NCBI GenBank assembly: GCA_002706335.1
Contig: PAKZ01000024.1
Location: 186,001 to 250,000, forward strand
DNA length: 64,000 nucleotides
Reading direction: 5' to 3'
Origin: Ahrensia sp.
Lineage (GTDB): Bacteria > Pseudomonadota > Alphaproteobacteria > Rhizobiales > Rhizobiaceae
Shown: positions 1-64,000 of the stretch, piece after piece
Layout of the letters: every line of letters starts with the position of its first letter
Position numbering within the stretch: the stretch's first letter is position 1
Notes under the pieces: generated by a model
Databases searched by the model: none
The model's input: only the letters and a program-made list of their open reading frames with translations
Told to the model about the DNA's origin: nothing
Position numbers and translations under genes: made by a program

Positions 1-1072
1 GCAGGGTTGCGGCGAGCCCGCCGGACGAAAGGCGATGCTCAGTAGACGGCTCCCCATGGAACTTGCCGGGGTCAGCCGCCCGCCAACTGTCGGTGCCGCC
101 GTCATAGGCGAGGCAGGCAGCGGGCACGTCGCCGATGCTTTTCAAATAGTGGTCGAAAAAGGAGATCTGGGCTCGGTCGACGGAAAGTTCGGCGCCAGGA
201 CCTAGCTGGGCCGCCCCGGCGCTGCGGTTCCAGCCGATATGCGCCCACGGGCCGAAAATCAGATGCGTCGTCTCGGGCGAGACCGCGCGAAAGGCGGCGT
301 CGGCGGCCAGCGTTCCACGAAGCAGGAAATCATGCGCGCCGGCCGTTTGTAGCAGTGGTACTGGCGGCGGCGGCGTAAGCGAACGAGACGGATTGCCGTC
401 AACCATGCCCTGCGCCCAGCGGATGAGATGTGAGAGGTCCGGTCGCTCGCACAAGAACCGGAAGAGGTCGCGCCAGTCTCGTTCGGGCGCCAGCGCCGTC
501 AGCGCCTCGGCGTCGCCCCGCCGCTGGGCTTTCAATCGAGCCATCTGGCCTGCCCAGCGTGTGGAGGTCGCGGTCCTAAATAATCCGCCCTCGCTCGCCC
601 AGTCGTACAAGGGATTCCAGGACGCCATCGAGGTTGCCATGGCGTCGGGCTTTCCGCCCGCTGCCAGCGCAAGGAACTGCGTCGTGCCCTGGTAGGAGAA
701 GCCATAGGTCCCCAATTTGCCATTCGCGCCAGGAAGGGAACGGGCCCATGCGAGCGTCTCGGCACCATCTTCCGCCTCGTTCGCCAGCGCATCGAAATCG
801 CCCTCGGAGTCGCCGGTTCCGCGCACGTCCTGGACTACGACGATATAACCGCGCGCGGCATACCACGATGGATGCGCCAAGGTTACGGTCGACGCGATCG
901 CGCGCCCATAGGGCTGGCGCATCAGCAGAACGGGCAGCGTATCCGCAGTATCAGGGCGCCAGACGGAGGAGACCAGATTGGTGCCGTCCGTCAGCCGCAG
1001 GTCTGCCCGTTCCGGGGCCCTGACCGGCAATGGCGACAGGGATGCGCGCGGAGCGGCCACGTCAAGCATCAT
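1..1072 (-). CDS. CocE/NonD-family serine hydrolase (3' end beyond window)
   Basis: This α/β-hydrolase of the X-Pro dipeptidyl-peptidase S15/cocaine-esterase (CocE) family probably cleaves an ester or amide. About 357 codons are visible and the C-terminus is cut by the window edge. The nucleophile elbow GFSYQG puts the serine near residue 126. VQDVRGTGDSEGDF is the usual oxyanion/strand region, and GPWAHIGW carries the expected catalytic histidine. I see no signal peptide, so it is probably cytoplasmic. The ATG ATG start overlaps the end of the creatininase-family gene by 11 bp, so the two are translationally coupled and likely act in one pathway. The start could be 1069. The substrate is unknown. 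Confidence 0.85.
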   Translation of the reverse strand, partial: MMLDVAAPRASLSPLPVRAPERADLRLTDGTNLVSSVWRPDTADTLPVLLMRQPYGRAIASTVTLAHPSWYAARGYIVVVQDVRGTGDSEGDFDALANEAEDGAETLAWARSLPGANGKLGTYGFSYQGTTQFLALAAGGKPDAMATSMASWNPLYDWASEGGLFRTATSTRWAGQMARLKAQRRGDAEALTALAPERDWRDLFRFLCERPDLSHLIRWAQGMVDGNPSRSLTPPPPVPLLQTAGAHDFLLRGTLAADAAFRAVSPETTHLIFGPWAHIGWNRSAGAAQLGPGAELSVDRAQISFFDHYLKSIGDVPAACLAYDGGTDSWRAADPGKFHGEPSTEHRLSSGGLAATL

Positions 1073-1880
1073 TGAACATCGTTTTCGATGTTATCCGGTC
1101 GAGCGGAAAATCCGCGACTTCGCGTAGAAGTGCAACGAAGCGCTCTGCCGACCGGTCGAGGGCGATTTCGCCACGTTTGGCATCCGCCGCCGCCGCGTTG
1201 CCGCAGGCACCGGAGGGGTGGATGTCCTGGGTTTGCCAGCCGTAACCGATCCCGCCTTCCGGAGTGAGAATCTGATTATTCCGCTCCATCTCGACGGAGA
1301 TCGGCACGAAGTCGTCCGCATGTTGCATGTCGACGAGGTCGGGATGCAGCGCGAGAAGCGCCGATGTCTCGTATTCGCCGCCGTGGATGCCGTGCATCAT
1401 CTCTTGTGCGTCGAACAGGTCGGATATGTCGGCCCCCGCAGTTGCCCGGGAACTGACCGCGAACATGCCAAGTTTGACCCGCAATTCGCGGCAGACGATT
1501 TCCATAACCTGCGGCTGACCGCCATGGGAATTGGCGAATACGATCTTTCGGCATCCGGCACGGTAGACGCTCTCGCCAATCTCGTACCAGACGCGCGCCA
1601 GCGTCTCGTAGCTGAGTGTCAGGGTGCCGGGATATTCGGTGTGTTCGACGGATTTTCCAACGGCCTGCATCGGCAGGATCAACACGGGCAGATCATCGGG
1701 CAATTTGTCGACGACCCGCGACATAATGCCGGCATTTATTGCGCTGTCTACGCGCACCGGTAAATGGGGTCCATGCTGTTCGACCGCTGCGATTGGAAGC
1801 ACGGCGACGACCTTGTTCATGTCTATCTCCGAAAAATCGCGGGTCGTAAGATCCCACCACCAATTCGACTTCAACTTCAC
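1062..1880 (-). CDS. Creatininase-family metal-dependent amidohydrolase
   Basis: This 272-aa protein belongs to the creatinine amidohydrolase family, which opens cyclic amides or hydrolyses formamides at a dinuclear metal site. The sequence shows the family signature PIAAVEQHGPHLPVRVD (Glu, His and Asp ligands near residues 34-45), NSHGGQ near 117-121 and HGGEYETS near 166-173. Length is normal for the family (about 250-270). It is the first gene of a leftward pair with the CocE-type hydrolase, which suggests two sequential hydrolytic steps. Two palindromes lie 50-100 bp upstream and may be its operators. The exact substrate (creatinine, formylated amine, lactam) cannot be told from sequence. 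Confidence 0.88.
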   Translation of the reverse strand: MKLKSNWWWDLTTRDFSEIDMNKVVAVLPIAAVEQHGPHLPVRVDSAINAGIMSRVVDKLPDDLPVLILPMQAVGKSVEHTEYPGTLTLSYETLARVWYEIGESVYRAGCRKIVFANSHGGQPQVMEIVCRELRVKLGMFAVSSRATAGADISDLFDAQEMMHGIHGGEYETSALLALHPDLVDMQHADDFVPISVEMERNNQILTPEGGIGYGWQTQDIHPSGACGNAAAADAKRGEIALDRSAERFVALLREVADFPLDRITSKTMFNDA

Positions 1881-1931
1881 TGCGATGCTCCACCTTCAAT
1901 GCGTCGTGAAGCCACGATAGGCAGAAGTTGA

Positions 1932-1948
1932 GATGCTTGGAAAGCATC
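1932..1948. promoter_or_regulatory. 17-bp palindrome, candidate operator
   Basis: GATGCTT-GGA-AAGCATC is a perfect inverted repeat with 7-bp arms, centred about 60 bp upstream of the creatininase start. It is the right size for a dimeric repressor site. No regulator gene sits next to it in the window. Confidence 0.45.
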
Positions 1949-1964
1949 GAAATGAGACCATTAT

Positions 1965-1981
1965 GTTGCCGTATAGGCAAC
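1965..1981. promoter_or_regulatory. 17-bp palindrome GTTGCC-N5-GGCAAC
   Basis: Perfect 6-bp arms around GTATA lie 16 bp beyond the previous palindrome. Arm length and spacing resemble LacI- or GntR-type operators. The two palindromes are different in sequence, so two regulators, or one operator and one hairpin, are possible. Confidence 0.45.
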
Positions 1982-2844
1982 GACATATGATGGTTGCCGA
2001 ATTGGCCGGTGGGTCTGGGGCAGAGGCGCAAATCTTGCCCTGGAAAGAGGGGGGGCATGATGCAGGCAAGAAGAGCGGACAAGCTATCTGGCGACTGCGA
2101 ACTCCATGCAGATGACCCGAATTGACGGGGTGGCGATCAGCAAGAAGCGGGCGTCCCAATGGCCGGCATACTGCACTGGCTTGCGCCACGATAGATGGAG
2201 GGCTCTTAATCATGCCGACCGGTGGGAGGCGTTCATCGTAGATCGAATGCTGCAGGCCCAGAATCGAGAGATTAAGAACCAGATTGGATGCCGCGATCCC
2301 AAGTTCGATGCGCCGTACGCCTGGCGAGAACGTCCTCTGATAGGTCGAGGGTATGCGCTTGGCCTTCAGGTCGACGACACTCTCAGAGTATTCGAAAACG
2401 CGAAGCGGACTTACCTGAAAGTCATCGATTGCCGGTTGATGACCGGCAACCGGGATTACCTTTTGCGTTTCGCGGTCTCGCCGAGTTCGAGACATCTCTT
2501 ACGGGTAAACTGCCCAAACTGCCGGTCGTCGCATCGAGTTTCATTGCGCTCGGGAGCGTCAAGTCGGGAATATCAAGGTCAAGATAAGCCGTGGTTTGAA
2601 AGCGGTGCTCCGGATTAAGTGACGGCAAATCTAGGGTTTAAAGCTCCTACAACGAACGGCCGCAGGGGCATGGCGGCAAGGCGATAGCCGATTGCGGCAT
2701 TGCACATCGATTGCAGGCTGTAGCAATTTACTCTTAATGGGGTGCATAGGCCGCTTGCCGATCCTGGCGTGTTTGGGCGACAAAATCAGGCGAGGGAGGG
2801 TCTCTTTGCCGAAACACCTAAGCCCTGAACTCCGATCATCATCC

Positions 2845-3609
2845 CTATCGCGCCAGCCAGCCGCCGTCGACGGGCAGGATTGCCCCGTGGACGAAGCGCG
2901 CGGCTTCTGAGGCGAGGAAGACGACGGGGCCGGCAATGTCGTTTGGATCGCCCCAGCGGTTTGCGGGTACGCGAGCCATCAGGTTGGCGCTGCGCTTTTC
3001 GTCGCCCTGCAGCGCGGCTGTGTTGTCAGTGGCAACGTAGCCGGGCGCGATCGCATTTACGTTTACCCCCTTTGACGCCCATTCATTGGCAAATGAGCGG
3101 GTCAGTTGCGCGACACCGGCTTTGGCCGCGGCATAGCCGGGCACGTTTATTCCCCCTTGGAAGGACAGGACCGAGGCGACGAAAACGATCTTGCCACCGT
3201 CGCGCTCGATCATTCGCCGGCCGAGCTCGCGGGTCAGCACGAACGGTGCGGAGAGATCGACTTCGATGACGTGGTTCCAGTCTTCGTCGGAGTGTCCGGC
3301 GGCCGGAGCGCGGCGGATCGTGCCCGCATTGTTGACGAGGATGTCGATGGTATGCTCGTCGCGATCGAGCCGATCAATGAAACCGTGCGTTGCTGCGCGG
3401 TCCGAGAAGTCGCAACGATAGGGGATAAAGCGCCGGCCGGTCGCAAAGACGTCGCGCCCTACCTCGCTGTCGTCTTCCAGTCCTGCGCTGACGCCCACGA
3501 TATCCGCGCCGGCCTGCGCGAGGCCCGCAGCGATGGCGCGGCCGATGCCGCGCCGGCAGCCGGTGACCACCGCCGTCTTGCCCGCGAGATCGAAAGGCGA
3601 TTGCGTCAC
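2845..3609 (-). CDS. kduD: KduD-like SDR (2-deoxy-D-gluconate / 2-dehydro-3-deoxygluconate dehydrogenase type)
   Basis: This 254-aa NAD(P)-dependent short-chain dehydrogenase has TGCRRGIG (cofactor loop), NNAG, the catalytic Ser of ASVLSFQGG and the YAAAK Tyr/Lys pair. The stretches LSAPFVLTRELGRRM, SFQGGINVPGYAAAKAG and APGYVATDNT are characteristic of KduD-type enzymes, which interconvert 5-keto-4-deoxyuronate-derived diketones and 2-keto-3-deoxygluconate. It is the last gene of the long leftward operon, 10 bp after the catalytic E2 gene. The subgroup call is good, but its substrate in this operon may be a different sugar acid or polyol. Confidence 0.8.
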   Translation of the reverse strand: MTQSPFDLAGKTAVVTGCRRGIGRAIAAGLAQAGADIVGVSAGLEDDSEVGRDVFATGRRFIPYRCDFSDRAATHGFIDRLDRDEHTIDILVNNAGTIRRAPAAGHSDEDWNHVIEVDLSAPFVLTRELGRRMIERDGGKIVFVASVLSFQGGINVPGYAAAKAGVAQLTRSFANEWASKGVNVNAIAPGYVATDNTAALQGDEKRSANLMARVPANRWGDPNDIAGPVVFLASEAARFVHGAILPVDGGWLAR

Positions 3610-3619
3610 GGCCGGCTCC

Positions 3620-4510
3620 TCATATCAACATTCGCCGCGGATCGGCGAGCAATGCGGCATAATGGGACAGAAACCGCGCGGCATCCGCACCATTGATGAC
3701 TCGATGGTCATAGGAGAGATCGAGCGGTGCGAGCGGTACGGGGCGAAAAGCCTCTCCGTCCCAGATCGGCGACATCTCCGTCCGGGTGATGCCGAGGATC
3801 GCCAGTTCGGGCGGATTGACGATCGGCGTGAAGGCTGTGCCGCCTATGCCGCCGAGATTGGTGATCGACATCGAAGCGCCGCCCATCTCGTCCGGGCGGA
3901 CCTGACGATCCTTCGCGCGAGCTGCGAGATCGGCAATCTCGGTCGCGATGACCCAAAGGCCTTTCCGATCGGCATCCCGGACGACCGGAACCATCAGCCC
4001 GTGCGGCGTGTCCACGGCGATGCCCAGATGGACATAGTGCTTGAGAATCAGTGTCTTGCCGTCGGGAGACAGCGATGCGTTGAAACGGGGAAACGCGCGC
4101 AGGGTCTTCGCCAGCGCCTTTGCATGGAAGGCGAGGGCGGTCAGCTTGACACCGCGCGCAGCGGACTCGTCCTTAAGCGCGGCACGGAACTTCTCCACTT
4201 CGCCCATGTCGGCGCGGTCGTGATGGGTAACCGCGGGGATCAACGCCTGGGCGGCTGCGAGATTGCCCGCCGCGACCTGCGCGAACCGTGACATCGGCTC
4301 TTCAGTCACCCGTCCCCATGCCGCGTGGTCCACATCCCAATAGCCGGCGCCGACGGAAGCCGAAGCGGGCGCCGCGGTTATGTTCGGCTTGCGATCAAGA
4401 TCCTCCTTGGCGATGGTCTCGCGACCGAGTTCGCTCGCCAATGCATCAATGTCGATGCCCTTGCGGCCGGCGAGAGCGCGAGTGGACGGGCTGGCGATGG
4501 CGGCTGTCAT
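3620..4510 (-). CDS. E2 acyltransferase catalytic half (PSBD + catalytic domain, no lipoyl domain)
   Basis: This 296-aa protein is the catalytic part of a 2-oxoacid/acetoin dehydrogenase E2. Residues about 4-37 (SPSTRALAGRKGIDIDALAS... TIAKEDL) form a peripheral-subunit-binding domain. The rest is the trimer-forming acyltransferase domain ending with SYDHRVINGADAARF, the active-site His motif in its HxxxNG form, as in some AceF-type E2p enzymes. Lipoyl domains are absent here and are encoded two genes upstream, so the E2 is split. The start at 4510 has GGAG about 7 bp upstream; an upstream in-frame codon lies inside the neighbouring aldehyde dehydrogenase gene. Confidence 0.88.
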   Translation of the reverse strand: MTAAIASPSTRALAGRKGIDIDALASELGRETIAKEDLDRKPNITAAPASASVGAGYWDVDHAAWGRVTEEPMSRFAQVAAGNLAAAQALIPAVTHHDRADMGEVEKFRAALKDESAARGVKLTALAFHAKALAKTLRAFPRFNASLSPDGKTLILKHYVHLGIAVDTPHGLMVPVVRDADRKGLWVIATEIADLAARAKDRQVRPDEMGGASMSITNLGGIGGTAFTPIVNPPELAILGITRTEMSPIWDGEAFRPVPLAPLDLSYDHRVINGADAARFLSHYAALLADPRRMLI

Positions 4511-4520
4511 TGGAGTCTCC

Positions 4521-5951
4521 TCACCAGTTTGCGGAAATATATTGGGTTTCCATGAACTCCAGCATGCCTTCATGGCCGCCTTCGCGCCCGAGGCCCGACT
4601 GTTTCACGCCGCCGAACGGGGCGGCGGGATCTGAGACCAAGCCGCGGTTGAGGCCGACCATGCCGTATTCGAGCTGTTCGCAGACCTTCATGCCGCGCTT
4701 CATGTCCTCGGTGAAGACATAGGCGACGAGACCGTATTCGGTATCGTTGGCCCGGCGAATGACGTCTGACTCCTCGGCGAAGGTCTGAATCGCAGCGACC
4801 GGGCCGAAGATCTCGTCATCGATGCAATCGGCGTCTTCCGGAACGCCGAAGAGGACGGTCGGCGGATAGAAGTAGCCCTTGCCGTTGGGTTTTGTGCCGC
4901 CGAGGCGCAGTTGCGCGCCTTTTGCAACCGCATCCTCGACGAAGGCGGCGACCTTGTCCCGCGTATCGGCATTGACCAGCGGGCCGACGTCGATGCCGTC
5001 ATCCAGACCGTTGCCGACCTTCAGCGCGGCCATCCTTTCCGTGAACTTCGTCGTGAAGGCTTCGGCGACCAGATCATGGACGTAGAAGCGGTTGGCCGCA
5101 GTGCACGCCTCGCCGAGATTGCGCATCTTGGCGAGCATCGCGCCTTCCACAGCGGCGTCTATGTCCGCATCCTCGAAGACAATCAGCGGCGCGTTGCCGC
5201 CGAGTTCCATCGCCGGCTTGAGCACATGATCGGCGGCGGCATGCAGCAGTTTGCGTCCGACCTGGGTCGATCCGGTGAACGAGACGACGCGGACGCGCGG
5301 ATCGTGCAACATGTGGTCAACCAGCGCGCCGGTTCTTTTCGACGGCAGGACATTTACCAGTCCTTTGGGCACGCCCGCTTCCTCCAGGAGCGGCATCAGC
5401 TCGAGCATCGTCAGCGGCGTTTCGGAAGCCGGCTTGATGATCACCGGGCAGCCCGCAGCGAGCGCCGGCGCGATCTTGCGGGTGCCCATGGCCGCGGGGT
5501 AGTTCCACGGCGTCACCAGAACCGCGATGCCGGCCGGCTTGTGCTGGACGACGATGCGCGCGCCCGATGCCGGCGCGTGGGTGATCAGCCCGTCTGCGCG
5601 CACGGCTTCTTCCGAGAACCAACGGAAGAACTCGGCTGCGTAGGCCGCTTCGCCCATAGCGTCGCCGCGGGCCTTGCCGTTTTCCAACGTGATCAGGCGG
5701 GCGAAATCCTCCAGCCTCGCGGTCATCAGCTCGAAGGCCTTGCGAAGCACTTCGGCACGCTCGCGGGGCTTCCGACCGGCCCAGTCGGCAAAGGCGGCCT
5801 GTGCCGCGTCGAGTGCGGCGTCGGCATCGGCGATCTCGGCCGAGGCAACGCTCGCCAGCACCTCTTCGGTCGCCGGGTTCAGCACGTCGAAGCGTTCGCT
5901 TCCGGCGCCCTCGCGCCACAGCCCGTCGATGTAGAGATCGGTGTGTTCCAT
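4521..5951 (-). CDS. NAD(P)-dependent aldehyde dehydrogenase, succinate-semialdehyde-dehydrogenase (GabD) type
   Basis: This 476-aa ALDH-superfamily enzyme oxidises an aldehyde to the acid. Visible motifs are VTPWNYPAA (cofactor site), FTGSTQVGRKL (Rossmann loop), the general base Glu in MELGGNAPLIVF and the catalytic Cys in LGEACTAANRF. The overall pattern is closest to succinate-semialdehyde dehydrogenases. It lies between the two halves of the E2, which ties it to the aldehyde product expected from thiamine-dependent cleavage of an acyloin. GGGAG lies about 8 bp before the ATG at 5951; a more upstream ATG (5969) would overlap the previous gene and lacks a site. Confidence 0.9.
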   Translation of the reverse strand: MEHTDLYIDGLWREGAGSERFDVLNPATEEVLASVASAEIADADAALDAAQAAFADWAGRKPRERAEVLRKAFELMTARLEDFARLITLENGKARGDAMGEAAYAAEFFRWFSEEAVRADGLITHAPASGARIVVQHKPAGIAVLVTPWNYPAAMGTRKIAPALAAGCPVIIKPASETPLTMLELMPLLEEAGVPKGLVNVLPSKRTGALVDHMLHDPRVRVVSFTGSTQVGRKLLHAAADHVLKPAMELGGNAPLIVFEDADIDAAVEGAMLAKMRNLGEACTAANRFYVHDLVAEAFTTKFTERMAALKVGNGLDDGIDVGPLVNADTRDKVAAFVEDAVAKGAQLRLGGTKPNGKGYFYPPTVLFGVPEDADCIDDEIFGPVAAIQTFAEESDVIRRANDTEYGLVAYVFTEDMKRGMKVCEQLEYGMVGLNRGLVSDPAAPFGGVKQSGLGREGGHEGMLEFMETQYISANW

Positions 5952-5965
5952 TCGGTGTCTCCCGG

Positions 5966-7285
5966 TCAAAGTAGGTGGCGCAGCGGCTCTTCCAGCCGCG
6001 CGGCCATTTCATGAACAATCGCGAACGCCGTTTCCGGTTCCAGCATTCCGGCCGGGGCCTCCAGGGTGATTTCGAACGTACTGTCACTGTCAGAAATGGT
6101 GATCGCAGGTACGGTGGACCCGCCGAAACGCGCCTTGGTCACGGCGCTACCGGTCAAGTCCCGCAGGATGACGGCCGGCGCGGGATCGTCCTGTAATTCC
6201 TCGACGGATGACAGGCCAGAAAGGTCTGGATCACAGAAGCGTACACTTTGACGGCGCAGTGGCCGGTATGCCTGCGCGACCATTTGCTTGCTTTCCGTCG
6301 GCATGGCCGCACGCAGGCTGGCGATCGCGAAGGCTGACCAAACGGCAAGATCGTCGATTTGACCTTCACCCGCCAGCCACGCGCGGAAAGCGTCATAGCC
6401 GCGCCTGTCTACGCGCGCCTCGACGTGACAGAAGACGCTGGCGGTATCGGAGGAGGAGTGCGTGGGCAGGGCGGAGAGATGATCGAGATCGGCTACGTGA
6501 TAGGGTTGCTGATGACCGTCGGCTGCCAATCGGGCGAGGTCGAGCCCACGTTCTGCGGCAAGCCGCCTTGCCTTGGGCGACGCAAGAATGCGGTTCCCTG
6601 CCGGCGGCTGCGAAGCAGCGAGTCTGGGCCCGGGATGGGATGTTTCGTTTTTATTTGAAGAAACCGGTGCTTCCTGTTGTTCCGGCTTCGCGTCCTTTTT
6701 TATGGAAGCCTTGCGCTGTACAAGCGCCTCGGGCTTTTCAGCCGATATGAAGGCGATCACGTCGCCGACGGGCACATTATCGCCGGCCTCGGCCCGCAGT
6801 TCGGCGACGAAGCCATCATGGCCCGCCTCTACCTCCATCACCGACTTGTCGGTCTCTACTTCGAGAAGTGCGTCGCCGGCGGCGACCGGATCGCCGGGGG
6901 CCTTGTGCCAGGCGACGATGAGGCCGGTATCCTGCGCCATGCCGAGCGCCGGCATGATGACCTCATTGCCACTCGGTGGATTGGCGGGTTGATCGTCGGA
7001 CTGTGCGTCCGCCGGCGTGGTGTCAGACGGGGCCGCGACTTCAACGGGTTCGTCGGCGATCACGGCGATGACATTGCCGACCGGCACGTTTTCGCCCTTG
7101 CGCGCCCGGATATCGGCCAGGTAGCCCTCGGCCTGGGCCTCAACCTCCATCGCCGCCTTGTCGGTTTCGACTTCCATCAACACGTCGCCGATCTTCACCG
7201 CGTCCCCTGGCGCCTTGCGCCAGGCTAGGATCAGCCCGGTTTCTTGCGCCATGCCGAGCGCCGGCATGATGACGTCATGCGGCAT
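5966..7285 (-). CDS. Lipoyl-carrier half of a split E2 (two lipoyl domains, PSBD, degenerate C-terminal domain)
   Basis: This 439-aa protein carries two biotinyl/lipoyl domains. Each has an EVETDK(A/S)xMEVEA hairpin with the lipoylated lysine at residues 43 and 147. Ala/Pro/Gln-rich linkers follow, then a peripheral-subunit-binding domain (about 233-270, ILASPKARRLAAERG). The last 150 residues resemble an E2 core but lack the HxxxDG/NG active site and probably serve structure. Acyl transfer would be done by the separate catalytic protein encoded at 3620-4510. The start at 7285 overlaps the E1β gene by 11 bp and has GGGGAGC upstream, so it is translationally coupled. Confidence 0.9.
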   Translation of the reverse strand: MPHDVIMPALGMAQETGLILAWRKAPGDAVKIGDVLMEVETDKAAMEVEAQAEGYLADIRARKGENVPVGNVIAVIADEPVEVAAPSDTTPADAQSDDQPANPPSGNEVIMPALGMAQDTGLIVAWHKAPGDPVAAGDALLEVETDKSVMEVEAGHDGFVAELRAEAGDNVPVGDVIAFISAEKPEALVQRKASIKKDAKPEQQEAPVSSNKNETSHPGPRLAASQPPAGNRILASPKARRLAAERGLDLARLAADGHQQPYHVADLDHLSALPTHSSSDTASVFCHVEARVDRRGYDAFRAWLAGEGQIDDLAVWSAFAIASLRAAMPTESKQMVAQAYRPLRRQSVRFCDPDLSGLSSVEELQDDPAPAVILRDLTGSAVTKARFGGSTVPAITISDSDSTFEITLEAPAGMLEPETAFAIVHEMAARLEEPLRHLL

Positions 7286-8273
7286 GGAAGAGCTCCCCGC
7301 GCACGCTCAGCCGCGCATTTTCGGCCACTGCTTCAGGCGTCGGCACAGTGAGGTCTTCAAGGGCTGGCGAGAAGGGCACCGGAACGTGCATTGCGCCCAT
7401 GCGCATGACGGGCGCGTCGAGATGATAGAAGGCCTTCTCGCTGATCCGGCTGGCGATCTCTCCGGTAATGCCGAAATTCTGGTGTCCCTCGTCGATGACG
7501 ATCGCACGGCTGGTCTTGCGCACCGAGGCAATGATCGTTTCCTCGTCCAACGGCACGATGGTGCGCGGATCAATCACCTCGGCCGAGATGCCGTCGCGGT
7601 CCAGCAAATCCGCCGTCGCCAGCGCGACCTGCACCATGGAGGAGGTCGCGACCAATGTGATGTCTCGGCCTTCCCGCCGGACAGCGGCCTTGCCGAACGG
7701 GATCAGATATTCCTCTTCCGGCACCGGCGCCTTGTCGTTGTACATCAGCTTGTCTTCGAAGATGACGACGGGGTTGTCGTCACGGATCGCAGTCTTGAGC
7801 AGGCCCTTTGCCTCGTAAGCAGATGAGGGAAGGGCAACCTTCAGCCCCGGAATGTGAGCGACGAGAGCGTGAAGTGATTGTGAGTGCTGCGCGGCCGAAC
7901 GCCTGGTAGCGCCGAGATTGGTGCGCAGCACCAGCGGAACGTTGAGCTTCCCGCCGGACATGTAGTGGGTTTTGGCCGCCTGATTGCAGAGCTGGTCCAT
8001 AACGAGGAACAGGAAATCGCCAAACATCAGGTCCACGATCGGTCGGGATCCGGTCATTGCCGCGCCGACGGCGAGCCCCATAAAGCCGGGCTCGGAAATC
8101 GGCGTATCGATAATGCGCTCGGGACCGAATTCCTCCACCAGGCCGGAGAGTACCTTGAACGGCGTACCGGCCTCTGCGACGTCCTCGCCGATCAGGAAGA
8201 TCGTCGGATCGCGCCGCATTTCCTCGGCAATGGCCTCGTTGACGGCTTTGGAAAGCGTGATTTCGCGGGACAT
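7275..8273 (-). CDS. 2-oxoacid/acetoin dehydrogenase E1 component, β subunit
   Basis: This 332-aa transketolase-like subunit pairs with E1α to decarboxylate or cleave a 2-oxo substrate with thiamine diphosphate. IGEDVAEAGTPFKVLSGL and IDTPISEPGFMGLAVGAA are typical N-terminal sequences, including the Glu that activates the cofactor in such enzymes. The family spans pyruvate, branched-chain oxoacid and acetoin dehydrogenases (AcoB, PdhB). I chose 8273 because GAGGAG lies 8-13 bp upstream; it falls just after the E1α stop at 8284. The two BudC-like dehydrogenases in the same locus favour an acyloin as substrate, but this is inference. Confidence 0.9.
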   Translation of the reverse strand: MSREITLSKAVNEAIAEEMRRDPTIFLIGEDVAEAGTPFKVLSGLVEEFGPERIIDTPISEPGFMGLAVGAAMTGSRPIVDLMFGDFLFLVMDQLCNQAAKTHYMSGGKLNVPLVLRTNLGATRRSAAQHSQSLHALVAHIPGLKVALPSSAYEAKGLLKTAIRDDNPVVIFEDKLMYNDKAPVPEEEYLIPFGKAAVRREGRDITLVATSSMVQVALATADLLDRDGISAEVIDPRTIVPLDEETIIASVRKTSRAIVIDEGHQNFGITGEIASRISEKAFYHLDAPVMRMGAMHVPVPFSPALEDLTVPTPEAVAENARLSVRGELFHAA

Positions 8274-8283
8274 GGAAGTCTCC

Positions 8284-9288
8284 TCAGACATACGAAAGCG
8301 CATGGTCGACGCCGGCGAAGACATGCATGTCTACCTCGCCGGAGGGCGGATACGCAGCGTCCAGCGCGTATTCGACCGCCGCTTTGGCATCGGCCTTGAT
8401 CTCGTCATTGATGGCGACCAGCTCGTCGGCGGTCATGATGCCCTCGGCTTCCAGCCATTTGCCGAAATTCGTGATGGGGTCGCGCGCGGTTTTCCACTCG
8501 GCTTCTTCGTCCCTGGAGCGGTAATAGTCGCGGTTGATGTCGCCGACATGGTGCCCATGATAACGGTATGTTTGAAGCTCGATGAAGAAAGGGCCTTCGC
8601 CCTTGCGGGCGCGCGCAACGAGCTTCTGCGCCAGTTCATTGACGGCGAGAACGTCCTGGCCGTCGACAGAATGCGCCTCTATGCCGAAAGCCTCGGCGCG
8701 GGCGGTCAGAGAGCCTGCGGCGATCTCATCGGTCTTCGTATATTCCGAGTAGCCGTTGTTCTCGCAGGCATAGATAACTGGCAGCTTCCAGAGCGCAGCC
8801 ATGTTCATGACCTCGTACCAGAGGCCCTGCGCCGTCGCGCCGTCGCCGAAGAAGCAGACCGCAACGTCCTTCGTGCCGAGTCGTTTCGCGGAAAGCGCCG
8901 CGCCGGTGGCGATCCCCATCGATCCGCCGACAATGGCGTTGGCGCCGAGATTGCCGTGGCTCTGGTCGGCGATGTGCATCGATCCGCCCTTTCCGCGGCA
9001 ATAGCCCTCCGCCTTGCCGAGCAGTTCGCAGAACATCTGCCGGAACTCGGCCCCCTTGGCGACGCAATGGCCATGCCCGCGATGCGTCGAAGTGATCTTG
9101 TCGCTGTCCTCCAGCGCTTCGCAGATGCCGACAGCGACGGCTTCCTGTCCCGAGTACATATGCGTCAGGCCGGGCATTTTCGCGGACAGATAGAGCTGGT
9201 TCGCATTGTCCTCGAAAGCGCGAATGCGCACCATCTGCCGGTACATGCGCAGATAGTCTTCGGTGTTGGTCTTCTTCTTCGGTGCCAT
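8284..9288 (-). CDS. 2-oxoacid/acetoin dehydrogenase E1 component, α subunit
   Basis: This 334-aa thiamine-diphosphate subunit has the binding motif GDG (148-150) ... ENN (176-178), with 26 residues between. HRGHGHCVAKGA and GRGKGGSMHIAD-like stretches match AcoA/PdhA-type E1α proteins. The length matches the short acetoin/pyruvate E1α class. It lies 10 bp after the M24-family gene and directly before E1β. With the split E2 it makes a complete E1-E2 set; no dedicated E3 (dihydrolipoamide dehydrogenase) gene is present, so E3 must come from elsewhere in the genome. Confidence 0.9.
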   Translation of the reverse strand: MAPKKKTNTEDYLRMYRQMVRIRAFEDNANQLYLSAKMPGLTHMYSGQEAVAVGICEALEDSDKITSTHRGHGHCVAKGAEFRQMFCELLGKAEGYCRGKGGSMHIADQSHGNLGANAIVGGSMGIATGAALSAKRLGTKDVAVCFFGDGATAQGLWYEVMNMAALWKLPVIYACENNGYSEYTKTDEIAAGSLTARAEAFGIEAHSVDGQDVLAVNELAQKLVARARKGEGPFFIELQTYRYHGHHVGDINRDYYRSRDEEAEWKTARDPITNFGKWLEAEGIMTADELVAINDEIKADAKAAVEYALDAAYPPSGEVDMHVFAGVDHALSYV

Positions 9289-9298
9289 GTCGGCGTCC

Positions 9299-10600
9299 TC
9301 AATATCGATGCGAAATCGGAAGCTCTTCAGCGGGGAACAGGCTGATCACCTGGCATCCGGTGTCGGTGACGACGACCTCTTCCTCGATGCGTGCGGCCGA
9401 GTAGCCGTCGGACGCTGGACAGTAGGTCTCCAGCGCGAAGACCATCCCGGTCTCGATCTCCATCGGATTGTCGAGGCTGACGGCGCGGCTGATGATCGGC
9501 CGTTCGTGCAGCGCCAGACCGAGGCCATGACCAAACTGCAAGCCGAAAGCCGACAATTCGTCAGGGAAACCGAATTCCTCCGCTTTCGGCCAGACCTTGG
9601 CTACGGTGTCAGTCGTGACGCCCGGCTTAATCAACGCGATTGCGGCATCTAGCCATTCGCGACACTTCACATAGGCGTCGTTTTGGGCAGGGGTCGCACG
9701 GCCGACATTGAACGTGCGGTAATAGCAGGTCCGATATCCCTGATAGGACTGCAGGATGTCGAAGAAAGCCTGGTCGCCGGGCCGGAAATAGCGGTCGGTG
9801 AAATTGTGCGGATGCGGATTGCACCTTTCACCGGCGATCGCATTGATCGCCTCGACGTCGTCGGATCCCATTTCGTAGAGCATCTTGTTGGACATGGCGA
9901 CGATATCGCTCTCGCGGATGCCCGGTCTCAGCTCCTGCCAGATCATATGGTATACCCCGTCGACCATCGAAGCGGCCTGGTTCAGCAACTGGATCTCGTC
10001 GATGTTCTTGATCTCGCGGGCGCCAAGCATGATCTGCTGGCCGTCGACGACTTTCACACCCGCTTCCTGCAAGGCGAAGAACATCGCAGTCTCGGCGTAA
10101 TCGATGCCGACCGGCATGTCAGCGACGCCGGCTTTCTGAAGAAGTGAATAGATCTCTTCGGCATAGCGCTTCATCAGCCCGAAAGAGGGCGGGATGGTGC
10201 CCCGCATGCCGACGACGCCGGCGCGCATCCGCTCGGGATCGAGCCAGTCGCAATATTCGCGGTGGTGGACGGCCGCAGAGCCGAAATCCCAGACATAGGG
10301 TTCTTCATCACCCGCCAGCAGCGCGAAACGGCACATCTTGTCGCGCTCCCACTCGCCGATCTTCGTGCCGGAGACGTAACGGATGTTGTTGACGTTGAAG
10401 AGCAACAACGCACCGCAGTCGGACTTTTTCAACGCTTCCTTGGCGCGGCTAAGGCGATACCGGCGCAGCCTGTCGTGATCGACGCGACGCTCGAAATCGA
10501 CCGCAGTGTGGCCAAGCGCAGGGATATGCCTGTCCCATCGCCAGTTCGGATCGATGTCGCCGGGCTGCAGTATACGGGGATTGAGTGCCGTCGTGTTCAT
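9299..10600 (-). CDS. M24-fold (creatinase/aminopeptidase P/DddP-like) enzyme with altered metal site
   Basis: This 433-aa protein has a creatinase-type N-terminal domain and a pita-bread M24 domain. Four usual metal-ligand positions are kept: D281 (FFDILQ), H358 (FGHGLG), E391 and E406 (RIEEEV). The second aspartate, normally in GYxxDxxRTF, is Cys292 (GYRTCYYRTF). That argues against an ordinary Xaa-Pro peptidase and for a lyase or hydrolase like DddP or creatinase. It lies in the middle of the catabolic operon, before E1α. A hairpin enclosing its ribosome-binding site precedes the ATG. Its substrate is unknown. Confidence 0.82.
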   Translation of the reverse strand: MNTTALNPRILQPGDIDPNWRWDRHIPALGHTAVDFERRVDHDRLRRYRLSRAKEALKKSDCGALLLFNVNNIRYVSGTKIGEWERDKMCRFALLAGDEEPYVWDFGSAAVHHREYCDWLDPERMRAGVVGMRGTIPPSFGLMKRYAEEIYSLLQKAGVADMPVGIDYAETAMFFALQEAGVKVVDGQQIMLGAREIKNIDEIQLLNQAASMVDGVYHMIWQELRPGIRESDIVAMSNKMLYEMGSDDVEAINAIAGERCNPHPHNFTDRYFRPGDQAFFDILQSYQGYRTCYYRTFNVGRATPAQNDAYVKCREWLDAAIALIKPGVTTDTVAKVWPKAEEFGFPDELSAFGLQFGHGLGLALHERPIISRAVSLDNPMEIETGMVFALETYCPASDGYSAARIEEEVVVTDTGCQVISLFPAEELPISHRY

Positions 10601-10604
10601 AATA

Positions 10605-10626
10605 GCCTCCTCTGCGCCGCGGAGGC
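10605..10626 (-). promoter_or_regulatory. Hairpin enclosing the ribosome-binding site of the M24 gene
   Basis: On the minus strand GCCTCC pairs with the Shine-Dalgarno sequence GGAGGC, which ends 4 nt before the ATG at 10600; the loop is 10 nt. It is the only gap of any size (72 bp) in this part of the operon. The stem is short, so a role in translation control is a suggestion only. Confidence 0.4.
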
Positions 10627-10672
10627 GCTGCTGGGTCTGGATTGGCGTTTGATGGCGTGCGGGGCCGGTCGG

Positions 10673-11479
10673 CTACTGGATGCACCAGCCGCCGTCGATA
10701 TGGATCATCTGGCCGGTCATGTAGTCGCTCTCGGGACTGGCGAGGAACGCCGCTGTACCCTTGATGTCGTCAGGATAGGAGACGCGCTTGATCTTCAATT
10801 CGTTGGCGACGATGTCTTCGTAGGCCTGCCCTTCGCGCTTCTTGAAGCCGATATCGACGAGATCCTTGTCGAGCTGCTCCCAGAGCGGGGTGACGACGAC
10901 ACCGGGCGCATAGCCATTGACGGTGATGTTGTGCTCGGCCAGCGCAACGGCGCCGCAATGCGTCAGCGCAAGGCAGCCATATTTGGAGGTGCAGTACACT
11001 GTCACATCGACAAGCGGCTTGCGCGAGGCGATTGAGCCGACATTGATCAGCTTGTAGGGATAATTCTGCTTGCCCTGCGCGATCATCTGCTTGGCTGCTT
11101 CCTGCATCCCCAGCCACATCGCCTTGGTGTTGACGTTCATGATGAGGTCCCAGTTGTCCTCGTCGATGTCCATGAAGAACCGAGGCTTGTTCAGGCCGGC
11201 GTTGAAAAGGCCGACATTGATCATCCCGAAAGCGTCCACCGTCGCCTGGACGGCCGCGGCATTGTCCTCGCGTTTGGTAACGTCCAGCTTGACGGCAATG
11301 GCCTTGCCGTTGCCGCGTGCATTGATCCGGTCGGCTATTTCGCTGGCGCCGTCGAGGTCTACGTCACCAAGGCACACATTCGCTCCTTGACCGGCAAAAT
11401 GCTCGGCGTTTGTCGCGCCCATGCCGCGTGCCGCGCCTGTGACAAGGATGTTCTTTCCCTTGAGCCGTTCCGGATCCAT
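10673..11479 (-). CDS. BudC-like short-chain dehydrogenase (copy 1)
   Basis: This 268-aa SDR has TGAARGMG (cofactor loop), the S of VGSIASRK and the YCTSK Tyr/Lys pair. The end (ASPESDYMTGQMIHIDGG) and the region around LWEQLDKDLVDIGFKKREGQ recall meso-butanediol/acetoin and polyol dehydrogenases. It is clearly a paralogue of the SDR at 14567-15364 on the other side of the shared promoter: both have LNKP/INKP, GMQEAAKQMIAQG and a WxQLD(K/R)DLxxIG stretch. It is probably the first oxidation step of the imported polyol-like substrate. Confidence 0.88.
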   Translation of the reverse strand: MDPERLKGKNILVTGAARGMGATNAEHFAGQGANVCLGDVDLDGASEIADRINARGNGKAIAVKLDVTKREDNAAAVQATVDAFGMINVGLFNAGLNKPRFFMDIDEDNWDLIMNVNTKAMWLGMQEAAKQMIAQGKQNYPYKLINVGSIASRKPLVDVTVYCTSKYGCLALTHCGAVALAEHNITVNGYAPGVVVTPLWEQLDKDLVDIGFKKREGQAYEDIVANELKIKRVSYPDDIKGTAAFLASPESDYMTGQMIHIDGGWCIQ

Positions 11480-11498
11480 TGCTTCCTCCCTCGAATTC

Positions 11499-13316
11499 TC
11501 AGGTTTTCATGACTTCTTCGGCCCGCGACTGGGCCAGTTTGAGCGCTTCGCGCGGCGCAACGATGCCGCGCAGCATGTCGTGCAGCTCTTGGCCGCAAAT
11601 GTTGATGATGTCGCAGATTTGCGGCACGGGCGGACGCGGCCAGAATTGCAGCTCGTCTCGCCAGGACATCCCGTCGACTGCCTCGAAAATCGGGGAGAGA
11701 CGGCTCACGTCCGGATCGGCGCCGACCGAATATCGCGGAGCAGTCCGGCTGCCATTCTGGATGTAGAGTTTTTGCGCTTCGGGCGATGTGAACGCGATTA
11801 GCGCCTCCACCGCGTCAGCCCGCCGCTCTTCCGGCAAGTTGCTCGGAATTCCCAGCACATAGCCGCCGACAGGCGCGACCGGAGTACCGTTCGGCCCGGC
11901 CGGGTGAGGAAGATACCCAGTCTGTCCATAGGCCGGCGACGACGGATCAAGCTCGAAATACGGCGCGAGCAGCGTATACCCGTAGGCCATCGCAATCTTG
12001 CCGGCGGCGTAGGGACGAATCCGTTCATACCAGGACATGGATAGAATGTCCGGGGGAGAGAACTGGGCTAGCGCAAGCAAATATTCGGCCGCCTCGAGTC
12101 CGCCCGGGCTGTCGATCGTGGGCAGCAGGTCATCGCGATCCAGGTTATCCGCATCGAAACCGCCGGCGATTTCCTCCAGATTGAAGAGCGGTTGCCCGAA
12201 ATCGGCACATGTCATCATGAACTGATGACCGAGCGCCGTACCCCGCGCCGCATTCCATGCGATGCCGTAACGCCCTTGGGAGGGATCGTGAAACCGCTCT
12301 GCGGCGCGCAGGACCGCGTCAGTTGTTGTTGGCGGCTCGAGCCCCTCTTCGGCAAAGAGATCTTTCCGGTAGAACAGGAGCTCCGGGGTCGTTTGGCTGG
12401 GGACGCCGTAAGGACGTCCGGCCCAATGCGCCGCCCGCCAGCCGGCTGTGTGGAAGTCACTGGGATCGAGCCGACCGACATCCATGATCTCGTCGAGCGG
12501 CAGAAGAATGCCCTTGGTGGCGAACTCGCCGATCCAGGGCAGGTCGACGGCTATAATGTCATAGCGGCTGGTCTTGCGCTGGGCATTGCGAAGCGCCTCC
12601 TCGTGCAGCCTGTCGATGGAAAAAGCCCGCTGATGTATGGAAACGCCGATGACTTGCTCGAATTGGCGCTTCAGGGCGTCCATGACCATGAATGTGGGGT
12701 CGCCATGTACGAGAATGCGCAGGCCGCCCGATAGTGTGAGCGGTTCGGGCAGTACCTGAGGCGGCTGTATCGACTGACCGTAGATATAGGAGCCGCCAAA
12801 ATAGTAATCCTGCATGCCCGGTTCGCGGCTGTCTCCGCCGAATGACTTTGCCGTCAGCCGCTTGAGGCGCCCGCACATCTGGATCCATTGCTCGACGAGG
12901 TCGGCGCTCGGATGCAGGGTGTAGCTCTTTCCCGTCCGTGTTCGGGGCCGCTGTTCGATCATCCCTGCCTGCTGCATTTCCTGCAGCCGACGCACCGCAG
13001 TTGCGTAGGGCACACCCGCCTCCGCCGTCAGCGACGATGGCGTGACCGGCTTGGCTTCAAGGTGGTTTCGGATGAGGTGCGTTGCCATCTTGTAGTAGGG
13101 ATCAGGCGTCGAAAGATCGAGCGCGGTCTCGATTTCGAGATTGAAGTCCTTGAGGAACGTCAGGATTTCGAGGATCTCGTCGCGGGCGCGTATCGAAATC
13201 GGCGGGTCTGTCCTTTCCTTTCCTCCCTGGCTCAATCTCGCGGAGCCGGTTGGGCTCGTTGTCGTGGAAGACACCGTGACGGAATTGTCCAAAATGGATT
13301 TCTCGAATGGGATCAT
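11499..13316 (-). CDS. Winged-helix regulator fused to a family-1 solute-binding-protein sensor
   Basis: This 605-aa protein joins a DNA-binding region (about residues 75-135, including VTPSSLTAEAGVPYATAVRR and the wing MIEQRPRTRTGKSYTL) to a full-length extracellular solute-binding protein family 1 domain (about 198-600; features GRPYGVPSQTTPELLFYRKD, SPPDILSMSWYERIRPYAAG and VAPVGGYVLGIP). There is no signal peptide, so the binding domain must work in the cytoplasm as a ligand sensor. The ATG at 13316 has GGAGG 11 bp upstream. It is divergent from the sugar ABC operon and first in the catabolic operon. One of four GTCC-N5-GGAC repeats lies in its first codons, suggesting autoregulation. Confidence 0.85.
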   Translation of the reverse strand: MIPFEKSILDNSVTVSSTTTSPTGSARLSQGGKERTDPPISIRARDEILEILTFLKDFNLEIETALDLSTPDPYYKMATHLIRNHLEAKPVTPSSLTAEAGVPYATAVRRLQEMQQAGMIEQRPRTRTGKSYTLHPSADLVEQWIQMCGRLKRLTAKSFGGDSREPGMQDYYFGGSYIYGQSIQPPQVLPEPLTLSGGLRILVHGDPTFMVMDALKRQFEQVIGVSIHQRAFSIDRLHEEALRNAQRKTSRYDIIAVDLPWIGEFATKGILLPLDEIMDVGRLDPSDFHTAGWRAAHWAGRPYGVPSQTTPELLFYRKDLFAEEGLEPPTTTDAVLRAAERFHDPSQGRYGIAWNAARGTALGHQFMMTCADFGQPLFNLEEIAGGFDADNLDRDDLLPTIDSPGGLEAAEYLLALAQFSPPDILSMSWYERIRPYAAGKIAMAYGYTLLAPYFELDPSSPAYGQTGYLPHPAGPNGTPVAPVGGYVLGIPSNLPEERRADAVEALIAFTSPEAQKLYIQNGSRTAPRYSVGADPDVSRLSPIFEAVDGMSWRDELQFWPRPPVPQICDIINICGQELHDMLRGIVAPREALKLAQSRAEEVMKT

Positions 13317-13406
13317 GGCGGCTCTTTCCTCCAAGGTGTCCAAAACGGACGTGTTGCGATACGCGCAATATGTCCATACTGGACTTCAAATTGTTCAAAA
13401 TGAACA
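13287..13406. promoter_or_regulatory. Four operator-like repeats GTCC-N5-GGAC in and beside the divergent promoter
   Basis: Sites: 13287-13299 (GTCCAAAATGGAT), 13338-13350 (GTCCAAAACGGAC), 13372-13384 (GTCCATACTGGAC) and 13393-13405 (GTTCAAAATGAAC). All share a 4-bp arm, 5-bp spacer design and mostly a preceding T. Centre spacings are 51, 34 and 21 bp. They lie in and beside the gap between the fusion regulator and the sugar ABC operon, so they are the best candidate binding sites for that regulator. Confidence 0.7.
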
Positions 13407-13531
13407 TAATCGATGGCGAATGGGAGGGGCGAACAACGCAAGTTCCTGTTACCCGCATTGCTGAAGGGAAACCGTATTGCCGTTCATCTGTTGGCACCCT
13501 CGGCAGGGGATAGAATTGGGAGGAAATGACA

Positions 13532-14494
13532 ATGAAGTTTGCCTACACGTCACTTATTGCCGGTACGACGGCACTTGCCACCATAGCCATGGCGGGCGCT
13601 GTATCTGCGGAACCGATGAAGATTGGAATCACGCAGAACAATGTCGGCGTCGACAGCTACCAGACGACCTACGAGAAGGCCTTTATCGAAGCTGCGGATG
13701 CCGACGCGGATGTGGAGACTGTCGTGCTGGATGCCGGTGGCGACGTCGCTCGCCAGATCGCGCAGATCCAGGATCTCGTGCAGCAGAATGTCGATGCGAT
13801 CATCATCTGGCCGACAAACGGCAAGGCGGTCGTGCCGGCCGTGCGCGCCGCCGACAAAGCCGGCATTCCGGTCGTGATCACCAACTCCAACATCGCCGAG
13901 GAAGGCTTCGACTTCATCAAGTCGTTCTCGGGGCCTGACAACATCACGCAGGGTTCCCGCTCTGCGGAAATCATGTGCGACAAGTTCAAGGATATGGGCA
14001 TCGAGAAGACGGCCCAGATCGTACAGATTTCCGGGCAGCCGGGGTACACGACCGCGATCGAGCGCGCCAAGGGTTTCGAGGACCGGTTACCGGAGGTTTG
14101 TCCAGACGTAACGCTCGTGGAAACGCAGCCGGGCGACTGGAACCGCGAGAAGTCGCAGCGCGTCATGGAGGCTTTTCTCGTTAAGTACGACAAGATCGAC
14201 GGCGTTTATGCCGGTGATGACAACATGGGCATCGGCGCACTGAATGCGGCCAAGGCGGCCGGGCGTGACGGCATCATCTTCGTCGGCGCGACCAACTTCG
14301 CCGTCGGATACGAGGCGATGGCGCGTGGCGAATACTGGGGGTCGATCTACCAGTCGCCGGTCGATGACGCCAAGAACGCGCTGGCAACCGCCAAGGCGGT
14401 TGTCGAGGGCAAGGATGTTCCGTTCCTGAACTACTTCGACACGCCGAAGATCACCCAAGACAACATGGACGAGTTCACCAAGCCGGTTTTCTGA
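13532..14494 (+). CDS. Ribose/rhizopine-type ABC transporter periplasmic binding protein
   Basis: This 320-aa type-I periplasmic binding protein (RbsB/MocB-like, PF13407 type) has a signal peptide ending near VSA-EP and starting with a lysine and a hydrophobic stretch. KIGITQNNVGVDSYQTTYEKAF, DAIIIWPTNGKAVVPAVRAA and GVYAGDDNMGIGALNAAK are typical of the family. It captures a sugar or polyol for the two permeases and ATPase downstream. I prefer the ATG at 13532, 8 bp after GGGAGG; an ATG at 13526 is only 2 bp from it. Its fold is unrelated to the sensor domain of the divergent regulator. Confidence 0.92.
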   Translation: MKFAYTSLIAGTTALATIAMAGAVSAEPMKIGITQNNVGVDSYQTTYEKAFIEAADADADVETVVLDAGGDVARQIAQIQDLVQQNVDAIIIWPTNGKAVVPAVRAADKAGIPVVITNSNIAEEGFDFIKSFSGPDNITQGSRSAEIMCDKFKDMGIEKTAQIVQISGQPGYTTAIERAKGFEDRLPEVCPDVTLVETQPGDWNREKSQRVMEAFLVKYDKIDGVYAGDDNMGIGALNAAKAAGRDGIIFVGATNFAVGYEAMARGEYWGSIYQSPVDDAKNALATAKAVVEGKDVPFLNYFDTPKITQDNMDEFTKPVF

Positions 14495-14514
14495 GTTTCT
14501 CCCAAGAAAAGGGG

Positions 14515-14531
14515 CGGGGCCCCGGGCCCCG
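14515..14531 (+). terminator. GC-rich palindrome after the binding-protein gene (attenuator-like)
   Basis: CGGGGCCCCGGGCCCCG is a perfect 17-nt palindrome 20 bp after the binding-protein stop, followed by GTTCTC rather than a T-run. It probably forms a stable hairpin that protects the upstream mRNA or partly ends transcription, giving more binding protein than permease. Confidence 0.5.
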
Positions 14532-14566
14532 TTCTCTGTCTGTGAACCGGATCTTGGGAGGGTGCG

Positions 14567-15364
14567 ATGGGCCGGGTTTCTGGTCGTTCATGCATTGTAA
14601 CTGGCAGCGCCAGAGGTATTGGGCGCGCTATCGGCGAGGCGCTGCTGGATGAAGGCGCCGATGTATGCTTCGCCGATATTGACAGCGCTTCTGCGGAACT
14701 GGCCGCTCGTGAGAACGAGGACCGCGCGCAGAGAAATGGTGGAAAAGTCGCGTGGGCCGGGGTTGATGTCACGAAGCGCGAGGAAGTGCGCGACATGATC
14801 GCGGCGGCCGTTTCGGCCTTCGGCAAGATCGATGTAAAGTTCAACAATGCCGGCATCAACAAGCCGATGAACCTGCTCGACGTGACCGAGGAAAACTGGA
14901 ACGCGATCATGACCGTGAACGGTCTCGGCGTCCTGATCGGCATGCAGGAAGCGGCCAAGCAGATGATCGCGCAGGGTAACGGAGGCAAGATCATCAACAC
15001 GGCCTCGATCGCCAGTCGCCAAGGCTTCGACAATGTCGCACCCTATTGCGCATCGAAGTGGGCGGTCGTCTCGTTAACGCAGTCCGGCGCCCGGGACCTG
15101 GCCAAGCACGGCATCACGGTGACCGGTTTCGCCCCCGGAGTCGTAGCGACCGAAATGTGGAGCCAACTGGACCGGGATCTTATGGAAATCGGCGCGTCCG
15201 AAAAGGAAGGGCAGGCGATGGCGGAATTTTCCGCCGATATCCTGCGAGGCCGGGTCGCGACACCGCAGGACATCACGGGCACGACCACATTCCTCGCTTC
15301 GAAAGAGAGCGATTACATGACCGGGCAAGTCGTGATGATCGACGGTGGAATGGTGCTGGTTTGA
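14567..15364 (+). CDS. BudC-like short-chain dehydrogenase (copy 2)
   Basis: This 265-aa SDR has TGSARGIG, NNAGINKP, the S of NTASIAS and YCASK. The C-terminal pattern EGQAMAEFSADILRGRVATPQDI ... SDYMTGQVVMIDGGM is close to that of acetoin/2,3-butanediol dehydrogenases and related polyol dehydrogenases. GGAGG precedes the ATG. It is embedded in the ABC transporter operon, between the binding protein and the permeases, so it most likely acts directly on the imported compound. It is a paralogue of the SDR at 10673-11479. Confidence 0.88.
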   Translation: MGRVSGRSCIVTGSARGIGRAIGEALLDEGADVCFADIDSASAELAARENEDRAQRNGGKVAWAGVDVTKREEVRDMIAAAVSAFGKIDVKFNNAGINKPMNLLDVTEENWNAIMTVNGLGVLIGMQEAAKQMIAQGNGGKIINTASIASRQGFDNVAPYCASKWAVVSLTQSGARDLAKHGITVTGFAPGVVATEMWSQLDRDLMEIGASEKEGQAMAEFSADILRGRVATPQDITGTTTFLASKESDYMTGQVVMIDGGMVLV

Positions 15365-15406
15365 ATGTGTGACGCGCCACGTCGGGAAACGTGCCGCGAG
15401 CGCGGC

Positions 15407-15420
15407 GGTCCCTCGGGACC
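15407..15420 (+). repeat. Inverted repeat GGTCCC-TC-GGGACC before the first permease
   Basis: Perfect 6-bp arms sit directly before the AGGGAGGAAA ribosome-binding site of the permease gene at 15436. The loop of 2 nt is too tight for the whole stem, so it could be a protein site or part of a larger mRNA fold. No function is assigned. Confidence 0.3.
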
Positions 15421-15435
15421 AGGGAGGAAACAGGA

Positions 15436-16428
15436 ATGGCTGGTTTCGTTGAGCGAATGCGAAACGGAGATATCAAGTCACTGATCGCGAGGAACGGAAT
15501 TTTCGTCGCCTTCGTTGCGTTCATGATCGCCTTCGGCATCGGATCGGACAGGTTTCTGACATTCGACAATCTCGAAAGCGTGGTGCGATCATCGGCGATG
15601 ATCGGGATCATGGCGCTGGGCGTGACGATTGTCGTGATATCCGGCAATCTCGATCTGTCGGTCGGTTCGATGCTTTCCTTCGGCACGGTCATGGTGGTCA
15701 ATCTGCATGACAAGATCGGACCGGGACCGGCGATTCTGGTTATGATGATCTGCGTATTACTGCTCGGAGCGGTGAACGGGTTTCTGATCGGTTTCGTCAG
15801 GTTAAACTCGCTGATCGTGACGCTGGGCATGCTGTCGGCGATCCAGGGACTGACCCTGATCTATTCCGGCGGCAAGAATGTGGACGTCAATCCGAGCACC
15901 CAGGACACCACATGGTTTCGTGTCTTCGGGCGCGGCGAGGTCGCCGGAATTGACATGCCGATCATCATCTTCTTCGCGCTGGCGTCCTTTGTCGGCTTCA
16001 TCATCGCCTTCACGCCTTATGGACGCCGCGTTTACGCGGTCGGCGGCAATCCGACGGCTGCGGTCTTCTCGGGTATAAGAAGAAACCGCGTCGTCTTCTC
16101 GACCTATATCGTCTCGGCGTTTTGCGTCGGCATCGCCTCCATCATCCTGGGGAGCCGGGTGATGGGCTCGCAGAACAATGTTGGGCAGGGTTACGAACTG
16201 CTGGTCCTCGCATCCGTGATTCTGGGTGGAACCTCGCTGCTCGGCGGCTCCGGAAGCATCCTCAAAACCGTGATAGGCGTGCTGATACTGGGCTTCATCC
16301 AAAACGGCCTGCTGCTTCTAGGATATCCGTATTTCGCGCAGTGGATCGTGACCTGGATCGTCATCATTCTCGCGGTCTGGCTCGATGTGGCGGCCAAGCG
16401 CGGGCGCCTTTTGTCGCCGATCGCCTGA
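15436..16428 (+). CDS. Ribose-type ABC transporter permease (RbsC family) 1
   Basis: This 330-aa inner-membrane protein of the branched-chain/ribose permease family (BPD_transp_2) has about nine hydrophobic segments. The family signatures are visible: GVTIVVISGNLDLSVGSMLS, the GxLNG/GAVNGFLIG loop, and SVILGGTSLLGGSGSI near the C-terminus. It has AGGGAGGAAA before the ATG at 15436. It pairs with the next permease to form the channel, so this is a two-permease variant of the ribose-type system. Confidence 0.93.
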   Translation: MAGFVERMRNGDIKSLIARNGIFVAFVAFMIAFGIGSDRFLTFDNLESVVRSSAMIGIMALGVTIVVISGNLDLSVGSMLSFGTVMVVNLHDKIGPGPAILVMMICVLLLGAVNGFLIGFVRLNSLIVTLGMLSAIQGLTLIYSGGKNVDVNPSTQDTTWFRVFGRGEVAGIDMPIIIFFALASFVGFIIAFTPYGRRVYAVGGNPTAAVFSGIRRNRVVFSTYIVSAFCVGIASIILGSRVMGSQNNVGQGYELLVLASVILGGTSLLGGSGSILKTVIGVLILGFIQNGLLLLGYPYFAQWIVTWIVIILAVWLDVAAKRGRLLSPIA

Positions 16429-16441
16429 AGGGGAGGAAAAC

Positions 16442-17464
16442 ATGGCAGAGACTTCCGTGGAAAGCGTATCAGCGCAGGCGAACCAAGGCGTGAAAGGCAA
16501 TTTCCGCTGGGTGGTCCGGCATCCGATCTGGGCCTTCGTGGTCATTATCTTCCTGTTCTTCTCGCTGATGACCGACACGTTCTTTTCCCTCGGCAATTTC
16601 GAGAACATTCTGGTTCAGACCTCAACGCTCGGACTGATCGCGCTTGGCATGACCATCGTCATGATCAACGGCAATATCGACCTCTCGGTGGGCGCGGTGG
16701 TGGCGCTGGCCGCCAGCCTGACTGTCGATATCATGGGCTGGCCGATGTTCGAGAGTTGGGGCAACTGGCAGATTCTGCCCGCGGTGGCGGCAGGGCTCGC
16801 TTCCGGCGTCCTGCTGGGTGCGCTTAATGGCCTCATCGTCTGGAAGACCGGGGTCGACGCCTTCATCGTGACGCTGGGCGCCATGCTGGGCGTCAGAGGT
16901 CTCGTTTTCGTCTATACGGGCGAGCAGTCCTTCTTCGCGATGAATTTCGCTTATTCGGATTTCGGCGCCAGCCGCTTCCTCGGCTTGCCGACGCTCGCCT
17001 GGATCTTCCTGGTTTTCACTCTGCTGATCCATATCCTGTTGTCACGTACTGTCCATGGATCCAACACCTATGCGGTCGGCGATAACCGCGAGGCCGCCGT
17101 CAATGCGGGTATTCGCGTCGGGCCGCACATGATGGTCAATTTCATGATCGTCGGGTTCTTCGCGGCGTTGGCCGGGATCACTCTGTCGACCCAGATGGGT
17201 GCCTCGACGCCGAATCTCGGCCGCGACTACGAATTGTGGGTCATCACTGCGACCGTGCTGGGCGGGACCAAGCTGACGGGCGGTGCCGGCAACATCATCG
17301 GGACGTTCGGCGGCGTCCTTGCAATTGGCATCCTGCGCAACGGCATGAACCTGATGCAGGTTCCGGCCTTCTACGTGCTGGTTACCCTCGGTGTGATCCT
17401 GATCGCCGTACTATTCCTCGACAAGCAATTGAATCGCAAGGGCGATGGGGAGTTGCGGATATGA
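16442..17464 (+). CDS. Ribose-type ABC transporter permease (RbsC family) 2
   Basis: This 340-aa paralogue of the preceding permease carries GMTIVMINGNIDLSVGAVVAL, LNGLIVWKTGVDAFIVTLG and TVLGGTKLTGGAGNIIGTF. GGGGAGGAAAAC lies before the ATG, 13 bp after the first permease. Its stop codon overlaps the start of the ATPase gene (ATGA), so the stoichiometry of permease and ATPase is probably fixed by coupling. Confidence 0.93.
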   Translation: MAETSVESVSAQANQGVKGNFRWVVRHPIWAFVVIIFLFFSLMTDTFFSLGNFENILVQTSTLGLIALGMTIVMINGNIDLSVGAVVALAASLTVDIMGWPMFESWGNWQILPAVAAGLASGVLLGALNGLIVWKTGVDAFIVTLGAMLGVRGLVFVYTGEQSFFAMNFAYSDFGASRFLGLPTLAWIFLVFTLLIHILLSRTVHGSNTYAVGDNREAAVNAGIRVGPHMMVNFMIVGFFAALAGITLSTQMGASTPNLGRDYELWVITATVLGGTKLTGGAGNIIGTFGGVLAIGILRNGMNLMQVPAFYVLVTLGVILIAVLFLDKQLNRKGDGELRI

Positions 17465-18972
17465 GTGAAGCGCAACCTGTACTGCGCCTGGAAGGCATAG
17501 TGAAAACTTTCCCCGGCGTGCGTGCGCTCGACGGGGTCGATTTCAGCGTGTTTCCCGGTGAGGTCCACGCGCTCATGGGGGAGAACGGCGCCGGCAAATC
17601 GACTCTGATGAAGGTGCTCGCCGGCATGTATCAGCCCAATGAAGGGCGCATCATGATCGACCGCAAGCCCGTCGTCATGCGCAATCCGATCGAGGCAAAG
17701 CAAAACGGCATAATCCTGATCCACCAAGAACTGTCCCTGGCGGAGCAGATGACAGTAGCCGAGAATGTATTTCTCGGCGAATTGCCGCGTACGCGCTGGG
17801 GTTTCGTCGACTGGAAAGTGCTGGAAGAGCGCGTCGGCTCCATACTTGCCAAGCTTAATTGCGATTTCGGGCCGCGGACGAATGTCGGCTCGTTGTCGAT
17901 CGCCAAGAAGCAGATGGTCGAAATCGCCCGTGCGCTGACCCACCATGCGAAGGTCGTCGTTTTTGACGAACCAACCGCTTCTCTGACTGACGCCGAGAAA
18001 GTGGTTCTTTTTGATATCATCAACGACCTGAAATCCGATGGTGTCAGCATCGTCTATATCTCTCACCGCATGGAGGAAATCTTCACGATTTCCGATCGCA
18101 TCACGGTTCTTCGCGACGGATCCTACCGCGGTACGCTTGTCGCGGCCGACACCACAGAGGACGAGGTGACCCAGTTAATGATCGGTCGCAGTCTCGATTA
18201 CTCGCGCAATATCGAGCAAGGCGAAATTGGCGATATCACTCTCGAGGTCGACGGGCTTTCCTGCGGCCGGCTCTATAGCGATGTCAGCTTCGCCGTACGC
18301 GCGGGCGAAGTCGTCGGGTTCTACGGCCTCGTCGGCGCGGGTCGTACCGAGATAGCGGAGACGCTGTTCGGCCTCCGCGAGCCGACATCCGGGACCATTC
18401 GGCTAGACGGTGAGGCCGTGTCGATCGGATCACCGGCCGATGCAATTGCCAATGGTATTTCGCTTGTGCCGGAAAGCCGCAAGGAACAGGGCCTCGTGCT
18501 CGGCATGAACTGTCGGGACAATATCACTCTACCCCAGGTAGACGACATGACAGCGGGGCCCTTCGTTTCGAATGGCGCGGAAATTGCGATCTACGACATG
18601 TATCGCGACCGCCTCGACATCAAGGCACCGAGTTGGCGCAGCGAAGTGGGAAACCTCTCCGGCGGCAACCAGCAAAAGATCGTTATCGGCAAATGGCTTG
18701 CCATGAAGCCGCGTGTGCTGATTGTCGACGAACCGACACGCGGCATCGATGTCGGCTCCAAAGCCGAGATTCACAACCTCATTCGCGAACTCGCGCATTC
18801 GGGTTATGCCGTGATCGTCATTTCCTCGGAGATGCCGGAGATATTGCGCGTCTCCGACCGGGTGATCGCCATGTATCAGGGCCGGATCATGCGGGAGTTC
18901 ACGGCGGATGAAGTCAACGAGGACAATCTCGTGCAGGCGATCTCCGGAGTCGGAAACGGCAAGGCGGCCTGA
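17461..18972 (+). CDS. Ribose-type ABC transporter ATPase with two nucleotide-binding domains (RbsA/MglA family)
   Basis: This 503-aa tandem ATPase energises sugar uptake. The N-terminal domain has Walker A GENGAGKST, a diverged signature (SLSIAKKQMVEIAR) and Walker B VVVFDEPTASL. The C-terminal domain has a degenerate Walker A (GLVGAGRTE), the signature LSGGNQQKIVIGKWL and Walker B VLIVDEPTRGIDVG. This asymmetry is normal for the RbsA family. The gene overlaps both neighbours by a few bases, which shows a compact operon. Confidence 0.95.
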   Translation: MSEAQPVLRLEGIVKTFPGVRALDGVDFSVFPGEVHALMGENGAGKSTLMKVLAGMYQPNEGRIMIDRKPVVMRNPIEAKQNGIILIHQELSLAEQMTVAENVFLGELPRTRWGFVDWKVLEERVGSILAKLNCDFGPRTNVGSLSIAKKQMVEIARALTHHAKVVVFDEPTASLTDAEKVVLFDIINDLKSDGVSIVYISHRMEEIFTISDRITVLRDGSYRGTLVAADTTEDEVTQLMIGRSLDYSRNIEQGEIGDITLEVDGLSCGRLYSDVSFAVRAGEVVGFYGLVGAGRTEIAETLFGLREPTSGTIRLDGEAVSIGSPADAIANGISLVPESRKEQGLVLGMNCRDNITLPQVDDMTAGPFVSNGAEIAIYDMYRDRLDIKAPSWRSEVGNLSGGNQQKIVIGKWLAMKPRVLIVDEPTRGIDVGSKAEIHNLIRELAHSGYAVIVISSEMPEILRVSDRVIAMYQGRIMREFTADEVNEDNLVQAISGVGNGKAA

Positions 18973-19844
18973 TGCATATCGGGTTTGCCGGACTTGGCCG
19001 TATGGGCGGCCTCATGGCGGAAAATCTCGTGCGCGCCGGTCACCTGGTGACCGTTTGGAACCGCTCGGCTGAAAAGGCACGGGCGTTCGCAGCAAAGCAT
19101 GGCTCCCAAGCTGCCACAACGCCACGTGAATTGAGCGAGGCCGCCGACGTGGTCATCACGATGCTCGCCGACGATGCCGCTTCGAACGCTGTCCATCGCG
19201 GCGCGGATGGCCTGTTTTCTGCATCCGGAGGCGCCGCTCGAATAGTGGAGATGGGGACGATGAGTCCGCCTCACATCGCCGATTTGCGCAACAGTGCGCC
19301 GGAAGGCGTTGCAGTGATCGATGCACCCGTTTCCGGAGCGACGCGGGCTGCAGCTGAAGCGCAACTGATGATCATGGTCGGCGCAACGCAATCCGACGCC
19401 GCGACGCTTGTGCCGGTTTTCGCGGCGATGGGCAGGAACACGATCTTTCTGGGTGCTCCCGGGGCGGGCACCGTCATGAAACTGGCCGTCAACATGCTCA
19501 TCCACGGCCTCAATCAGACGGTTTCGGAAGCGCTGAGTTTGGCGGAGGCGTCAGGCATCGATCTCGAAAAGGCTTTCGATGTGATAGAGTCTTCGGCCGC
19601 CGCCGCGCCGATGCTGAGCTACCGGCGGCCGATCTATCTGAATGAAAACTCACAAGAGGTCACCTTCACTGTCGATTTGGCGACAAAGGATCTGGAAGTC
19701 ACGGCAGCGCTGGCCGAGGGGCTTACCATTTCCGTTCCCCAAACCCTGCTCAATCTGACGGAACTTCGTGCTGCAAGCGCTGATGGCTATGGCGCTCGCG
19801 ACATGGCCTCGATCTTCAACCACATGCGCAAGGAAAGACTATGA
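18972..19844 (+). CDS. NAD-binding β-hydroxyacid dehydrogenase (3-hydroxyisobutyrate/tartronate-semialdehyde reductase type)
   Basis: This 290-aa enzyme begins with the Rossmann motif GFAGLGRMGGLMAENL. It also has the substrate loop DAPVSGATRAA and the catalytic-lysine helix GTVMKLAVNMLIHGLNQ, as in GarR/MmsB-type enzymes that oxidise or reduce β-hydroxyacids. It overlaps the ATPase gene by one base (TGATG) and the ThuA-like gene by 4 bp. It probably handles a 3-hydroxyacid intermediate of the imported compound. A second gene of this family lies at 25241-26125. Confidence 0.9.
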   Translation: MHIGFAGLGRMGGLMAENLVRAGHLVTVWNRSAEKARAFAAKHGSQAATTPRELSEAADVVITMLADDAASNAVHRGADGLFSASGGAARIVEMGTMSPPHIADLRNSAPEGVAVIDAPVSGATRAAAEAQLMIMVGATQSDAATLVPVFAAMGRNTIFLGAPGAGTVMKLAVNMLIHGLNQTVSEALSLAEASGIDLEKAFDVIESSAAAAPMLSYRRPIYLNENSQEVTFTVDLATKDLEVTAALAEGLTISVPQTLLNLTELRAASADGYGARDMASIFNHMRKERL

Positions 19845-20551
19845 AATCTGCATTGTTCGTCGGTGGCTGGGAAGGCCACGTACCGACACGTTTCGGAGAC
19901 TGGTGCAAGGAGCTGCTCGAAGGCGAAGGGTTCCATGTCGATGTTTACGATACCCTGGCGCCGCTTGCAGATCCGGATGGCTTGGCCGATGTCGACCTGA
20001 TCGTGCCGATCTGGTCCTCCGCGCGCTCGTCGCACCGACCGGAATTCGGCAACATGACCAAGCAGGAAGAGGATGGCCTTCTGAAACTGATCGGCGATGG
20101 CTGCGGCATTGCGGGCTGGCATGGCCATATGGGTGATGCGTTTCGCGACCGTCCTACCTATCATTTTCTCATTGGCGGGCAATTTGTCGCTCATCCGCCG
20201 GGTTGGCCGGACAACCCCGTCCCTTCCGACGACTTCGTCGATTATGACGTCACGATCTGTCGGCCCGACGATCCGATCGTGAAAGGTATCCGCAGTTTCC
20301 GGCTGTTATCGGAACAATACTACATGCTGGTCGACCCATCGAACGAGGTGCTCGCAACAACGACTTTTTCCGGCGATCATCTGTGGTGGATCGAGGGAAC
20401 TGTGATTCCGGTAGTCTGGAAGAGACGCTGGGACCGGGGGCGCGTATTCTACTGTTCGATTGGTCACCGGCTGGAGGATCTGAAAATTCCGCAGGTCACC
20501 GAGATCATCCGGCGCGGCATGGTCTGGGCTGCGCGCGAGGCCGAAAGCTGA
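19841..20551 (+). CDS. ThuA-like protein
   Basis: This 236-aa protein has the ThuA fold (glutamine-amidotransferase-like). It begins KSALFVGGWEGHVPTRF, continues with GDGCGIAGWHGHMGDAFRD, and ends with the GRVFYCSIGHRLEDL stretch typical of ThuA domains. ThuA proteins are linked to trehalose and other sugar use in rhizobia, but the chemistry is poorly defined. As the last gene of the ABC operon, with a 4-bp overlap, it is likely part of sugar or polyol breakdown. Confidence 0.88.
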   Translation: MKSALFVGGWEGHVPTRFGDWCKELLEGEGFHVDVYDTLAPLADPDGLADVDLIVPIWSSARSSHRPEFGNMTKQEEDGLLKLIGDGCGIAGWHGHMGDAFRDRPTYHFLIGGQFVAHPPGWPDNPVPSDDFVDYDVTICRPDDPIVKGIRSFRLLSEQYYMLVDPSNEVLATTTFSGDHLWWIEGTVIPVVWKRRWDRGRVFYCSIGHRLEDLKIPQVTEIIRRGMVWAAREAES

Positions 20552-20888
20552 ACGGGACGCAATCCGCCCAGCATTCCATGTCCCGCGGAAATATAGAAAA
20601 GGCCCCCGACCGGCCAACGATCGTTTAGGGGTATTTGCCGGCGATGCTTGGGAGGCGACCGCCGGCAGGTGCGTTGTCAGTTGACCGGCCGTCCTGTTGT
20701 GTCGCCGACGGCGGCCATTCCTCGGATATAGCTAGGTCAAACAGGCGACTGCCGGTCACATAGACTTGATCGGGCCGTTCTGCCGCGATGCAGCAGATCG
20801 AGTCGATATCGCGATGGTCGCATCGACGAAATAGCCGCCCGGCCGGTGAGGGTCGGGCGGCTTGCGAAAGCACCGGTTCAGGGGCGGG
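20552..20888. other. 337-bp gap between convergent operons
   Basis: The rightward ABC operon and leftward aldehyde dehydrogenase operon end here. The right part holds a terminator hairpin for the leftward operon (20833-20862). In the rest I see no gene, tRNA or repeat; short frames have no recognisable product. Confidence 0.6.
20833..20862 (-). terminator. Terminator hairpin for the leftward operon
   Basis: AGCCGCCC (20833-20840) and GGGCGGCT (20855-20862) form a perfect 8-bp stem about 27 bp after the aldehyde dehydrogenase stop. On the minus strand it is followed by ATTTCG, only a weak U-tract. Confidence 0.6.
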
Positions 20889-22307
20889 TCAGACCCAGAC
20901 GATCTGAACGTTGGTGTATTCCTTCAGGCCTTCCTCGCCGAATTCGACGCCGATGCCCGAGCATTTTACGCCGCCGAAGGGGACGTTCGGCTGAATGGCG
21001 CCGTGTTTGTTGACCCAGACCGTGCCAGCCTCGAGGCGTTGCGCCAGTTCCTTAGCCTTCGCGATGTCGCTGCCCCAGATCGAGCCGCCGAGCCCGTGCG
21101 GGTTCTCGTTGGCCTTGGCGATGATCTCGTCGACATCGCTGTAGCGGATGATCGGCAGGACCGGGCCGAACTGCTCCTCGTCGACGAGGCGGACGCCGTC
21201 CTTGACCTCTGTGACGAAGGTGATCGGGTAGAAGTGACCCTCACCGCCGAGCGGCTCGCCGCCCAGGATCACCTTGCCGCCTTGCGCCCTGGCATCCTCG
21301 ACGAGGCTGGCAACCTTGTCGAACTGCATCTTGTTCGCCAGCGGCCCGAGCACGGACTCTTCCTTCGATCCGTCGCCCATCGGCATCTTCTGGGCAAAAT
21401 CGACCAGCGCGTCGCACACGGCGTCATGGATGCTTTCATGCACATACAGACGCTTCATCGCGCCGCAGGTCTGGCCGGTGTTAATGAAGGCGCCCCAAAA
21501 AAGGCCTTCGGCGATGGCGGCGGGATCCGAGCCGGGCAAGACGATGCCTGCGTCGTTGCCGCCGAGTTCCAGCGTCAACCGCTTCAGCGTGCCGGCGGCG
21601 GAACCCATGACCTTCTTGCCGGTTGCGATCGAACCGGTGAAGACGATCTTGTCGATGCCTTCATGTTCCGACATCGCCGCACCGAGATCGTCGGCGCCGC
21701 TGACCGCGTTCATGACGCCGGCCGGCAGAACCTCGTTCATGATCTCGACGAGCCGCAGCGTCGACAGCGGCGTGTAGGGCGAGGGTTTGATGACCACCGT
21801 ATTGCCCGCGCGGATCGCCGGCAGGACATGCCAGACCGCGATCAGGACCGGCCAGTTCCACGGCGTGATCGAACCGACGACGCCGACCGGCTTGCGATGC
21901 AATTCGATCTTGCCTTCGTCATTGTCCTGGATGGTCTCGACCGGCAGGTCGAGATCGGCGGTCGAATGCGCCCAGCCGACGCAGCCGCCCATCTCAAAGC
22001 GCGAACCGAGGCCATTCAACGGCTTGCCCTGTTCGGCGGTGATCAACGCGGCGATCTCCTCCGAGTGCTCCTCGATTTTCGCCGCGACCGCGTGGCAGAG
22101 CTCCTTGCGTTTTGCGTCGGGTGTCGCCGCCCAGCCCGGAAAGGCAGCGCGGGCCGCTGCGACTGCGGCGTCGAGATCGGCACGGCTGCCCATGGGCATG
22201 CGTCCGACGACCGCGCCGGTGGCGGGATTCGTGATGTCCTTGTGCTCGGATGTCGCGACGGGCTTGCCGCCGATCGTCATCGTATAGGTCTTGATCTGGT
22301 CGTTCAT
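20889..22307 (-). CDS. Aldehyde dehydrogenase family protein
   Basis: This 472-aa NAD(P)-dependent aldehyde dehydrogenase shows ITPWNWPV, FTGSIATGKKVM, LELGGNDAGIVL (general base Glu) and the catalytic Cys in NTGQTCGAMKRLY. It is the last gene of the leftward TRAP-transporter operon, 19 bp after DctM. It probably oxidises the aldehyde made from the imported carboxylate or alcohol. It is only distantly similar to the aldehyde dehydrogenase at 4521-5951. The substrate cannot be told. Confidence 0.92.
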   Translation of the reverse strand: MNDQIKTYTMTIGGKPVATSEHKDITNPATGAVVGRMPMGSRADLDAAVAAARAAFPGWAATPDAKRKELCHAVAAKIEEHSEEIAALITAEQGKPLNGLGSRFEMGGCVGWAHSTADLDLPVETIQDNDEGKIELHRKPVGVVGSITPWNWPVLIAVWHVLPAIRAGNTVVIKPSPYTPLSTLRLVEIMNEVLPAGVMNAVSGADDLGAAMSEHEGIDKIVFTGSIATGKKVMGSAAGTLKRLTLELGGNDAGIVLPGSDPAAIAEGLFWGAFINTGQTCGAMKRLYVHESIHDAVCDALVDFAQKMPMGDGSKEESVLGPLANKMQFDKVASLVEDARAQGGKVILGGEPLGGEGHFYPITFVTEVKDGVRLVDEEQFGPVLPIIRYSDVDEIIAKANENPHGLGGSIWGSDIAKAKELAQRLEAGTVWVNKHGAIQPNVPFGGVKCSGIGVEFGEEGLKEYTNVQIVWV

Positions 22308-22326
22308 GGTTTCCTCCTTGGTCGTC

Positions 22327-23619
22327 TCATTTGCCCATCTGTTCGGGCAGGAACAGGATCAGCGCCGGCACCGCCACGATGAGCGCCAGCCGGACGATGT
22401 CGGCCACGATGAACGGCACGACACCGCGATAGATCGTGGTCACCGGCAGGTCGGTCATGACGGTGCGGATGATGAAGATGTTCATGCCGATCGGCGGCGT
22501 GATCAGGCTGATCTCGACCGCGACGACGATCAGGATGCCGAACCAGATCGGATCGAAACCGAGCCCTGTGACGAGCGGAAAGAAGATCGGCACCGTCAGC
22601 AGGATCATTGCCAGGGAATCGAACACACAGCCGAGGATCAGGTAGAACAGGATCAACAGCAGGATCACACCGATCGGCGGCAGTCCGAACCAGTTGATCA
22701 GCGCGACGACCTGGCTCGGTACGCCGGCGACATTGACGAAATTCGAAAAGATCAGCGCGCCGACCAGCACGCACATCAGCATTGCCGACGTCCGCACCGT
22801 TTCCAGCAGAACACGCGCGAAGGCGGCGGGTGTCAGTGTCCGTTTGACCAAGGCGATGATGAAGGCGCCGGACGCGCCCATGCCGGCCGCTTCGGTCGGC
22901 GTGAAGACGCCGAGATAGATGCCGCCGATGATCAGGATGAAGAGCCCGAGCACCGCCCAGACCTCGCGGATGGCGAGAAGCCGCTCGCGGATCGGCAGTT
23001 TCGGGCCGGCCGGACCGGCGTCGGGATCGCGCCAGACCGTGAAACGGACGGCTGCGGCGTAGAAAAGGATGCCGATCAGGCCGGGCACGATGCCGGCGAC
23101 GAAGAGCGCGCCGATCGAGGTCTCGGTCATTGAGCCGTAGATGACCATGATCACGGAGGGCGGGATGAGGATGCCGAGCGTGCCGCCCGCAGCGACGGAA
23201 CCCGAGGAGAGCGCCGGCGAATAGCCGTATTTGCGCATAGAGGGCATGGCGATCGACGACATGGTGGCCGCCGTCGCGAGACTGGAGCCCGAGACCGAGG
23301 CGAAGCCGCCGCAGGCGACGATCGTCGCCATGGCCAGACCGCCCTTGAAGTGGCCGACCATCGCATTGGATGCGGCATAGAGCTGTTTCGACAAACCGGC
23401 ATGGTTCACCAGATTGCCCATCAGGACGAAGAGCGGCAGGACGGACAGCGAATAGGAAGCCAGAGTATCCCAGGCAATCTGCGCGGACATGGCGCCGGCG
23501 GGCAGGGGCCCGACCATCAGGGCGAAGCCGACGAAGCCGACAATGCCCAGCGCGAATGCGAGCGGCATGCCGAAAAGCAGCAGTGCGAAAAGCGCAATAA
23601 AACCGATTGCGGCATTCAT
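22327..23619 (-). CDS. dctM: TRAP transporter large permease (DctM)
   Basis: This 430-aa inner-membrane protein with about 12 membrane spans drives sodium- or proton-coupled uptake with DctP and DctQ. Visible family stretches are FVLMGNLVNHAGLS, GGFASVSGSSLATAATM, GSVAAGGTLGILIPPSVIMVIYG and ISLITPPIGMNIFII. The ATG at 23619 overlaps the DctQ stop by 4 bp; longer N-terminal extensions are arginine-rich shadow sequence. Confidence 0.94.
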   Translation of the reverse strand: MNAAIGFIALFALLLFGMPLAFALGIVGFVGFALMVGPLPAGAMSAQIAWDTLASYSLSVLPLFVLMGNLVNHAGLSKQLYAASNAMVGHFKGGLAMATIVACGGFASVSGSSLATAATMSSIAMPSMRKYGYSPALSSGSVAAGGTLGILIPPSVIMVIYGSMTETSIGALFVAGIVPGLIGILFYAAAVRFTVWRDPDAGPAGPKLPIRERLLAIREVWAVLGLFILIIGGIYLGVFTPTEAAGMGASGAFIIALVKRTLTPAAFARVLLETVRTSAMLMCVLVGALIFSNFVNVAGVPSQVVALINWFGLPPIGVILLLILFYLILGCVFDSLAMILLTVPIFFPLVTGLGFDPIWFGILIVVAVEISLITPPIGMNIFIIRTVMTDLPVTTIYRGVVPFIVADIVRLALIVAVPALILFLPEQMGK

Positions 23620-24140
23620 TGGCTGCCGCCTTTCGCGAGCGCGCGAACCGCGACAAAGAACGCGGCAAGCGCGGAAACCACGAAACAGACAACCCCGAGC
23701 CAAGCGACAATGCCGATCGGGAAATGCACGACCGAGGTCCGGTCGCCGAAACTGACGAAACGCGCGGCCAGCAGCGAAAGCCGCCAGGCCATGAACGCGC
23801 AGCAAATGCAGATCCCCAGCGCGACGACGATGTCACGCATGCTTTTCCATCCGCCCTTGAACGCTTCCTCGAACAGGCCGGCGGTGACATGCTGGCCGCG
23901 CAGCGTGACGGACGGGATGGCGCAGAGAACCATGGCGCCCATTGCGATCTGGGTCATCTCGAAAGCGAAACCGAGGGGATGGTTGAAGATGTAGCGGCCG
24001 AGCACGTCGACGAATGTCATGGCCATCATGGCGAAGAGCAGCAGCGCGGCGGCTGCAGCGAATGCGGCTTCGATCCAGCGGACCGGCGCGGGCAGAGAAG
24101 GGCGGCTGGCGCCGCCCTCCATATCAGGTGTTTCGGTCAT
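23616..24140 (-). CDS. dctQ: TRAP transporter small permease (DctQ)
   Basis: This 174-aa protein has four membrane spans. The first includes AAFAAAAALLLFAMMAMTFVDVLGRYIF, with the conserved DVxGRY(I/V)F motif, and the protein ends in a fourth span. It lies 11 bp after DctP and overlaps DctM. Length and topology are usual for DctQ. Confidence 0.92.
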   Translation of the reverse strand: MTETPDMEGGASRPSLPAPVRWIEAAFAAAAALLLFAMMAMTFVDVLGRYIFNHPLGFAFEMTQIAMGAMVLCAIPSVTLRGQHVTAGLFEEAFKGGWKSMRDIVVALGICICCAFMAWRLSLLAARFVSFGDRTSVVHFPIGIVAWLGVVCFVVSALAAFFVAVRALAKGGSQ

Positions 24141-24151
24141 CGCCGCACGGC

Positions 24152-25183
24152 TCAGTTCTCGACGCCGGAGACGATCTCGCGCATGCGCACAAGGGCGGCT
24201 TCGCCGTCAACACCCAGGCTGCCGGCCTGTTCGATCCAGTCGGCCTCCAGGCCGGCAAGACGCTCGCGAACCGCTGCCTGAAAGGCTTCGTCGGCCTCGT
24301 TGAAGACGACGCCGTCAGCGGCCATCTGCTCCTTCGCCTTGACCTCCTCTTCATCCTGGGAAGTGCCGGCGAGTTCGGCCAGAGCCGCGCCGGAAACGCT
24401 CATGATCGCTTCCTGGTCCTCGGGTGACAGGCTGTCGAACTTGGCCTTGTTCATCACGACGAACCATGCCGAGGAGTAGAACCCGCCGGGGATGGTCAGC
24501 GTGTTGGAGATGACGCCTTTGAGGTTGAAGCTCGGATAAGCCTCGAGGGGAAGCAGCGTGCCGTCAGCGACGCCCTGGCTGAGGATCTCGTAGACCTCGT
24601 TGGCGGGCACCGCGACATTGACGCCGCCCAGAGCCGGGTTGACCTGCTGGACGATACCGCCACCGACGCGGAACTTCTTGCCCTGATAGTCGTCGATGCT
24701 GTCGATCGCGCCGGCCGCCTCGGTGGTCATGACGTGACCGCTGGCATTCGCATAGAGGCCAAGGAGCTGGACGCCCTTGTACTCGTCGGCATCCTTGAAG
24801 AACTCCTCATGCACCGTCCAGAGGCCCTTCGAGAGACCCGATGCGGATTCGCCGACGAAGGGCAGTTCCGCGATGCCGGCCATCTTGAAGCGACCCGGCG
24901 TGTAGCCGAGCACGCCGACCGTCACATCCGCAATCCCGTCGACGGCCAGGTCGTACTGGCGCGGCGGCGCTCCGAGCGAAGCGTCGGTCTTGACGATCTT
25001 CACGCGCCCCTCGGTCGCCTTTTCGACGGCGGCCATCCAGGGCTCGATGATCCCGGTCATCTGCGTGTGCCCCGGCGGGAGCCAGTTGTTGAGCCGCAGT
25101 ACTTCTTCCGCCTGCGCCAGCCCCGGCAGGACCGGCGTGAGCAGGGCCGCGACCGCGACCATGCGTGTGAACTTGAATGTCAT
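24152..25183 (-). CDS. dctP: TRAP transporter periplasmic solute-binding protein (DctP family)
   Basis: This 343-aa protein has a cleavable signal (KFTRMVAVAALLTPVLPGLAQA-EE) and the DctP-family region GQKKFRVGGG-like (YQGKKFRVGG), where the conserved Arg binds a carboxylate. RLNNWLPPGHTQMTG is typical of the start of the mature protein. The ligand is probably an organic acid, perhaps aromatic or 2-keto, but this is inferred from the family only. Confidence 0.92.
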   Translation of the reverse strand: MTFKFTRMVAVAALLTPVLPGLAQAEEVLRLNNWLPPGHTQMTGIIEPWMAAVEKATEGRVKIVKTDASLGAPPRQYDLAVDGIADVTVGVLGYTPGRFKMAGIAELPFVGESASGLSKGLWTVHEEFFKDADEYKGVQLLGLYANASGHVMTTEAAGAIDSIDDYQGKKFRVGGGIVQQVNPALGGVNVAVPANEVYEILSQGVADGTLLPLEAYPSFNLKGVISNTLTIPGGFYSSAWFVVMNKAKFDSLSPEDQEAIMSVSGAALAELAGTSQDEEEVKAKEQMAADGVVFNEADEAFQAAVRERLAGLEADWIEQAGSLGVDGEAALVRMREIVSGVEN

Positions 25184-25206
25184 GCTCTCCTCCTGCGTTT
25201 TGATGG

Positions 25207-25225
25207 GCCGCCCGGGCCGGGCGGC
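25207..25225 (-). repeat. Hairpin between the β-hydroxyacid dehydrogenase gene and dctP
   Basis: GCCGCCC (25207-25213) and GGGCGGC (25219-25225) form a perfect 7-bp stem with a 5-nt loop in the 57-bp gap. Without a T-run it looks more like an mRNA-processing or stability element raising binding-protein levels than a full terminator. Confidence 0.4.
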
Positions 25226-25240
25226 TCCTGCGCCGAGGGG

Positions 25241-26125
25241 CTATTGCCCTTCGGCGACCTTGGCCCAGACCTCGTAGGCCTGGGTGTGGTCCTTCTCCCC
25301 GCCAAGCTCTTCGAGGGCGCGCTCCCACCACGCGATCGTCTGGGCGACGAGCGGCAGGTTGGCGTCGAGTTCCTTCGAGAGTTCGGCGGCGATCTTCACA
25401 TCCTTGGTCAGCAGCGCCAAGCCGAAACCGGACTTGAACGTTCCACTCAGGACGTTCTGGCCGATCGTGGATTCCGTGCTGAAATTGCGCCCGGTGGACA
25501 CGTTCATGATCTCGAGCGCGGTTTCGGGGTCGAGCCCGAACTTCTTGCCGAGGATCAGCGCCTCCGACGCTGCGGCGAAGCCCGCGGCGGCGGTGTAGTT
25601 GTTGAGCGCTTTCATCGCGTGGCCGGTGCCGATTCCGCCGGTGCGGAAGATGCGGTCGCCCATGCACAAGAGGACGGGTTCGGCGCGCTGAAAATCGGTG
25701 TCGTTCTCCGCACCGACCATGATGGCCAGCGTGGCGTTGGTCGCCCTCGGCACCGCGCCGGAAACCGGAGCATCGACGAAACGAATGTCCTTGCCGGCCA
25801 GATAGGCGTGCAATTCACGCGAGCCGGTCGGCACGGAGGAACTCATGTCGATCACCATCGAGCCGGGCGCCAGGGCATCGGCGAGCCCGGTTTCCATGAC
25901 CTTGCGCACGATGGCGCCGGTCGGCAGCATGCAGACGACGATGTCGCTCGCTTTACCGAGTTCGGCGAGGCTGGAAGCAGCCTTTGCGCCGATCTTCTCG
26001 GAATGCGCCTTCGCGCGATCCACATCGACATCGTAGATCGTCAGGGGCTGACCCTTGGCGGCGAGGTTGGCCGTCATGGGCACGCCCATGTGGCCGATTC
26101 CGACAAATCCGATCCGATCAGTCAT
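25241..26125 (-). CDS. NAD(P)-dependent β-hydroxyacid dehydrogenase (GarR/MmsB family)
   Basis: This 294-aa enzyme has GFVGIGHMGVPMTANL (Rossmann motif), DAPVSGAVPRA (substrate loop) and GTGHAMKALNNYTAAAGFAA (catalytic Lys helix). It overlaps the CMD-family gene by 8 bp and lies before dctP, so it belongs to this TRAP operon. It probably acts on a 3-hydroxyacid or semialdehyde taken up by, or derived from the substrate of, the transporter. Confidence 0.91.
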   Translation of the reverse strand: MTDRIGFVGIGHMGVPMTANLAAKGQPLTIYDVDVDRAKAHSEKIGAKAASSLAELGKASDIVVCMLPTGAIVRKVMETGLADALAPGSMVIDMSSSVPTGSRELHAYLAGKDIRFVDAPVSGAVPRATNATLAIMVGAENDTDFQRAEPVLLCMGDRIFRTGGIGTGHAMKALNNYTAAAGFAAASEALILGKKFGLDPETALEIMNVSTGRNFSTESTIGQNVLSGTFKSGFGLALLTKDVKIAAELSKELDANLPLVAQTIAWWERALEELGGEKDHTQAYEVWAKVAEGQ

Positions 26126-26510
26126 TGTCAGCCGCCTTCACGCCCAGTTCGTCGAGGGTTTCCTCGCAGGCGCGCATGCCGTCGACCATCAGCGGGATAC
26201 CGCAATAGGCAACCGAGTGGATGAACAGTTCGCGGAGTTCCTCGCGGGTCGCGCCATTGGCGACGGCGCCGCGGGTATGGATCTTGATCTCGTGGGAGCG
26301 GCCTGTCGCCACCAGCATGGAAAGGGTGATCAGGCTGCGGGTTTTCTTGTCCAGAAGCGGACGCTGCCAGATCTCGCCGAAGCAGAAACGTGTCACGATG
26401 TCCTGCACCGGGGCCATCATGTCGCTGGCATTGTCGATGTGGTCGTCAGCACCCTGGCGACCGAACATGACGCGCCGTAATTCAAGGCCTTTCTTGGAAT
26501 TGTCTGTCAT
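26118..26510 (-). CDS. Carboxymuconolactone decarboxylase (CMD)-family protein
   Basis: This 130-aa protein has the CMD/AhpD helical fold: LDKKTRSLITLSMLVATGRSHEIKIHTRGAVANGATREE and FIHSVAYCGIPLMVDGM match 4-carboxymuconolactone decarboxylase (PcaC)-like proteins. The CxxC of AhpD is absent, so it is not an AhpD-type reductase. GGAGAAG precedes the ATG at 26510. As first gene of the TRAP operon, it may decarboxylate a lactone or oxoacid intermediate; the specific role is uncertain. Confidence 0.85.
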   Translation of the reverse strand: MTDNSKKGLELRRVMFGRQGADDHIDNASDMMAPVQDIVTRFCFGEIWQRPLLDKKTRSLITLSMLVATGRSHEIKIHTRGAVANGATREELRELFIHSVAYCGIPLMVDGMRACEETLDELGVKAADND

Positions 26511-26738
26511 TGTCTTCTCCTTGATTTCCTGGCGGGGAGGACAAGACGACAGGTCCGCGGACCGGCAATAGCCGGGCGTTGAGCTGTCGCGGCAACTCCT
26601 CCCTTTGCCGCGGTTGGACATCTGGATAGCGCCCGCCGAGACCACCGAACAACGGGGCCGGTCCGCTTTCTGCAATCGACATTTTCGAACGGTCGAGTAA
26701 AGTCAGGCCGAAAAAACTGACTGGACGGAAAGGTGCCA
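26511..26738. promoter_or_regulatory. Divergent promoter region with palindrome GGTCCGCGGACC
   Basis: The 228-bp gap separates the CMD-family gene (leftward) and the LysR gene (rightward). A perfect 12-bp palindrome lies at 26552-26563, about 40 bp upstream of the CMD start. LysR regulators usually bind such divergent gaps, but I could not pick a clear T-N11-A box. Confidence 0.45.
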
Positions 26739-27656
26739 ATGAGCGGAAACGTCGACCCGTCGCGCACGGACTTCCACGCATTGCAGACATTGGTCACGGT
26801 GCATCGACACAATTCGATCCGTGCCGCGGCCGATGCGCTCGGTTTGAGCCAGTCGAGCGTCAGCTACACGATAGACCGGCTGCGCGAGAGTTTCGGCGAT
26901 CCGCTCTTCGTGCGGCTCGGCCGCAATATCGAGCCGACCGATCGTTGCAATGCGGTTGTAAAGGGCGCGGAAGCGCTGCTTCGCGACTTCGAGGCGCTGA
27001 CGATCAGCGACAGCTTCGATCCCTCGACGGCCACGGATCGGCTGGTGTTCTCCTGCAATTTCTACGAACGGGCGACTTTCCTGCCGGCGATCATGCGCCA
27101 CATCAACGCCGAAGCGCCAAATGTCCGGCTGACTGTCGTCCAGGCCAATTCCGACGGGCACCGCCAACTGGAAGACGGCATGTGCGATGTCGTCGTGGCG
27201 CCGATGCTGTCGCATCCCTCCGGCTTCCATTTCCGGCGGCTGATCACCGAACGGTATGCCTGTTTCGTTTCGCGCAATTCGCCCTTCGCCACCCACGGCA
27301 TCACGCTGGACGATTATGCGCGCGCTCGACATGTCGTCGTGCGACCCTCGATCGGCTGGCGCCCCGGTTTCACAGAAGTCCTGGATCGACTCGGCGTGCC
27401 CCTTGAAGCATCGCTGGAACTGCCGTCATTCGCCGATATCGACAGGATTATCGCAGATACCAATCTCGTCCTGACCGCGACAGACGGCGTGGCCAGAATA
27501 TTTCCCGACCTCGCGGTTATCCCGGCGCCGTTTCACCGCGAATTTCCGGTCGAGATGTCCTGGGCAGGGCGTACGCACAATACGCCTGCGCATCGGTGGT
27601 TTCGCGACCTGATCGCGCGGATCGCCGCAGACCTGAAGCCCGGCCTGCAGCAATGA
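26739..27656 (+). CDS. LysR-family transcriptional regulator
   Basis: This 305-aa regulator has an N-terminal winged helix (SIRAAADALGLSQSSVSYTIDRLRESFGDPLFVR, about residues 27-60) and a LysR substrate-binding domain. It is divergent from the TRAP operon it probably controls. The ATG at 26739 has GGAAAGG upstream; a GTG two codons earlier is possible. The gene ends 18 bp before the convergent ligB-like gene. Confidence 0.9.
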   Translation: MSGNVDPSRTDFHALQTLVTVHRHNSIRAAADALGLSQSSVSYTIDRLRESFGDPLFVRLGRNIEPTDRCNAVVKGAEALLRDFEALTISDSFDPSTATDRLVFSCNFYERATFLPAIMRHINAEAPNVRLTVVQANSDGHRQLEDGMCDVVVAPMLSHPSGFHFRRLITERYACFVSRNSPFATHGITLDDYARARHVVVRPSIGWRPGFTEVLDRLGVPLEASLELPSFADIDRIIADTNLVLTATDGVARIFPDLAVIPAPFHREFPVEMSWAGRTHNTPAHRWFRDLIARIAADLKPGLQQ

Positions 27657-27674
27657 TCGGGAAAGGGGGCGAAG

Positions 27675-28517
27675 TCAGACTGCGTGGTCGTCGAAGACGA
27701 TCACGCCGCATCCGGTGATCGCCGGAAATGTGTAATAGCGATAGACTTCGCTGATATTGTCCGAGAGCGCGCCGCGCATCGAGAACCACAATGCGAGTTC
27801 CGCAGCCTCGGTGCCGCCGAGCCGCATCAGTTCCTCTTGCGGCAGGTCGATCAGCTCGCTGAAATCGTTGCCGATTTTCGACAGGAACCACTCGTCCAGC
27901 GTCTCGTTGGCGATGCCGAAACGCGCGCCGGATATCTGGTGCGACATGCCTCCGGTCGAGACCACGGCGATACGGTCGTTGCTTCCGTCGTCTTCGAGCG
28001 CGGCGCGGATCGCCTTGCCCAGTCCATGCAACCGCTCCGATGTCGGGATCGGATGGCGAACCATGTTGATTGCGATCGGCACGATGGGCGTATCCCAGGG
28101 CGTATCCATCACATAGGGCAGCCATGAATAGATGCCGTGGTCGATCGCAAGGTCCTGACACACGGTAAGATCGTAACCGCCGCGCACCAGTTTGTTGGTC
28201 ATGTACCAGCCGAGATCGACATCGCCGACGAGCGACGGGAAGGGGCGGGGTCCCCAACCTTCGTCAGCCTGACGAAATTCCGGCGCGACGCCGATGGCAA
28301 TGGTCGGATAGGCGTCGAAATCGAAATGGTTGAGGTGGTCGTTATAGACGATGACCATCTTGTCCGGTTTCGTCTCGTCCAGCCACTGTTTGAGGCGGCG
28401 CGTGCCGTCGAACCATTTCTGCCAGCGCGGATCGAAGCCCTGCGCCATGCCCTTGTCGTACTCCATCCCCATGGACGGTGTGTGCGATATGCCGAAGCCG
28501 CCAATGACGCGTGACAT
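27675..28517 (-). CDS. ligB: Extradiol ring-cleavage dioxygenase β subunit (LigB type)
   Basis: This 280-aa catalytic subunit of a class III (LigAB-type) extradiol dioxygenase, such as protocatechuate 4,5-dioxygenase, uses Fe(II). His in GISHTPS (near residue 12) and in YNDHLNHF (near 60), Glu in LGGTEAAEL and His in STGGMSHQI match the iron ligands and catalytic acid/base of LigB. It overlaps ligA by one base, as in known ligAB operons. The ring substrate (protocatechuate, gallate, 3-O-methylgallate or other catechol) is not settled by the sequence. Confidence 0.92.
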   Translation of the reverse strand: MSRVIGGFGISHTPSMGMEYDKGMAQGFDPRWQKWFDGTRRLKQWLDETKPDKMVIVYNDHLNHFDFDAYPTIAIGVAPEFRQADEGWGPRPFPSLVGDVDLGWYMTNKLVRGGYDLTVCQDLAIDHGIYSWLPYVMDTPWDTPIVPIAINMVRHPIPTSERLHGLGKAIRAALEDDGSNDRIAVVSTGGMSHQISGARFGIANETLDEWFLSKIGNDFSELIDLPQEELMRLGGTEAAELALWFSMRGALSDNISEVYRYYTFPAITGCGVIVFDDHAV

Positions 28518-28894
28518 CAGTCGTCACCTCCCGGAAGCGCAGTGACCTTGCGTGGACAGAGCGCCTGAAGTTCTTCAGCGCTCATGCCAGCGTTGTGGGC
28601 GCCGATGTGCCAGAGATTCTCCCCGACAGTCGCTGCGACCTTGAGCATGGATTGCAGATGACCGCCCGCCTTGATCAGGCCTGTCCAGTCGCGTGCACGG
28701 ACCATGGCAATTTCGTCCTCCGATAGGCCGAACTCCGTCATGTAGCCAGCTTCATCGGCAAGGAACGTCTTACGATTTTCCGGATTGCGAAGACTTAGGC
28801 CGAACTTGGTCAACTTGTATCCGCGCGTCGAAGCCGGACCGTCATAGATATAGGTGCCGGGCGGATCGAGATTGAACGGGACGGAATTGCTCAC
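28517..28894 (-). CDS. ligA: Extradiol dioxygenase α subunit (LigA type)
   Basis: This 125-aa small subunit covers the active site of LigB. GYKLTKFGLSLRNPENRKTFLADEAGYMTEFGLSEDE and GGHLQSMLKVAATVGENLWHIGAHNAGMS are classic LigA sequence. The start is a GTG at 28894, overlapping the hydrolase stop (GTGA), with GGAGGAAAT 3 bp upstream; no ATG fits. It is slightly shorter than Sphingobium LigA (139 aa). Confidence 0.9.
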   Translation of the reverse strand: MSNSVPFNLDPPGTYIYDGPASTRGYKLTKFGLSLRNPENRKTFLADEAGYMTEFGLSEDEIAMVRARDWTGLIKAGGHLQSMLKVAATVGENLWHIGAHNAGMSAEELQALCPRKVTALPGGDD

Positions 28895-29682
28895 GACATT
28901 TCCTCCTGCGAAGCGATGAATTTGGCCAGAAGCGCATTGAAGCGCTCGGGCTCTTCCATTGTCAGCATATGGCCGGCCTCCTCGAAGGTCACGAGGGAGG
29001 CGCCTCGGATCGTCTTGGCCAGCACCTCTGCGATGTCGCGATAGCCCTGCATGTCGCGGGCGCCGCGCACCACCAGAGTGGGGCAAGTTACCGAATTCGG
29101 ATCCTGGCCAGGCGGATTAAAGTCGCGCGGATCGGAATTCTCCCAGTGCCAGCCGCTGTAGTCAGCCACCATCGTGTGAACGGCGGATTTCGCATCCGGG
29201 TAATCCTGCAGGGAGTCGAATGGCGATTGAGCGAGCCAGAATTCCTTAGTTGCTGTCGCGCCATGGGCGTCGGCATAGGCCTTCGCGGCCTCGGGCGGCC
29301 GTTGTTCGCTCCATGCGAAGCCCGGCAGGCCGGAAGATACAAGCACCAGTTTCGATGCAACCTGCGGATAGCGGGCCGTATGGGCCATGGAGACATTGGC
29401 GCCGAGCGACAGTCCGACGAGAGCCGGAGCATCGAGATTGAGCGCGCCGAGGAGAGCGTGCAGGTCAAGTACGTGGTCGTAGCGTGTGTCAGGCGGAGCT
29501 GAGCGACCGAAACCCCGCAGGTCATAGGCGATGCAGCGGAAATCGGCCGCGAGCTCTTCGATCTGCGGTGCCCATTGGCGATGGTCAAAAGAAAAGCCGT
29601 GCAGGAAGACAATGGCAGGGCCGTTTCCCTCGTCCTTCACCCACAAATTGCCGGATCCGATATCGACATATCCATCGCTCAT
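28891..29682 (-). CDS. α/β-hydrolase, possible meta-cleavage-product or lactone hydrolase
   Basis: This 263-aa α/β-hydrolase has HGFSFDHRQW (oxyanion loop), GLSLGAN (nucleophile Ser), GARDMQGY (Asp) and EEAGHMLTMEEPERF (His). Its size and motif spacing resemble BphD/PcaD-type hydrolases and the 3-oxoadipate enol-lactonase family. It overlaps ligA by 4 bp and the SnoaL-like gene by 4 bp, so it likely acts on the ring-cleavage product of LigAB. Confidence 0.9.
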   Translation of the reverse strand: MSDGYVDIGSGNLWVKDEGNGPAIVFLHGFSFDHRQWAPQIEELAADFRCIAYDLRGFGRSAPPDTRYDHVLDLHALLGALNLDAPALVGLSLGANVSMAHTARYPQVASKLVLVSSGLPGFAWSEQRPPEAAKAYADAHGATATKEFWLAQSPFDSLQDYPDAKSAVHTMVADYSGWHWENSDPRDFNPPGQDPNSVTCPTLVVRGARDMQGYRDIAEVLAKTIRGASLVTFEEAGHMLTMEEPERFNALLAKFIASQEEMS

Positions 29683-30131
29683 CGGCCGTCTCCTTCCGGA
29701 CCGGCGATCCCGGCGTTGCGGAAGACCGGGTCAATATGCCGCTCTGCAAAGCGCCATCCCTGCGGGCCGCGCGTATAAACATCGGTAATGTCCGCAACGA
29801 GGAACGGTTCGGCCGGCGTGATCGGGAGCGCGCCTGCGCCCGCGAAGGTAAGCCATACGGAATAGCCCGTGGCGCGGTCGGGGCCGTCGAAGGCGATTGA
29901 GAGCCCGGAATACAAATGCCGCGAAACACGGCCGCGCGCACCGCGGGCGGTAAAGAACTCGGTCATCTCCTCGCGGCCGGAAAGCACACGCGGGCCGTTG
30001 GAGTAGCGGACGTCTTCGGTAAACAGCGCGACAAAGCCCGGAACGTCGCCATGGTCCAGCAGTCTTGCGAAGTCGTCATTGAGCGCCATGATCGCCAGAC
30101 GGTCTGCGACGCGGGAATCGCTATCGGTCAT
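29679..30131 (-). CDS. SnoaL-like (NTF2-fold) protein
   Basis: This 150-aa protein shows the NTF2-like/SnoaL pattern of a ring-hydroxylase small subunit or cyclase: ALNDDFARLLDHGDVPGFVALFTEDVRY, SGREEMTEFF and WRFAERHIDPVFR. Such proteins may be isomerases, hydratases or partners of oxygenases. No large oxygenase subunit lies beside it, so an isomerase/hydratase role in the meta-cleavage pathway is more likely. It overlaps the hydrolase gene. Confidence 0.82.
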   Translation of the reverse strand: MTDSDSRVADRLAIMALNDDFARLLDHGDVPGFVALFTEDVRYSNGPRVLSGREEMTEFFTARGARGRVSRHLYSGLSIAFDGPDRATGYSVWLTFAGAGALPITPAEPFLVADITDVYTRGPQGWRFAERHIDPVFRNAGIAGPEGDGR

Positions 30132-30164
30132 CTCATTCGCCCTCCGTGGCCACCCGTGTTGAAC

Positions 30165-31151
30165 TCATGACCGCCCGATATGGACGATCGGATTTTCCAG
30201 CCGCCCAATTTTCTCGACTTGAATCCCGATCGTGCCGGATATTTCGCCCAGCAATATGTTCTTGTGTCCGCGCGGAAACCTGCCCTTGCCCTTGCCGGTC
30301 GTGCCGAAAGTGATCACGTCGCCGGGTTCGAGGGTGAAATAGCGGCTCGCTTCCGAAATACAGGCTTGAATGGAGAAGCGGTAGTTCGAGGTGTGGTCTT
30401 CGGCGAAGACCTCGCCGTCAATATCGGCGACGACCTTGAGGTCATTCGGATCGGCGACCTCGTCGCGGGTGATCAGCCATGGCCCCATTGGGCCGAACGT
30501 ATCCGTGCCCTTGGAGCGGGTGTGGTAAACATAATACGCATCGCGGTCGTCGTCGCCATGCAGGTGACGCCATTTGTAGAATTCGGGCCGCGCCATGTCA
30601 GGATCGTAGGTGACGGCGATGGAGTCCTTGCCGAATTTCAGGCCATGCGACGTCACATCATTCATGATGGAGTAGCCGAAGACGCAGGAGAGGGCGTCTT
30701 CCTCGCTGACATTTTTGGTGCGGCGGCCGATGACCGCGCAGACTTCCGGTTCCGGGATGACCGCGCCCCAAGCAGGGTCCACGCAGATCGGGTGGCCCTG
30801 ACCTGTGAGCGCCGATGGCGGCTTGAGAAAGAAGTTCGGCACGCCCGGATCGATATGCGCCTTCTTGACCAACTCGCGGTTGTTGAAGGCGACACCGATA
30901 ATCTTCGATGGCCGTGTGACCGGCGCGGCCCAATCGATAGGACCGGTGATCGACTTGGTCTTGTCCACATTGGCGGCGACGGCGTCCCGCCATGTCGAAT
31001 CATCGCCCGCGGTCCCGACGAGATCGAGGATGGTGGCGGGGGCGGCAACGCCCGCCATCTCGCAGACGTCGGAGAGGGGCCGGGGCGCGCCGTCGCTGCC
31101 CGCGACGACCGGACACGGCCTGCCGTTCAGGTTGATGGTGCCGAACTTCAT
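30165..31151 (-). CDS. Fumarylacetoacetate-hydrolase (FAH)-family protein
   Basis: This 328-aa FAH-family enzyme has VAFNNRELVKKAH, the metal-binding EPEVCAVIGRR (Glu-x-Glu), the GYSIMNDVTSH loop and the C-terminal EPGDVITFGTTGKGKGRF. Members hydrolyse C-C bonds or hydrate/isomerise 2-oxo-enoates in aromatic pathways. GGGAGGC precedes the ATG at 31151. It is the first gene of the ligAB operon and is divergent from the IclR regulator. Confidence 0.9.
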   Translation of the reverse strand: MKFGTINLNGRPCPVVAGSDGAPRPLSDVCEMAGVAAPATILDLVGTAGDDSTWRDAVAANVDKTKSITGPIDWAAPVTRPSKIIGVAFNNRELVKKAHIDPGVPNFFLKPPSALTGQGHPICVDPAWGAVIPEPEVCAVIGRRTKNVSEEDALSCVFGYSIMNDVTSHGLKFGKDSIAVTYDPDMARPEFYKWRHLHGDDDRDAYYVYHTRSKGTDTFGPMGPWLITRDEVADPNDLKVVADIDGEVFAEDHTSNYRFSIQACISEASRYFTLEPGDVITFGTTGKGKGRFPRGHKNILLGEISGTIGIQVEKIGRLENPIVHIGRS

Positions 31152-31261
31152 CAGTGAGCCTCCCGGAGCTTTCGTGCGCGGCGCTATTGGAGCGATCGCA
31201 TCACAAGGCATTTTCCGGCAGACCTACATCATTTCGCGCACGGTCGTTGATGTTCCCGATA

Positions 31262-31282
31262 AAATTTCACAATATGAAATTT
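31262..31282. promoter_or_regulatory. IclR-type operator: AAATTTCA-N5-TGAAATTT
   Basis: Perfect 8-bp arms with a 5-bp spacer lie in the 152-bp gap between the FAH-family gene (leftward) and the IclR gene (rightward), 21 bp before the chosen IclR start. This is the expected place and symmetry for an IclR-family dimer site controlling both directions. Confidence 0.65.
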
Positions 31283-31303
31283 CAATCCTTTCCGGGGAAC
31301 CTG

Positions 31304-32113
31304 ATGACCGTTCAGACCGACACGCTGTGGCTTGACGATATCGCAGAGGAGTCCGGAGCGGAAAAAAGCTCCTACGGTCCGATCAAGTCGGTCGAAAAGA
31401 CCTTGCTGGTGCTCGAGGAACTGAACCGCTACCCGGTGCGGCGGGTCTCCGATATCCACGAGGCGACGGGCATTCCCATGCCGACCCTGGTCCGCATACT
31501 GGAGACACTGTGCGGTGCCGGATATGTCCAGAAGATATCGCGCTGGGCGGGCTATTGCCTGACCCACAAGGTGCTGTCACTGTCTTCCGGCTTCCACGGT
31601 CTGCCGGAAATTTTCCGGCCGGCGCGCGAAGCCGCGGACGAGCTCACACGCAAGCTGAAATGGCCGTCGGCGATATGCAGCTTCGATGTTGATGCGATGG
31701 TGGTGCGGTATTCCACCATTCCGGCCAGCCCGCTATCGCACAAGCATTCCACCATCAACCGGCGTCTCGATCTCCTGACCCGCGCCCATGGCCGCGCATG
31801 GCTCGCCTTTTGCGAGGAGGCGGAACTGATGCGCGTCTGGGACATGCTCGACCGCTCCGGCCGATACGCTGGAACGGCGGACGAAATACAAAACGAGATG
31901 GAGCCGGTTCTGGATGAGGTCCGGCGCAGGGGATATGCGGTGCGCGACAGGCAGACGGAGCCCGAGACGCAATCGATCGCGGCCCCGATCATCCTCGGCG
32001 GCGTCCTCATGGGGACTCTGGGCATGACCTTCTTTCCGCGCGCGGTCCGGAGCCTCGGCGAAATCGGAGAGCAGCTGCAGTCGGCCAGCGAGCGGCTGTC
32101 GATGTCGATCTAG
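31304..32113 (+). CDS. IclR-family transcriptional regulator
   Basis: This 269-aa regulator has an N-terminal winged helix (SVEKTLLVLEELNRYPVRRVSDIHEATGIPMPTLVRILETL) and an IclR effector domain. IclR proteins often govern aromatic catabolism (PcaU, PobR types). It is divergent from the FAH-ligAB operon and is probably its switch. I chose the ATG at 31304 (GGGGAAC upstream); an ATG at 31274 would put the palindrome partly inside the coding region. The gene overlaps the convergent LysR gene by 4 bp. Confidence 0.88.
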   Translation: MTVQTDTLWLDDIAEESGAEKSSYGPIKSVEKTLLVLEELNRYPVRRVSDIHEATGIPMPTLVRILETLCGAGYVQKISRWAGYCLTHKVLSLSSGFHGLPEIFRPAREAADELTRKLKWPSAICSFDVDAMVVRYSTIPASPLSHKHSTINRRLDLLTRAHGRAWLAFCEEAELMRVWDMLDRSGRYAGTADEIQNEMEPVLDEVRRRGYAVRDRQTEPETQSIAAPIILGGVLMGTLGMTFFPRAVRSLGEIGEQLQSASERLSMSI

Positions 32114-33024
32114 GTCGAGGCGCCGGCTGTCGCCCTGGTGAGATAGTCCATCAGCGCCCGATGGCGCACCGTGACGGGCGCGCCGGCGGGGCGCGCGAGG
32201 CCAACGGATGTCAGCGGTATCCTGTCGTCGATTTCGAGAACGACAAGCGGTTTGCCGTCATAGGTCATGGGCGTGAGCGGTCGCTGGAAGAGAACGCCAT
32301 AACCCAGCCCCCGCGCCACCAGGCAGCGAACGAGTTCGAAATTCGTGGTGGTGTGGCCAATCAGCGGTTTCAGCTTCAAAGCATTGAAGATGTGCTCGGT
32401 GTTCGGGCGCGACGGATGCACATCGAGCAGGATCATCGGCTCTGAAACGAGTTCGCCGAGATGGATGCTCTTGCGGCCGCCGAGCGGATGGGCTGCCGAG
32501 ACCATCACGTAAGGCCGCACCTCGGCCAGCGGGTCGAATGCAAGCTGCGGCGGCACGTCGGTGTCGTAGAGGAGCGCGACGTCGATCCGGCCTTGCAGCA
32601 GCATTTCCGCCAATTCGGGAGCGGTCGCTTCGGTGAGGTCGAGTTCGAGTTCGGGGTGCTGGCGCTGAAACACCTCCATGATACCGGGCAGCAGGAAGGG
32701 CGTCAGCGTCGAGAAACACCCGATGGCGAAGCGGCCGCTAAGGCTGGATGAAGCCTGCCACGCGCTTTCCGCGAGCGACTCTGCGCCCTGCAATACCCGT
32801 CTTGCGTGCGACAACAGCCGGGCGCCCGCAGGTGTCAGAACCACGCCCTTGCCCTTGCGACGCACGAAGAGCTGCAACCGTAGATGCTGTTCCAGTTCGT
32901 CGACGGCCAGCGCCAGTGCCGATGCGCTAACCAGGCAACGTTGAGCGGCCGCGGCGAGGGAGCCTTCGCTCGCGATGGCGTTGAAATATTCCAACTGCCT
33001 GATCGTGAAGGGAATCGAAGCCAT
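32110..33024 (-). CDS. LysR-family transcriptional regulator
   Basis: This 304-aa regulator has the LysR helix-turn-helix (residues about 8-60: IRQLEYFNAIASEGSLAAAAQRCLVSASALALAVDEL) followed by a type-2 substrate-binding domain (FAIGCFSTLTPFLLPGIMEVFQRQHPELEL). It is divergent from the LigM-type gene. The 115-bp gap holds three palindromes that could be its sites. It likely senses an aromatic acid. Confidence 0.9.
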   Translation of the reverse strand: MASIPFTIRQLEYFNAIASEGSLAAAAQRCLVSASALALAVDELEQHLRLQLFVRRKGKGVVLTPAGARLLSHARRVLQGAESLAESAWQASSSLSGRFAIGCFSTLTPFLLPGIMEVFQRQHPELELDLTEATAPELAEMLLQGRIDVALLYDTDVPPQLAFDPLAEVRPYVMVSAAHPLGGRKSIHLGELVSEPMILLDVHPSRPNTEHIFNALKLKPLIGHTTTNFELVRCLVARGLGYGVLFQRPLTPMTYDGKPLVVLEIDDRIPLTSVGLARPAGAPVTVRHRALMDYLTRATAGAST

Positions 33025-33053
33025 CCACAGTTTTCCTTGGGTGTTTCATCTTA

Positions 33054-33127
33054 AAAACATGTTTTACAAATTTGGGAGAGAGGTCAAGACTGCCCCCCGA
33101 CCAATCGGTCGCAGACCATTGCAATGG
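33054..33127. promoter_or_regulatory. Three palindromes in the LysR/LigM-type gene divergent region
   Basis: AAAACATGTTTT (33054-33065), CGACC-AATC-GGTCG (33098-33111) and CCATTGCAATGG (33116-33127) lie in the 115-bp gap. The last ends just before the GGGAGG ribosome-binding site of the downstream gene. They are candidate sites for the LysR protein; which one is used cannot be told. Confidence 0.5.
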
Positions 33128-33139
33128 GAGGATCCAGTC

Positions 33140-34513
33140 TTGGCAAAGAATCTCGAAGAAGCGATCAAGGAAGCCGGCAGCCCGGTCAAACTCTTGTGGG
33201 AGTCGCAAACGCCGCCTTCGGTGGTGCCGCGCGTCGTGCAGGAATTCACCAACTGGCGCGACGAACAGCTCGCCTGGCGGCGCACGGCGGTCCTGTACGA
33301 CCAGTGCCATCACATGGCCGATCTGAACATCAAGGGGCCGGATGCGCTCAAGCTGATCCGCGACCTCGCGGTCAACTCCGTCGAAAAATTCCCGGTCGAC
33401 ATGGCCAAGCAGTTCGTGGCGGTGAACCATGACGGCTACGTCATCGGCGACAACATCCTGTTCCACCTCGAAGAGGACGAATATCAGGCAGTCGGCATTC
33501 CGCCATCCATCAACTGGATGCACTACCATGCGGTCACCGGCGGCTACGACGTCCGTATCTGGCGCGACGACAACTCGGCGGTACGCAAGGGCGATCCGGT
33601 CAATTATCGCTACCAGATCCAGGGTCCGGGCGCGATGGACGTCATCCGCGACGCGACCGGCGAGGAGCCGCCGAAACTCAAATTCTTCTACATGACCCGC
33701 TTCACGATCGCCGGCAAAACCGTGCGCGCGCTGCGCCATGGCATGGCGGGCGAGCCCGGTTTCGAAATCTGGGGGCCGTGGGAAGACAAGGATGCAGTTT
33801 ATTCCGCGATCCTCGAAGCCGGCAAGAAGCACGGCCTTACCCAGGTCGGCGGCCGGGCGTATCATACCAATGCGCTCGAATCCGGCTGGCTGCCGCGCCC
33901 GCTGCCCGCGATCTATACCGACGAGCGGCTCGCCGATTACCGTCGCTGGCTCGACGAGAACGCCTACGAGACGATCTCTCCGCTCGGCGGCAGCTTCCAT
34001 TCCGAGAACATCGAGGACTACTACTTCACGCCTTACGATCTCGATTACGGCCGTATCGTTGCCTTCGATCATGATTTCATCGGCCGCGAGGCGCTGGAGA
34101 AGATGGTCGCGGACGGCGTGACGCAGAAGCGCAAGAAGGTCACTTTCGTCTGGAATGGCGATGACACGGCAGCAGCCTATGGCTCGATGTTCCACGAGGG
34201 GCCGGGCGCCAAGTTCATCAACCTGCCGATGTCGCTTTACGACACGTTCCACGCCGACCGCATCGAAGTCGACGGAAAGATCGTCGGGCAGTCGACCTGG
34301 TGCGGCTATTCGGCGAATGAGCGGGCCATGCTCTCGCTCGGCGTGATCGATGCCGCCTTCGCGGAGCCCGGCACCGAGGTAACCCTGGTGTGGGGCGAAG
34401 ACACGCCGTCCTCCAAGTTGCAGGTCGAAGACCACGTTCAGGTCAAGATCCGCGCAACCGTGCAGGCGGCGCCGCTGGTTGAAAAGGCAAGGACCAGCTA
34501 TCGCGCCAACTGA
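33140..34513 (+). CDS. LigM/GcvT-family tetrahydrofolate-dependent O-demethylase-like protein
   Basis: This 457-aa aminomethyltransferase-family protein resembles LigM (vanillate/3-O-methylgallate O-demethylase), which moves a methoxyl carbon to tetrahydrofolate. Matching stretches are EFTNWRDEQLAWRRTAVLYDQCHHMADL, GPDALKLIRDLAVNS, KQFVAVNHDGYVIGD and the C-terminal NLPMSLYDTFHADRIEVDG. The start is a TTG at 33140, 8 bp after GGGAGG; no in-frame ATG has a site. With LigAB nearby it suggests demethylation followed by ring cleavage. The exact methoxylated substrate is unknown; dimethylsulfoniopropionate demethylase (DmdA) is a related but less likely alternative. Confidence 0.82.
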   Translation: MAKNLEEAIKEAGSPVKLLWESQTPPSVVPRVVQEFTNWRDEQLAWRRTAVLYDQCHHMADLNIKGPDALKLIRDLAVNSVEKFPVDMAKQFVAVNHDGYVIGDNILFHLEEDEYQAVGIPPSINWMHYHAVTGGYDVRIWRDDNSAVRKGDPVNYRYQIQGPGAMDVIRDATGEEPPKLKFFYMTRFTIAGKTVRALRHGMAGEPGFEIWGPWEDKDAVYSAILEAGKKHGLTQVGGRAYHTNALESGWLPRPLPAIYTDERLADYRRWLDENAYETISPLGGSFHSENIEDYYFTPYDLDYGRIVAFDHDFIGREALEKMVADGVTQKRKKVTFVWNGDDTAAAYGSMFHEGPGAKFINLPMSLYDTFHADRIEVDGKIVGQSTWCGYSANERAMLSLGVIDAAFAEPGTEVTLVWGEDTPSSKLQVEDHVQVKIRATVQAAPLVEKARTSYRAN

Positions 34514-34536
34514 TGGCTCGAATCCAAAAAAGCAAG

Positions 34537-34565
34537 TCCGGCAGCCTCGATTCGGGGCTGCCGGA
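34537..34565 (+). repeat. 10-bp stem-loop after the LigM-type gene
   Basis: TCCGGCAGCC (34537-34546) pairs with GGCTGCCGGA (34556-34565), loop of 9 nt. It sits directly before a classic terminator and may work with it. Confidence 0.6.
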
Positions 34566-34570
34566 AGTTC

Positions 34571-34590
34571 AGAGGCTGCGGCCTCTTTTT
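34571..34590 (+). terminator. Rho-independent terminator of the LigM-type gene
   Basis: AGAGGC-TGCG-GCCTCT followed by TTTT forms a 6-bp stem, tetraloop and U-run, a textbook intrinsic terminator about 60 bp after the stop codon. Confidence 0.8.
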
Positions 34591-34833
34591 GCTCTATAGC
34601 GATGGGCGCCCCGCGGCGCGGATGGCCGTCTCGTGTACATCTGAAGCATATTGAGGCTTCGTTTCGCGACGGAAAGAATATCCCTGCCTATAATTCCGCT
34701 CAAATCGCGAAAGCTCTTTTTCATCCTGAGAAAATGCCGGAATTCAGGCGTTTTGATGGATCCCTTCCAAATCAAGAGATGTGCGATTCACTGTTTCCAC
34801 CAGCGAATTTTTGTTTAAAGTGATGATGGCCGC

Positions 34834-34869
34834 TGTATACATGGCGCGCATCCGTCATGCGTGACGGAT
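34834..34869. promoter_or_regulatory. TGTATACA and ATCCGTCA-TGCG-TGACGGAT upstream of the AcnX gene
   Basis: The 8-bp palindrome TGTATACA (34834-34841) and a 20-bp inverted repeat with perfect 8-bp arms (34850-34869) lie 38-73 bp before the AcnX start. TGTATAC occurs again in the promoter of the GntR gene (GTATAC at 40802-40807), so this may be the GntR operator. The longer repeat could be an operator or a 5'-mRNA hairpin. Confidence 0.5.
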
Positions 34870-34906
34870 TACGTCCCGGGAGGGAATCAAATCGGGGAGG
34901 AGGCCC

Positions 34907-36181
34907 ATGCGGCTGACGGATCATGAACGGGCAATGCTTGACGGAGGGCATGGCGAGGCTGCTGCACGGGCGATGGACCTGCTGGTACGCTATGGCGAAG
35001 CGCTCGGCGCGGAACGCCTTGTCGAGACCCGTAATGTCGCCGGTGCTTTTAACGCTTCGACTCCGTCGGTGCGCGAAATCGCGGAAGACAGCCTCGATCG
35101 CGTCTTTTCCGAGCTGAATCTCGACAGCGACGATGTCATCGAGATCCCGCATGTTGCGGTGCCGACGTGCCAACTGATCACAGGCATCGACAATGACAAC
35201 TTTGCGACGCAGGGTGTCGACCCGGAACTGGCCGATCTCCAGTTGCGCTCCGAACAATATCTCGGCAAGCGCGGCATCAACCTCATGTGTACATGTACGC
35301 CTTATCAGGTCGGAAACGTGCCCGTGATGGGCGAGCATTGCGCTTGGATGGAATCCTCGGCGGTCATCTACGCAAATTCCGTGCTCGGTGCCCGCACCAA
35401 TGTTGAGGGCAAGGAAAGCACCGGCGCGGCGGCGCTGACGGGACGCATTCCATATTGGGGTCTGCACTGTCCGGAAAACCGGTTTGCCCAGCATCTGATT
35501 CGCGTCGAGACTGAGGTCGGCGACATGGCGGAATGGGGCGTGCTAGGCTACTTCACAGGCTTTGCCGTGGAGGAAGAAATCCCGGCCTTCGAGGGACTGA
35601 CGGACCAACCCTCGCTGGTGAAACTGAAGCATTTCGGTGCGGCGGCGGCCTCGTCAGGCGGGGTTGAACTCTATCACATGCCGGGCATTACACCCGAGGC
35701 GGCGTCGCTGGACGCCGCGTTCGGGCCGAATGCTCGGCCGGAGCCGGCCGTCTACGGCGCTGCCGAGCGTAGGCGGACTTGGGAGCGGCTGCAGAATGCC
35801 AGCGACCGCAAGCTCGATTTCGTCATGCTCGGCTGTCCGCACAATTCGATCGAGCAAATGGCGCTGATCGCGGAACTGCTCGACGGCAAGCGCATCCATT
35901 CTGACACGGAACTGTGGGTACACACGCCGAGCGCTATCCGACAGGTTGCCGACCGGTCGGGCTATACCGCGATCATCGAGGCGGCCGGCGGCGTGGTGAT
36001 GAGCGACACCTGTCCGTCAATCTCGCGCAAGGTGCCGGCCGGCACCCGCGTGATTGCCACCGACAGCGCCAAGCAGGCACATTACTTGCCTGCGATCGCC
36101 AAGGTGCAGGGCTGGTTCGGTTCGGTCGAGCAATGCGTCAATTCAGCGATCGCTGGCGAATGGCTGGGAGTGGTGCAATGA
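34907..36181 (+). CDS. Aconitase X catalytic (large) subunit
   Basis: This 424-aa protein is the large part of aconitase X (AcnX, DUF521). Members include cis-3-hydroxy-L-proline dehydratase and mevalonate-5-phosphate dehydratase, all Fe- or FeS-dependent dehydratases. LMCTCTPYQVGNVPVMGEHCAWMESSAVIYANSVLGARTN-like text and VMSDTCPSIS match the family's cysteine and substrate regions. It overlaps the small-subunit gene (ATGA). With the TAXI transporter downstream it probably dehydrates an imported hydroxyacid or hydroxyproline. The start at 34907 has GGGAGG a little upstream. Confidence 0.88.
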   Translation: MRLTDHERAMLDGGHGEAAARAMDLLVRYGEALGAERLVETRNVAGAFNASTPSVREIAEDSLDRVFSELNLDSDDVIEIPHVAVPTCQLITGIDNDNFATQGVDPELADLQLRSEQYLGKRGINLMCTCTPYQVGNVPVMGEHCAWMESSAVIYANSVLGARTNVEGKESTGAAALTGRIPYWGLHCPENRFAQHLIRVETEVGDMAEWGVLGYFTGFAVEEEIPAFEGLTDQPSLVKLKHFGAAAASSGGVELYHMPGITPEAASLDAAFGPNARPEPAVYGAAERRRTWERLQNASDRKLDFVMLGCPHNSIEQMALIAELLDGKRIHSDTELWVHTPSAIRQVADRSGYTAIIEAAGGVVMSDTCPSISRKVPAGTRVIATDSAKQAHYLPAIAKVQGWFGSVEQCVNSAIAGEWLGVVQ

Positions 36182-36612
36182 GTGAAGCACAAGCAAAACC
36201 GCGTGTGATCACGCTGAAGGGCCGAAAGGTCGTCGGCGGCAAGGCGACAGCGGAAGCGCTGGTCTCCACGCAGACGATCTCTGGCTGGGGCGGCATCAAT
36301 GAGCGAGAAGGTTCGGTCATCGAACTGCATCATCAACTCAATGGCGTCAGCTTCGCGGGCAAGGTTCTGGTTTTCCCAGGCGCAAAAGGATCGTCCGGCT
36401 GGTCTGCCTATTGGCACATGTGCCGGCTCAACGGCACCGCGCCCGCGGCGATGATCTTCACGCGGATGACCACCAAGATCGCGCTCGGCGCGGTCGTATC
36501 GCGCGTTCCCACGGTGACCGATCTCGACGGAGATGTCTTCGAACTCATCGAAACCGGAGACCTTGTCGAGGTCGACGCCGACGCGGGGGTGGTCACGATC
36601 ACCAAGCGATAG
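36178..36612 (+). CDS. Aconitase X swivel (small) subunit
   Basis: This 144-aa DUF126 protein is the swivelling domain that completes the AcnX active site. GRKVVGGKATAEALVSTQTISGWGGIN and FPGAKGSSGWSAYWHMCRL are typical, with the invariant Ser/Gly loop. Some AcnX enzymes are single-chain; here the domain is a separate gene translationally coupled to the large subunit. Confidence 0.88.
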   Translation: MSEAQAKPRVITLKGRKVVGGKATAEALVSTQTISGWGGINEREGSVIELHHQLNGVSFAGKVLVFPGAKGSSGWSAYWHMCRLNGTAPAAMIFTRMTTKIALGAVVSRVPTVTDLDGDVFELIETGDLVEVDADAGVVTITKR

Positions 36613-36702
36613 GCGATAGAAAATTAACAGGCGGTGCAAGGAGGAATGCGCATCGCCGATCACCGGGTGGTGGATGCGCTGCCCAACTACAAGGAGGAGA
36701 GC

Positions 36703-37908
36703 ATGCAAAAATTCACCAGAAGGTTCGTCATGGGGTCCGCCATGGCGCTCGGCTTATCTGCCGGCGCTGGCAGCGCCGTGGCCGAGGACGACTACAAGTG
36801 GCCGGCCTATTTCAGCGTGATCACGCCCATCGTCGGCTCCGCGAACCATTCTCTCGCGGTGGCCTGGTCGACCGAGTTCACCGCGCAGACCGGCATACGC
36901 GTCGCGATCAAGCCCGCACCCAACGGCTACGCCCGGCCGGAATGGCTAAACTCGGGCGAGGGCGACATCGCGCTTATGCAGGCGTCAGACTACTTTGACC
37001 AGATGGATGCCGCCGAAGGCTTCATGACGCGCCGTGGTGGTCCGTCCGACACTCGCGTGGCAACGATGAACCTGATCACGCCCTGGGGCTACATCGTCAG
37101 GAATGATGGCAAGGTGAAGAGCTTCACCGATGTTAACAAGGATACGGCCGTCGCCTACACCGCGTCCTCGTCCTTCCTCGCAGGCGGAATGGAAGCGCTT
37201 CTTTCCTATAACGGCCTCACCGGCGACGACGCCAACAAGGTCGAAACCAGCAACTACGGCGCCAATACAGCTGTCGTCACCGAGGGACGAGCCGAGGTTG
37301 CGTTTACCTCGCCACTTTCCGGCACAAGCTACGAGGCCGAAGCGACTCCCGGCGGCGTTACATGGCTGGAGCTGCCCAAGAAGGAAGAGGATCCGGAGGC
37401 CTATGCGCGTTACCGGAAGTTGGCCGTGGGTTACGTGCCGGCGGTCACCTCGTCCGGCACGAAGAGTGCGATTGGAATATACATGGACCACGCCTTCCAA
37501 GCCAACCATGTGCGCGCCGACGCGGATCCGGAATTCGTCTATCACCTGCTGAAGTGGCTCGACGAGCACTACGAGGACTTCAAGGACGACTATCAGCACG
37601 CGCACATGATGAGCGTGGAAAGCCTAAGGACGTTCGTCGATGCGGGCGCGTTGCAGCCGCTGCATGAAGGCGCGATCCGGTATTTGAAGGAAAAGGGTAT
37701 CTGGACCGACGAGCACCAGGCTCGCCAGGACGCTTTGGTGAAGCTCGCGACCGATCGCGTTGCGCTATGGCAGTCAACTATCGCCGAAGCGGACGCCCAG
37801 GGCATCGAAGTTTCGCCGGAGAGCGAGGACTTCAAGGTACTTTGGGAAAAGGCGAAGGCTGACGCCGGCGTAACCAAGAACTACGCCAACATGGTGGGCG
37901 ATCTCTAG
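36703..37908 (+). CDS. TAXI-family TRAP transporter solute-binding protein
   Basis: This 401-aa periplasmic protein has a twin-arginine-like signal (FTRRFVMGSAMALGLSAGAGSAVA-ED) and a TAXI-type body. It starts the AcnX transport part, 90 bp after the small subunit. AAGGAGGAGAGC precedes the ATG at 36703; an ATG at 36646 also follows a GGAGG but at only 1 bp distance. TAXI proteins bind glutamate-like and other small acids; the ligand here is probably the AcnX substrate. Confidence 0.87.
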   Translation: MQKFTRRFVMGSAMALGLSAGAGSAVAEDDYKWPAYFSVITPIVGSANHSLAVAWSTEFTAQTGIRVAIKPAPNGYARPEWLNSGEGDIALMQASDYFDQMDAAEGFMTRRGGPSDTRVATMNLITPWGYIVRNDGKVKSFTDVNKDTAVAYTASSSFLAGGMEALLSYNGLTGDDANKVETSNYGANTAVVTEGRAEVAFTSPLSGTSYEAEATPGGVTWLELPKKEEDPEAYARYRKLAVGYVPAVTSSGTKSAIGIYMDHAFQANHVRADADPEFVYHLLKWLDEHYEDFKDDYQHAHMMSVESLRTFVDAGALQPLHEGAIRYLKEKGIWTDEHQARQDALVKLATDRVALWQSTIAEADAQGIEVSPESEDFKVLWEKAKADAGVTKNYANMVGDL

Positions 37909-38030
37909 GTCGCTAGCCGGTTCTCTCAGAATACAGACCCGCGTCGCCGATATTGGCCGGCGCGGGTGCTCAGCGATTGCCGACGGCCTCCGATCAAGCG
38001 GATACGGCCAGAAAGAGCCAAGGTGCGAGA

Positions 38031-40004
38031 ATGAACACCGACAACACTTCGTCTGCGATAGAACCAAACCCGGACGTCGTACCGGAGGATATGCGCGATC
38101 CCTCCGAGGACCGCTGGATGTCGATGCCGGTCTGGGTCAGGGCGCTGGTCTTGGTGGCCTCGGCTGGCGGGGTGCTGATGGCAATCGGCTACATATTCTC
38201 GATCTTTCCGCTGCTCGACCTGACCTATTACTTCCTCCTGATGGCGGCGTTCCTTCCTGTCGTGTACCTGCTGCTGCCGGCATGGAAGGGCGAAAAAGGG
38301 GTCACCTGGGCGAGCTATGCGCCGGCCATCGCCATCGCCGTCTTGTGTCTCATCATGGCCTATTTCGCGCGGCAGCTCGTGTTCGGCACCTGGGTGCCGG
38401 TCAGAGAGGATTGGCAACTGGTCGTCGCGGTGGGGCTCTACCTGCTCATCCTGGAAGGCGCGCGCCGTTCGGGCGGCGTGGTCTTCCTGGTGATCGTTCT
38501 CGTCCTGTCTCTTTACCCGGTATATGCTTTCTACATGCCCGGTATCTTCTGGGGCCCGCCCACATCGTTCGCTCGCACGGTCGCCTTCAACGTCTTCTCC
38601 AACGACGCCATGCTCGGGGTCGTGACCCGTGTCGTGGCCGAAACACTGATCGGATTCCTGCTTCTCGCCGCGCTCATGGTGGCGACCGGGGCTGCCGAGT
38701 TCTTTCTCAATCTGGCGCTGGCCATGATGGGCACTGCGCGAGGCGGGCCCGCCAAGGTGTCTGTGCTGGCGTCGGGCTTTTTCGGTTCGCTTTCGGGCAG
38801 CATCTTCTCCAACGTCGTCGGCACCGGCTCGGTGACCATCCCGGCGATGAAGAAGGCCGGCTTCCCGGCTTACTATGCCGGCGCATTGGAAGCTTGCGCG
38901 TCGACGGGCGGGATGATCATGCCGCCGGTGATGGGTGCCGTCGCCTTCATCATGGCCGACTTCACCGGCATATCCTACGGCACAATCGTTCTGGCGGCGG
39001 TCATTCCCGCAGTGCTCTATTATTTCGGCCTCTACATGCATGTGCATGGTTACGCCCTTCGTAACAACATCGAGGGCATGGCGCGTGAAGACCTGCCCAA
39101 GGTTGGTCGGGTGCTGAAGGACGGTTGGCCTTTCCTGATTGTCCTTGCCTTCCTGGTCTGGGGATTGGTGATCATGCGGTGGGAGCGGCTCACTCCCTTC
39201 TACGCCTCCGGGCTGCTGCTGGTCTTGACGACGCTGCATCCGAAGTTGCGGCTGGAAATCCGCCGCGTTCCGGAGCTTTTCTACCAGATATCCAAGCTGC
39301 TGAGCCAAACGATGGGGCTGCTGCTACCGACAAGCTTCATCCTTGGTGGTCTGATGGCCACCGGCGTGGCGCCGGTGATCGCTGCAAGCCTCGTGCGGAT
39401 GGGCGGCGACAATGTGGTTCCCGTTCTGGCGATCGGCATCGTGGTCTGCATGATCTTCGGCATGCTCGGCATGATAGTCGCCGCCTATCTGATGCTGGCG
39501 CTGACGCTGGCGCCAGCTCTGGAGCAGATTGCCGGTCTTAACACGCTGGCGGTACACATGTTCATCGCCTATTACGCCTCGCTTGCCGCGATCACGCCGC
39601 CGGTTGCTCTCGCCGCTTTCCTGGCATCCCGGATCAGCGGGTCGGACGCACTGCATACGAGCATGCATGCGGCGAGATTGGGGGTCGTGCTCTATGTTTT
39701 GCCGATCTTCTTCCTGTTCGAGCCGGCCCTCATTTTCCAGGGACCGCTCTGGGAAACAGCGGTGTGGACGGTATTGAACATCGTCGCGGTCATTATGATA
39801 GCGGGTGCGTCGGAGGGAGAACTTCCATATCGCGGTGCGTTGCGGACATGGACGCGGCTGCCGCTGTTCGCAGCCGGCTTGCTGGTAGGATTCCCGGAAT
39901 GGATGAGCACGGTTGTTGGTTTGGCGATAGCCGCTGCGCTGTTCTTCGTCCCGGCGGCGGACCCGAAACCGCGAAAGGCCCAAGCGGCCGCTTCAACTGG
40001 TTAG
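38031..40004 (+). CDS. TRAP transporter fused permease (TAXI-associated, DctQM-type)
   Basis: This 657-aa membrane protein joins small- and large-permease parts and has about 16-18 hydrophobic segments. Typical stretches are AAEFFLNLALAMMG, SGFFGSLSGSIFSNVVGTGSVTIPAMKKAG, ASTGGMIMPPVMGAVAFIMADF and AAITPPVALAAFLAS. The short N-terminal soluble part (about 30 residues) is acidic. It follows its binding protein by 122 bp and overlaps the convergent GntR gene by 4 bp. Confidence 0.92.
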   Translation: MNTDNTSSAIEPNPDVVPEDMRDPSEDRWMSMPVWVRALVLVASAGGVLMAIGYIFSIFPLLDLTYYFLLMAAFLPVVYLLLPAWKGEKGVTWASYAPAIAIAVLCLIMAYFARQLVFGTWVPVREDWQLVVAVGLYLLILEGARRSGGVVFLVIVLVLSLYPVYAFYMPGIFWGPPTSFARTVAFNVFSNDAMLGVVTRVVAETLIGFLLLAALMVATGAAEFFLNLALAMMGTARGGPAKVSVLASGFFGSLSGSIFSNVVGTGSVTIPAMKKAGFPAYYAGALEACASTGGMIMPPVMGAVAFIMADFTGISYGTIVLAAVIPAVLYYFGLYMHVHGYALRNNIEGMAREDLPKVGRVLKDGWPFLIVLAFLVWGLVIMRWERLTPFYASGLLLVLTTLHPKLRLEIRRVPELFYQISKLLSQTMGLLLPTSFILGGLMATGVAPVIAASLVRMGGDNVVPVLAIGIVVCMIFGMLGMIVAAYLMLALTLAPALEQIAGLNTLAVHMFIAYYASLAAITPPVALAAFLASRISGSDALHTSMHAARLGVVLYVLPIFFLFEPALIFQGPLWETAVWTVLNIVAVIMIAGASEGELPYRGALRTWTRLPLFAAGLLVGFPEWMSTVVGLAIAAALFFVPAADPKPRKAQAAASTG

Positions 40005-40720
40005 GCTTTGGCCGCCGCAAAGACGTCGGCGAGGGAGGGGGCTTCTTCGGGCCTGTCGACAAGGTCGAGGCCGGAGTGCAGGTCCACAATGTGGCTTTTC
40101 ATGATCTCCTCGGCCTGCGCCGCGTCGTTTCGGGAAAAGGCGCCGAGCAGGGCATGATGCGAATGGCTTTCGCAGGCGGTATCGCGGCGGTGCCAGTAAA
40201 GCGCGATGATCAGTGACGAGCGCGAAACGAGAGACCGCAAAATCTGGGTGAGAACACGTTGGTCGGCGATCTCGGCTATCGCCGTGTGAAAGCTGCCTGA
40301 GAGGGACAGTGCGACGCCCATATCGCCGCGCCGTGTCGCCTCGTGCTCGGCGTCGACATGGCGGTGAAGGCCATCAAGCTGCTCCGCCGTCATTGCCGCC
40401 GCGGCCATGCGGGCGATCCTGGGCTCTATCAGCGCACGCGCCTCGAAAACCTCATGGGCTTCCCGGATCGTCGGTCGTGATACGAAGGCGCCGCGATTGC
40501 GCTCGATCGTCACCAGACCGCCATGCGCGAGTGCCTGGAGAGCGGTGCGCGCGACTGTTCGGCTGACGCCGAATGTCTCGCCAACCTCGTCCTCGGCCAG
40601 CTTCATGCCAGGACGAATGCGGTGCTGCAGGATGGCCGCTTCCAATTGATAACAAATGTCCAGCGCCCGTCCGGGCGGGAGGGAGTAGGTTCCGTGCAGG
40701 TCTGCCGGGATTGTGTTCAT
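40001..40720 (-). CDS. GntR-family regulator, FCD type
   Basis: This 239-aa regulator has a GntR winged helix (LAEDEVGETFGVSRTVARTALQALAHGGLVTIERNRGAFVS) and an FCD all-helical effector domain with metal-ligand-like His residues (SGSFHTAIAEIA and CESHSHHALLGAF). Such proteins sense small acids. It is convergent with the AcnX/TAXI operon and divergent from the polyamine-type ABC operon. Shared GTATAC motifs suggest it controls the AcnX operon. Confidence 0.9.
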   Translation of the reverse strand: MNTIPADLHGTYSLPPGRALDICYQLEAAILQHRIRPGMKLAEDEVGETFGVSRTVARTALQALAHGGLVTIERNRGAFVSRPTIREAHEVFEARALIEPRIARMAAAAMTAEQLDGLHRHVDAEHEATRRGDMGVALSLSGSFHTAIAEIADQRVLTQILRSLVSRSSLIIALYWHRRDTACESHSHHALLGAFSRNDAAQAEEIMKSHIVDLHSGLDLVDRPEEAPSLADVFAAAKA

Positions 40721-40801
40721 TGCCCCTGAACCAGTGTTATCGGGCAGGAACGCCCGGTTAATCAGTTACGCCCCCTATGCGATTCAATCAATGGCAAAAT
40801 C

Positions 40802-40807
40802 GTATAC
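40802..40807. promoter_or_regulatory. GTATAC element upstream of the GntR gene
   Basis: The sequence on the minus strand reads TTGTATACGA, about 85 bp upstream of the GntR start. It shares TGTATAC with a palindrome before the AcnX gene. It is short, so this is only a candidate autoregulatory site. Confidence 0.3.
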
Positions 40808-40922
40808 AAAAACTGTGCAGAGTGTATCCCATATGCTCAAATATTGGGCGCGGGATGGGCTCAGAAAAATTGCCGAAAGAAAATTCCTCATAAAAACATA
40901 TGGTTAAATCGAGGTCTGAAAT

Positions 40923-40938
40923 TGGCACGCGGTTTGCA
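40923..40938 (+). promoter_or_regulatory. σ54 (-24/-12) promoter of the polyamine-type ABC operon
   Basis: TGGCAC-GCGGT-TTGCA matches the σ54 consensus in every key base, with GG and GC exactly 12 bp apart. It lies 33 bp upstream of the ATG of the ATPase gene, leaving a short leader and a GGGAG ribosome-binding site. It points to enhancer-dependent, probably nitrogen-regulated, expression. Confidence 0.85.
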
Positions 40939-40970
40939 AAGCCAGTCGTGACTTTGCAGGGAGCTCTCAC

Positions 40971-41960
40971 ATGTCCGCGAAATCGGCGCTTGAACTCATC
41001 AAACTTACCAAACGCTATGGCGATACGGTCGCCGTCGAGGCAATCGACCAGACGATCCCCAACGGAACCTATGCCTGCCTGCTCGGACCGTCCGGTTGCG
41101 GCAAGTCCTCGACATTGAGGATGATCGCCGGACACGAAACGGTGTCTTCGGGCGACATTCTTCAAAACAGCCTCAACATCACCGATCTGCCGCCGGCGCG
41201 GAGGGGCACGGCGATGATGTTTCAGAGTTATGCGCTGTTTCCACATCTGAGCGTTGTCGACAATGTCGCCTTCTCCCTGAAGATGAAGGGCGTCGACAAG
41301 AAGACGCGCCAGGCTGAAGCCCGTCAGCTTCTCGAGCTGGTAGACATGGCGCCCTATGGCGACAGACTGCCTACACAGCTTTCCGGTGGCCAACAACAAC
41401 GCGTCGCGTTGGCGCGCGCCCTGATCACCAAGCCGTCAATCCTTTTGCTCGACGAGCCGCTTTCCGCGCTCGACCCGTTCCTTCGCATTCGCATGCGCAC
41501 AGAATTGAAGCGGCTGCAGCGCGAGCTCGGCATCTCCTTCATCCATGTCACGCACAGCCAGGACGAGGCACTGGCGCTCGCCGACCACATCATCGTCATG
41601 AATGGCGGTCGCATCGAACAGGACGGCCCGCCGCAGACAGTCTTCGATGCACCGCGCACGGAGTTCGTCGCGCGCTTCATCGGCGGCCATAACATTCTCG
41701 GTGAAACCCACGGCAAGATGGCCGTGCGCACGGACCGCATGTCGATCCTGCAGGATCAGCCCGAGGGACAGGCCATGCCGGCGACCGTCCGCGCTGTCGA
41801 ATATCTCGGCACGATGGTCAACGTCACCGTCGAAGCGCCGGATGCCGGAGAGCTGACGGTCAGCGTCGGCGATACCGCATTCTTCGCCAAACCAGTCGAA
41901 ATCGGCCAGTCCGTCTTTCTTAAATGGAAGCCGGAGCACGCCCACTCGCTTGCGGCCTAG
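40971..41960 (+). CDS. Polyamine-type ABC transporter ATPase (PotA family)
   Basis: This 329-aa ATPase has Walker A GPSGCGKSS, signature LSGGQQQRVALARAL, Walker B ILLLDEPLSALD and the switch His (HVTHSQDEA). A C-terminal TOBE-type domain follows (about 240-329). It powers uptake of a small cation or amide with the next three genes. It is first in the σ54-driven operon. Confidence 0.94.
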   Translation: MSAKSALELIKLTKRYGDTVAVEAIDQTIPNGTYACLLGPSGCGKSSTLRMIAGHETVSSGDILQNSLNITDLPPARRGTAMMFQSYALFPHLSVVDNVAFSLKMKGVDKKTRQAEARQLLELVDMAPYGDRLPTQLSGGQQQRVALARALITKPSILLLDEPLSALDPFLRIRMRTELKRLQRELGISFIHVTHSQDEALALADHIIVMNGGRIEQDGPPQTVFDAPRTEFVARFIGGHNILGETHGKMAVRTDRMSILQDQPEGQAMPATVRAVEYLGTMVNVTVEAPDAGELTVSVGDTAFFAKPVEIGQSVFLKWKPEHAHSLAA

Positions 41961-42024
41961 GCCGTAAACCGGCTGAAGGCATCCCGCCGACAGCCAGTCA
42001 TCGCAGGGAAAAGGAGCACCTACC

Positions 42025-43317
42025 ATGACCACGAAACAGGACAAGAAGGGCGTCAGCCGACGTTCGGTCCTCAAGGGCGCGGCGGCCACGGCCGGCGCTG
42101 CACTTGGATCCGGCGCGATCACCGGATTCCCGACCATCTGGGCGCAGAATATCAAGGACGTGACGCTTCGCCAGTTCGGCACCGGCGTGTCCAACCTCAA
42201 CGACGTCGCGCAGAAGGTGAAGGAAGACCTCGGCTTCACGCTCGAAATGACCGCACTGGATTCCGACAGCGTGACGCAGCGCGCCGCGACACAGCCGGAC
42301 AGCTTCGATATTGCCGACATCGAGTACTGGATCTGCAAAAAGGTCTGGCCGACGGGCAACCTTCAGGCGATGGATACCTCGAAGATCGCTAATTACGACA
42401 AGATCGTCGGCATCTTCAAATCGGGCAAGCTGACGCCGGAAAGCGTTATCGCACAAGGCACCGCGCCGCACTCGGTCGGCTTCGTCGACGGGCCGGACGG
42501 CACGACGTTTGCCAAGGAAGAGACCGGCTGGATGACGCTCATTCCGACGATCTACAATGCCGACACGCTCGGCATCCGTCCCGACCTGATCGGCCGTCCG
42601 ATCGAGAGCTGGACCGAACTATTGAATCCCGAATTCAAGGGCAAGGCCTCGATCCTCGACATCTCCTCGATCGGCATCATGGACATGGCGATGGTTTGCG
42701 AAGCGATGGGCGAGATCGCCTATGGCGACAAGGGCAACATGACCCGCGAGGAGATCGACAAGACCATAGCGATCTTCACGGAAGCCAAAAAGAACGGCCA
42801 GTTCCGCGCCTTCTGGAAGACCTTCGACGAGTCCGTCAACCTGATGGCATCGGGAGAAGTCGTTATCCAGTCCATGTGGTCGCCGGCCATCACCGCGGTC
42901 AAATCGCGCGGTATTCAATGCGTCTACCAGCCGCTCAAGGAAGGCTACCGTTCGTGGGGCGGCGGCATCGGCCTGTCGAAGAGTCTCTCCGGCCTCGAGC
43001 TCGACGCAGCCTACGAATACATCAACTGGTACCTGTCCGGCTGGGTCGGCGGCTACCTTATGCGCCAGGGATACTACTCGGCCGTGCCGGAAACCTCCAA
43101 GGAGTTCATGAGCGAGAACGAATGGGGCTACTGGTTCGAAGGCAAGGAAGCGACCGACGTCATCACCAGCCCGACCGGCGACAAGCTGGCCGAGGCCGGC
43201 GAAACCCGCGACGGCGGTTCCTTCTATGACCGCATGGGTGCCGTGGCCTGCTGGAACGCCGTCATGGACGAGAACCAGTACATGGTGCGCAAGTGGAACG
43301 AATTCATCGCGGCCTAA
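42025..43317 (+). CDS. Polyamine-type ABC transporter binding protein with Tat signal
   Basis: This 430-aa extracellular binding protein (PotD/PotF-like, SBP family 1) begins with a twin-arginine signal (SRRSVLKGAAATAGAALG). A clear ribosome-binding site (AAGGAG) precedes the ATG. Tat export means it folds in the cytoplasm first. Polyamine-type systems also carry other compounds, so the ligand may be an N-rich molecule processed by the downstream genes. Confidence 0.92.
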   Translation: MTTKQDKKGVSRRSVLKGAAATAGAALGSGAITGFPTIWAQNIKDVTLRQFGTGVSNLNDVAQKVKEDLGFTLEMTALDSDSVTQRAATQPDSFDIADIEYWICKKVWPTGNLQAMDTSKIANYDKIVGIFKSGKLTPESVIAQGTAPHSVGFVDGPDGTTFAKEETGWMTLIPTIYNADTLGIRPDLIGRPIESWTELLNPEFKGKASILDISSIGIMDMAMVCEAMGEIAYGDKGNMTREEIDKTIAIFTEAKKNGQFRAFWKTFDESVNLMASGEVVIQSMWSPAITAVKSRGIQCVYQPLKEGYRSWGGGIGLSKSLSGLELDAAYEYINWYLSGWVGGYLMRQGYYSAVPETSKEFMSENEWGYWFEGKEATDVITSPTGDKLAEAGETRDGGSFYDRMGAVACWNAVMDENQYMVRKWNEFIAA

Positions 43318-43330
43318 CGCGGTGAGATCG

Positions 43331-43365
43331 CGGCGCTCCGGTTTTTCCCTATTTCCGGGGCGCCG
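43331..43365 (+). terminator. Attenuator hairpin after the binding-protein gene
   Basis: CGGCGCTCCGG (43331-43341) and CCGGGGCGCCG (43355-43365) form an 11-bp stem with one wobble pair and a 13-nt loop, followed by TTTCC. It lies between the binding protein and permease genes, where partial termination would give excess binding protein. Confidence 0.6.
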
Positions 43366-43447
43366 TTTCCTGGATTCAAACGGATAGCCCAAATCGGACC
43401 AGACCCAGATGTCGGAGCAGACCCAGACCATACCCTTGGAGGTGACA

Positions 43448-44332
43448 ATGCCCGCGCCGACCACCAAACGCCAATCGCATGGCCTGTCCAATGCGTTGAG
43501 CGGCTGGCTTATGTCGCTGCCGTTGGCGCTGATCCTGTTCTTCTTTCTGCTCCTGCCCATCGTGACGATCGTCATCGTCAGTTTCTGGGGCGCGACGGAA
43601 TATTCGATCTATCCGGCCTTCCAGTTCGACAACTACGAATTTCTGCTTACCTCCCCGGTCACCTATCAGGTTTTCCTCAATACCATTAAATATGCGGTGA
43701 TCGCTTGGGCGGCGACGCTGCTGATCGGCTTCACGATCGCCTATTTCCTGGCTTTCCATGTACGATCGCTGGTCTGGCAGATCGCGCTGTTCCTGCTGTG
43801 CACGATCCCGTTCTGGACTTCGAATATCATTCGCATGATTTCCTGGATTCCGTTCCTCGGGCGCAACGGCATCGCCAACTCCACGCTGATCGATCTCGGC
43901 ATAATTGATCAGCCGCTGGAGTGGCTGCTCTACTCGGATTTCGCCGTTATCCTCGCCTTCGTGCATCTCTATACGCTTTTCATGGTGGTGCCGATTTTCA
44001 ACACCATGATGCGCATCGACAAGTCTTTGCTCGAGGCGGCCTATGACAATGGTGCGACCGGTTTCCAGACGCTGACCAATGTGATCATCCCGCTCACAAA
44101 GCCGGGCATCATGATCGGTTCGATTTTCGTCATCACGCTGGTAATGGGCGATTTCATCACTGTGCGTTTCATGTCTGGCTCGCAGAAGGCCAATGTCGGC
44201 CGGCTGATCTCGAACGATATCGGCCTGCTGCAATATCCCTCGGCCTGCGCGACAGCGGTAATCCTGTTGATGACGGTGCTTTTGGTGATTGCTGTAATGC
44301 TACACTTCGTCGACATCCGGAAGGAGCTCTGA
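43448..44332 (+). CDS. Polyamine-type ABC transporter permease 1 (PotB family)
   Basis: This 294-aa permease has about six membrane spans and the EAA loop EAAYDNGATGFQTLTNVIIPLTKPG. I prefer the ATG at 43448, 4 bp after GGAGGTGA; an upstream ATG (43409) has no ribosome-binding site. It forms the channel with the next gene. Confidence 0.92.
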   Translation: MPAPTTKRQSHGLSNALSGWLMSLPLALILFFFLLLPIVTIVIVSFWGATEYSIYPAFQFDNYEFLLTSPVTYQVFLNTIKYAVIAWAATLLIGFTIAYFLAFHVRSLVWQIALFLLCTIPFWTSNIIRMISWIPFLGRNGIANSTLIDLGIIDQPLEWLLYSDFAVILAFVHLYTLFMVVPIFNTMMRIDKSLLEAAYDNGATGFQTLTNVIIPLTKPGIMIGSIFVITLVMGDFITVRFMSGSQKANVGRLISNDIGLLQYPSACATAVILLMTVLLVIAVMLHFVDIRKEL

Positions 44333-44334
44333 TC

Positions 44335-45174
44335 ATGGAAGCCAGACCGCGTTCCTTCTATTTTCTGGCCGCCTTCTTCGTTCTGTTCCTGATCTTCCTG
44401 TACGGGCCGACGATCACGATCGCGATCCTGTCCTTCCAGGGTCCGCAGGGCGGACTGACCTTCCCGATGCGCGGGGTTTCGCTGCACTGGTTCCATGAGC
44501 TTTTCCAGCAACAGGCGGTCGGTGACATCTGGGGCAGCTTCGCCCGGTCCTTCGTGCTCGGCCTGATGGTCATGGTCACGACGGTCGTCGTTTCGGTGAT
44601 GGGCGGGCTCGCATTCCGCAAGCGCTTTCCAGGGTCCGCCGTCATCTTCTACTTGATCATAACCTCGCTGGTGATCCCTTCGATCCTTATTTCGCTCGGC
44701 GTCGGGCTTATCTTCTCGCAATCCGGTCTCACCGTTCACTGGTCGACATCCGGCTTCGGCTCCCAGCTGACCTGGACGTTGCCCTTCGGTCTGCTGATCA
44801 TGTTCGCGGTCTTCAATCGCTTCGACAAGAGCTACGAGGAAGCGGCGCGCGACCAAGGCGCGTCCGCATGGCAGACCATCTGGCATGTCGTGCTACCGAT
44901 CATCGCACCGATGCTGATCGGCGTGGCGCTGTTCGGGTTCACGCTTTCCTATGACGAGTTCGCGCGGACTTTGCTGACGGCAGGCAGCTACAACACCCTG
45001 CCGCTTGAGATCTTCGGCATGACCACCAATGTGACCACGCCGGTGATATTCGCGCTTGGCACGCTTACGACGGGATTCTCGCTGATCATCATCGCGGTGT
45101 TTCTGATCACGGTTCTGGTCCTCAACCGGCGGCGTGCGCGCCTGGGTTCGGATGCCGGCAAGGGCATGGTCTGA
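44335..45174 (+). CDS. Polyamine-type ABC transporter permease 2 (PotC family)
   Basis: This 279-aa permease has an EAA loop (EEAARDQGASAWQTIWHVVLPIIAP), six spans and GPQGG...W near the first periplasmic loop as in PotC. It starts 2 bp after PotB-type permease with GGAG upstream, so the two are translated together. Confidence 0.92.
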   Translation: MEARPRSFYFLAAFFVLFLIFLYGPTITIAILSFQGPQGGLTFPMRGVSLHWFHELFQQQAVGDIWGSFARSFVLGLMVMVTTVVVSVMGGLAFRKRFPGSAVIFYLIITSLVIPSILISLGVGLIFSQSGLTVHWSTSGFGSQLTWTLPFGLLIMFAVFNRFDKSYEEAARDQGASAWQTIWHVVLPIIAPMLIGVALFGFTLSYDEFARTLLTAGSYNTLPLEIFGMTTNVTTPVIFALGTLTTGFSLIIIAVFLITVLVLNRRRARLGSDAGKGMV

Positions 45175-45177
45175 TCC

Positions 45178-45879
45178 ATGCACATACTTGTCATCAATCC
45201 CAATTCGACAGCTTCGATGACGCGTACGATAGAGGCGGCGGCGAAAGCTGTGGCCGGGCAGGGGACGACGATCACCGCAGTCAATCCGACCGACACGCCG
45301 TCGGCCATTCAGGGCGCGGAAGACGGAGCGGCTGCGCTTCCGGGCCTGTTTCGCCTATTCCAGGCCGAAGTGGTCGAAAAGGGCGGCTATGACGCCTGCA
45401 TAATCGCCTGTTTCGACGATACCGGGCTGATGGCGCTTAAAACGCGCTCACCGGTGCCTGTCATCGGGATCGGCGAAGCCGCGTTTCATGCCGCCATGCT
45501 CGTCGGCGAGCGGTTTTCGGTGGTGACGACGCTCGGCGTCTCGGTGCCGGTGATCGAGGCCAATCTCGCAGCTTATGGATTTGCCGCCCGCTGCGGCAAG
45601 GTGCGTGCGTCGGAGGTGCCGGTGTTGTCGCTTGAGACGGACAAGGACGTGTCGTGCGAGACTATCGCAGCAGAAATCGCCGCCGCTCTCGAGGATGACA
45701 AGCCCGACGCAATCGTGCTTGGATGCGCCGGAATGGCCGACCTCGCATTGACCCTTTCCGATCGCTTCCGACTGCCGGTGATCGACGGCGTTGCGGTGGC
45801 GATCGCGCTGGCCGAGGGATTGCGCGCGGCCAATGCCGATCGCTGGGCAGGATCGGGACGTGGGACCCGCGTCGCATGA
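45178..45879 (+). CDS. Asp/Glu/hydantoin-racemase-family protein, allantoin/hydantoin racemase type
   Basis: This 233-aa protein starts with ILVINPNSTASMT, and has the two catalytic cysteines in ACFDDTGL and LGCAGMADL, both as in hydantoin and allantoin racemases. It would interconvert enantiomers of a cyclic ureide or hydantoin. It begins 3 bp after the permease stop. Maleate isomerases and arylmalonate decarboxylases share the fold, but the DDTG and GCAGM contexts favour the racemase group. Confidence 0.85.
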   Translation: MHILVINPNSTASMTRTIEAAAKAVAGQGTTITAVNPTDTPSAIQGAEDGAAALPGLFRLFQAEVVEKGGYDACIIACFDDTGLMALKTRSPVPVIGIGEAAFHAAMLVGERFSVVTTLGVSVPVIEANLAAYGFAARCGKVRASEVPVLSLETDKDVSCETIAAEIAAALEDDKPDAIVLGCAGMADLALTLSDRFRLPVIDGVAVAIALAEGLRAANADRWAGSGRGTRVA

Positions 45880-46736
45880 CGGATATCGTTATTCGTCAGG
45901 CCAGAGAGGCGGAGTTCTCGACCGCTGTTGAGTGGGCGGCGGGAGAAGGGTGGAACCCCGGTATTGATGATCTAAGTGCGTTTTTTGCCGCGGATCCGGA
46001 CGGTTTTTTGATGGGCTTCGTCGATAACGAGCCGGTTTCGTCGATCTCGGTAGTGCGCTACGGCGACGATTTCGGCTTTCTCGGCTTCTACATCGTGCGT
46101 CCGGACTGTCGAGGTTCGGGGGCGGGCATGGCTACCTGGAAAGCGGGTATGCGGCATCTCGATGGCAGGACCGTTGGCCTCGACGGGGTTGTGGAGCAGC
46201 AGGACAATTATTGCAAGAGCGGTTTCTTCCTGGCTGGGCGGAACATCCGGCATACCGGAGTGCCGGTCAGGACGGCGGAACGACGGATCGGCTACGATAT
46301 TCGCTCCGTCAGGTCGAGCGATATCGAAGCGTTGATCGCCTATGACCGTTCGCATTTTCCAGCTGATCGGAGCGCGTTCGTTGCCGACTGGACCTTGCCG
46401 CTGGACGGGGTGCGCCGGGAGAGCCGCGTCGCGGTGAAAGACGGCGGTCTCGTTGGTTACGGCGCGATTCGCGCTTGCCGGGCGGGTTACAAAATTGGGC
46501 CGCTATTCGGAGACGATCCCGAAATTGCCGAAGCACTGCTTTCCGCGCTTGTGCGATCGCTACCGGCGGATGCCGAAGTCTCCCTCGATACGCCCGAGGA
46601 CAATGATGCGGCGGTGGCGTTAGCGGTTCGATCCGGGCTCACGCCTGTGTTCGAAACAGCGCGTATGTATCGCGGCGTAAATCCGAATCTGCCGATCCAT
46701 CGAATTTTCGGCGTCACTACCTTCGAGCTTGGCTGA
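45876..46736 (+). CDS. GNAT acetyltransferase-like protein (double domain)
   Basis: This 286-aa protein has an N-terminal GNAT domain (IVIRQAREAEFSTAVEWAAGEGWNPG; acetyl-CoA loop region YIVRPDCRGSGAGMATW) and a C-terminal second GNAT-like domain (from about 150). It overlaps the racemase gene by 4 bp (ATGA). It might acetylate an amine or amino-acid product of the pathway. Its exact role is not known. Confidence 0.85.
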   Translation: MTDIVIRQAREAEFSTAVEWAAGEGWNPGIDDLSAFFAADPDGFLMGFVDNEPVSSISVVRYGDDFGFLGFYIVRPDCRGSGAGMATWKAGMRHLDGRTVGLDGVVEQQDNYCKSGFFLAGRNIRHTGVPVRTAERRIGYDIRSVRSSDIEALIAYDRSHFPADRSAFVADWTLPLDGVRRESRVAVKDGGLVGYGAIRACRAGYKIGPLFGDDPEIAEALLSALVRSLPADAEVSLDTPEDNDAAVALAVRSGLTPVFETARMYRGVNPNLPIHRIFGVTTFELG

Positions 46737-46742
46737 GCCCCC

Positions 46743-47414
46743 GTGACGAAATCGACCAGCCATGCCCATTTCGACTTTTCCGAACTTGGCGAGCGTGATC
46801 GTTACAAGCTGCTGATCGGGACGGTGATCCCGCGCCCGATTGCGTTGATCACAACGCTGGGGCTCGACGGGCGCGCGAATGCCGGGCCATTCTCCTTCTT
46901 CAACGTGCTGACGCATGATCCCGCCATCGTCGCCATCGGTGTGGAGAACCACGCAGATATGCGTTTCAAGGACACGGCGCGCAATATTCGCGAGACCGAG
47001 GAATTCACGGTGCATATCGCCGACCATGCGATGGTCGAGAAGATGGAGGTCTGCGCGATTAAGTTCGGGCCCGAGGTGGACGAACTGGCCGAAGCCGGTT
47101 TCACGACCGTGCCGGGGCAGATGGTACGCAGCCCGCGTATTCTGGAGGCGCCGGCGGCTTTGGAGTGCCGTCGCTCTATGACGCTGGAGATCAGCCAGGC
47201 GCGCGAGATTATCCTCGGCGAGGTGCTCGGCGTCTTCGTGCGCGAAGATCTTGTCAATGACCGCCTGCACGTCGACAAATACGGTATGGACGCTGTCGGC
47301 CGCCTCGGCGGTCATTCCTATTGCCGGATACGCGACCAGTTCGAGATAAAGACGCTGACGCCGGAGGAGTGGGCTCTCGGCAAACGACCGACGGAAACGG
47401 AGAGCCAGCCGTGA
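46743..47414 (+). CDS. Flavin-reductase-like FMN-binding protein
   Basis: This 223-aa protein has the flavin-reductase-like split-barrel fold (VIPRPIALITTLGLDGRANAGPFSFFNVLTHDP). These bind FMN and supply reduced flavin to monooxygenases or act alone on small substrates. The start is a GTG at 46743 with a weak ribosome-binding site; coupling to the preceding gene (stop 7 bp upstream) is likely. No partner monooxygenase lies in this operon. Confidence 0.85.
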   Translation: MTKSTSHAHFDFSELGERDRYKLLIGTVIPRPIALITTLGLDGRANAGPFSFFNVLTHDPAIVAIGVENHADMRFKDTARNIRETEEFTVHIADHAMVEKMEVCAIKFGPEVDELAEAGFTTVPGQMVRSPRILEAPAALECRRSMTLEISQAREIILGEVLGVFVREDLVNDRLHVDKYGMDAVGRLGGHSYCRIRDQFEIKTLTPEEWALGKRPTETESQP

Positions 47415-48289
47415 CTCTTCCGCATCACGGACGCTATCCCTTTTCGCCGATAGTTGGTCGGCCGGTTTTTTTCTGGCCGGACGGCAGGGGGCTTGCCGTC
47501 TATCTTGGCATGAACCTGGAGTGTTTCTCGTTCGGAGAAGGGCTGGGCGCGGAACTGAGCTATGGCGGTCCGCAGCCGGATATCCTCAATTATGCCTGGC
47601 GCGATTACGGCAACCGGGTCGGCGTCTGGCGGATGATCGAACTGTTCGACCGCCTCGGTATGCCTTGTACCGCTCTCGTCAACAGCGAGATGTACGAGGT
47701 CGCGCCGGAGGTTGTCGCGGCCTTTCGCGACCGGGGCGACGAGATCGCCGGGCATGGACGGACCAATGCGGAAATGCAGGGCGTCTTCCCGGAAGCCGAG
47801 GAGGCGCGGCTGATTGCCGAGGCGACCGGGACCGTCACACGGCATGAGGGCAGGGCGCCGAAAGGGTGGCTGGGGCCATGGATTTCGCAGAGCCGGGGCA
47901 CGCCGGACCTGTTGCAGGAAGCGGGCTACGACTACCTTCTCGACTGGTGCCATGACGACCAGCCGGTCTGGATGGAGACGCGCAATGGCCGTATCCTGTC
48001 CGTTCCCTATCCGCAGGAACTGAACGACATCCCGCAGATTGTCGGGCGCAAGCATGAGGGCAGGGAATTCGCCGACATGATCGTCGACGCCTTCGAGGTC
48101 ATGCTGGCGGAAAGCGAAAGGCGGCCGCTCGTCATGGGCATCGCGCTGCATGCCTATCTGATGGGGCAACCGCATCGCTTCCGACATCTGGAGAAGGCCC
48201 TTGAATATATCCGCGACAAGGGCGGCAAGCGGGTCTGGTGGACGACCGCCGGCGCGATCAACGACCATTACCGGGCGCTCGATCTCTAG
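47411..48289 (+). CDS. Polysaccharide-deacetylase-fold hydrolase (PuuE allantoinase/cyclic imide hydrolase-like)
   Basis: This 292-aa NodB-fold protein resembles PuuE-type allantoinases and cyclic-imide hydrolases, not sugar deacetylases: YPFSPIVGRPVFFWPDGRGLAVYLGMNLECFSFG and ILNYAWRDYGNRVGVWRMIELFDRLGMPCTALVNSE fit that group. It would open a cyclic amide ring. The start is a GTG overlapping the flavin-reductase stop (GTGA). It ends with a 4-bp overlap with the convergent amidohydrolase. Confidence 0.85.
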   Translation: MTLPHHGRYPFSPIVGRPVFFWPDGRGLAVYLGMNLECFSFGEGLGAELSYGGPQPDILNYAWRDYGNRVGVWRMIELFDRLGMPCTALVNSEMYEVAPEVVAAFRDRGDEIAGHGRTNAEMQGVFPEAEEARLIAEATGTVTRHEGRAPKGWLGPWISQSRGTPDLLQEAGYDYLLDWCHDDQPVWMETRNGRILSVPYPQELNDIPQIVGRKHEGREFADMIVDAFEVMLAESERRPLVMGIALHAYLMGQPHRFRHLEKALEYIRDKGGKRVWWTTAGAINDHYRALDL

Positions 48290-49848
48290 CCTTTTGGGGC
48301 TGGGTGAAACCGATTGTAGCGATAGGGCGTGTGGTCGGTGACGACGCCCGTGCCGCCGATGAATTGCTCCAGATGGGGGATCAGCGCGTTGACCATGTTC
48401 CAGGCATTCGCCTCCGCGGCCGTTTCGGGTGCGGCGAGGATATCCCTGATTTCCTGCATGACCGCGTCCCGGTCGATCCCGGTTACGCGACCGTTCTCGA
48501 CAACCTTGCGGCCCGCCACGAAGACCTGATCGATGGCGGATTTCGACGCCCGGTGAAGAACGGTATCGGCGAGTGGAGTGCGTGGCGAAACGAAGGGGCG
48601 CTCGATATCCGCGCGACGCATCAGAACGATGTCGGCTTGCATGTTCGGCTCCAGCCGTCCTGTGACGCCTCCGAACCCCGCCGACCGCGCGCCATGTTCC
48701 GTCGCCATCTGCAGCACGTTTGCCGCGTCGGGCCGGTCGTTGAACAGGCCGCTTTCGCGATGCAGCGCCCAGACCAGTTTCATTTCGATGGTCATGTCAC
48801 GATCGTCCATGATGTTGGACTGGTCGATGCCGAGCGCGACCGGGATCTTCTTCCCCCGCATGCGGTTGACCGGCGCGATGCCGCTGCCAAGCCGCAGGCC
48901 GGAGCCGGCATTGTGGCAGACCATGCAGCCGCATTCGCCCAGCAGGTCGAGATCGGCTTCAGTTGCCCAGTTGCCGTGTCCGAGCGTCAATTCTGGTCCG
49001 AGGCAATCGAGTGCGGCCAGGTGCTGGATCGCCGTGTGGCCGTAACGCGTTTCCGCGACCCGCGCCTGCCGCTCCGTCTCAAGGAGATGCATGTGAACAC
49101 TTGCGCCATGTTTGCGCGCGGTCTCCAAGATCAGTTGCAGGCTATCGTCGCTGCACCAGTGAAGATTGGCCGGCGCGAGGCTCATCCGGACAGTGGGATC
49201 GTCCGCATATTGGACCCGCATTGCCTCGAAGAACTCCATGTAGTCGCGCGTCGGCGTCGCAGCCGCAGCGAGTTGAGGAGCGATCCAGTCGCGAAGATCT
49301 CCCGGGAGCGTCGCAAGCAGCTTCGCATCGTCATCGTAGGAGAGCACGTTGCGGTCGCGCATCATGAAGGAATAGGAGACCCGCATGCCGATCTCGCCAT
49401 AGGCGGAAAGGATCGCATCCATCGTTGCCTCCCAGTTCTCCGGCGTTCCGACAAGGCCGCTATTGATATGGTGGACCGTCGTTGTGCCGCTTTCGAGCAT
49501 TTCGATCGCGGAATAGAGGGTGTCGAGACGGGGCCCGACGCCGCGCATGGCGCGAAAGCGCGGCAACCAGAACTCGAGCGGCGCGAAGGGCACGCCGCCC
49601 ATCAAAGGCGTGATGCCGAAATGGTGGTGGCTGTTGACGAAGCCGGGCAGGGCGATCATCCCCGCGCCGCTTTCGCGAGGCAGGTCGGGGTGGCGCGCGG
49701 TCAGATCGGCGGCAGGGCCGATCTCGGCGATATATCCGTCTTCAACCAGAATTGCTGCATCGCCGAGGCCGTTCGGATCATCGTCGGGGCGAAAGCCGGC
49801 AAGAACAGCGCCGGCGGTCAGAAGGAAGGAGCGCTGCCCCTCAGCCAT
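48286..49848 (-). CDS. Metal-dependent amidohydrolase (TrzN/AtzB/guanine-deaminase-like)
   Basis: This 520-aa amidohydrolase-superfamily enzyme has NSHHHFGITPLMGG (HxH metal motif), HMHLLETE, LGHGNWATEAD (His), CHNAGSGLRLGSGIAPVN and GIDQSNIMDDRDMT (metal Asp). This layout fits the mononuclear deaminase/chlorohydrolase branch that acts on N-heterocycles. It is cotranscribed with the TetR gene (8-bp overlap) and convergent with the σ54-driven operon. ATG at 49848 is chosen over upstream codons inside the TetR gene. Confidence 0.88.
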   Translation of the reverse strand: MAEGQRSFLLTAGAVLAGFRPDDDPNGLGDAAILVEDGYIAEIGPAADLTARHPDLPRESGAGMIALPGFVNSHHHFGITPLMGGVPFAPLEFWLPRFRAMRGVGPRLDTLYSAIEMLESGTTTVHHINSGLVGTPENWEATMDAILSAYGEIGMRVSYSFMMRDRNVLSYDDDAKLLATLPGDLRDWIAPQLAAAATPTRDYMEFFEAMRVQYADDPTVRMSLAPANLHWCSDDSLQLILETARKHGASVHMHLLETERQARVAETRYGHTAIQHLAALDCLGPELTLGHGNWATEADLDLLGECGCMVCHNAGSGLRLGSGIAPVNRMRGKKIPVALGIDQSNIMDDRDMTIEMKLVWALHRESGLFNDRPDAANVLQMATEHGARSAGFGGVTGRLEPNMQADIVLMRRADIERPFVSPRTPLADTVLHRASKSAIDQVFVAGRKVVENGRVTGIDRDAVMQEIRDILAAPETAAEANAWNMVNALIPHLEQFIGGTGVVTDHTPYRYNRFHPAPKG

Positions 49849-50443
49849 TGGCCATGAGACGCGCGGCTGCGTTGCGCCCGTGATCGGCGACATTGGGATC
49901 GCGTGTGATCAGCGCGGCGACGATGGCACCGTCTATCAGGAGATTGAGTTCATGGGTAAGCCCGTCCGGATCGTCCGGCCGCGCGTCGCGCGCGAGTTCG
50001 GTGATCTTGCCCAGCACGATCTTCTTGTGTTTCAGCGTCAGCAGACGGATGCGGTCGTCTTCCTTGTCATGCTCACCGACGGCATTGATGAAGGGGCAGC
50101 CGTAGAAATTCTCCTCGGCAAACCATTTTTTCAGGACGTCGAAAAGGTGCACGAGCCTGTCGCTGGCGGAGCCGGGCAGGGCGTCGACTTCCGCCGAGAA
50201 CCACTCCCGCCAGGTCGAACCTTCCCGTTCCAGCACGGCCTCGATCAGGCCTTCCTTCGAGCCGAACGCCTTGTAGAGGGTTGTCTTTGCCGTTCCGGCG
50301 GCGGCGACGATCGCGTCTACCCCCGTAGCGTTGATGCCATAGCGGCAAAAGAGGTCGCTCGCCGCCAGAAGAAGGCGCTCCCGCGCGGCTCCCGGGTAGT
50401 GGGCGATGTTGTCCGCGGCGGTTGTGGCGGGTTCGGCGGTCAC
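49841..50443 (-). CDS. TetR-family transcriptional regulator
   Basis: This 200-aa regulator has a typical TetR helix-turn-helix (RERLLLAASDLFCRYGINATGVDAIVAAAGTAKTTLYKAFGSKEGLIEAV, residues about 21-70) and a variable ligand domain with GCPFINAVGEH, as in the YxaF/LmrA-like subgroup. It lies upstream of, and divergent from, the cyanase-containing ABC operon. Imperfect palindromes there (50644-50661 and 50696-50713) are its probable operators. Confidence 0.9.
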   Translation of the reverse strand: MTAEPATTAADNIAHYPGAARERLLLAASDLFCRYGINATGVDAIVAAAGTAKTTLYKAFGSKEGLIEAVLEREGSTWREWFSAEVDALPGSASDRLVHLFDVLKKWFAEENFYGCPFINAVGEHDKEDDRIRLLTLKHKKIVLGKITELARDARPDDPDGLTHELNLLIDGAIVAALITRDPNVADHGRNAAARLMANG

Positions 50444-50531
50444 GGCGACCTCCCAGGGTGAACAGAACGATCATTATCCCTTAGATCGCCGGAAGACCTT
50501 TTTCAACGGTTAGAAAATCCGCTTCTCACAA

Positions 50532-50548
50532 GTGTACCCGGGGTACAC
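50532..50548. promoter_or_regulatory. Perfect 17-bp palindrome GTGTACCC-G-GGGTACAC
   Basis: It lies about 130 bp upstream of the -24/-12 promoter and 90 bp from the TetR start. The distance suits an enhancer site for a σ54 activator, though the sequence is not a clear NtrC site. It could also be a second repressor site. Confidence 0.55.
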
Positions 50549-50643
50549 CGCCCTTCATTTTCTGACGCTTTTTCAAGCAGCGCCTTATCTTTGTGCATTG
50601 CGAAATGACCGGATTTTCGGGCTTTCCGGGAAAAATCCATAGG

Positions 50644-50713
50644 AAACAGACCGTTATGTTTCTGACTCGGTTTGGCACGCTTCCTGCTTACAGGGAAACA
50701 GAACGGTATGTTG
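50644..50713. promoter_or_regulatory. Two TetR-operator-like sites AACAnAnCGnTnTGTT flanking the σ54 promoter
   Basis: AAACAGACCGTTATGTTT (50644-50661) ends just before the -24 element, and AAACAGAACGGTATGTTG (50696-50713) covers the expected transcription start. Both fit one imperfect palindrome of 18 bp, 52 bp apart. A half-copy (AACAGAACG) lies at 50461, next to the TetR start. Position suggests repression by the TetR protein. Confidence 0.6.
50673..50688 (+). promoter_or_regulatory. σ54 (-24/-12) promoter of the cyanase-containing operon
   Basis: TGGCAC-GCTTC-CTGCT has GG and GC exactly 12 bp apart and one mismatch (C for the first T of the -12 box). Transcription would begin near 50698. 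That leaves about 30 nt before the TTG start at 50729 and its AGGAG. Confidence 0.7.
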
Positions 50714-50728
50714 CATAGGAGAAATACC

Positions 50729-51568
50729 TTGAAGGGTGCGCATCTCGCTGTCGAAAAAATCTGCCACACCTACAGGCGCGGCCGGCAGCAAGCTCTTTCG
50801 GATATCGATCTTGAGGTGAAACCGGGCGAGGCGCTAGCGCTTGTTGGCCGGTCCGGTTGCGGCAAGTCGACGCTTTTGCACATCATGTCGGGCCTGCTCG
50901 CGCCGACTTCGGGCAAGGTTTTCATCGACGGCGCGCGCGTGGAGGCGCCATCGCCACGCTGGGTGGTGATGTTCCAGCAGCCGTCGCTTTATCCCTGGAT
51001 GACGGTTGCCCAGAATGTGGCGCTTGGCCTGCGCTTCACCGGGCGCGCGAACGAGATCGCGAGCCGCGTTCCCGAAATGCTCAAGCTGGTCGAACTGTCC
51101 GACTACGCCAATCGCAATGTGCAGGATCTGTCGGGCGGGCAACAGCAGCGTGTGGCACTGGCCCGTTCGCTGGCGCCGAGCCCGGAAATCCTGTTCCTCG
51201 ATGAGCCGTTTTCAGCGCTCGACGCCTTTACGCGCGGGAGCTTGCAGCGCGATGTCCGCCGCATCGCCAAAGATCTCGGCATCACGCTGGTTCTTGTCAC
51301 CCATGACCTGCCCGAGGCGGTGACCATGGTCGAGCGCGCCGTGGTGCTCGCCGCCAACCCCGGCCGCATCAGCGAGATCGTTCCGATCGACCTGGAAAAT
51401 CGCGATGATTTGCGGACGCCGGAATATGCCAAGGCGCGCAGCCGTCTTGCCGCCGCCTACGAGAATGCCGCCGGCCGTGGCCTGCGGCCGACCGCCGAAC
51501 CGGCTCCAACACTTCGCTCAATCGGTGACAGGCAGACCCAAACCTCCGCTGTGCCCGCGGCCCGTTGA
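50729..51568 (+). CDS. Nitrate/sulfonate/taurine-type ABC transporter ATPase
   Basis: This 279-aa ATPase (SsuB/TauB/NrtD-like) has Walker A GRSGCGKST, LSGGQQQRVALARSL, ILFLDEPFSALD and the switch His of VTHDLPEA. I chose the TTG at 50729 (AGGAG 7 bp upstream); an ATG at 50708 would leave only about 10 nt of leader after the predicted σ54 start site. It heads the cyanase-containing operon. Confidence 0.88.
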   Translation: MKGAHLAVEKICHTYRRGRQQALSDIDLEVKPGEALALVGRSGCGKSTLLHIMSGLLAPTSGKVFIDGARVEAPSPRWVVMFQQPSLYPWMTVAQNVALGLRFTGRANEIASRVPEMLKLVELSDYANRNVQDLSGGQQQRVALARSLAPSPEILFLDEPFSALDAFTRGSLQRDVRRIAKDLGITLVLVTHDLPEAVTMVERAVVLAANPGRISEIVPIDLENRDDLRTPEYAKARSRLAAAYENAAGRGLRPTAEPAPTLRSIGDRQTQTSAVPAAR

Positions 51569-51596
51569 TCTTACTCCAGCACGGAAAGGATACCCC

Positions 51597-52859
51597 ATGA
51601 CTGACAAATCCAGGAAAGACGGCAAGACCACGGATTGGGATGACGAGTATTTCCCGACCGATTTCACCCGCCGCCAGACGCTCGACATGTTCGCTGCCGG
51701 AGGTTTGATGGCGGCTCTCGGTCCGTTGATCGGAGCCATGAGCTCGCCGGCCTTCGCCGCCGCCTCCGACGAGGTGGTGCGCACCGGATATCTGCCGATC
51801 ACGGACGCCACGGCGCTGCTCGTCGCCCACGGCATGAACTTCTTCGAGGACGAAGGCCTGAAGACCGAGCGCCCGACGCTGATCCGTGGCTGGTCGCCGC
51901 TGGTCGAGGGCTTCGTCGCCGGCAAGTTCAACCTGGTGCCCTTCCTCAAGCCGATCCCGGTCTGGATGCGTTACAACAACAATATCCCGGTCAAGCTGAT
52001 GGCCTGGGCGCACACCAACGGCTCGGGTCTCGTCGTCGGCGGTCACACCGACATCCATGATTTCAGCCAGCTCGGCGGCAAGCAGGTCGCGGTGCCGTTC
52101 TGGTACTCGATGCACAACATCGTTCTGCAATATGCACTGCGCAAATCCGGCGTTAAGGCGGTCATCAAGGGCGAGGGCGAAGCGCTCGCCGCCGACGAGT
52201 GCAATCTGCAGATCCTGCCGCCGCCGGAAATGCCCGCCGCGCTCGCCTCGAAGAAGATCGACGCCTACATCGTAGCGGAGCCGTTCAATGCGCTGGGCGA
52301 GATCAAGGCCGGCGCACGCATGCTGCGCTTCACCGGCGACATCTGGAAGAACCATCCGTGCTGCGTGATCTGCATGCATGAGCAGGCCACGACCGAAAAG
52401 CAGGAATGGACCCAGAAGGTCATGAATGCGGTCGTCCGCGCGCAGATCTATGCTTCGCAGAACAAGAAGGAGGCCGCCCGGCTGATGTCGAAGGACGGAG
52501 AGGGCTTCCTGCCGATGCCGGCCGAGGTCGTCGAACGGGCGATGACGCTCTACACGGACGAGGCCTCCTACACGGAAAGCGGTGCGATCAAGCACGCCGC
52601 GGAATGGGGCAATGGCCGCATCGACTTCCAGCCCTGGCCCTATCCGTCGGCCACCAAGCTGATCGTCGAGGAGATGAACAAGACCGTGGTCGGCGGTGAC
52701 ACGACCTTCCTCGACAATCTGGACCCGCAATTCGTGGCCGACGATCTTGTCAACTACGACTTCGTCAGAAACGCACTCGAGAAATATCCCGAATGGAAGA
52801 ACGACCCGTCCGTCAATCCGGGCGATCCGTTCAACCGCGAAGAGGTTCTCGCGCTGTGA
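51597..52859 (+). CDS. Nitrate/sulfonate/cyanate-type ABC transporter binding protein
   Basis: This 420-aa binding protein (NrtA/SsuA/CynA class, NMT1-like) has a twin-arginine-like signal (FTRRQTLDMFAAGGLMAALGPLIG... AFAAAS). Stretches RTGYLPITDATALLVAHGMNFFEDEGL and GWSPLVEGFVAGKFNLVPFLKPIP resemble the nitrate/cyanate branch more than SsuA. KGYPMTDK-type ATG at 51597 has AAAGGA upstream. With cyanase in the operon, a small N-bearing anion is a plausible ligand. Confidence 0.9.
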   Translation: MTDKSRKDGKTTDWDDEYFPTDFTRRQTLDMFAAGGLMAALGPLIGAMSSPAFAAASDEVVRTGYLPITDATALLVAHGMNFFEDEGLKTERPTLIRGWSPLVEGFVAGKFNLVPFLKPIPVWMRYNNNIPVKLMAWAHTNGSGLVVGGHTDIHDFSQLGGKQVAVPFWYSMHNIVLQYALRKSGVKAVIKGEGEALAADECNLQILPPPEMPAALASKKIDAYIVAEPFNALGEIKAGARMLRFTGDIWKNHPCCVICMHEQATTEKQEWTQKVMNAVVRAQIYASQNKKEAARLMSKDGEGFLPMPAEVVERAMTLYTDEASYTESGAIKHAAEWGNGRIDFQPWPYPSATKLIVEEMNKTVVGGDTTFLDNLDPQFVADDLVNYDFVRNALEKYPEWKNDPSVNPGDPFNREEVLAL

Positions 52860-53695
52860 GCAGCACGGACATCATAGCCGATCCGGCCGACATGGCGGCC
52901 GGATCTGATCCCGACAGGACCGGCCGGTTGAAGGCGGCGCGGAGCCTCGGCTTCGCGATCCTCGGCATGGCGCTGCTGCTGGCAGCCTGGTGGGTCGGCG
53001 GTTACGCGGTTCAGAACAATCCGGCGACGACGGCGTTTGCCGATTTTGCACCGGAGCCGGCACTGACCCGTCTTGGCGAGATGCTGTCCTCGGGCGAGGC
53101 GATGCAGATGACGGTGCCAAGCCTGCAGCGCGTGCTGCAGGGAATGGTCATCGCCATCGCGATCGGCGTGCCTGTCGGCATCCTTGTCGGACGCTTCCAG
53201 GTGCTGCGCGAGGTCACCAACATTCCGTTCCAGTTCCTGCGGATGATCTCGCCGCTGTCCTGGATGCCGATCGCGGTGATGGCTTTTGCGACATGGGACG
53301 GGGCCATCGTGTTCCTGATCGCGGTCGCAGCCGTCTGGCCGATCCTGTTCTCGACGGCGGCCGGGCTGCGCCGGGTCGATCCGTCCTGGTTCAAGGTCGC
53401 CCGCAATCTCGGCGCGCGGCCCTGGCACATGCTGTTCGTCATCATCCTTCCGGCGATCAGCCAGGACATCCTGACCGGTATCCGCCTGGCGCTCGGCGTC
53501 GCGTGGATCGTGCTGGTGCCCGCCGAATATCTCGGCGTCACCTCCGGCCTCGGCTACTCGATCAACGATGCCCGCGACACGCTCGAATACGACCGCCTCG
53601 CCGCCACGGTCGTGATCATCGGCGTCATCGGCTTCCTGCTCGATTTCGCCTGCCAGCAGGCGATCTCGAAACTCAGTTGGCACCGCGAAGACTGA
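52856..53695 (+). CDS. Nitrate/sulfonate/taurine-type ABC transporter permease
   Basis: This 279-aa permease has about six spans and the loop FKVARNLGARPWHMLFVIILPAISQDILTGIRLALGVAWIVLV, typical of SsuC/TauC/NrtB. The GTG start at 52856 overlaps the binding-protein stop (GTGA). It is a homodimeric permease, as usual in this class. Confidence 0.92.
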   Translation: MSSTDIIADPADMAAGSDPDRTGRLKAARSLGFAILGMALLLAAWWVGGYAVQNNPATTAFADFAPEPALTRLGEMLSSGEAMQMTVPSLQRVLQGMVIAIAIGVPVGILVGRFQVLREVTNIPFQFLRMISPLSWMPIAVMAFATWDGAIVFLIAVAAVWPILFSTAAGLRRVDPSWFKVARNLGARPWHMLFVIILPAISQDILTGIRLALGVAWIVLVPAEYLGVTSGLGYSINDARDTLEYDRLAATVVIIGVIGFLLDFACQQAISKLSWHRED

Positions 53696-53741
53696 AGCGG
53701 GCCGATTTCCAACCCACACGGACAAGAAGAGGAGAATCCAA

Positions 53742-54281
53742 ATGTCCAGCCAACCTGCAACCGCCCTGACGGGCTGCCTCGCACCGATCGACAAGACCGG
53801 CCTCGACAGCCTGATCGAAAAGGGCAAGGCCGATCCGAAGGCCGTCAAGACGCTGAAGTGCAAGACCGTCGCGGAAGGCCGCTTCCGCCACGCCAACTAC
53901 ATCCGCGACCTGGCGCCCTACATCGTCGACGAGCCGCCGGGCCTCTTGGGCGACGACACTGCGCCGAACCCCTCCGAGGCCTCGCTGGCCGCGCTCGGGT
54001 CCTGCGTCGCCGTCGGCCTGCATGCCAATGCGATCCATCGCGGCATCACCATCAACTCGCTCGAGGTCGAACTCGAAGGTGATCTCAACATCACCGCCGT
54101 CTGGGGCACGGGCGACGTTTCCGAGAAGCCTGTCGGCTTCACCGATGTGCGCATCATCGTCCACATGGATGCCGACGCGCCGCAGGAGACCATCGACGAG
54201 CTGATCGCGCACGTCACCCAGTGGTCGCCGGTGTTCAACACCTTCTCGCGGCCGGTGAACATGGTCGCTCAATCCGCTTGA
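53742..54281 (+). CDS. OsmC-family protein
   Basis: This 179-aa OsmC-like protein carries the conserved PNPSEASLAALGSCVAVGLHANA (Cys88). The other peroxidatic Cys of classical OsmC/Ohr is not evident in its usual place, so simple peroxidase activity is doubtful; it may handle a sulfur species or thiol adduct instead. AGAGGAGA lies before the ATG. Confidence 0.85.
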   Translation: MSSQPATALTGCLAPIDKTGLDSLIEKGKADPKAVKTLKCKTVAEGRFRHANYIRDLAPYIVDEPPGLLGDDTAPNPSEASLAALGSCVAVGLHANAIHRGITINSLEVELEGDLNITAVWGTGDVSEKPVGFTDVRIIVHMDADAPQETIDELIAHVTQWSPVFNTFSRPVNMVAQSA

Positions 54282-54288
54282 GCCTTTC

Positions 54289-54318
54289 GGCCGCGCCTTT
54301 CTCGCGAGGGGCGCGGCC
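54289..54318 (+). terminator. Attenuator hairpin after the OsmC-family gene
   Basis: GGCCGCGCC (54289-54297) and GGCGCGGCC (54310-54318) form a perfect 9-bp stem with a 12-nt loop, followed by TTTG. It probably reduces, but does not stop, transcription into the next gene. Confidence 0.6.
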
Positions 54319-54349
54319 TTTGTCCCAATCGTTTGTCCAGGAGACCGAG

Positions 54350-55462
54350 ATGAACATCGTCGCCCAAATCAACACCATCGATTTCGACGAGATCGAGCGT
54401 ATCTCGTCGAGCGATCTCACATCGCTCGCGCGCAAGATCGACGACGAGCGCATTTACCCCGAGGAGATCGTGCGGGCCTATGGCGCCGCCGGTGCGTATG
54501 GGAGCCATGTCGGCGGTCTCGACGGCAATGTCGATCTGACCCATGCGATCACCGCGATGGCGCGGGCGTCGGAAGTCTGTCTTTCGACCGGCTTCTGTGT
54601 GTGGTGCCAGGACACGCTGGCCTGGTACATCGCGTCTTCCGACAATGATTTCCTGAAAGCTGAAGTTCTGCCCAAGGTGGCCAAGGGACAGGCGCTTGGC
54701 GGCACCGGCATGTCCAATCCGATGAAGGCGATGGGCGAGATCGAGCGCATGCGCCTGAAGGGCGAACGCGTCGAGGGCGGCTACAAGGTCAAGGGCGTGC
54801 TGCCCTGGGTCTCGAACCTTGTCGAGGACGGCTATTTCGGCACGATTTTCGATGTCGAAGTGGAGGGCGAGGACAAGCCGAAGCGTGTCATGGCGATCGT
54901 CCATGCGGCCTGGGACGGCATCAGCCTTCGCCTCGACCACGACTTCGTCGCGATGGGCGGCACCGCCACCTGCAACGTGCAGTTCCGCGACGTGTTCGTG
55001 CCCGACGAATATCTGCTCAGCGATCCGGCAGAACCCTTCGTCAAGCGCATCCGCGCCGGCTTCACGCTGCTGCAATGCGGCATGGCGGCCGGCATCATCA
55101 AGAACTGCATCGACCTGATGAAGCAGGTGCAGGGGCCGCTCGGCCACGTCAACAAATATCTGGAAAAGCAGCCGGAGGACATCGAGGCCGAATACGAGGC
55201 GCTCGTGGCCGACGTGCTGGAGATGGCGAAGACGCCCTATGACCCCTCCAATGCCTTCTACAAGCGCGTGCTCCAGGCCCGGCTGAGGGGCGGCGAGCTG
55301 TCGGTCGAGGCGGCGCATTGGGCGCAACTGCATTGCGGTGCGCGCGGCTATGTCAGCCAGGGCGCGGCGCAGCGGCGCCTGCGCGAAGCCTATTTCGTCG
55401 CGATCGTGACGCCGGCCACCAAACATCTGCGCAAGATGATCGCCGAGCTCGACGCGGCCTGA
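54350..55462 (+). CDS. Acyl-CoA-dehydrogenase-fold flavoprotein (possible SfnC/DszC-like monooxygenase)
   Basis: This 370-aa protein has the acyl-CoA dehydrogenase fold (GGTGMSNPMKAMGEIERMRLKGERVEGGYKVKGVLPWVSN; ALRGGEL... CGARGYVSQGAAQRRLREAYFVAIVTPAT). Clusters with transport and sulfur genes often use such proteins as two-component flavin monooxygenases acting on organosulfur compounds rather than acyl-CoA. The catalytic base of acyl-CoA dehydrogenases is not obvious. Its ATG at 54350 follows an upstream GGAGACCGAG. Confidence 0.8.
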   Translation: MNIVAQINTIDFDEIERISSSDLTSLARKIDDERIYPEEIVRAYGAAGAYGSHVGGLDGNVDLTHAITAMARASEVCLSTGFCVWCQDTLAWYIASSDNDFLKAEVLPKVAKGQALGGTGMSNPMKAMGEIERMRLKGERVEGGYKVKGVLPWVSNLVEDGYFGTIFDVEVEGEDKPKRVMAIVHAAWDGISLRLDHDFVAMGGTATCNVQFRDVFVPDEYLLSDPAEPFVKRIRAGFTLLQCGMAAGIIKNCIDLMKQVQGPLGHVNKYLEKQPEDIEAEYEALVADVLEMAKTPYDPSNAFYKRVLQARLRGGELSVEAAHWAQLHCGARGYVSQGAAQRRLREAYFVAIVTPATKHLRKMIAELDAA

Positions 55463-55501
55463 GTGTTTTGACCCCCGGTGCGAAGGAAAAGGAGCCCGCA
55501 C

Positions 55502-56356
55502 ATGACTGAGACCACGCTTGTAACCCCCAAGGAACTCGCCAGTCTGATGGAAAGCGAGCCTTGCGTCCTGATCGATACGCGCGACGGCGACAGCTACGCC
55601 TCCGGCCATTTGCCGGGCGCGGTGAACATGCATGATATCTTCACCTTCCTCGCCACGTCCTCCGCCGAGGGCGTGCATGAACTGACCGACAAATTCGCGG
55701 ACGAGTTCGGTGCCGCCGGATTGTCGGGTGAAGAAACCGCTGTCATCTACGAGCAATCGATGAACACCGGCTTCGGCCAGTCCTGCCGGGGCTTCTTCCT
55801 GCTGAAATTCCTCGGCTATCCCAAGGTCAAGGTGCTGCATGGCGGCTACCAGGCCTGGACGGCCGAAGGGATGCCCGTTTCCACCGAAGCGGTGACGCCC
55901 GCGCCGAAGACATTCCCGATCACCGACACGGGCCATAATCTCATGCTCGACGTGGCGGACGTGCAGGCGGCGCTCGGCGACGACAAGATCGTCATGCTCG
56001 ACGTGCGCGATGTCGATGAGTGGATTGCCGACTCCTCGTCGCCCTATGGCAAGGACTTCTGCCCGCGCAAGGGCCGCCTTCCGGGCGCCCGGTGGATCGA
56101 GTGGTACCGGATGATGAAGCCGTCGGCGGAAGGTCCGATGATCAAGTCGAAGGACGAGATCCTGGCTGAATGCGCCACGGTCGGCATCAAGGCCGATACG
56201 CCGGTCTACATCTACTGCTTCAAGGGCGCCCGCGCCTCCAACACGTTCCTCGCTCTGAAGGAGGCGGGCATCAAGGATGTCCGCATCTATTTCGGTTCGT
56301 GGAACGAATGGTCGCGTGATCCCTCGCTTCCGATCGAGGAAGGCCTGCCGTTCTGA
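55502..56356 (+). CDS. Two-domain rhodanese-family sulfurtransferase
   Basis: This 284-aa protein has two rhodanese domains. The first (about 1-130) has Ser86 where the active Cys would be (VIYEQSMNTG), so it is probably structural. The second (about 145-284) has the active-site loop YIYCFKGARASNT with Cys239. This is the thiosulfate/3-mercaptopyruvate sulfurtransferase layout. In this operon it may accept sulfur freed from the substrate. ATG at 55502 follows AAAAGGAG. Confidence 0.9.
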   Translation: MTETTLVTPKELASLMESEPCVLIDTRDGDSYASGHLPGAVNMHDIFTFLATSSAEGVHELTDKFADEFGAAGLSGEETAVIYEQSMNTGFGQSCRGFFLLKFLGYPKVKVLHGGYQAWTAEGMPVSTEAVTPAPKTFPITDTGHNLMLDVADVQAALGDDKIVMLDVRDVDEWIADSSSPYGKDFCPRKGRLPGARWIEWYRMMKPSAEGPMIKSKDEILAECATVGIKADTPVYIYCFKGARASNTFLALKEAGIKDVRIYFGSWNEWSRDPSLPIEEGLPF

Positions 56357-56424
56357 CGGCAAGCCGGATCACATCTGCCGCGGGCGGCAAATAACCGCCC
56401 CGGTACGACTGATTGGGAGAGAAG

Positions 56425-57600
56425 ATGAGCGAACCGATTGTCATCGTGGGAGCCGGGCAGGCCGGTATCAAAGCCGCGGAAACGCTGCGGCTGAAGAGCT
56501 ATGAGAGCGACATATTGCTGATCGGCGAGGAGAAATGGCCGCCTTCCCAGCGCCCGCCGCTCTCCAAGGCTTACCTGAAGGGGGAATTGTCGGAGGATCG
56601 ACTGCTTCTCAAGGCTGCCGATTATTACGACAAGGCGAGGGTCGCGCTGACGACCGGTTCGCGCGTCGCGGCGATCGATCCCGTTGGACATCAACTGACC
56701 TTCACCGACGGCAGGACGCAATCCTGGTCGAAATTGCTTCTGACGACCGGCACGCGCGCCCGCACATTGCCGCTGACCGGCGGTGATCTCGAAGGCGTGT
56801 TCTCCCTGCGCGGGATCGACGACACGAAACGGATCGGCCTTGCACTGGAGGCGGCGCAGAGCGTCGCAATCATCGGCGGCGGATATATCGGTATGGAGTT
56901 CGCCGCCGTTGTACGTTCCCTTGGCAAGCAAGTCACCGTCATCGAAGCGCAGGACCGCATCCTGAAACGGTCCGTCGCGCCCGAAATTTCGAGTTTCTTC
57001 CAGGATCTGCATGCCAGCCATGGCGTCCGGCTGGCGCTAGGCGAGGGGGTTAACTGCATCGTCGGCGCCGACCGGGCCGAAGGTGTCGAACTGGCGTCGG
57101 GCGAAATGGTTGCCGCGGACCTCGTGCTGGTGGCCGCAGGTGCCGTGCCGGTGACGGAGCTTGCCGAGGCGGCGGGCATTGCGGTTGAGCGCGGGATCGT
57201 TGTCGACGAAGCCTGCCGGACCAGCGCTCCCGACATCTTTGCCGCGGGCGATTGCACCGTCTTCCCGTCGCGTCGCTACGGCCGGCGGATCGGGCTCGAA
57301 AGCGTCCAGAACGCCTCGGACCAGGGAAAGGCTGCTGCGCTTTCCATGCTTGGCGAGCAGACAATCTACGACCCGGTGCCGTGGTTCTGGTCAGACCAGT
57401 ATGACGTGAAACTGCAGATCGCCGGCTTGTCCGCCGGATACGACCGCACAGAGCTCGTCGGCGAACCGGGCGAGGGGCGCTTCGCACTGCGCTACTTTGC
57501 CGGCGACACGCTTCTCGCCGTCGATGCCGTCAACGATCCGCGCTCCCACATGATGGCGCGCAAGGAAATCGCCGTCCGCGACCATGCCCTGGCCGCCTGA
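56425..57600 (+). CDS. FAD-dependent ferredoxin/rubredoxin reductase-type oxidoreductase
   Basis: This 391-aa reductase has an FAD-binding site IVIVGAGQAGIKAAETLR, an NAD(P) site VAIIGGGYIGMEFAA, the FAAGDCTVFP loop and a C-terminal reductase domain with FWSDQYDVKLQIAG. It resembles ferredoxin reductases of oxygenases. No ferredoxin gene is beside it, so it may deliver electrons to the flavoprotein or act directly. ATG at 56425 follows GGGAGAGAAG. Confidence 0.9.
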   Translation: MSEPIVIVGAGQAGIKAAETLRLKSYESDILLIGEEKWPPSQRPPLSKAYLKGELSEDRLLLKAADYYDKARVALTTGSRVAAIDPVGHQLTFTDGRTQSWSKLLLTTGTRARTLPLTGGDLEGVFSLRGIDDTKRIGLALEAAQSVAIIGGGYIGMEFAAVVRSLGKQVTVIEAQDRILKRSVAPEISSFFQDLHASHGVRLALGEGVNCIVGADRAEGVELASGEMVAADLVLVAAGAVPVTELAEAAGIAVERGIVVDEACRTSAPDIFAAGDCTVFPSRRYGRRIGLESVQNASDQGKAAALSMLGEQTIYDPVPWFWSDQYDVKLQIAGLSAGYDRTELVGEPGEGRFALRYFAGDTLLAVDAVNDPRSHMMARKEIAVRDHALAA

Positions 57601-57645
57601 CGATCCACCCGATGACCAGAATTCGACCGCGAAAGGAGAATGCAG

Positions 57646-58131
57646 ATGAACGTGGTTAGCTCAATGCCGGCTGTGCTGATGTCAAAGGTCGAGATGACCG
57701 AATTGATCATGGCCGCGAAATTCATCCAGAAGAAAAGCTGGAAAGACATCTCGGCGGCTGCCGGCATGTCCGAGGTCTTTGTCGTTTCGGCCTGTCTCGG
57801 CCAGAACTCGCTGCCTGCCGAAGCGGCTGCGAAATTGGCGGGCTTCCTCGATCTCGGCAACCGCGCCAGGGATGTTGAAATCGCCCTGCAACTGCCGCCG
57901 AAGAAAGGCCAGGAAGCCGAAACCGTCTCCAAGGATCCGCTGATCTACCGCTTCCACGAGATCATCTATGTCTATGGCGACACGATCAAGGAACTGATCC
58001 ACGAGGAGTTCGGCGACGGCATCATGAGCGCAATTGATTTCGACCTGAAGATCGACCGGATCGAGAACCCGAAGGGCGACCGCGTCAAGGTGTCGATGAC
58101 CGGCAAGTTCCTGAAATACAATCAGTGGTAA
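57646..58131 (+). CDS. cynS: Cyanase (cyanate hydratase)
   Basis: This 161-aa enzyme converts cyanate and bicarbonate to ammonia and CO2 (via carbamate) and forms a decamer. The catalytic residues Arg102, Glu105 and Ser128 (in DPLIYRFHEIIYVYGDT and GDGIMSAIDFDLKI) match Arg96, Glu99 and Ser122 of the E. coli enzyme with a constant offset of 6. The N-terminal helical part and C-terminal KVSMTGKFLKYNQW are typical. ATG at 57646 lies 7 bp after AGGAG; the ATG at 57640 is too close. No carbonic-anhydrase (cynT) gene is beside it. Confidence 0.95.
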   Translation: MNVVSSMPAVLMSKVEMTELIMAAKFIQKKSWKDISAAAGMSEVFVVSACLGQNSLPAEAAAKLAGFLDLGNRARDVEIALQLPPKKGQEAETVSKDPLIYRFHEIIYVYGDTIKELIHEEFGDGIMSAIDFDLKIDRIENPKGDRVKVSMTGKFLKYNQW

Positions 58132-58138
58132 CACGCCG

Positions 58139-58176
58139 TCCCGGTCCCGGTCCCGGTTCCATCCGCCGTCGGGCGG
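58139..58176. repeat. Tandem TCCCGG x3 and a small hairpin after cynS
   Basis: (TCCCGG)3 lies at 58139-58156, and CCGCC-GTCG-GGCGG at 58163-58176, in the 186-bp gap after cyanase. There is no U-run, so a termination role is uncertain. Confidence 0.35.
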
Positions 58177-58284
58177 GGCTGAGGCCGGGGCCGCATCTCC
58201 TGTCGTTGCGCCCTGCGGTGTACTGACCGCCCGCTAAAGGTCGCCCTCGACGGATCCTCCCGGTTTCGTATAGTCCCATCGCGT

Positions 58285-58296
58285 GGCACATGTGCC
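58285..58296. promoter_or_regulatory. Palindrome GGCACATGTGCC before the SDR gene
   Basis: A perfect 12-bp palindrome lies 22 bp upstream of the SDR start, close to its GGGAGG. It is a candidate operator for the tryptophan operon. It resembles half of a -24 element but lacks a -12 box, so it is not a σ54 promoter. Confidence 0.45.
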
Positions 58297-58317
58297 GAGC
58301 AATCGGGAGGATGATCT

Positions 58318-59079
58318 ATGGACGACCTGTTCGGCCGGCATGCGGTTGTGACCGGCGCCGGAAGCGGCCTTGGGGAGGCGATCGCGCTGTCTCTCGCCGA
58401 AAACGGAGCGCGCGTCACGGCGATGGGCCGACGACGCGAGCCGCTCGAGGCCCTTGCCCGGCGAAACAGCCGTATCGTCGCCGTCGAGGCCGACGTCACG
58501 AATGGCGAAAGCTTCGCCGCCGCGATCCAGAAGGCCGTCGATGCAAACGACATGATCGATATCGTCGTCGCCAATGCCGGCATGGCCGACAGCGAGCCCT
58601 TCAAGAAAATGACCGAAGCGCATTTCCGGTCGATCGTTGATGTCAATCTTGTCGGTGTTTTCAATACGTTCCGGGCATGTTTTGACAAGATGATACATGG
58701 GCCGAATGGCCGCCTGATCGCCATCTCCTCGATCGCCGGGCTGCACGGCCATCCCTACATGTCCGCTTACTGCGCGTCCAAACACGGCGTGATCGGCCTC
58801 GTCCGTGCGCTCGCGATGGAAGTGGCGAAGACCGGCGTGACCGTCAATGCGATCTGTCCCGGCTATACCGAGACGCCGATGCTGACGCACACTATCGAAA
58901 ACATCATGGAGAAAACCGGGCGCACGCGCGAAGAGGCGGAAGCGCCGATCCTCTCGACCAACCCGCAGGGGCGGTTCATCAAGCCGGAGGAGGTCGCGGC
59001 GACGGCGCTCTGGCTGTGCAGTTCGGGCGCGGCGTCGGTGAACGGGCAGGCGATCGAAATGTCCGGCGGCGGCAGTTGA
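58318..59079 (+). CDS. Short-chain dehydrogenase (3-hydroxybutyrate-dehydrogenase-like)
   Basis: This 253-aa SDR has TGAGSGLG, VANAGMADS, the S of AISSIAG and YCASK, and an ATP-like end (NPQGRFIKPEEVA). Sequence style is that of 3-hydroxyacyl or 3-hydroxybutyrate dehydrogenases. It lies 11 bp before the kynureninase gene and shares its operon, so it may act on a product of kynurenine or anthranilate breakdown. GGGAGGATGATCT precedes the ATG. Confidence 0.87.
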   Translation: MDDLFGRHAVVTGAGSGLGEAIALSLAENGARVTAMGRRREPLEALARRNSRIVAVEADVTNGESFAAAIQKAVDANDMIDIVVANAGMADSEPFKKMTEAHFRSIVDVNLVGVFNTFRACFDKMIHGPNGRLIAISSIAGLHGHPYMSAYCASKHGVIGLVRALAMEVAKTGVTVNAICPGYTETPMLTHTIENIMEKTGRTREEAEAPILSTNPQGRFIKPEEVAATALWLCSSGAASVNGQAIEMSGGGS

Positions 59080-59090
59080 GCGGGGCGGCG

Positions 59091-60284
59091 ATGACGGATT
59101 TCAGCAGAACGCGCGATCTCTTCCATCTTCCGGACGGGGTAATCTATCTCGACGGCAATTCCCTCGGCCCGCTGCCGAAGACCGCGCTCGCACGCGCCAC
59201 TCGCACCATGGCCGACGAATGGGGCGAGATGCTCATCGGCGGCTGGAACAAGGCGCAGTGGATGGCGATGCCGGGGCAGATCGGTAACCGCATCGCCAGG
59301 CTGATCGGCGCGGAGGAGGGCAGCGTCGTTATTGGCGACACGCTGTCCATCAAGGTCTACCAGGCGCTCGCCTCGGCGCTCGACTTGCGGCCCGACCGCA
59401 GGATCGTGCTGTCGGACAGCGGAAACTTCCCGACCGATCTCTACATGGCGGAAGGATTGTTGCGCACCCTCGACAAGGGGCACGAATTGAAGATCGTCGC
59501 GCCGGAAGACGTCGCCTCGGCGATCGACGAGACTGTGGCGGCGGTCATGCTCACCCATGTCGATTACGGGACCGGACGCATGCATGACATCGCCGAAATC
59601 ACGCGGCTGACGCATGAAGCCGGCGCGATCTCGATTTGGGATCTGGCGCATTCGGCGGGCGCCGTTCCGGTGGACCTCGCCGGTTGCGGCGCCGATTTCG
59701 CGACGGGCTGCACCTACAAATATCTCAATGGCGGGCCGGGCGCACCGGCCTTCATCTATGTTCGTCCCGGCTTGCAGGAGAGCGCAAGGCCGGCCCTTTC
59801 AGGCTGGCTCGGCCATGAAGCGCCCTTCGCTTTCGACCTCGATTACCGGCCGGCCGGCGGTGTCGAGCGAATGCGCGTGGGCACGCCGCCGGTGATCCAG
59901 ATGGCCGTCCTCGATGCCGCGCTCAATGCCTGGGGGGGCATTGATATCGCGGACGTGCGGAAGCGGTCGATCGAGCTCAGCGAATTGTTCATCGCGGAGG
60001 TCGAGGCCGGGACGGACAAGTTAGCGCTTGCCAGTCCGCGGGATGCGAATGCGAGAGGATCTCAGGTCTCCTTCAGGTTTCATCAGGGTTACTCGGCGAT
60101 GCAGGCGCTAATCGCGCGCGGCATCATCGGCGACTTCCGCGCGCCGGACCGCATGCGCTTCGGTTTCTGCCCGCTCTACAACACGCCGGAGGAAATCCGC
60201 CGCGCCGCTGCGGCACTGTGCGAGATCGTCGAGACCGATGCCTGGAACCGGCCCGAATTCCTCAAGCGCGAGGCCGTCACGTGA
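59091..60284 (+). CDS. kynU: Kynureninase
   Basis: This 397-aa PLP enzyme cleaves kynurenine to anthranilate and alanine. Lys210 in [11 protein letters not shown] binds PLP; Asp184 and His187 lie in the WDLAHSAG motif. [12 protein letters not shown] and [11 protein letters not shown]-like text ([12 protein letters not shown]) are family marks. It overlaps the tryptophan dioxygenase gene (GTGA). Anthranilate-forming tryptophan catabolism is therefore present, although no formamidase (kynB) is adjacent. Confidence 0.94.
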
Positions 60285-61123
60285 CCTCGGAAAAGGATTA
60301 CGATCCGTCCGGCGAGGGCGCCACGATGAGTTTCGACGGCCGCATGTCCTATACGGATTATTTGCGGCTCGACGACATTCTCGGCGCGCAGGACCCGCTT
60401 TCCGATGCGCATGACGAGATGCTGTTCATCGTTCAGCATCAGACGTCCGAATTGTGGATGCGGCTCGCCATCCACGAACTGACCGCTGCACGGACCGCGA
60501 TCGCCGGAGACAGGCTGCCGCCGGCGATGAAGATGCTCGCCCGCGTGTCGCGGATCTTCGAGCAGCTGAATTCGTCATGGGACGTTCTGCGCACCATGAC
60601 GCCCAGCGAATACACGCATTTTCGCGAGAAGCTCGGCCAGTCATCGGGCTTCCAGTCCTCGCAATACCGCCTGATCGAATATCTGCTCGGCAACCGCAAC
60701 CATGCGATGCTGCGCCCGCATGCGCATCGCCCAGACATCGCGCCGCGGCTGGAAGCCGAACTGGCGACACCGAGCCTTTACGACGAGGTTCTGCGTCTTG
60801 CCGCGCGCCGCGGCATCGCCATGCCGGCTTCGGTCCTGACGCGTGACGTCTCGCAGACCCACCGGCCGGACGATCGCGTGATCGCCGGATGGCGCACGGT
60901 CTATGAAGCGCCCGAGGCTCATTGGGACCTCTACGAACTCGCCGAGAAGCTGGTCGATTTCGAGGACTATTTCCGCCGCTGGCGCTTCAATCACGTCACC
61001 ACGGTGGAGCGCGTCATCGGGTTCAAGCGCGGCACCGGCGGCACCGGGGGCATCAGCTATCTGAAGCGGATGCTGGAGGTCGAACTGTTCCCGGAGCTCT
61101 GGCACGTTCGCACGGAACTCTGA
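60281..61123 (+). CDS. kynA: Tryptophan 2,3-dioxygenase
   Basis: This 280-aa heme dioxygenase opens the indole ring of tryptophan to give N-formylkynurenine. His238 ([22 protein letters not shown]) is the heme ligand; His53 ([10 protein letters not shown]) and Arg115 ([13 protein letters not shown]) match the active-site residues of Xanthomonas TDO. The start is a GTG overlapping the kynU stop. It is the last gene of the operon. Confidence 0.95.
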
Positions 61124-61135
61124 ACGGAGCGCCCG

Positions 61136-61996
61136 TCAGGCATCGATGCGGCTGCGGAATTCGCGGGGCGCCATGCCCGTTGCGTTGGCGAAGACCCGGC
61201 TGAAATAGGCCGGGTCATTGAAGCCGAGCATATAGGCGACCTGCGAGACGGGCAGGTTGGTGTAGACGAGGTTGCGCCGCGCCTCCCGGATCATCCGATC
61301 CTCGACGATATGTGAGGCTGGCTGACCGACGGCAGCGCGGGTAACGCGGCTCAGATGCGTCGGTGATATCCTCAATGCGTCGGCATAGGCGGCGACCGGC
61401 CAATGGTCGAGGAAATGCTCCTCGACGAGCGCCATGAACCGTTCATACAGTCCGCTCGTGTCCTGGCCGCCTGAAAGAGAGATATCGCCGGCGAGGCCAC
61501 GTGCGACATGGCCGAGCAGAACGCCGGTCAGCGACCGAAGGATTTGGGCACGCGCGAAACCACGTCCGGCATGTTCCTCAAATATCTCCTCCATGACTGG
61601 CCGAGCCCATTCGCCGGCCGGAAAGATAGCCGGGTGGGCAAGCGCCTGCCTGAGCCCCTCAGACGGCTCCAGCGCCTCATCCATCATTTCGGAGGCGATG
61701 GTCAGCACCCAGCCATGCGTGCCCGGAACGAATGAAAAGGCGTGAACGGCGCCGGTCGGCACATTGACCAAAGTGCGCGGCTCCAGCGGGAGGGCGCCAT
61801 CCTCTAGCAAGGCGCGGCCGCCGCCCCAGTCGATCAGAAGGATCTGGTGCAGACGGGCGTGCCTGTGCGGCGCCAGTTCCCAGTCGTGCACCTTTGAGCG
61901 GACCTCGATCGTCTCGCAATGGACAACATCGGGCAAATCCCCGGTTTCGCCGAAAAGGTTGTAGTTCAGGATCGTGGATGTGGACGGTTCGGGCAT
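61136..61996 (-). CDS. pobR: AraC-family regulator of pobA (PobR type)
   Basis: This 286-aa regulator has an N-terminal cupin-like sensing part and a C-terminal AraC helix-turn-helix pair (AYADALRISPTHLSRVTRAAVGQPASHI and LPVSQVAYMLGFNDPAYFSRVFANATGMAPREFR). Divergence from pobA fits the rhizobial AraC-type PobR, which activates pobA with 4-hydroxybenzoate. No start has a strong ribosome-binding site; 61996 resembles known PobR N-termini, while 62032 is possible. Confidence 0.85.
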   Translation of the reverse strand: MPEPSTSTILNYNLFGETGDLPDVVHCETIEVRSKVHDWELAPHRHARLHQILLIDWGGGRALLEDGALPLEPRTLVNVPTGAVHAFSFVPGTHGWVLTIASEMMDEALEPSEGLRQALAHPAIFPAGEWARPVMEEIFEEHAGRGFARAQILRSLTGVLLGHVARGLAGDISLSGGQDTSGLYERFMALVEEHFLDHWPVAAYADALRISPTHLSRVTRAAVGQPASHIVEDRMIREARRNLVYTNLPVSQVAYMLGFNDPAYFSRVFANATGMAPREFRSRIDA

Positions 61997-61999
61997 GTT

Positions 62000-62071
62000 C
62001 GATTTGTACAAGAGAAGGGCAATGGGGTCCATTTAATCCAGCGCCAAATCCGCTAGTTCTGTACAAAATCG
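62000..62071. promoter_or_regulatory. Divergent pobR-pobA region with inverted CGATTTGTAC / GTACAAAATCG repeats
   Basis: CGATTTGTAC (62000-62009) and GTACAAAATCG (62061-62071) face each other 52 bp apart, with one extra T in the second. They are good candidate PobR sites. The right copy lies directly before the pobA ribosome-binding site GGAGGAAAC. Confidence 0.5.
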
Positions 62072-62082
62072 GAGGAAACGTC

Positions 62083-63255
62083 ATGAAAACACAGGTTTGC
62101 ATTATCGGTGGTGGCCCGTCGGGACTAATGCTGTCGCAGCTTCTTCACCTAAAGGGCATCGACACCATCGTGCTCGAGAAACACAGCCGCGAATATGTCC
62201 TCAGCCGGATTCGCGCCGGCGTGCTGGAGCATGGTTTCGCGGAACTGATGCGCGAGGCACAGTGCGGCGAGCGCATGGATGCAGAAGGCGAGATCCATGA
62301 AGGCTTCTTCATCTCCCATGATGGCGTGCTCGACCGGGTCGATCTCGAAAAATACAGCGGCGGTTCGTCCGTCGTCGTTTACGGCCAGACGGAATTGACG
62401 CGCGATCTCTACGATGCGCGCGACAAGATGAACGGCGCGGTCATTCACAACGCGGAAGACGTCAAGCCGCACGATCTGACCTCGGATAAGCCGTACGTGA
62501 CCTATCGCGACGGCGACGAGGTCATTCGTATCGATTGCGATTACGTCATCGGCGCGGACGGATTTCACGGCGTCAGCCGCAAGTCGATCCCGCGCGATGT
62601 GCTGACCGAATATGAAAAGGTCTATCCGTTTGGCTGGCTCGGGGTCCTGTCGCGCACCAAGCCGGTTTCGCCGGAGCTGATTTACGCGAAACACGAACGC
62701 GGCTTCGCGCTGTGTTCGCTGCGGTCGCAGGTGCTCAGCCGTTACTACATCCAGGTGCCGCTGTCGGACTCGGTCGAGGACTGGTCTGACGACGATTTCT
62801 GGGCGGAACTGAAGCGGCGCCTGCCGCAGGAAGTGGCCGACCGGATGGAAACCGGGCCGTCGATCGAAAAATCGATTGCGCCGCTGCGCTCCTTCGTCGC
62901 CGAACCGATGCGCTACGGCAATCTGTTCATGGCCGGCGATGCGGCCCACATCGTGCCACCGACTGGCGCGCGCGGGCTGAACAGCGCAGCCTCGGACATC
63001 TACTATCTCTACCATGCCATGGTCGCTCATTATAAGGACGGCGATGACAGCGGGCTGGAGAACTACTCCGCCAAGGCGCTTGCCCGCGTATGGAAGGCGC
63101 AGCGGTTCTCCTGGTGGATGACGACGCTGCTGCACACGTTCCCGGACAGCATCCCCTATGATCAGAAGCTGCAGCAGACTGATCTCGAATACCTGTTCTC
63201 GTCGGAGAAGGCGCTGGGGTCGCTTGCCGAGAACTATGTCGGCCTGCCGTTCTGA
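62083..63255 (+). CDS. pobA: 4-hydroxybenzoate 3-monooxygenase
   Basis: This 390-aa flavoprotein hydroxylates 4-hydroxybenzoate to protocatechuate with NADPH and O2. It has IIGGGPSGLML (FAD Rossmann), ADGFHGVSRKSIP (the DG fingerprint) and LFMAGDAAHIVPPTGARGLNSAASD (GD motif). Length and motif layout are those of PobA. GGAGGAAAC precedes the ATG. Its product could feed the ligAB-type dioxygenase at 27675-28894 or a pca pathway elsewhere. Confidence 0.95.
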   Translation: MKTQVCIIGGGPSGLMLSQLLHLKGIDTIVLEKHSREYVLSRIRAGVLEHGFAELMREAQCGERMDAEGEIHEGFFISHDGVLDRVDLEKYSGGSSVVVYGQTELTRDLYDARDKMNGAVIHNAEDVKPHDLTSDKPYVTYRDGDEVIRIDCDYVIGADGFHGVSRKSIPRDVLTEYEKVYPFGWLGVLSRTKPVSPELIYAKHERGFALCSLRSQVLSRYYIQVPLSDSVEDWSDDDFWAELKRRLPQEVADRMETGPSIEKSIAPLRSFVAEPMRYGNLFMAGDAAHIVPPTGARGLNSAASDIYYLYHAMVAHYKDGDDSGLENYSAKALARVWKAQRFSWWMTTLLHTFPDSIPYDQKLQQTDLEYLFSSEKALGSLAENYVGLPF

Positions 63256-63277
63256 TTTTTGAATAGCGGGGGAAGAA

Positions 63278-63311
63278 AAGCCCGGACGCTGCCAGCGCAG
63301 CGCCCGGGCTT
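63278..63311. terminator. Bidirectional terminator between pobA and the TRAP permease gene
   Basis: AAGCCCGG (63278-63285) and CCGGGCTT (63304-63311) form a perfect 8-bp stem. On the plus strand GTTTATTT follows it; on the minus strand TTTCTT follows. It serves both convergent genes. Confidence 0.75.
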
Positions 63312-63321
63312 GTTTATTTCG

Positions 63322-64000
63322 TCATTGAAGCAGTGACGGCAGGAAGAGCACCAGACCCGGGAAGGCGATCGCGATCGCAACGACCACGAGGTCGGCCAGC
63401 AGGAAGGGTATGACACCTTTGAAGATCTGCACGACGGTCGCATATTCGCTCGCCACGTTTCGTATGACGAAGACGTTGAGGCCGACCGGCGGCGTGATCA
63501 TGCCGATTTCCAGCAGCTTGACGCAGAATACGCCGAACCAGATCAGGTTGATGTCTTCGGCCCTGAAAATCGGCAACAGGACGGGCAGAGTGACCAGCAT
63601 GGCGCCGAACGGTTCCATGAACATGCCGAGGATCAGATAGACCACGACGACGATGATCATCAGCTCGACATAGCCGAGGTCGGCGCCGCTCACGACGCCT
63701 GAGATGAACCCGGTCAGGCCTGTCAGGCCGAGGAAGCGGGTGAACATCGATGCGCCAACACCGATGACGAAGAGCGACGACGAGGTCATCAGCGTTTCGA
63801 TCATCGAGGTCTTGAAGGCAGGCCATGTCAGCCGGCGTGTCACCGTCGCAATCAGGATCGATCCGAGTGCGCCGACAGCGCCGGCTTCGGTCGCGGTGAA
63901 TACGCCGGAAAACAGGCCGCCAAAGACAATGGCCATCAGCAACAGGACCGGCCAGATTTCGAGGACAGCCTTTTTCGTATCGATTTCGCCGGCGTCGAGC
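63322..64000 (-). CDS. dctM: TRAP transporter large permease (DctM), 5' part beyond window
   Basis: The visible 225 codons are the C-terminal half of a DctM large permease. LFSGVFTATEAGAVGALGS, YLILGMFMEPFGAMLVTLPVLLPIF and EIGMITPPVGLNVFVIRN match the family. The reading frame stays open to the window edge (EIDTKKAVLEIWPVLLLM), so the start lies outside. Its DctQ and DctP partners should lie further right. It is distinct from the dctM at 22327-23619. Confidence 0.92.
   Translation of the reverse strand, partial: LDAGEIDTKKAVLEIWPVLLLMAIVFGGLFSGVFTATEAGAVGALGSILIATVTRRLTWPAFKTSMIETLMTSSSLFVIGVGASMFTRFLGLTGLTGFISGVVSGADLGYVELMIIVVVVYLILGMFMEPFGAMLVTLPVLLPIFRAEDINLIWFGVFCVKLLEIGMITPPVGLNVFVIRNVASEYATVVQIFKGVIPFLLADLVVVAIAIAFPGLVLFLPSLLQ

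Follow-up and report, generated by a model that had tools for sequence, protein, structure and literature searches.

A cyanase operon with an acyl-CoA-dehydrogenase-fold flavoprotein in Ahrensia: a candidate system for thiocyanate assimilation

Introduction

Which compound feeds a cyanase encoded at the end of an operon for an ABC transporter, an OsmC-like protein, a flavoprotein, a rhodanese and a reductase? We addressed this question for a gene cluster from Ahrensia sp., using a window of 64,000 nucleotides. Several heterotrophs, including Methylobacterium, use thiocyanate as a nitrogen source (PMC5328954). In the literature drawn on here, the thiocyanate genes described are those of sulfur-oxidising autotrophs. 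Full-text searches of openly licensed papers yielded no published gene set for the route considered below. Overall, we regard it as likely that the module makes cyanate from a compound containing both nitrogen and sulfur. That the operon serves the assimilation of thiocyanate, or of a very close N/S pseudohalide analogue, by oxygenative desulfuration is a tentative assignment, whose chances we judge a little short of even.

Results

Organisation of the operon

Eight collinear genes occupy positions 50729-58131 on one strand, with gaps of 28-68 bp and one 4-bp overlap. Pfam and NCBIfam profile scans, from which all families were assigned, confirmed the gene set that a previous sequence-only reading had described.

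49841-50443, minus strand: TetR-family regulator, divergent from the operon (TetR_N, 49.7 bits)
50729-51568, plus strand: ABC transporter ATPase (ABC_tran, PF00005, 121 bits)
51597-52859, plus strand: substrate-binding protein (SBP), NMT1_2/SsuA-NrtA family (PF13379, 131.9 bits)
52856-53695, plus strand: ABC transporter permease (BPD_transp_1, PF00528, 79.5 bits)
53742-54281, plus strand: OsmC-like protein with one conserved cysteine, C88 (PF02566)
54350-55462, plus strand: ACD, acyl-CoA-dehydrogenase-fold flavoprotein, proposed oxygenase/desulfurase (Acyl-CoA_dh_N)
55502-56356, plus strand: two-domain rhodanese (PF00581, two stretches)
56425-57600, plus strand: NAD(P)H:ferredoxin-type reductase (Pyr_redox_2 and Reductase_C)
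57646-58131, plus strand: cyanase, CynS (PRK02866, TIGR00673)

The start codons chosen were TTG at 50729 (ATPase), ATG at 51597 (SBP), GTG at 52856 (permease), ATG at 54350 (flavoprotein) and ATG at 57646 (cyanase). The cyanase carries both the N-terminal and the C-terminal domain (PF02560, PF21291) and exceeds the curated NCBIfam cut-offs (PRK02866, 186.1 bits against 150; TIGR00673, 142.4 against 113.3).

A second cyanase operon is present on another contig of the same genome (L138), where a divergent σ54 activator, SBP, permease, ATPase and cyanase form a complete set. With its CynABD-type transporter before cynS and its CynF-like activator, it matches the canonical cynF-cynABDS cyanate operon; the window cluster does not match this pattern, and its SBP is 25-28% identical to the cyn-type SBP. 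Neither cynT nor cynR was found within the cluster. The sequence-only reading had noted this absence correctly, while missing both the full cyn operon with its σ54 activator elsewhere in the genome and the divergent TetR gene as a part of the system.

Regulation

Four candidate regulatory sites precede the first gene.

50532-50548, no strand assigned: 17-bp perfect palindrome GTGTACCCGGGGTACAC, candidate enhancer site for a σ54 activator
50646-50659, no strand assigned: TetR operator-like site 1 ACAGACCGTTATGT, motif conserved upstream in relatives
50673-50688, plus strand: predicted σ54 -24/-12 promoter TGGCACGCTTCCTGCT, TGGCAC-N5-CTGCT, pattern conserved in relatives
50698-50711, no strand assigned: TetR operator-like site 2 ACAGAACGGTATGT, overlapping the transcription start predicted from the -12 element only

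Judged by its recurrence, the σ54-like site exceeds chance expectation. Of 84 upstream regions from the window and its relatives, many of them closely related, 46 hold a site scoring at least 19 of 20.5, compared with 0.65% of dinucleotide shuffles. At a score of at least 18, such sites precede 40 of 41 OsmC-first and 14 of 43 ABC-first clusters, compared with 4.0% of shuffles. Retention of the -24/-12 element in relatives thus supports the σ54 promoter proposed earlier. In Bradyrhizobium DOA9, a site of the same pattern precedes an RpoN-dependent OsmC-like gene; loss of rpoN is reported to lower the expression of this gene strongly and to diminish that of cynS as well (PMC13207237). The link to this gene is drawn solely from the identical promoter sequence.

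The operator-like motif, with at least 10 of its 11 positions matching, was found in 69 of the 84 regions against 0.15% of dinucleotide shuffles. The palindrome, with at least 13 of 14 matching, was found in nine, two of them from one genome. For both motifs, derivation and counting used the same sequences. Some 125 bp separate the palindrome from the -24 element downstream, and in the loci of those nine regions it is confined to that upstream position. The region before the genome's own cyn operon gave a weak partial match to it (11 of 14), and a strong σ54 site was not found there.

The TetR family was recognised in 77 of the 104 stretches compared, several of which are truncated by contig ends; family counts across these stretches rest on a custom codon-usage gene caller. 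In the neighbourhoods read individually, the TetR gene is divergent and beside the module, and on this comparative evidence it is part of the unit. The operator-like sites, which are supported by conservation, flank the promoter, and the TetR protein probably represses the operon.

Association with cyanase in relatives

The sequence-only reading had named a neighbourhood comparison as a check on its proposal. In this comparison, 15 of 21 order-level loci and 53 of 80 named loci have a cyanase no more than about 9 kb from the ACD gene. The named loci are the 80 top-ranking ones among 581 confirmed relatives; the two sets share some genomes, many contigs end inside the neighbourhood and Bradyrhizobium is over-represented. 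Cyanase is encoded by 19 of 21 ACD-positive and 78 of 376 ACD-negative genomes (Fisher p = 7.5e-11, uncorrected for kinship).

The architectures vary while retaining the same basic scheme. We found the orders EBP-OsmC-ACD-rubredoxin/reductase-cynABDS in Caballeronia, OsmC-ACD-rubredoxin/reductase-cynABDS in Acetobacter and ABC transporter-EBP-OsmC-ACD-rubredoxin/reductase-cynS in Marinobacter. In a cyanase tree, the cyanase genes of the module occupy several operon positions and stem from several cyanase lineages. For each of the positions 'after ACD or rhodanese' and 'after reductase', supported branches force at least four position changes in this tree, whose bootstrap had not fully settled and which gave a warning of two long branches meeting. 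Three pairs of named and unnamed loci from the same genomes (L036/L085, L037/L094 and L039/L103) carry identical cyanases in it.

These data bear on the possibility of a sulfonate-type sulfur-acquisition operon that adjoins a cyanase by chance in this lineage. A distant ACD clade does pair with SsuA-like transporters and shows no clear link to cyanase in the sequences compared (present in four and absent in four of eight genomes that have only this transporter-only kind). The ACD tree was built from 57 hand-chosen rows; SBPs 43-51% identical to that of the operon accompany distant ACD homologues. However, the cyanase link repeats across architectures, lineages and operon positions, and on this recurrence and the Fisher test we rejected chance adjacency. 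We consider the sulfonate-type explanation exceedingly improbable.

Conservation of the other genes without the cyanase had been named in advance as evidence against a common pathway. This was borne out in part: several relatives do lack an adjoining cyanase, e.g. L031, L069, L070 and L072, but these four encode one elsewhere, as do most of those checked. No cyanase at all was found in six of 27 genomes or records, which were hand-chosen, mostly for lacking a nearby cyanase, and among which L095 carries one near the locus edge. The six are G523, G602, whose ACD homologue is merely 28% identical, the MAGs G687, G691 and G697, and a plasmid that was searched by itself. Cyanase is likewise lacking in G780 and G974, both genomes of the AhpD type. 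G645 has the rhodanese family and neither an ACD (E <= 1e-30) nor a cyanase.

The flavoprotein and its electron supply

The only ACAD domain that Pfam reports for the flavoprotein is Acyl-CoA_dh_N. Its AlphaFold2 model (mean pLDDT 94.6) matches short-chain ACADs with a TM-score of about 0.8, so the predicted structure is that of an ACAD fold. The SCAD-type C-terminal catalytic glutamate is absent. Its position, presumably Thr354, lies just past the end of the alignment, which we extended with the SCAD sequence; the comparison concerns the C-terminal base. All 121 close homologues have threonine here, as do 13 of 14 distant ones. With the catalytic glutamate replaced, we rejected an ordinary acyl-CoA dehydrogenase. 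The fold and the neighbouring reductase would suit a two-component ACAD-fold flavin monooxygenase, a candidate role that would entail O2-dependent oxygenation.

Among named families, the reductase comes closest to the ferredoxin reductases AndAa and HcaD, though below cut-off in either case. A 2Fe-2S ferredoxin family was recognised beside the reductase in seven stretches, and the reductase family in 37; other relatives have a rubredoxin-reductase fusion in place of ferredoxin and reductase. The window cluster contains no ferredoxin gene, and the Bradyrhizobium loci that we read contain no reductase in the cluster and a cyanate-type transporter only.

The OsmC-like protein and the rhodanese

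C88 of the OsmC-like protein is conserved, and the second cysteine position of OsmC/Ohr proteins, read from a weak alignment to Ohr 6mjn, is S162; both residues are invariant among 17 sequences. An ordinary two-cysteine peroxide reductase was therefore rejected. The same replacement weakens the idea of a thiol-protection operon, in which OsmC, rhodanese and reductase would repair thiols hit by cyanate or hypothiocyanite, with the flavoprotein as an accessory and without any assimilation. OsmC and AhpD-like proteins are antioxidant families and TetR repressors are common in stress operons. However, an importer dedicated to the system and a promoter of the σ54 type would suggest nutrition rather than stress, and we consider thiol protection very improbable.

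The rhodanese has two domains and an active-site cysteine (C239) in the C-terminal loop CFKGAR, which is invariant; mean column identity is 77% over 12 sequences, window included. Of 397 genomes, 16 have this family, and 15 of them carry its gene beside that of ACD. In L049 and L050, one common other protein family takes the place of the rhodanese; the L050 member scores 383 bits against the dioxygenase part of Blh and is thus persulfide-dioxygenase-like. In L061, L062 and L066, ACD and cyanase occur without a rhodanese between them.

Such loci also speak against cyanide handling, in which rhodanese would make thiocyanate, or the flavoprotein would oxidise cyanide to cyanate, with cyanase completing the detoxification. 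The reaction of rhodanese with cyanide is textbook chemistry, and a σ54 activator and cyanase genes occur in cyanotrophic Pseudomonas. Yet cyanide needs no ABC importer to enter the cell, and none of 20 window proteins (eight of the operon and 12 neighbours) matched a nitrilase or cyanide-insensitive oxidase. We regard cyanide handling as improbable.

The transporter and the nature of the substrate

The SBP is SsuA-type, though it reaches only 90 bits against SsuA_fam, under the cut-off of 163.5. This class of transporter would suit an organic N/S substrate, such as an isothiocyanate or its thiol adduct, a thiourea, thioamide, dithiocarbamate or thio-heterocycle, which the flavoprotein would oxidise while thiol proteins carry the intermediate, yielding cyanate and sulfane sulfur. 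In 10 loci a DsbA-like protein, presumably kin to GST-kappa, lies 3' of the rhodanese (one member scanned), which suggests thiol-adduct chemistry. Moreover, racemase, allantoinase-like and amidohydrolase genes lie upstream within the window, and synteny of the transporter/racemase part extends to Roseibium loci. On the other hand, loci with solely a CynABD-type transporter manage without the SsuA-type one; a small cyanate-like anion fits these better. Furthermore, breakdown of an organic isothiocyanate is expected to yield an amine rather than free cyanate. An organic substrate thus seems unlikely to us, if by no means negligible.

Discussion

Our data support in part, and extend, the proposal that this operon handles a compound with both nitrogen and sulfur. 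Cyanases of differing origin at differing operon positions and the replacement of the rhodanese by a persulfide-dioxygenase-like protein strengthen the desulfuration reading, as do the neighbourhoods; the relatives without any cyanase weaken it. On the sulfur side, the thiocyanate reading is also favoured by a distant quartet of ACD and transporter genes that lies near cysK on pANL of S. elongatus, a plasmid described as encoding many sulfur-related genes (PMC8049743). Against it count the small number of stretches with a recognised ferredoxin family, the missing ferredoxin gene in the window cluster, the ACD-cyanase loci with no rhodanese in between, the rhodanese-only genome G645, and the gene content of the Bradyrhizobium loci.

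Under the thiocyanate reading, the operon would take nitrogen, and probably sulfur too, from thiocyanate or its close analogue. The anion would be imported by the ABC transporter. ACD, reduced by the ferredoxin-type reductase via a ferredoxin or rubredoxin, would then activate O2 and oxygenate S=C=N- at its sulfur, and the OsmC protein with its one cysteine would act as thiol partner; we infer this step from the fold, the lost dehydrogenase residue and the electron-carrier neighbours. The sulfur would be released as sulfane sulfur to the two-domain rhodanese or, in two relatives, to the persulfide-dioxygenase-like protein, whose substitution for the rhodanese points to this step. Finally, cyanase would split the remaining cyanate into CO2 and ammonia, a chemistry established for the family. 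Expression would need σ54, with the divergent TetR protein probably acting as repressor.

More broadly, a copper-free, flavin-dependent thiocyanate desulfurase may serve the assimilation of thiocyanate nitrogen in heterotrophic alpha-, beta- and gammaproteobacteria. This would be an oxygenase of the ACAD fold that receives electrons from ferredoxin or rubredoxin and works together with a one-cysteine OsmC protein and an acceptor dedicated to sulfane sulfur. More distant relatives of it, encoded next to other SsuA-like transporters, may oxygenate further small sulfur anions. We put this generalisation forward with some doubt.

If true, thiocyanate would be broken down by three types of enzyme rather than two, and the acyl-CoA dehydrogenase fold would gain a new reaction. 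The process could then be followed in soil and sea by a marker gene, and functions could be assigned to genes of these loci that public records label solely as 'acyl-CoA dehydrogenase family protein', 'OsmC family protein' and 'sulfurtransferase'.

Comparison with known systems

With the canonical cyn operon, the window cluster shares a terminal cyanase and an ABC importer of the NMT1_2 class. It differs in its SBP, in having no activator gene and in the addition of OsmC, flavoprotein, rhodanese and reductase.

ACAD-fold flavin monooxygenases of the DszC/SfnB kind act in organosulfur metabolism. Fold, missing C-terminal dehydrogenase base, separate reductase and SsuA-type transporter are common to both. 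The partners of the window ACD, however, are OsmC, rhodanese and cyanase, and its electron source looks to be ferredoxin or rubredoxin instead of free FMNH2.

Thiocyanate hydrolase of the 'carbonyl sulfide pathway' likewise breaks down thiocyanate and frees its nitrogen, but its product is carbonyl sulfide. A search of the genome for NHase_alpha was empty, as was the control search, which leaves this negative without weight. Cyanase also adjoins thiocyanate hydrolase in the account of PMC5328954, so proximity to thiocyanate genes is insufficient proof that a cyanase belongs to a cyanate pathway.

The 'cyanate pathway' of the Thioalkalivibrio/Afipia thiocyanate dehydrogenase/desulfurase has the same proposed net conversion, from thiocyanate to cyanate and sulfur, followed by cyanase. 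Its thiocyanate dehydrogenase is described as copper-binding and equipped with a Tat signal (PMC5328954), and its copper sites are also treated in PMC8061750. In the window, all eight operon proteins fall to other families in Pfam and NCBIfam, and the enzyme proposed is an ACAD-fold flavoprotein, apparently serving assimilation.

Organization of the operon

Gene reading and family searches found all eight genes of the sequence-only reading, from transporter to cyanase, present as described. They are preceded by a good σ54 element, as that reading had also claimed. The features are as follows.

49841-50443, minus strand: TetR gene, divergent, facing the operon
50532-50548: perfect palindrome
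50646-50659 and 50698-50711: operator-like ACAGAnCGnTnTGT sites, flanking the promoter
50673-50688, plus strand: σ54 -24/-12 element, TGGCAC-N5-CTGCT
50729-51568, plus strand: ABC ATPase (gene 1)
51597-52859, plus strand: binding protein (gene 2)
52856-53695, plus strand: permease (gene 3)
53742-54281, plus strand: OsmC (gene 4)
54350-55462, plus strand: acyl-CoA-dehydrogenase-fold flavoprotein, ACD (gene 5)
55502-56356, plus strand: two-domain rhodanese (gene 6)
56425-57600, plus strand: ferredoxin-type reductase (gene 7)
57646-58131, plus strand: cyanase (gene 8)

Since the intergenic gaps are only 28-68 bp, with a single 4-bp overlap, one transcript for all eight genes is plausible. A second, textbook-like cyanate operon lies on another contig of the same genome, where a divergent σ54 activator is followed by an NMT1_2-family binding protein, permease, ATPase and cyanase. 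The cell thus has another cyanase besides that of the window, a point in favour of a dedicated role for the latter within this operon.

Upstream of the TetR gene (40971-49893) we observed a polyamine-type ABC transporter, an Asp/Glu/hydantoin racemase, a GNAT protein, a flavin reductase, an allantoinase-PuuE-like deacetylase and an amidohydrolase. In the Roseibium loci L037, L094 and L101, synteny beside TetR covers the transporter and racemase genes; in L076, two of the transporter genes also lie near the OsmC-ACD(-rhodanese) module. The downstream genes (58318-61123: SDR, kynureninase, tryptophan 2,3-dioxygenase) apparently form a separate kynurenine unit.

Distribution and gene neighbourhoods

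The ACD protein is uncommon, being detected in 2/289 genomes of the class (the window's own genome counted; E <= 1e-40), 21/397 of the order (E <= 1e-30) and 24/398 of the phylum (profile search, E <= 1e-40). Neighbourhoods were read for 20 loci from the order set, an initial 3 from plasmids and 80 named loci, which are the best 80 of at least 581 confirmed relatives. Among the resulting 104 stretches (103 loci and the window; some end at contig ends and a few are duplicates), ACD was found in 103, OsmC in 101, rhodanese in 85, TetR in 77, cyanase in 68, the window-type binding protein in 55, the cyanate-type binding protein in 43, the reductase in 37 and the σ54 activator in 17. Four arrangements recur.

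(i) TetR / ABC-SBP-permease-OsmC-ACD-rhodanese-reductase-cyanase: window, Oricola, several Roseibium, Breoghania
(ii) as (i), with cyanase between rhodanese (or ACD) and reductase, in some loci followed by a 2Fe-2S ferredoxin: Celeribacter, Thalassovita, Maritimibacter, others
(iii) TetR / OsmC-ACD-rhodanese, in some loci a reductase, then the cyanate transporter and cyanase operon cynABDS with or without its own activator: Bradyrhizobium, Xanthobacter, Hyphomicrobium
(iv) OsmC-ACD-rubredoxin/reductase fusion with cyanase or cynABDS: Marinobacter, Caballeronia, Acetobacter, L050 (cyn operon 83% identical to one of Methylobacterium aquaticum)

In L098 and L112 it is the window-type transporter that lies between module and cyanase, in the place taken by the cyanate-type transporter in (iii). 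Five loci (L131, L048, L051, L052, L033; Ferrovibrio, Methylocystis, others) carry ABC-OsmC-ACD units that have no rhodanese and no cyanase close by; the front end may be the same there, with a different fate downstream.

The link to cyanase

The neighbourhood comparison proposed by the sequence-only reading finds a cyanase in the stretch fetched around ACD in 15 of 21 order-set loci; the same holds for 53 of the 80 named loci (best 80 of at least 581 relatives). By our estimate, one randomly placed cyanase would fall within 9 kb of a given gene in a 5-Mb genome with a chance well below 1%. Across the order set, cyanase is present in 19/21 ACD-positive genomes vs 78/376 others (Fisher p = 7.5e-11, kinship ignored).

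The strongest point for a real link is the cyanase tree (70 rows). Operon-borne cyanases are spread there over distinct clades with good support, and supported branches force at least 4 changes for each of the two positions 'after ACD or rhodanese' and 'after reductase'. Different cyanases would thus have been put into the operon repeatedly, as judged from a tree whose bootstrap is not fully settled and in which two long branches meet near the clade of the window's cyanase.

Against the link, G523 has OsmC-ACD without cyanase, and a sister clade of transporter-only ACDs (100/100 support in the ACD tree) has no clear cyanase link, with cyanase in 4/8 genomes. Conservation of the other genes without cyanase, which the sequence-only reading would have counted against itself, is seen only in part: of 27 genomes or records picked mostly for having no cyanase nearby, 6 have none (G523, G602, the MAGs G687, G691 and G697, and one plasmid searched alone), whereas 21 have it elsewhere.

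Promoter and regulatory sites

The σ54 element keeps its place ahead of the first gene where the architecture changes. Sites scoring >=18 of 20.5 precede the first gene in 40/41 OsmC-first and 14/43 ABC-first loci, vs 4.0% of dinucleotide shuffles, and loci lacking one are mostly Rhodobacterales; at >=19 the counts are 46/84 upstream regions vs 0.65% of shuffles. According to work on Bradyrhizobium sp. DOA9 (PMC13207237), rpoN mutants show strong downregulation of an OsmC-like gene that has TGGCACGCTCCATGC at -58, and cynS is reduced in them too. The same 15 bases lie upstream of OsmC in several of the Bradyrhizobium loci compared. Operator-like ACAGAnCGnTnTGT sites (>=10 of 11) occur in 69/84 upstream regions vs 0.15% of shuffles. 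The palindrome recurs in 9/84 regions and, at a fitting distance upstream, is a candidate activator site.

Flavoprotein, OsmC and rhodanese

The AlphaFold2 model of ACD (29 sequences; mean pLDDT 94.6) matches the acyl-CoA dehydrogenases 2dvl and 2vig (TM about 0.8, 19% identity). The alignment to short-chain dehydrogenases ends just short of the catalytic glutamate; when extended by hand along what we take to be the SCAD catalytic-glutamate motif, the counterpart is Thr354, a threonine in 121/121 homologues of >=38% identity, duplicates included. Cys77 (120/121 close, 4/14 distant homologues), Cys86 (119/121, 4/14) and Lys358 (121/121, 3/14) mark the close subfamily. ACD lacks the dehydrogenase residue. 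OsmC has just one of the two OsmC/Ohr cysteines, the first, and lacks the second peroxidase residue.

The rubredoxin or ferredoxin adjoining the reductase suggests that ACD receives electrons from NAD(P)H and is not a dehydrogenase but an oxygenase. Only 7 of the 104 stretches have a recognised ferredoxin family vs 37 with the reductase, and this comparison found no ferredoxin gene in the window cluster. A DsbA-like protein, assigned by a family scan of one member, follows the rhodanese in 10 loci (L038, L074, L077, L095, L097, L112, L113, L117, L123, L124); in 9 of these the stretch shown has no member of the reductase family.

The place of OsmC is taken in Moraxella by an AhpD-like protein and, as judged by eye, in G974, the gonococcus and G780 by genes resembling it. 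Neisseria gonorrhoeae and G780 (L147 5291-7300; L162 7357-9300) have this gene, ACD (36%) and a rubredoxin-like match consecutively, a row that is a reduced relative; no cyanase was found in the G780 genome.

Within the order sampled, the rhodanese family is almost restricted to the module (16/397 genomes, 15 of the 16 at the ACD locus). The sole exception, G645, has a double rhodanese of this family (65%; L173 7433-8365) without ACD, beside genes read from sequence, not from a family search, as nirB-like and FocA-like. L161, from another class of the phylum, combines rhodanese (66%), OsmC, ACD and a rubredoxin/reductase fusion, with cyanase ~10 kb from the ACD gene. The rhodanese may be dispensable, because L061, L062 and L066 have none between ACD and cyanase. 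It is also absent from L049 and L050, where another protein follows the reductase; that of L050 scores 383 bits against the dioxygenase portion of Blh (the two-domain protein has a cut-off of 625), and the replacement could be a different way of handling sulfane sulfur. The G652 rhodanese (L034 10146-10998) matches in two pieces, as if by frameshift or assembly error.

A distant ACD-ABC-SBP-permease quartet lies near cysK on the S. elongatus plasmid pANL (L145 3708-10904), which is described as carrying many sulfur-related genes, one shown to be induced by sulfur starvation (PMC8049743). Also nearby are genes for a chromate transporter and a catalase.

Discussion

The gene set is conserved, it is associated with cyanases of several lineages, and its promoter is conserved. 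The operon probably makes cyanate from a compound containing N and S. The form of this that we favour, more tentatively, is oxygenative desulfuration of thiocyanate, for which we infer the substrate, its import, the electron path, the use of oxygen and the order of thiol steps.

Two routes of thiocyanate degradation have been described, via carbonyl sulfide and via cyanate with a copper dehydrogenase (PMC5328954, PMC8061750), and heterotrophs including Methylobacterium use thiocyanate as nitrogen source (PMC5328954). The same source warns that cyanase near thiocyanate genes is no proof of a cyanate route. The sequence-only reading did not know the gene set as a described pathway, and our full-text search of the open-access literature likewise found no published account of it. 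What we did not find described in that literature is the front end; the operon as a whole belongs to a known kind, those for assimilation of nitrogen/sulfur anions with cyanase as the last gene.
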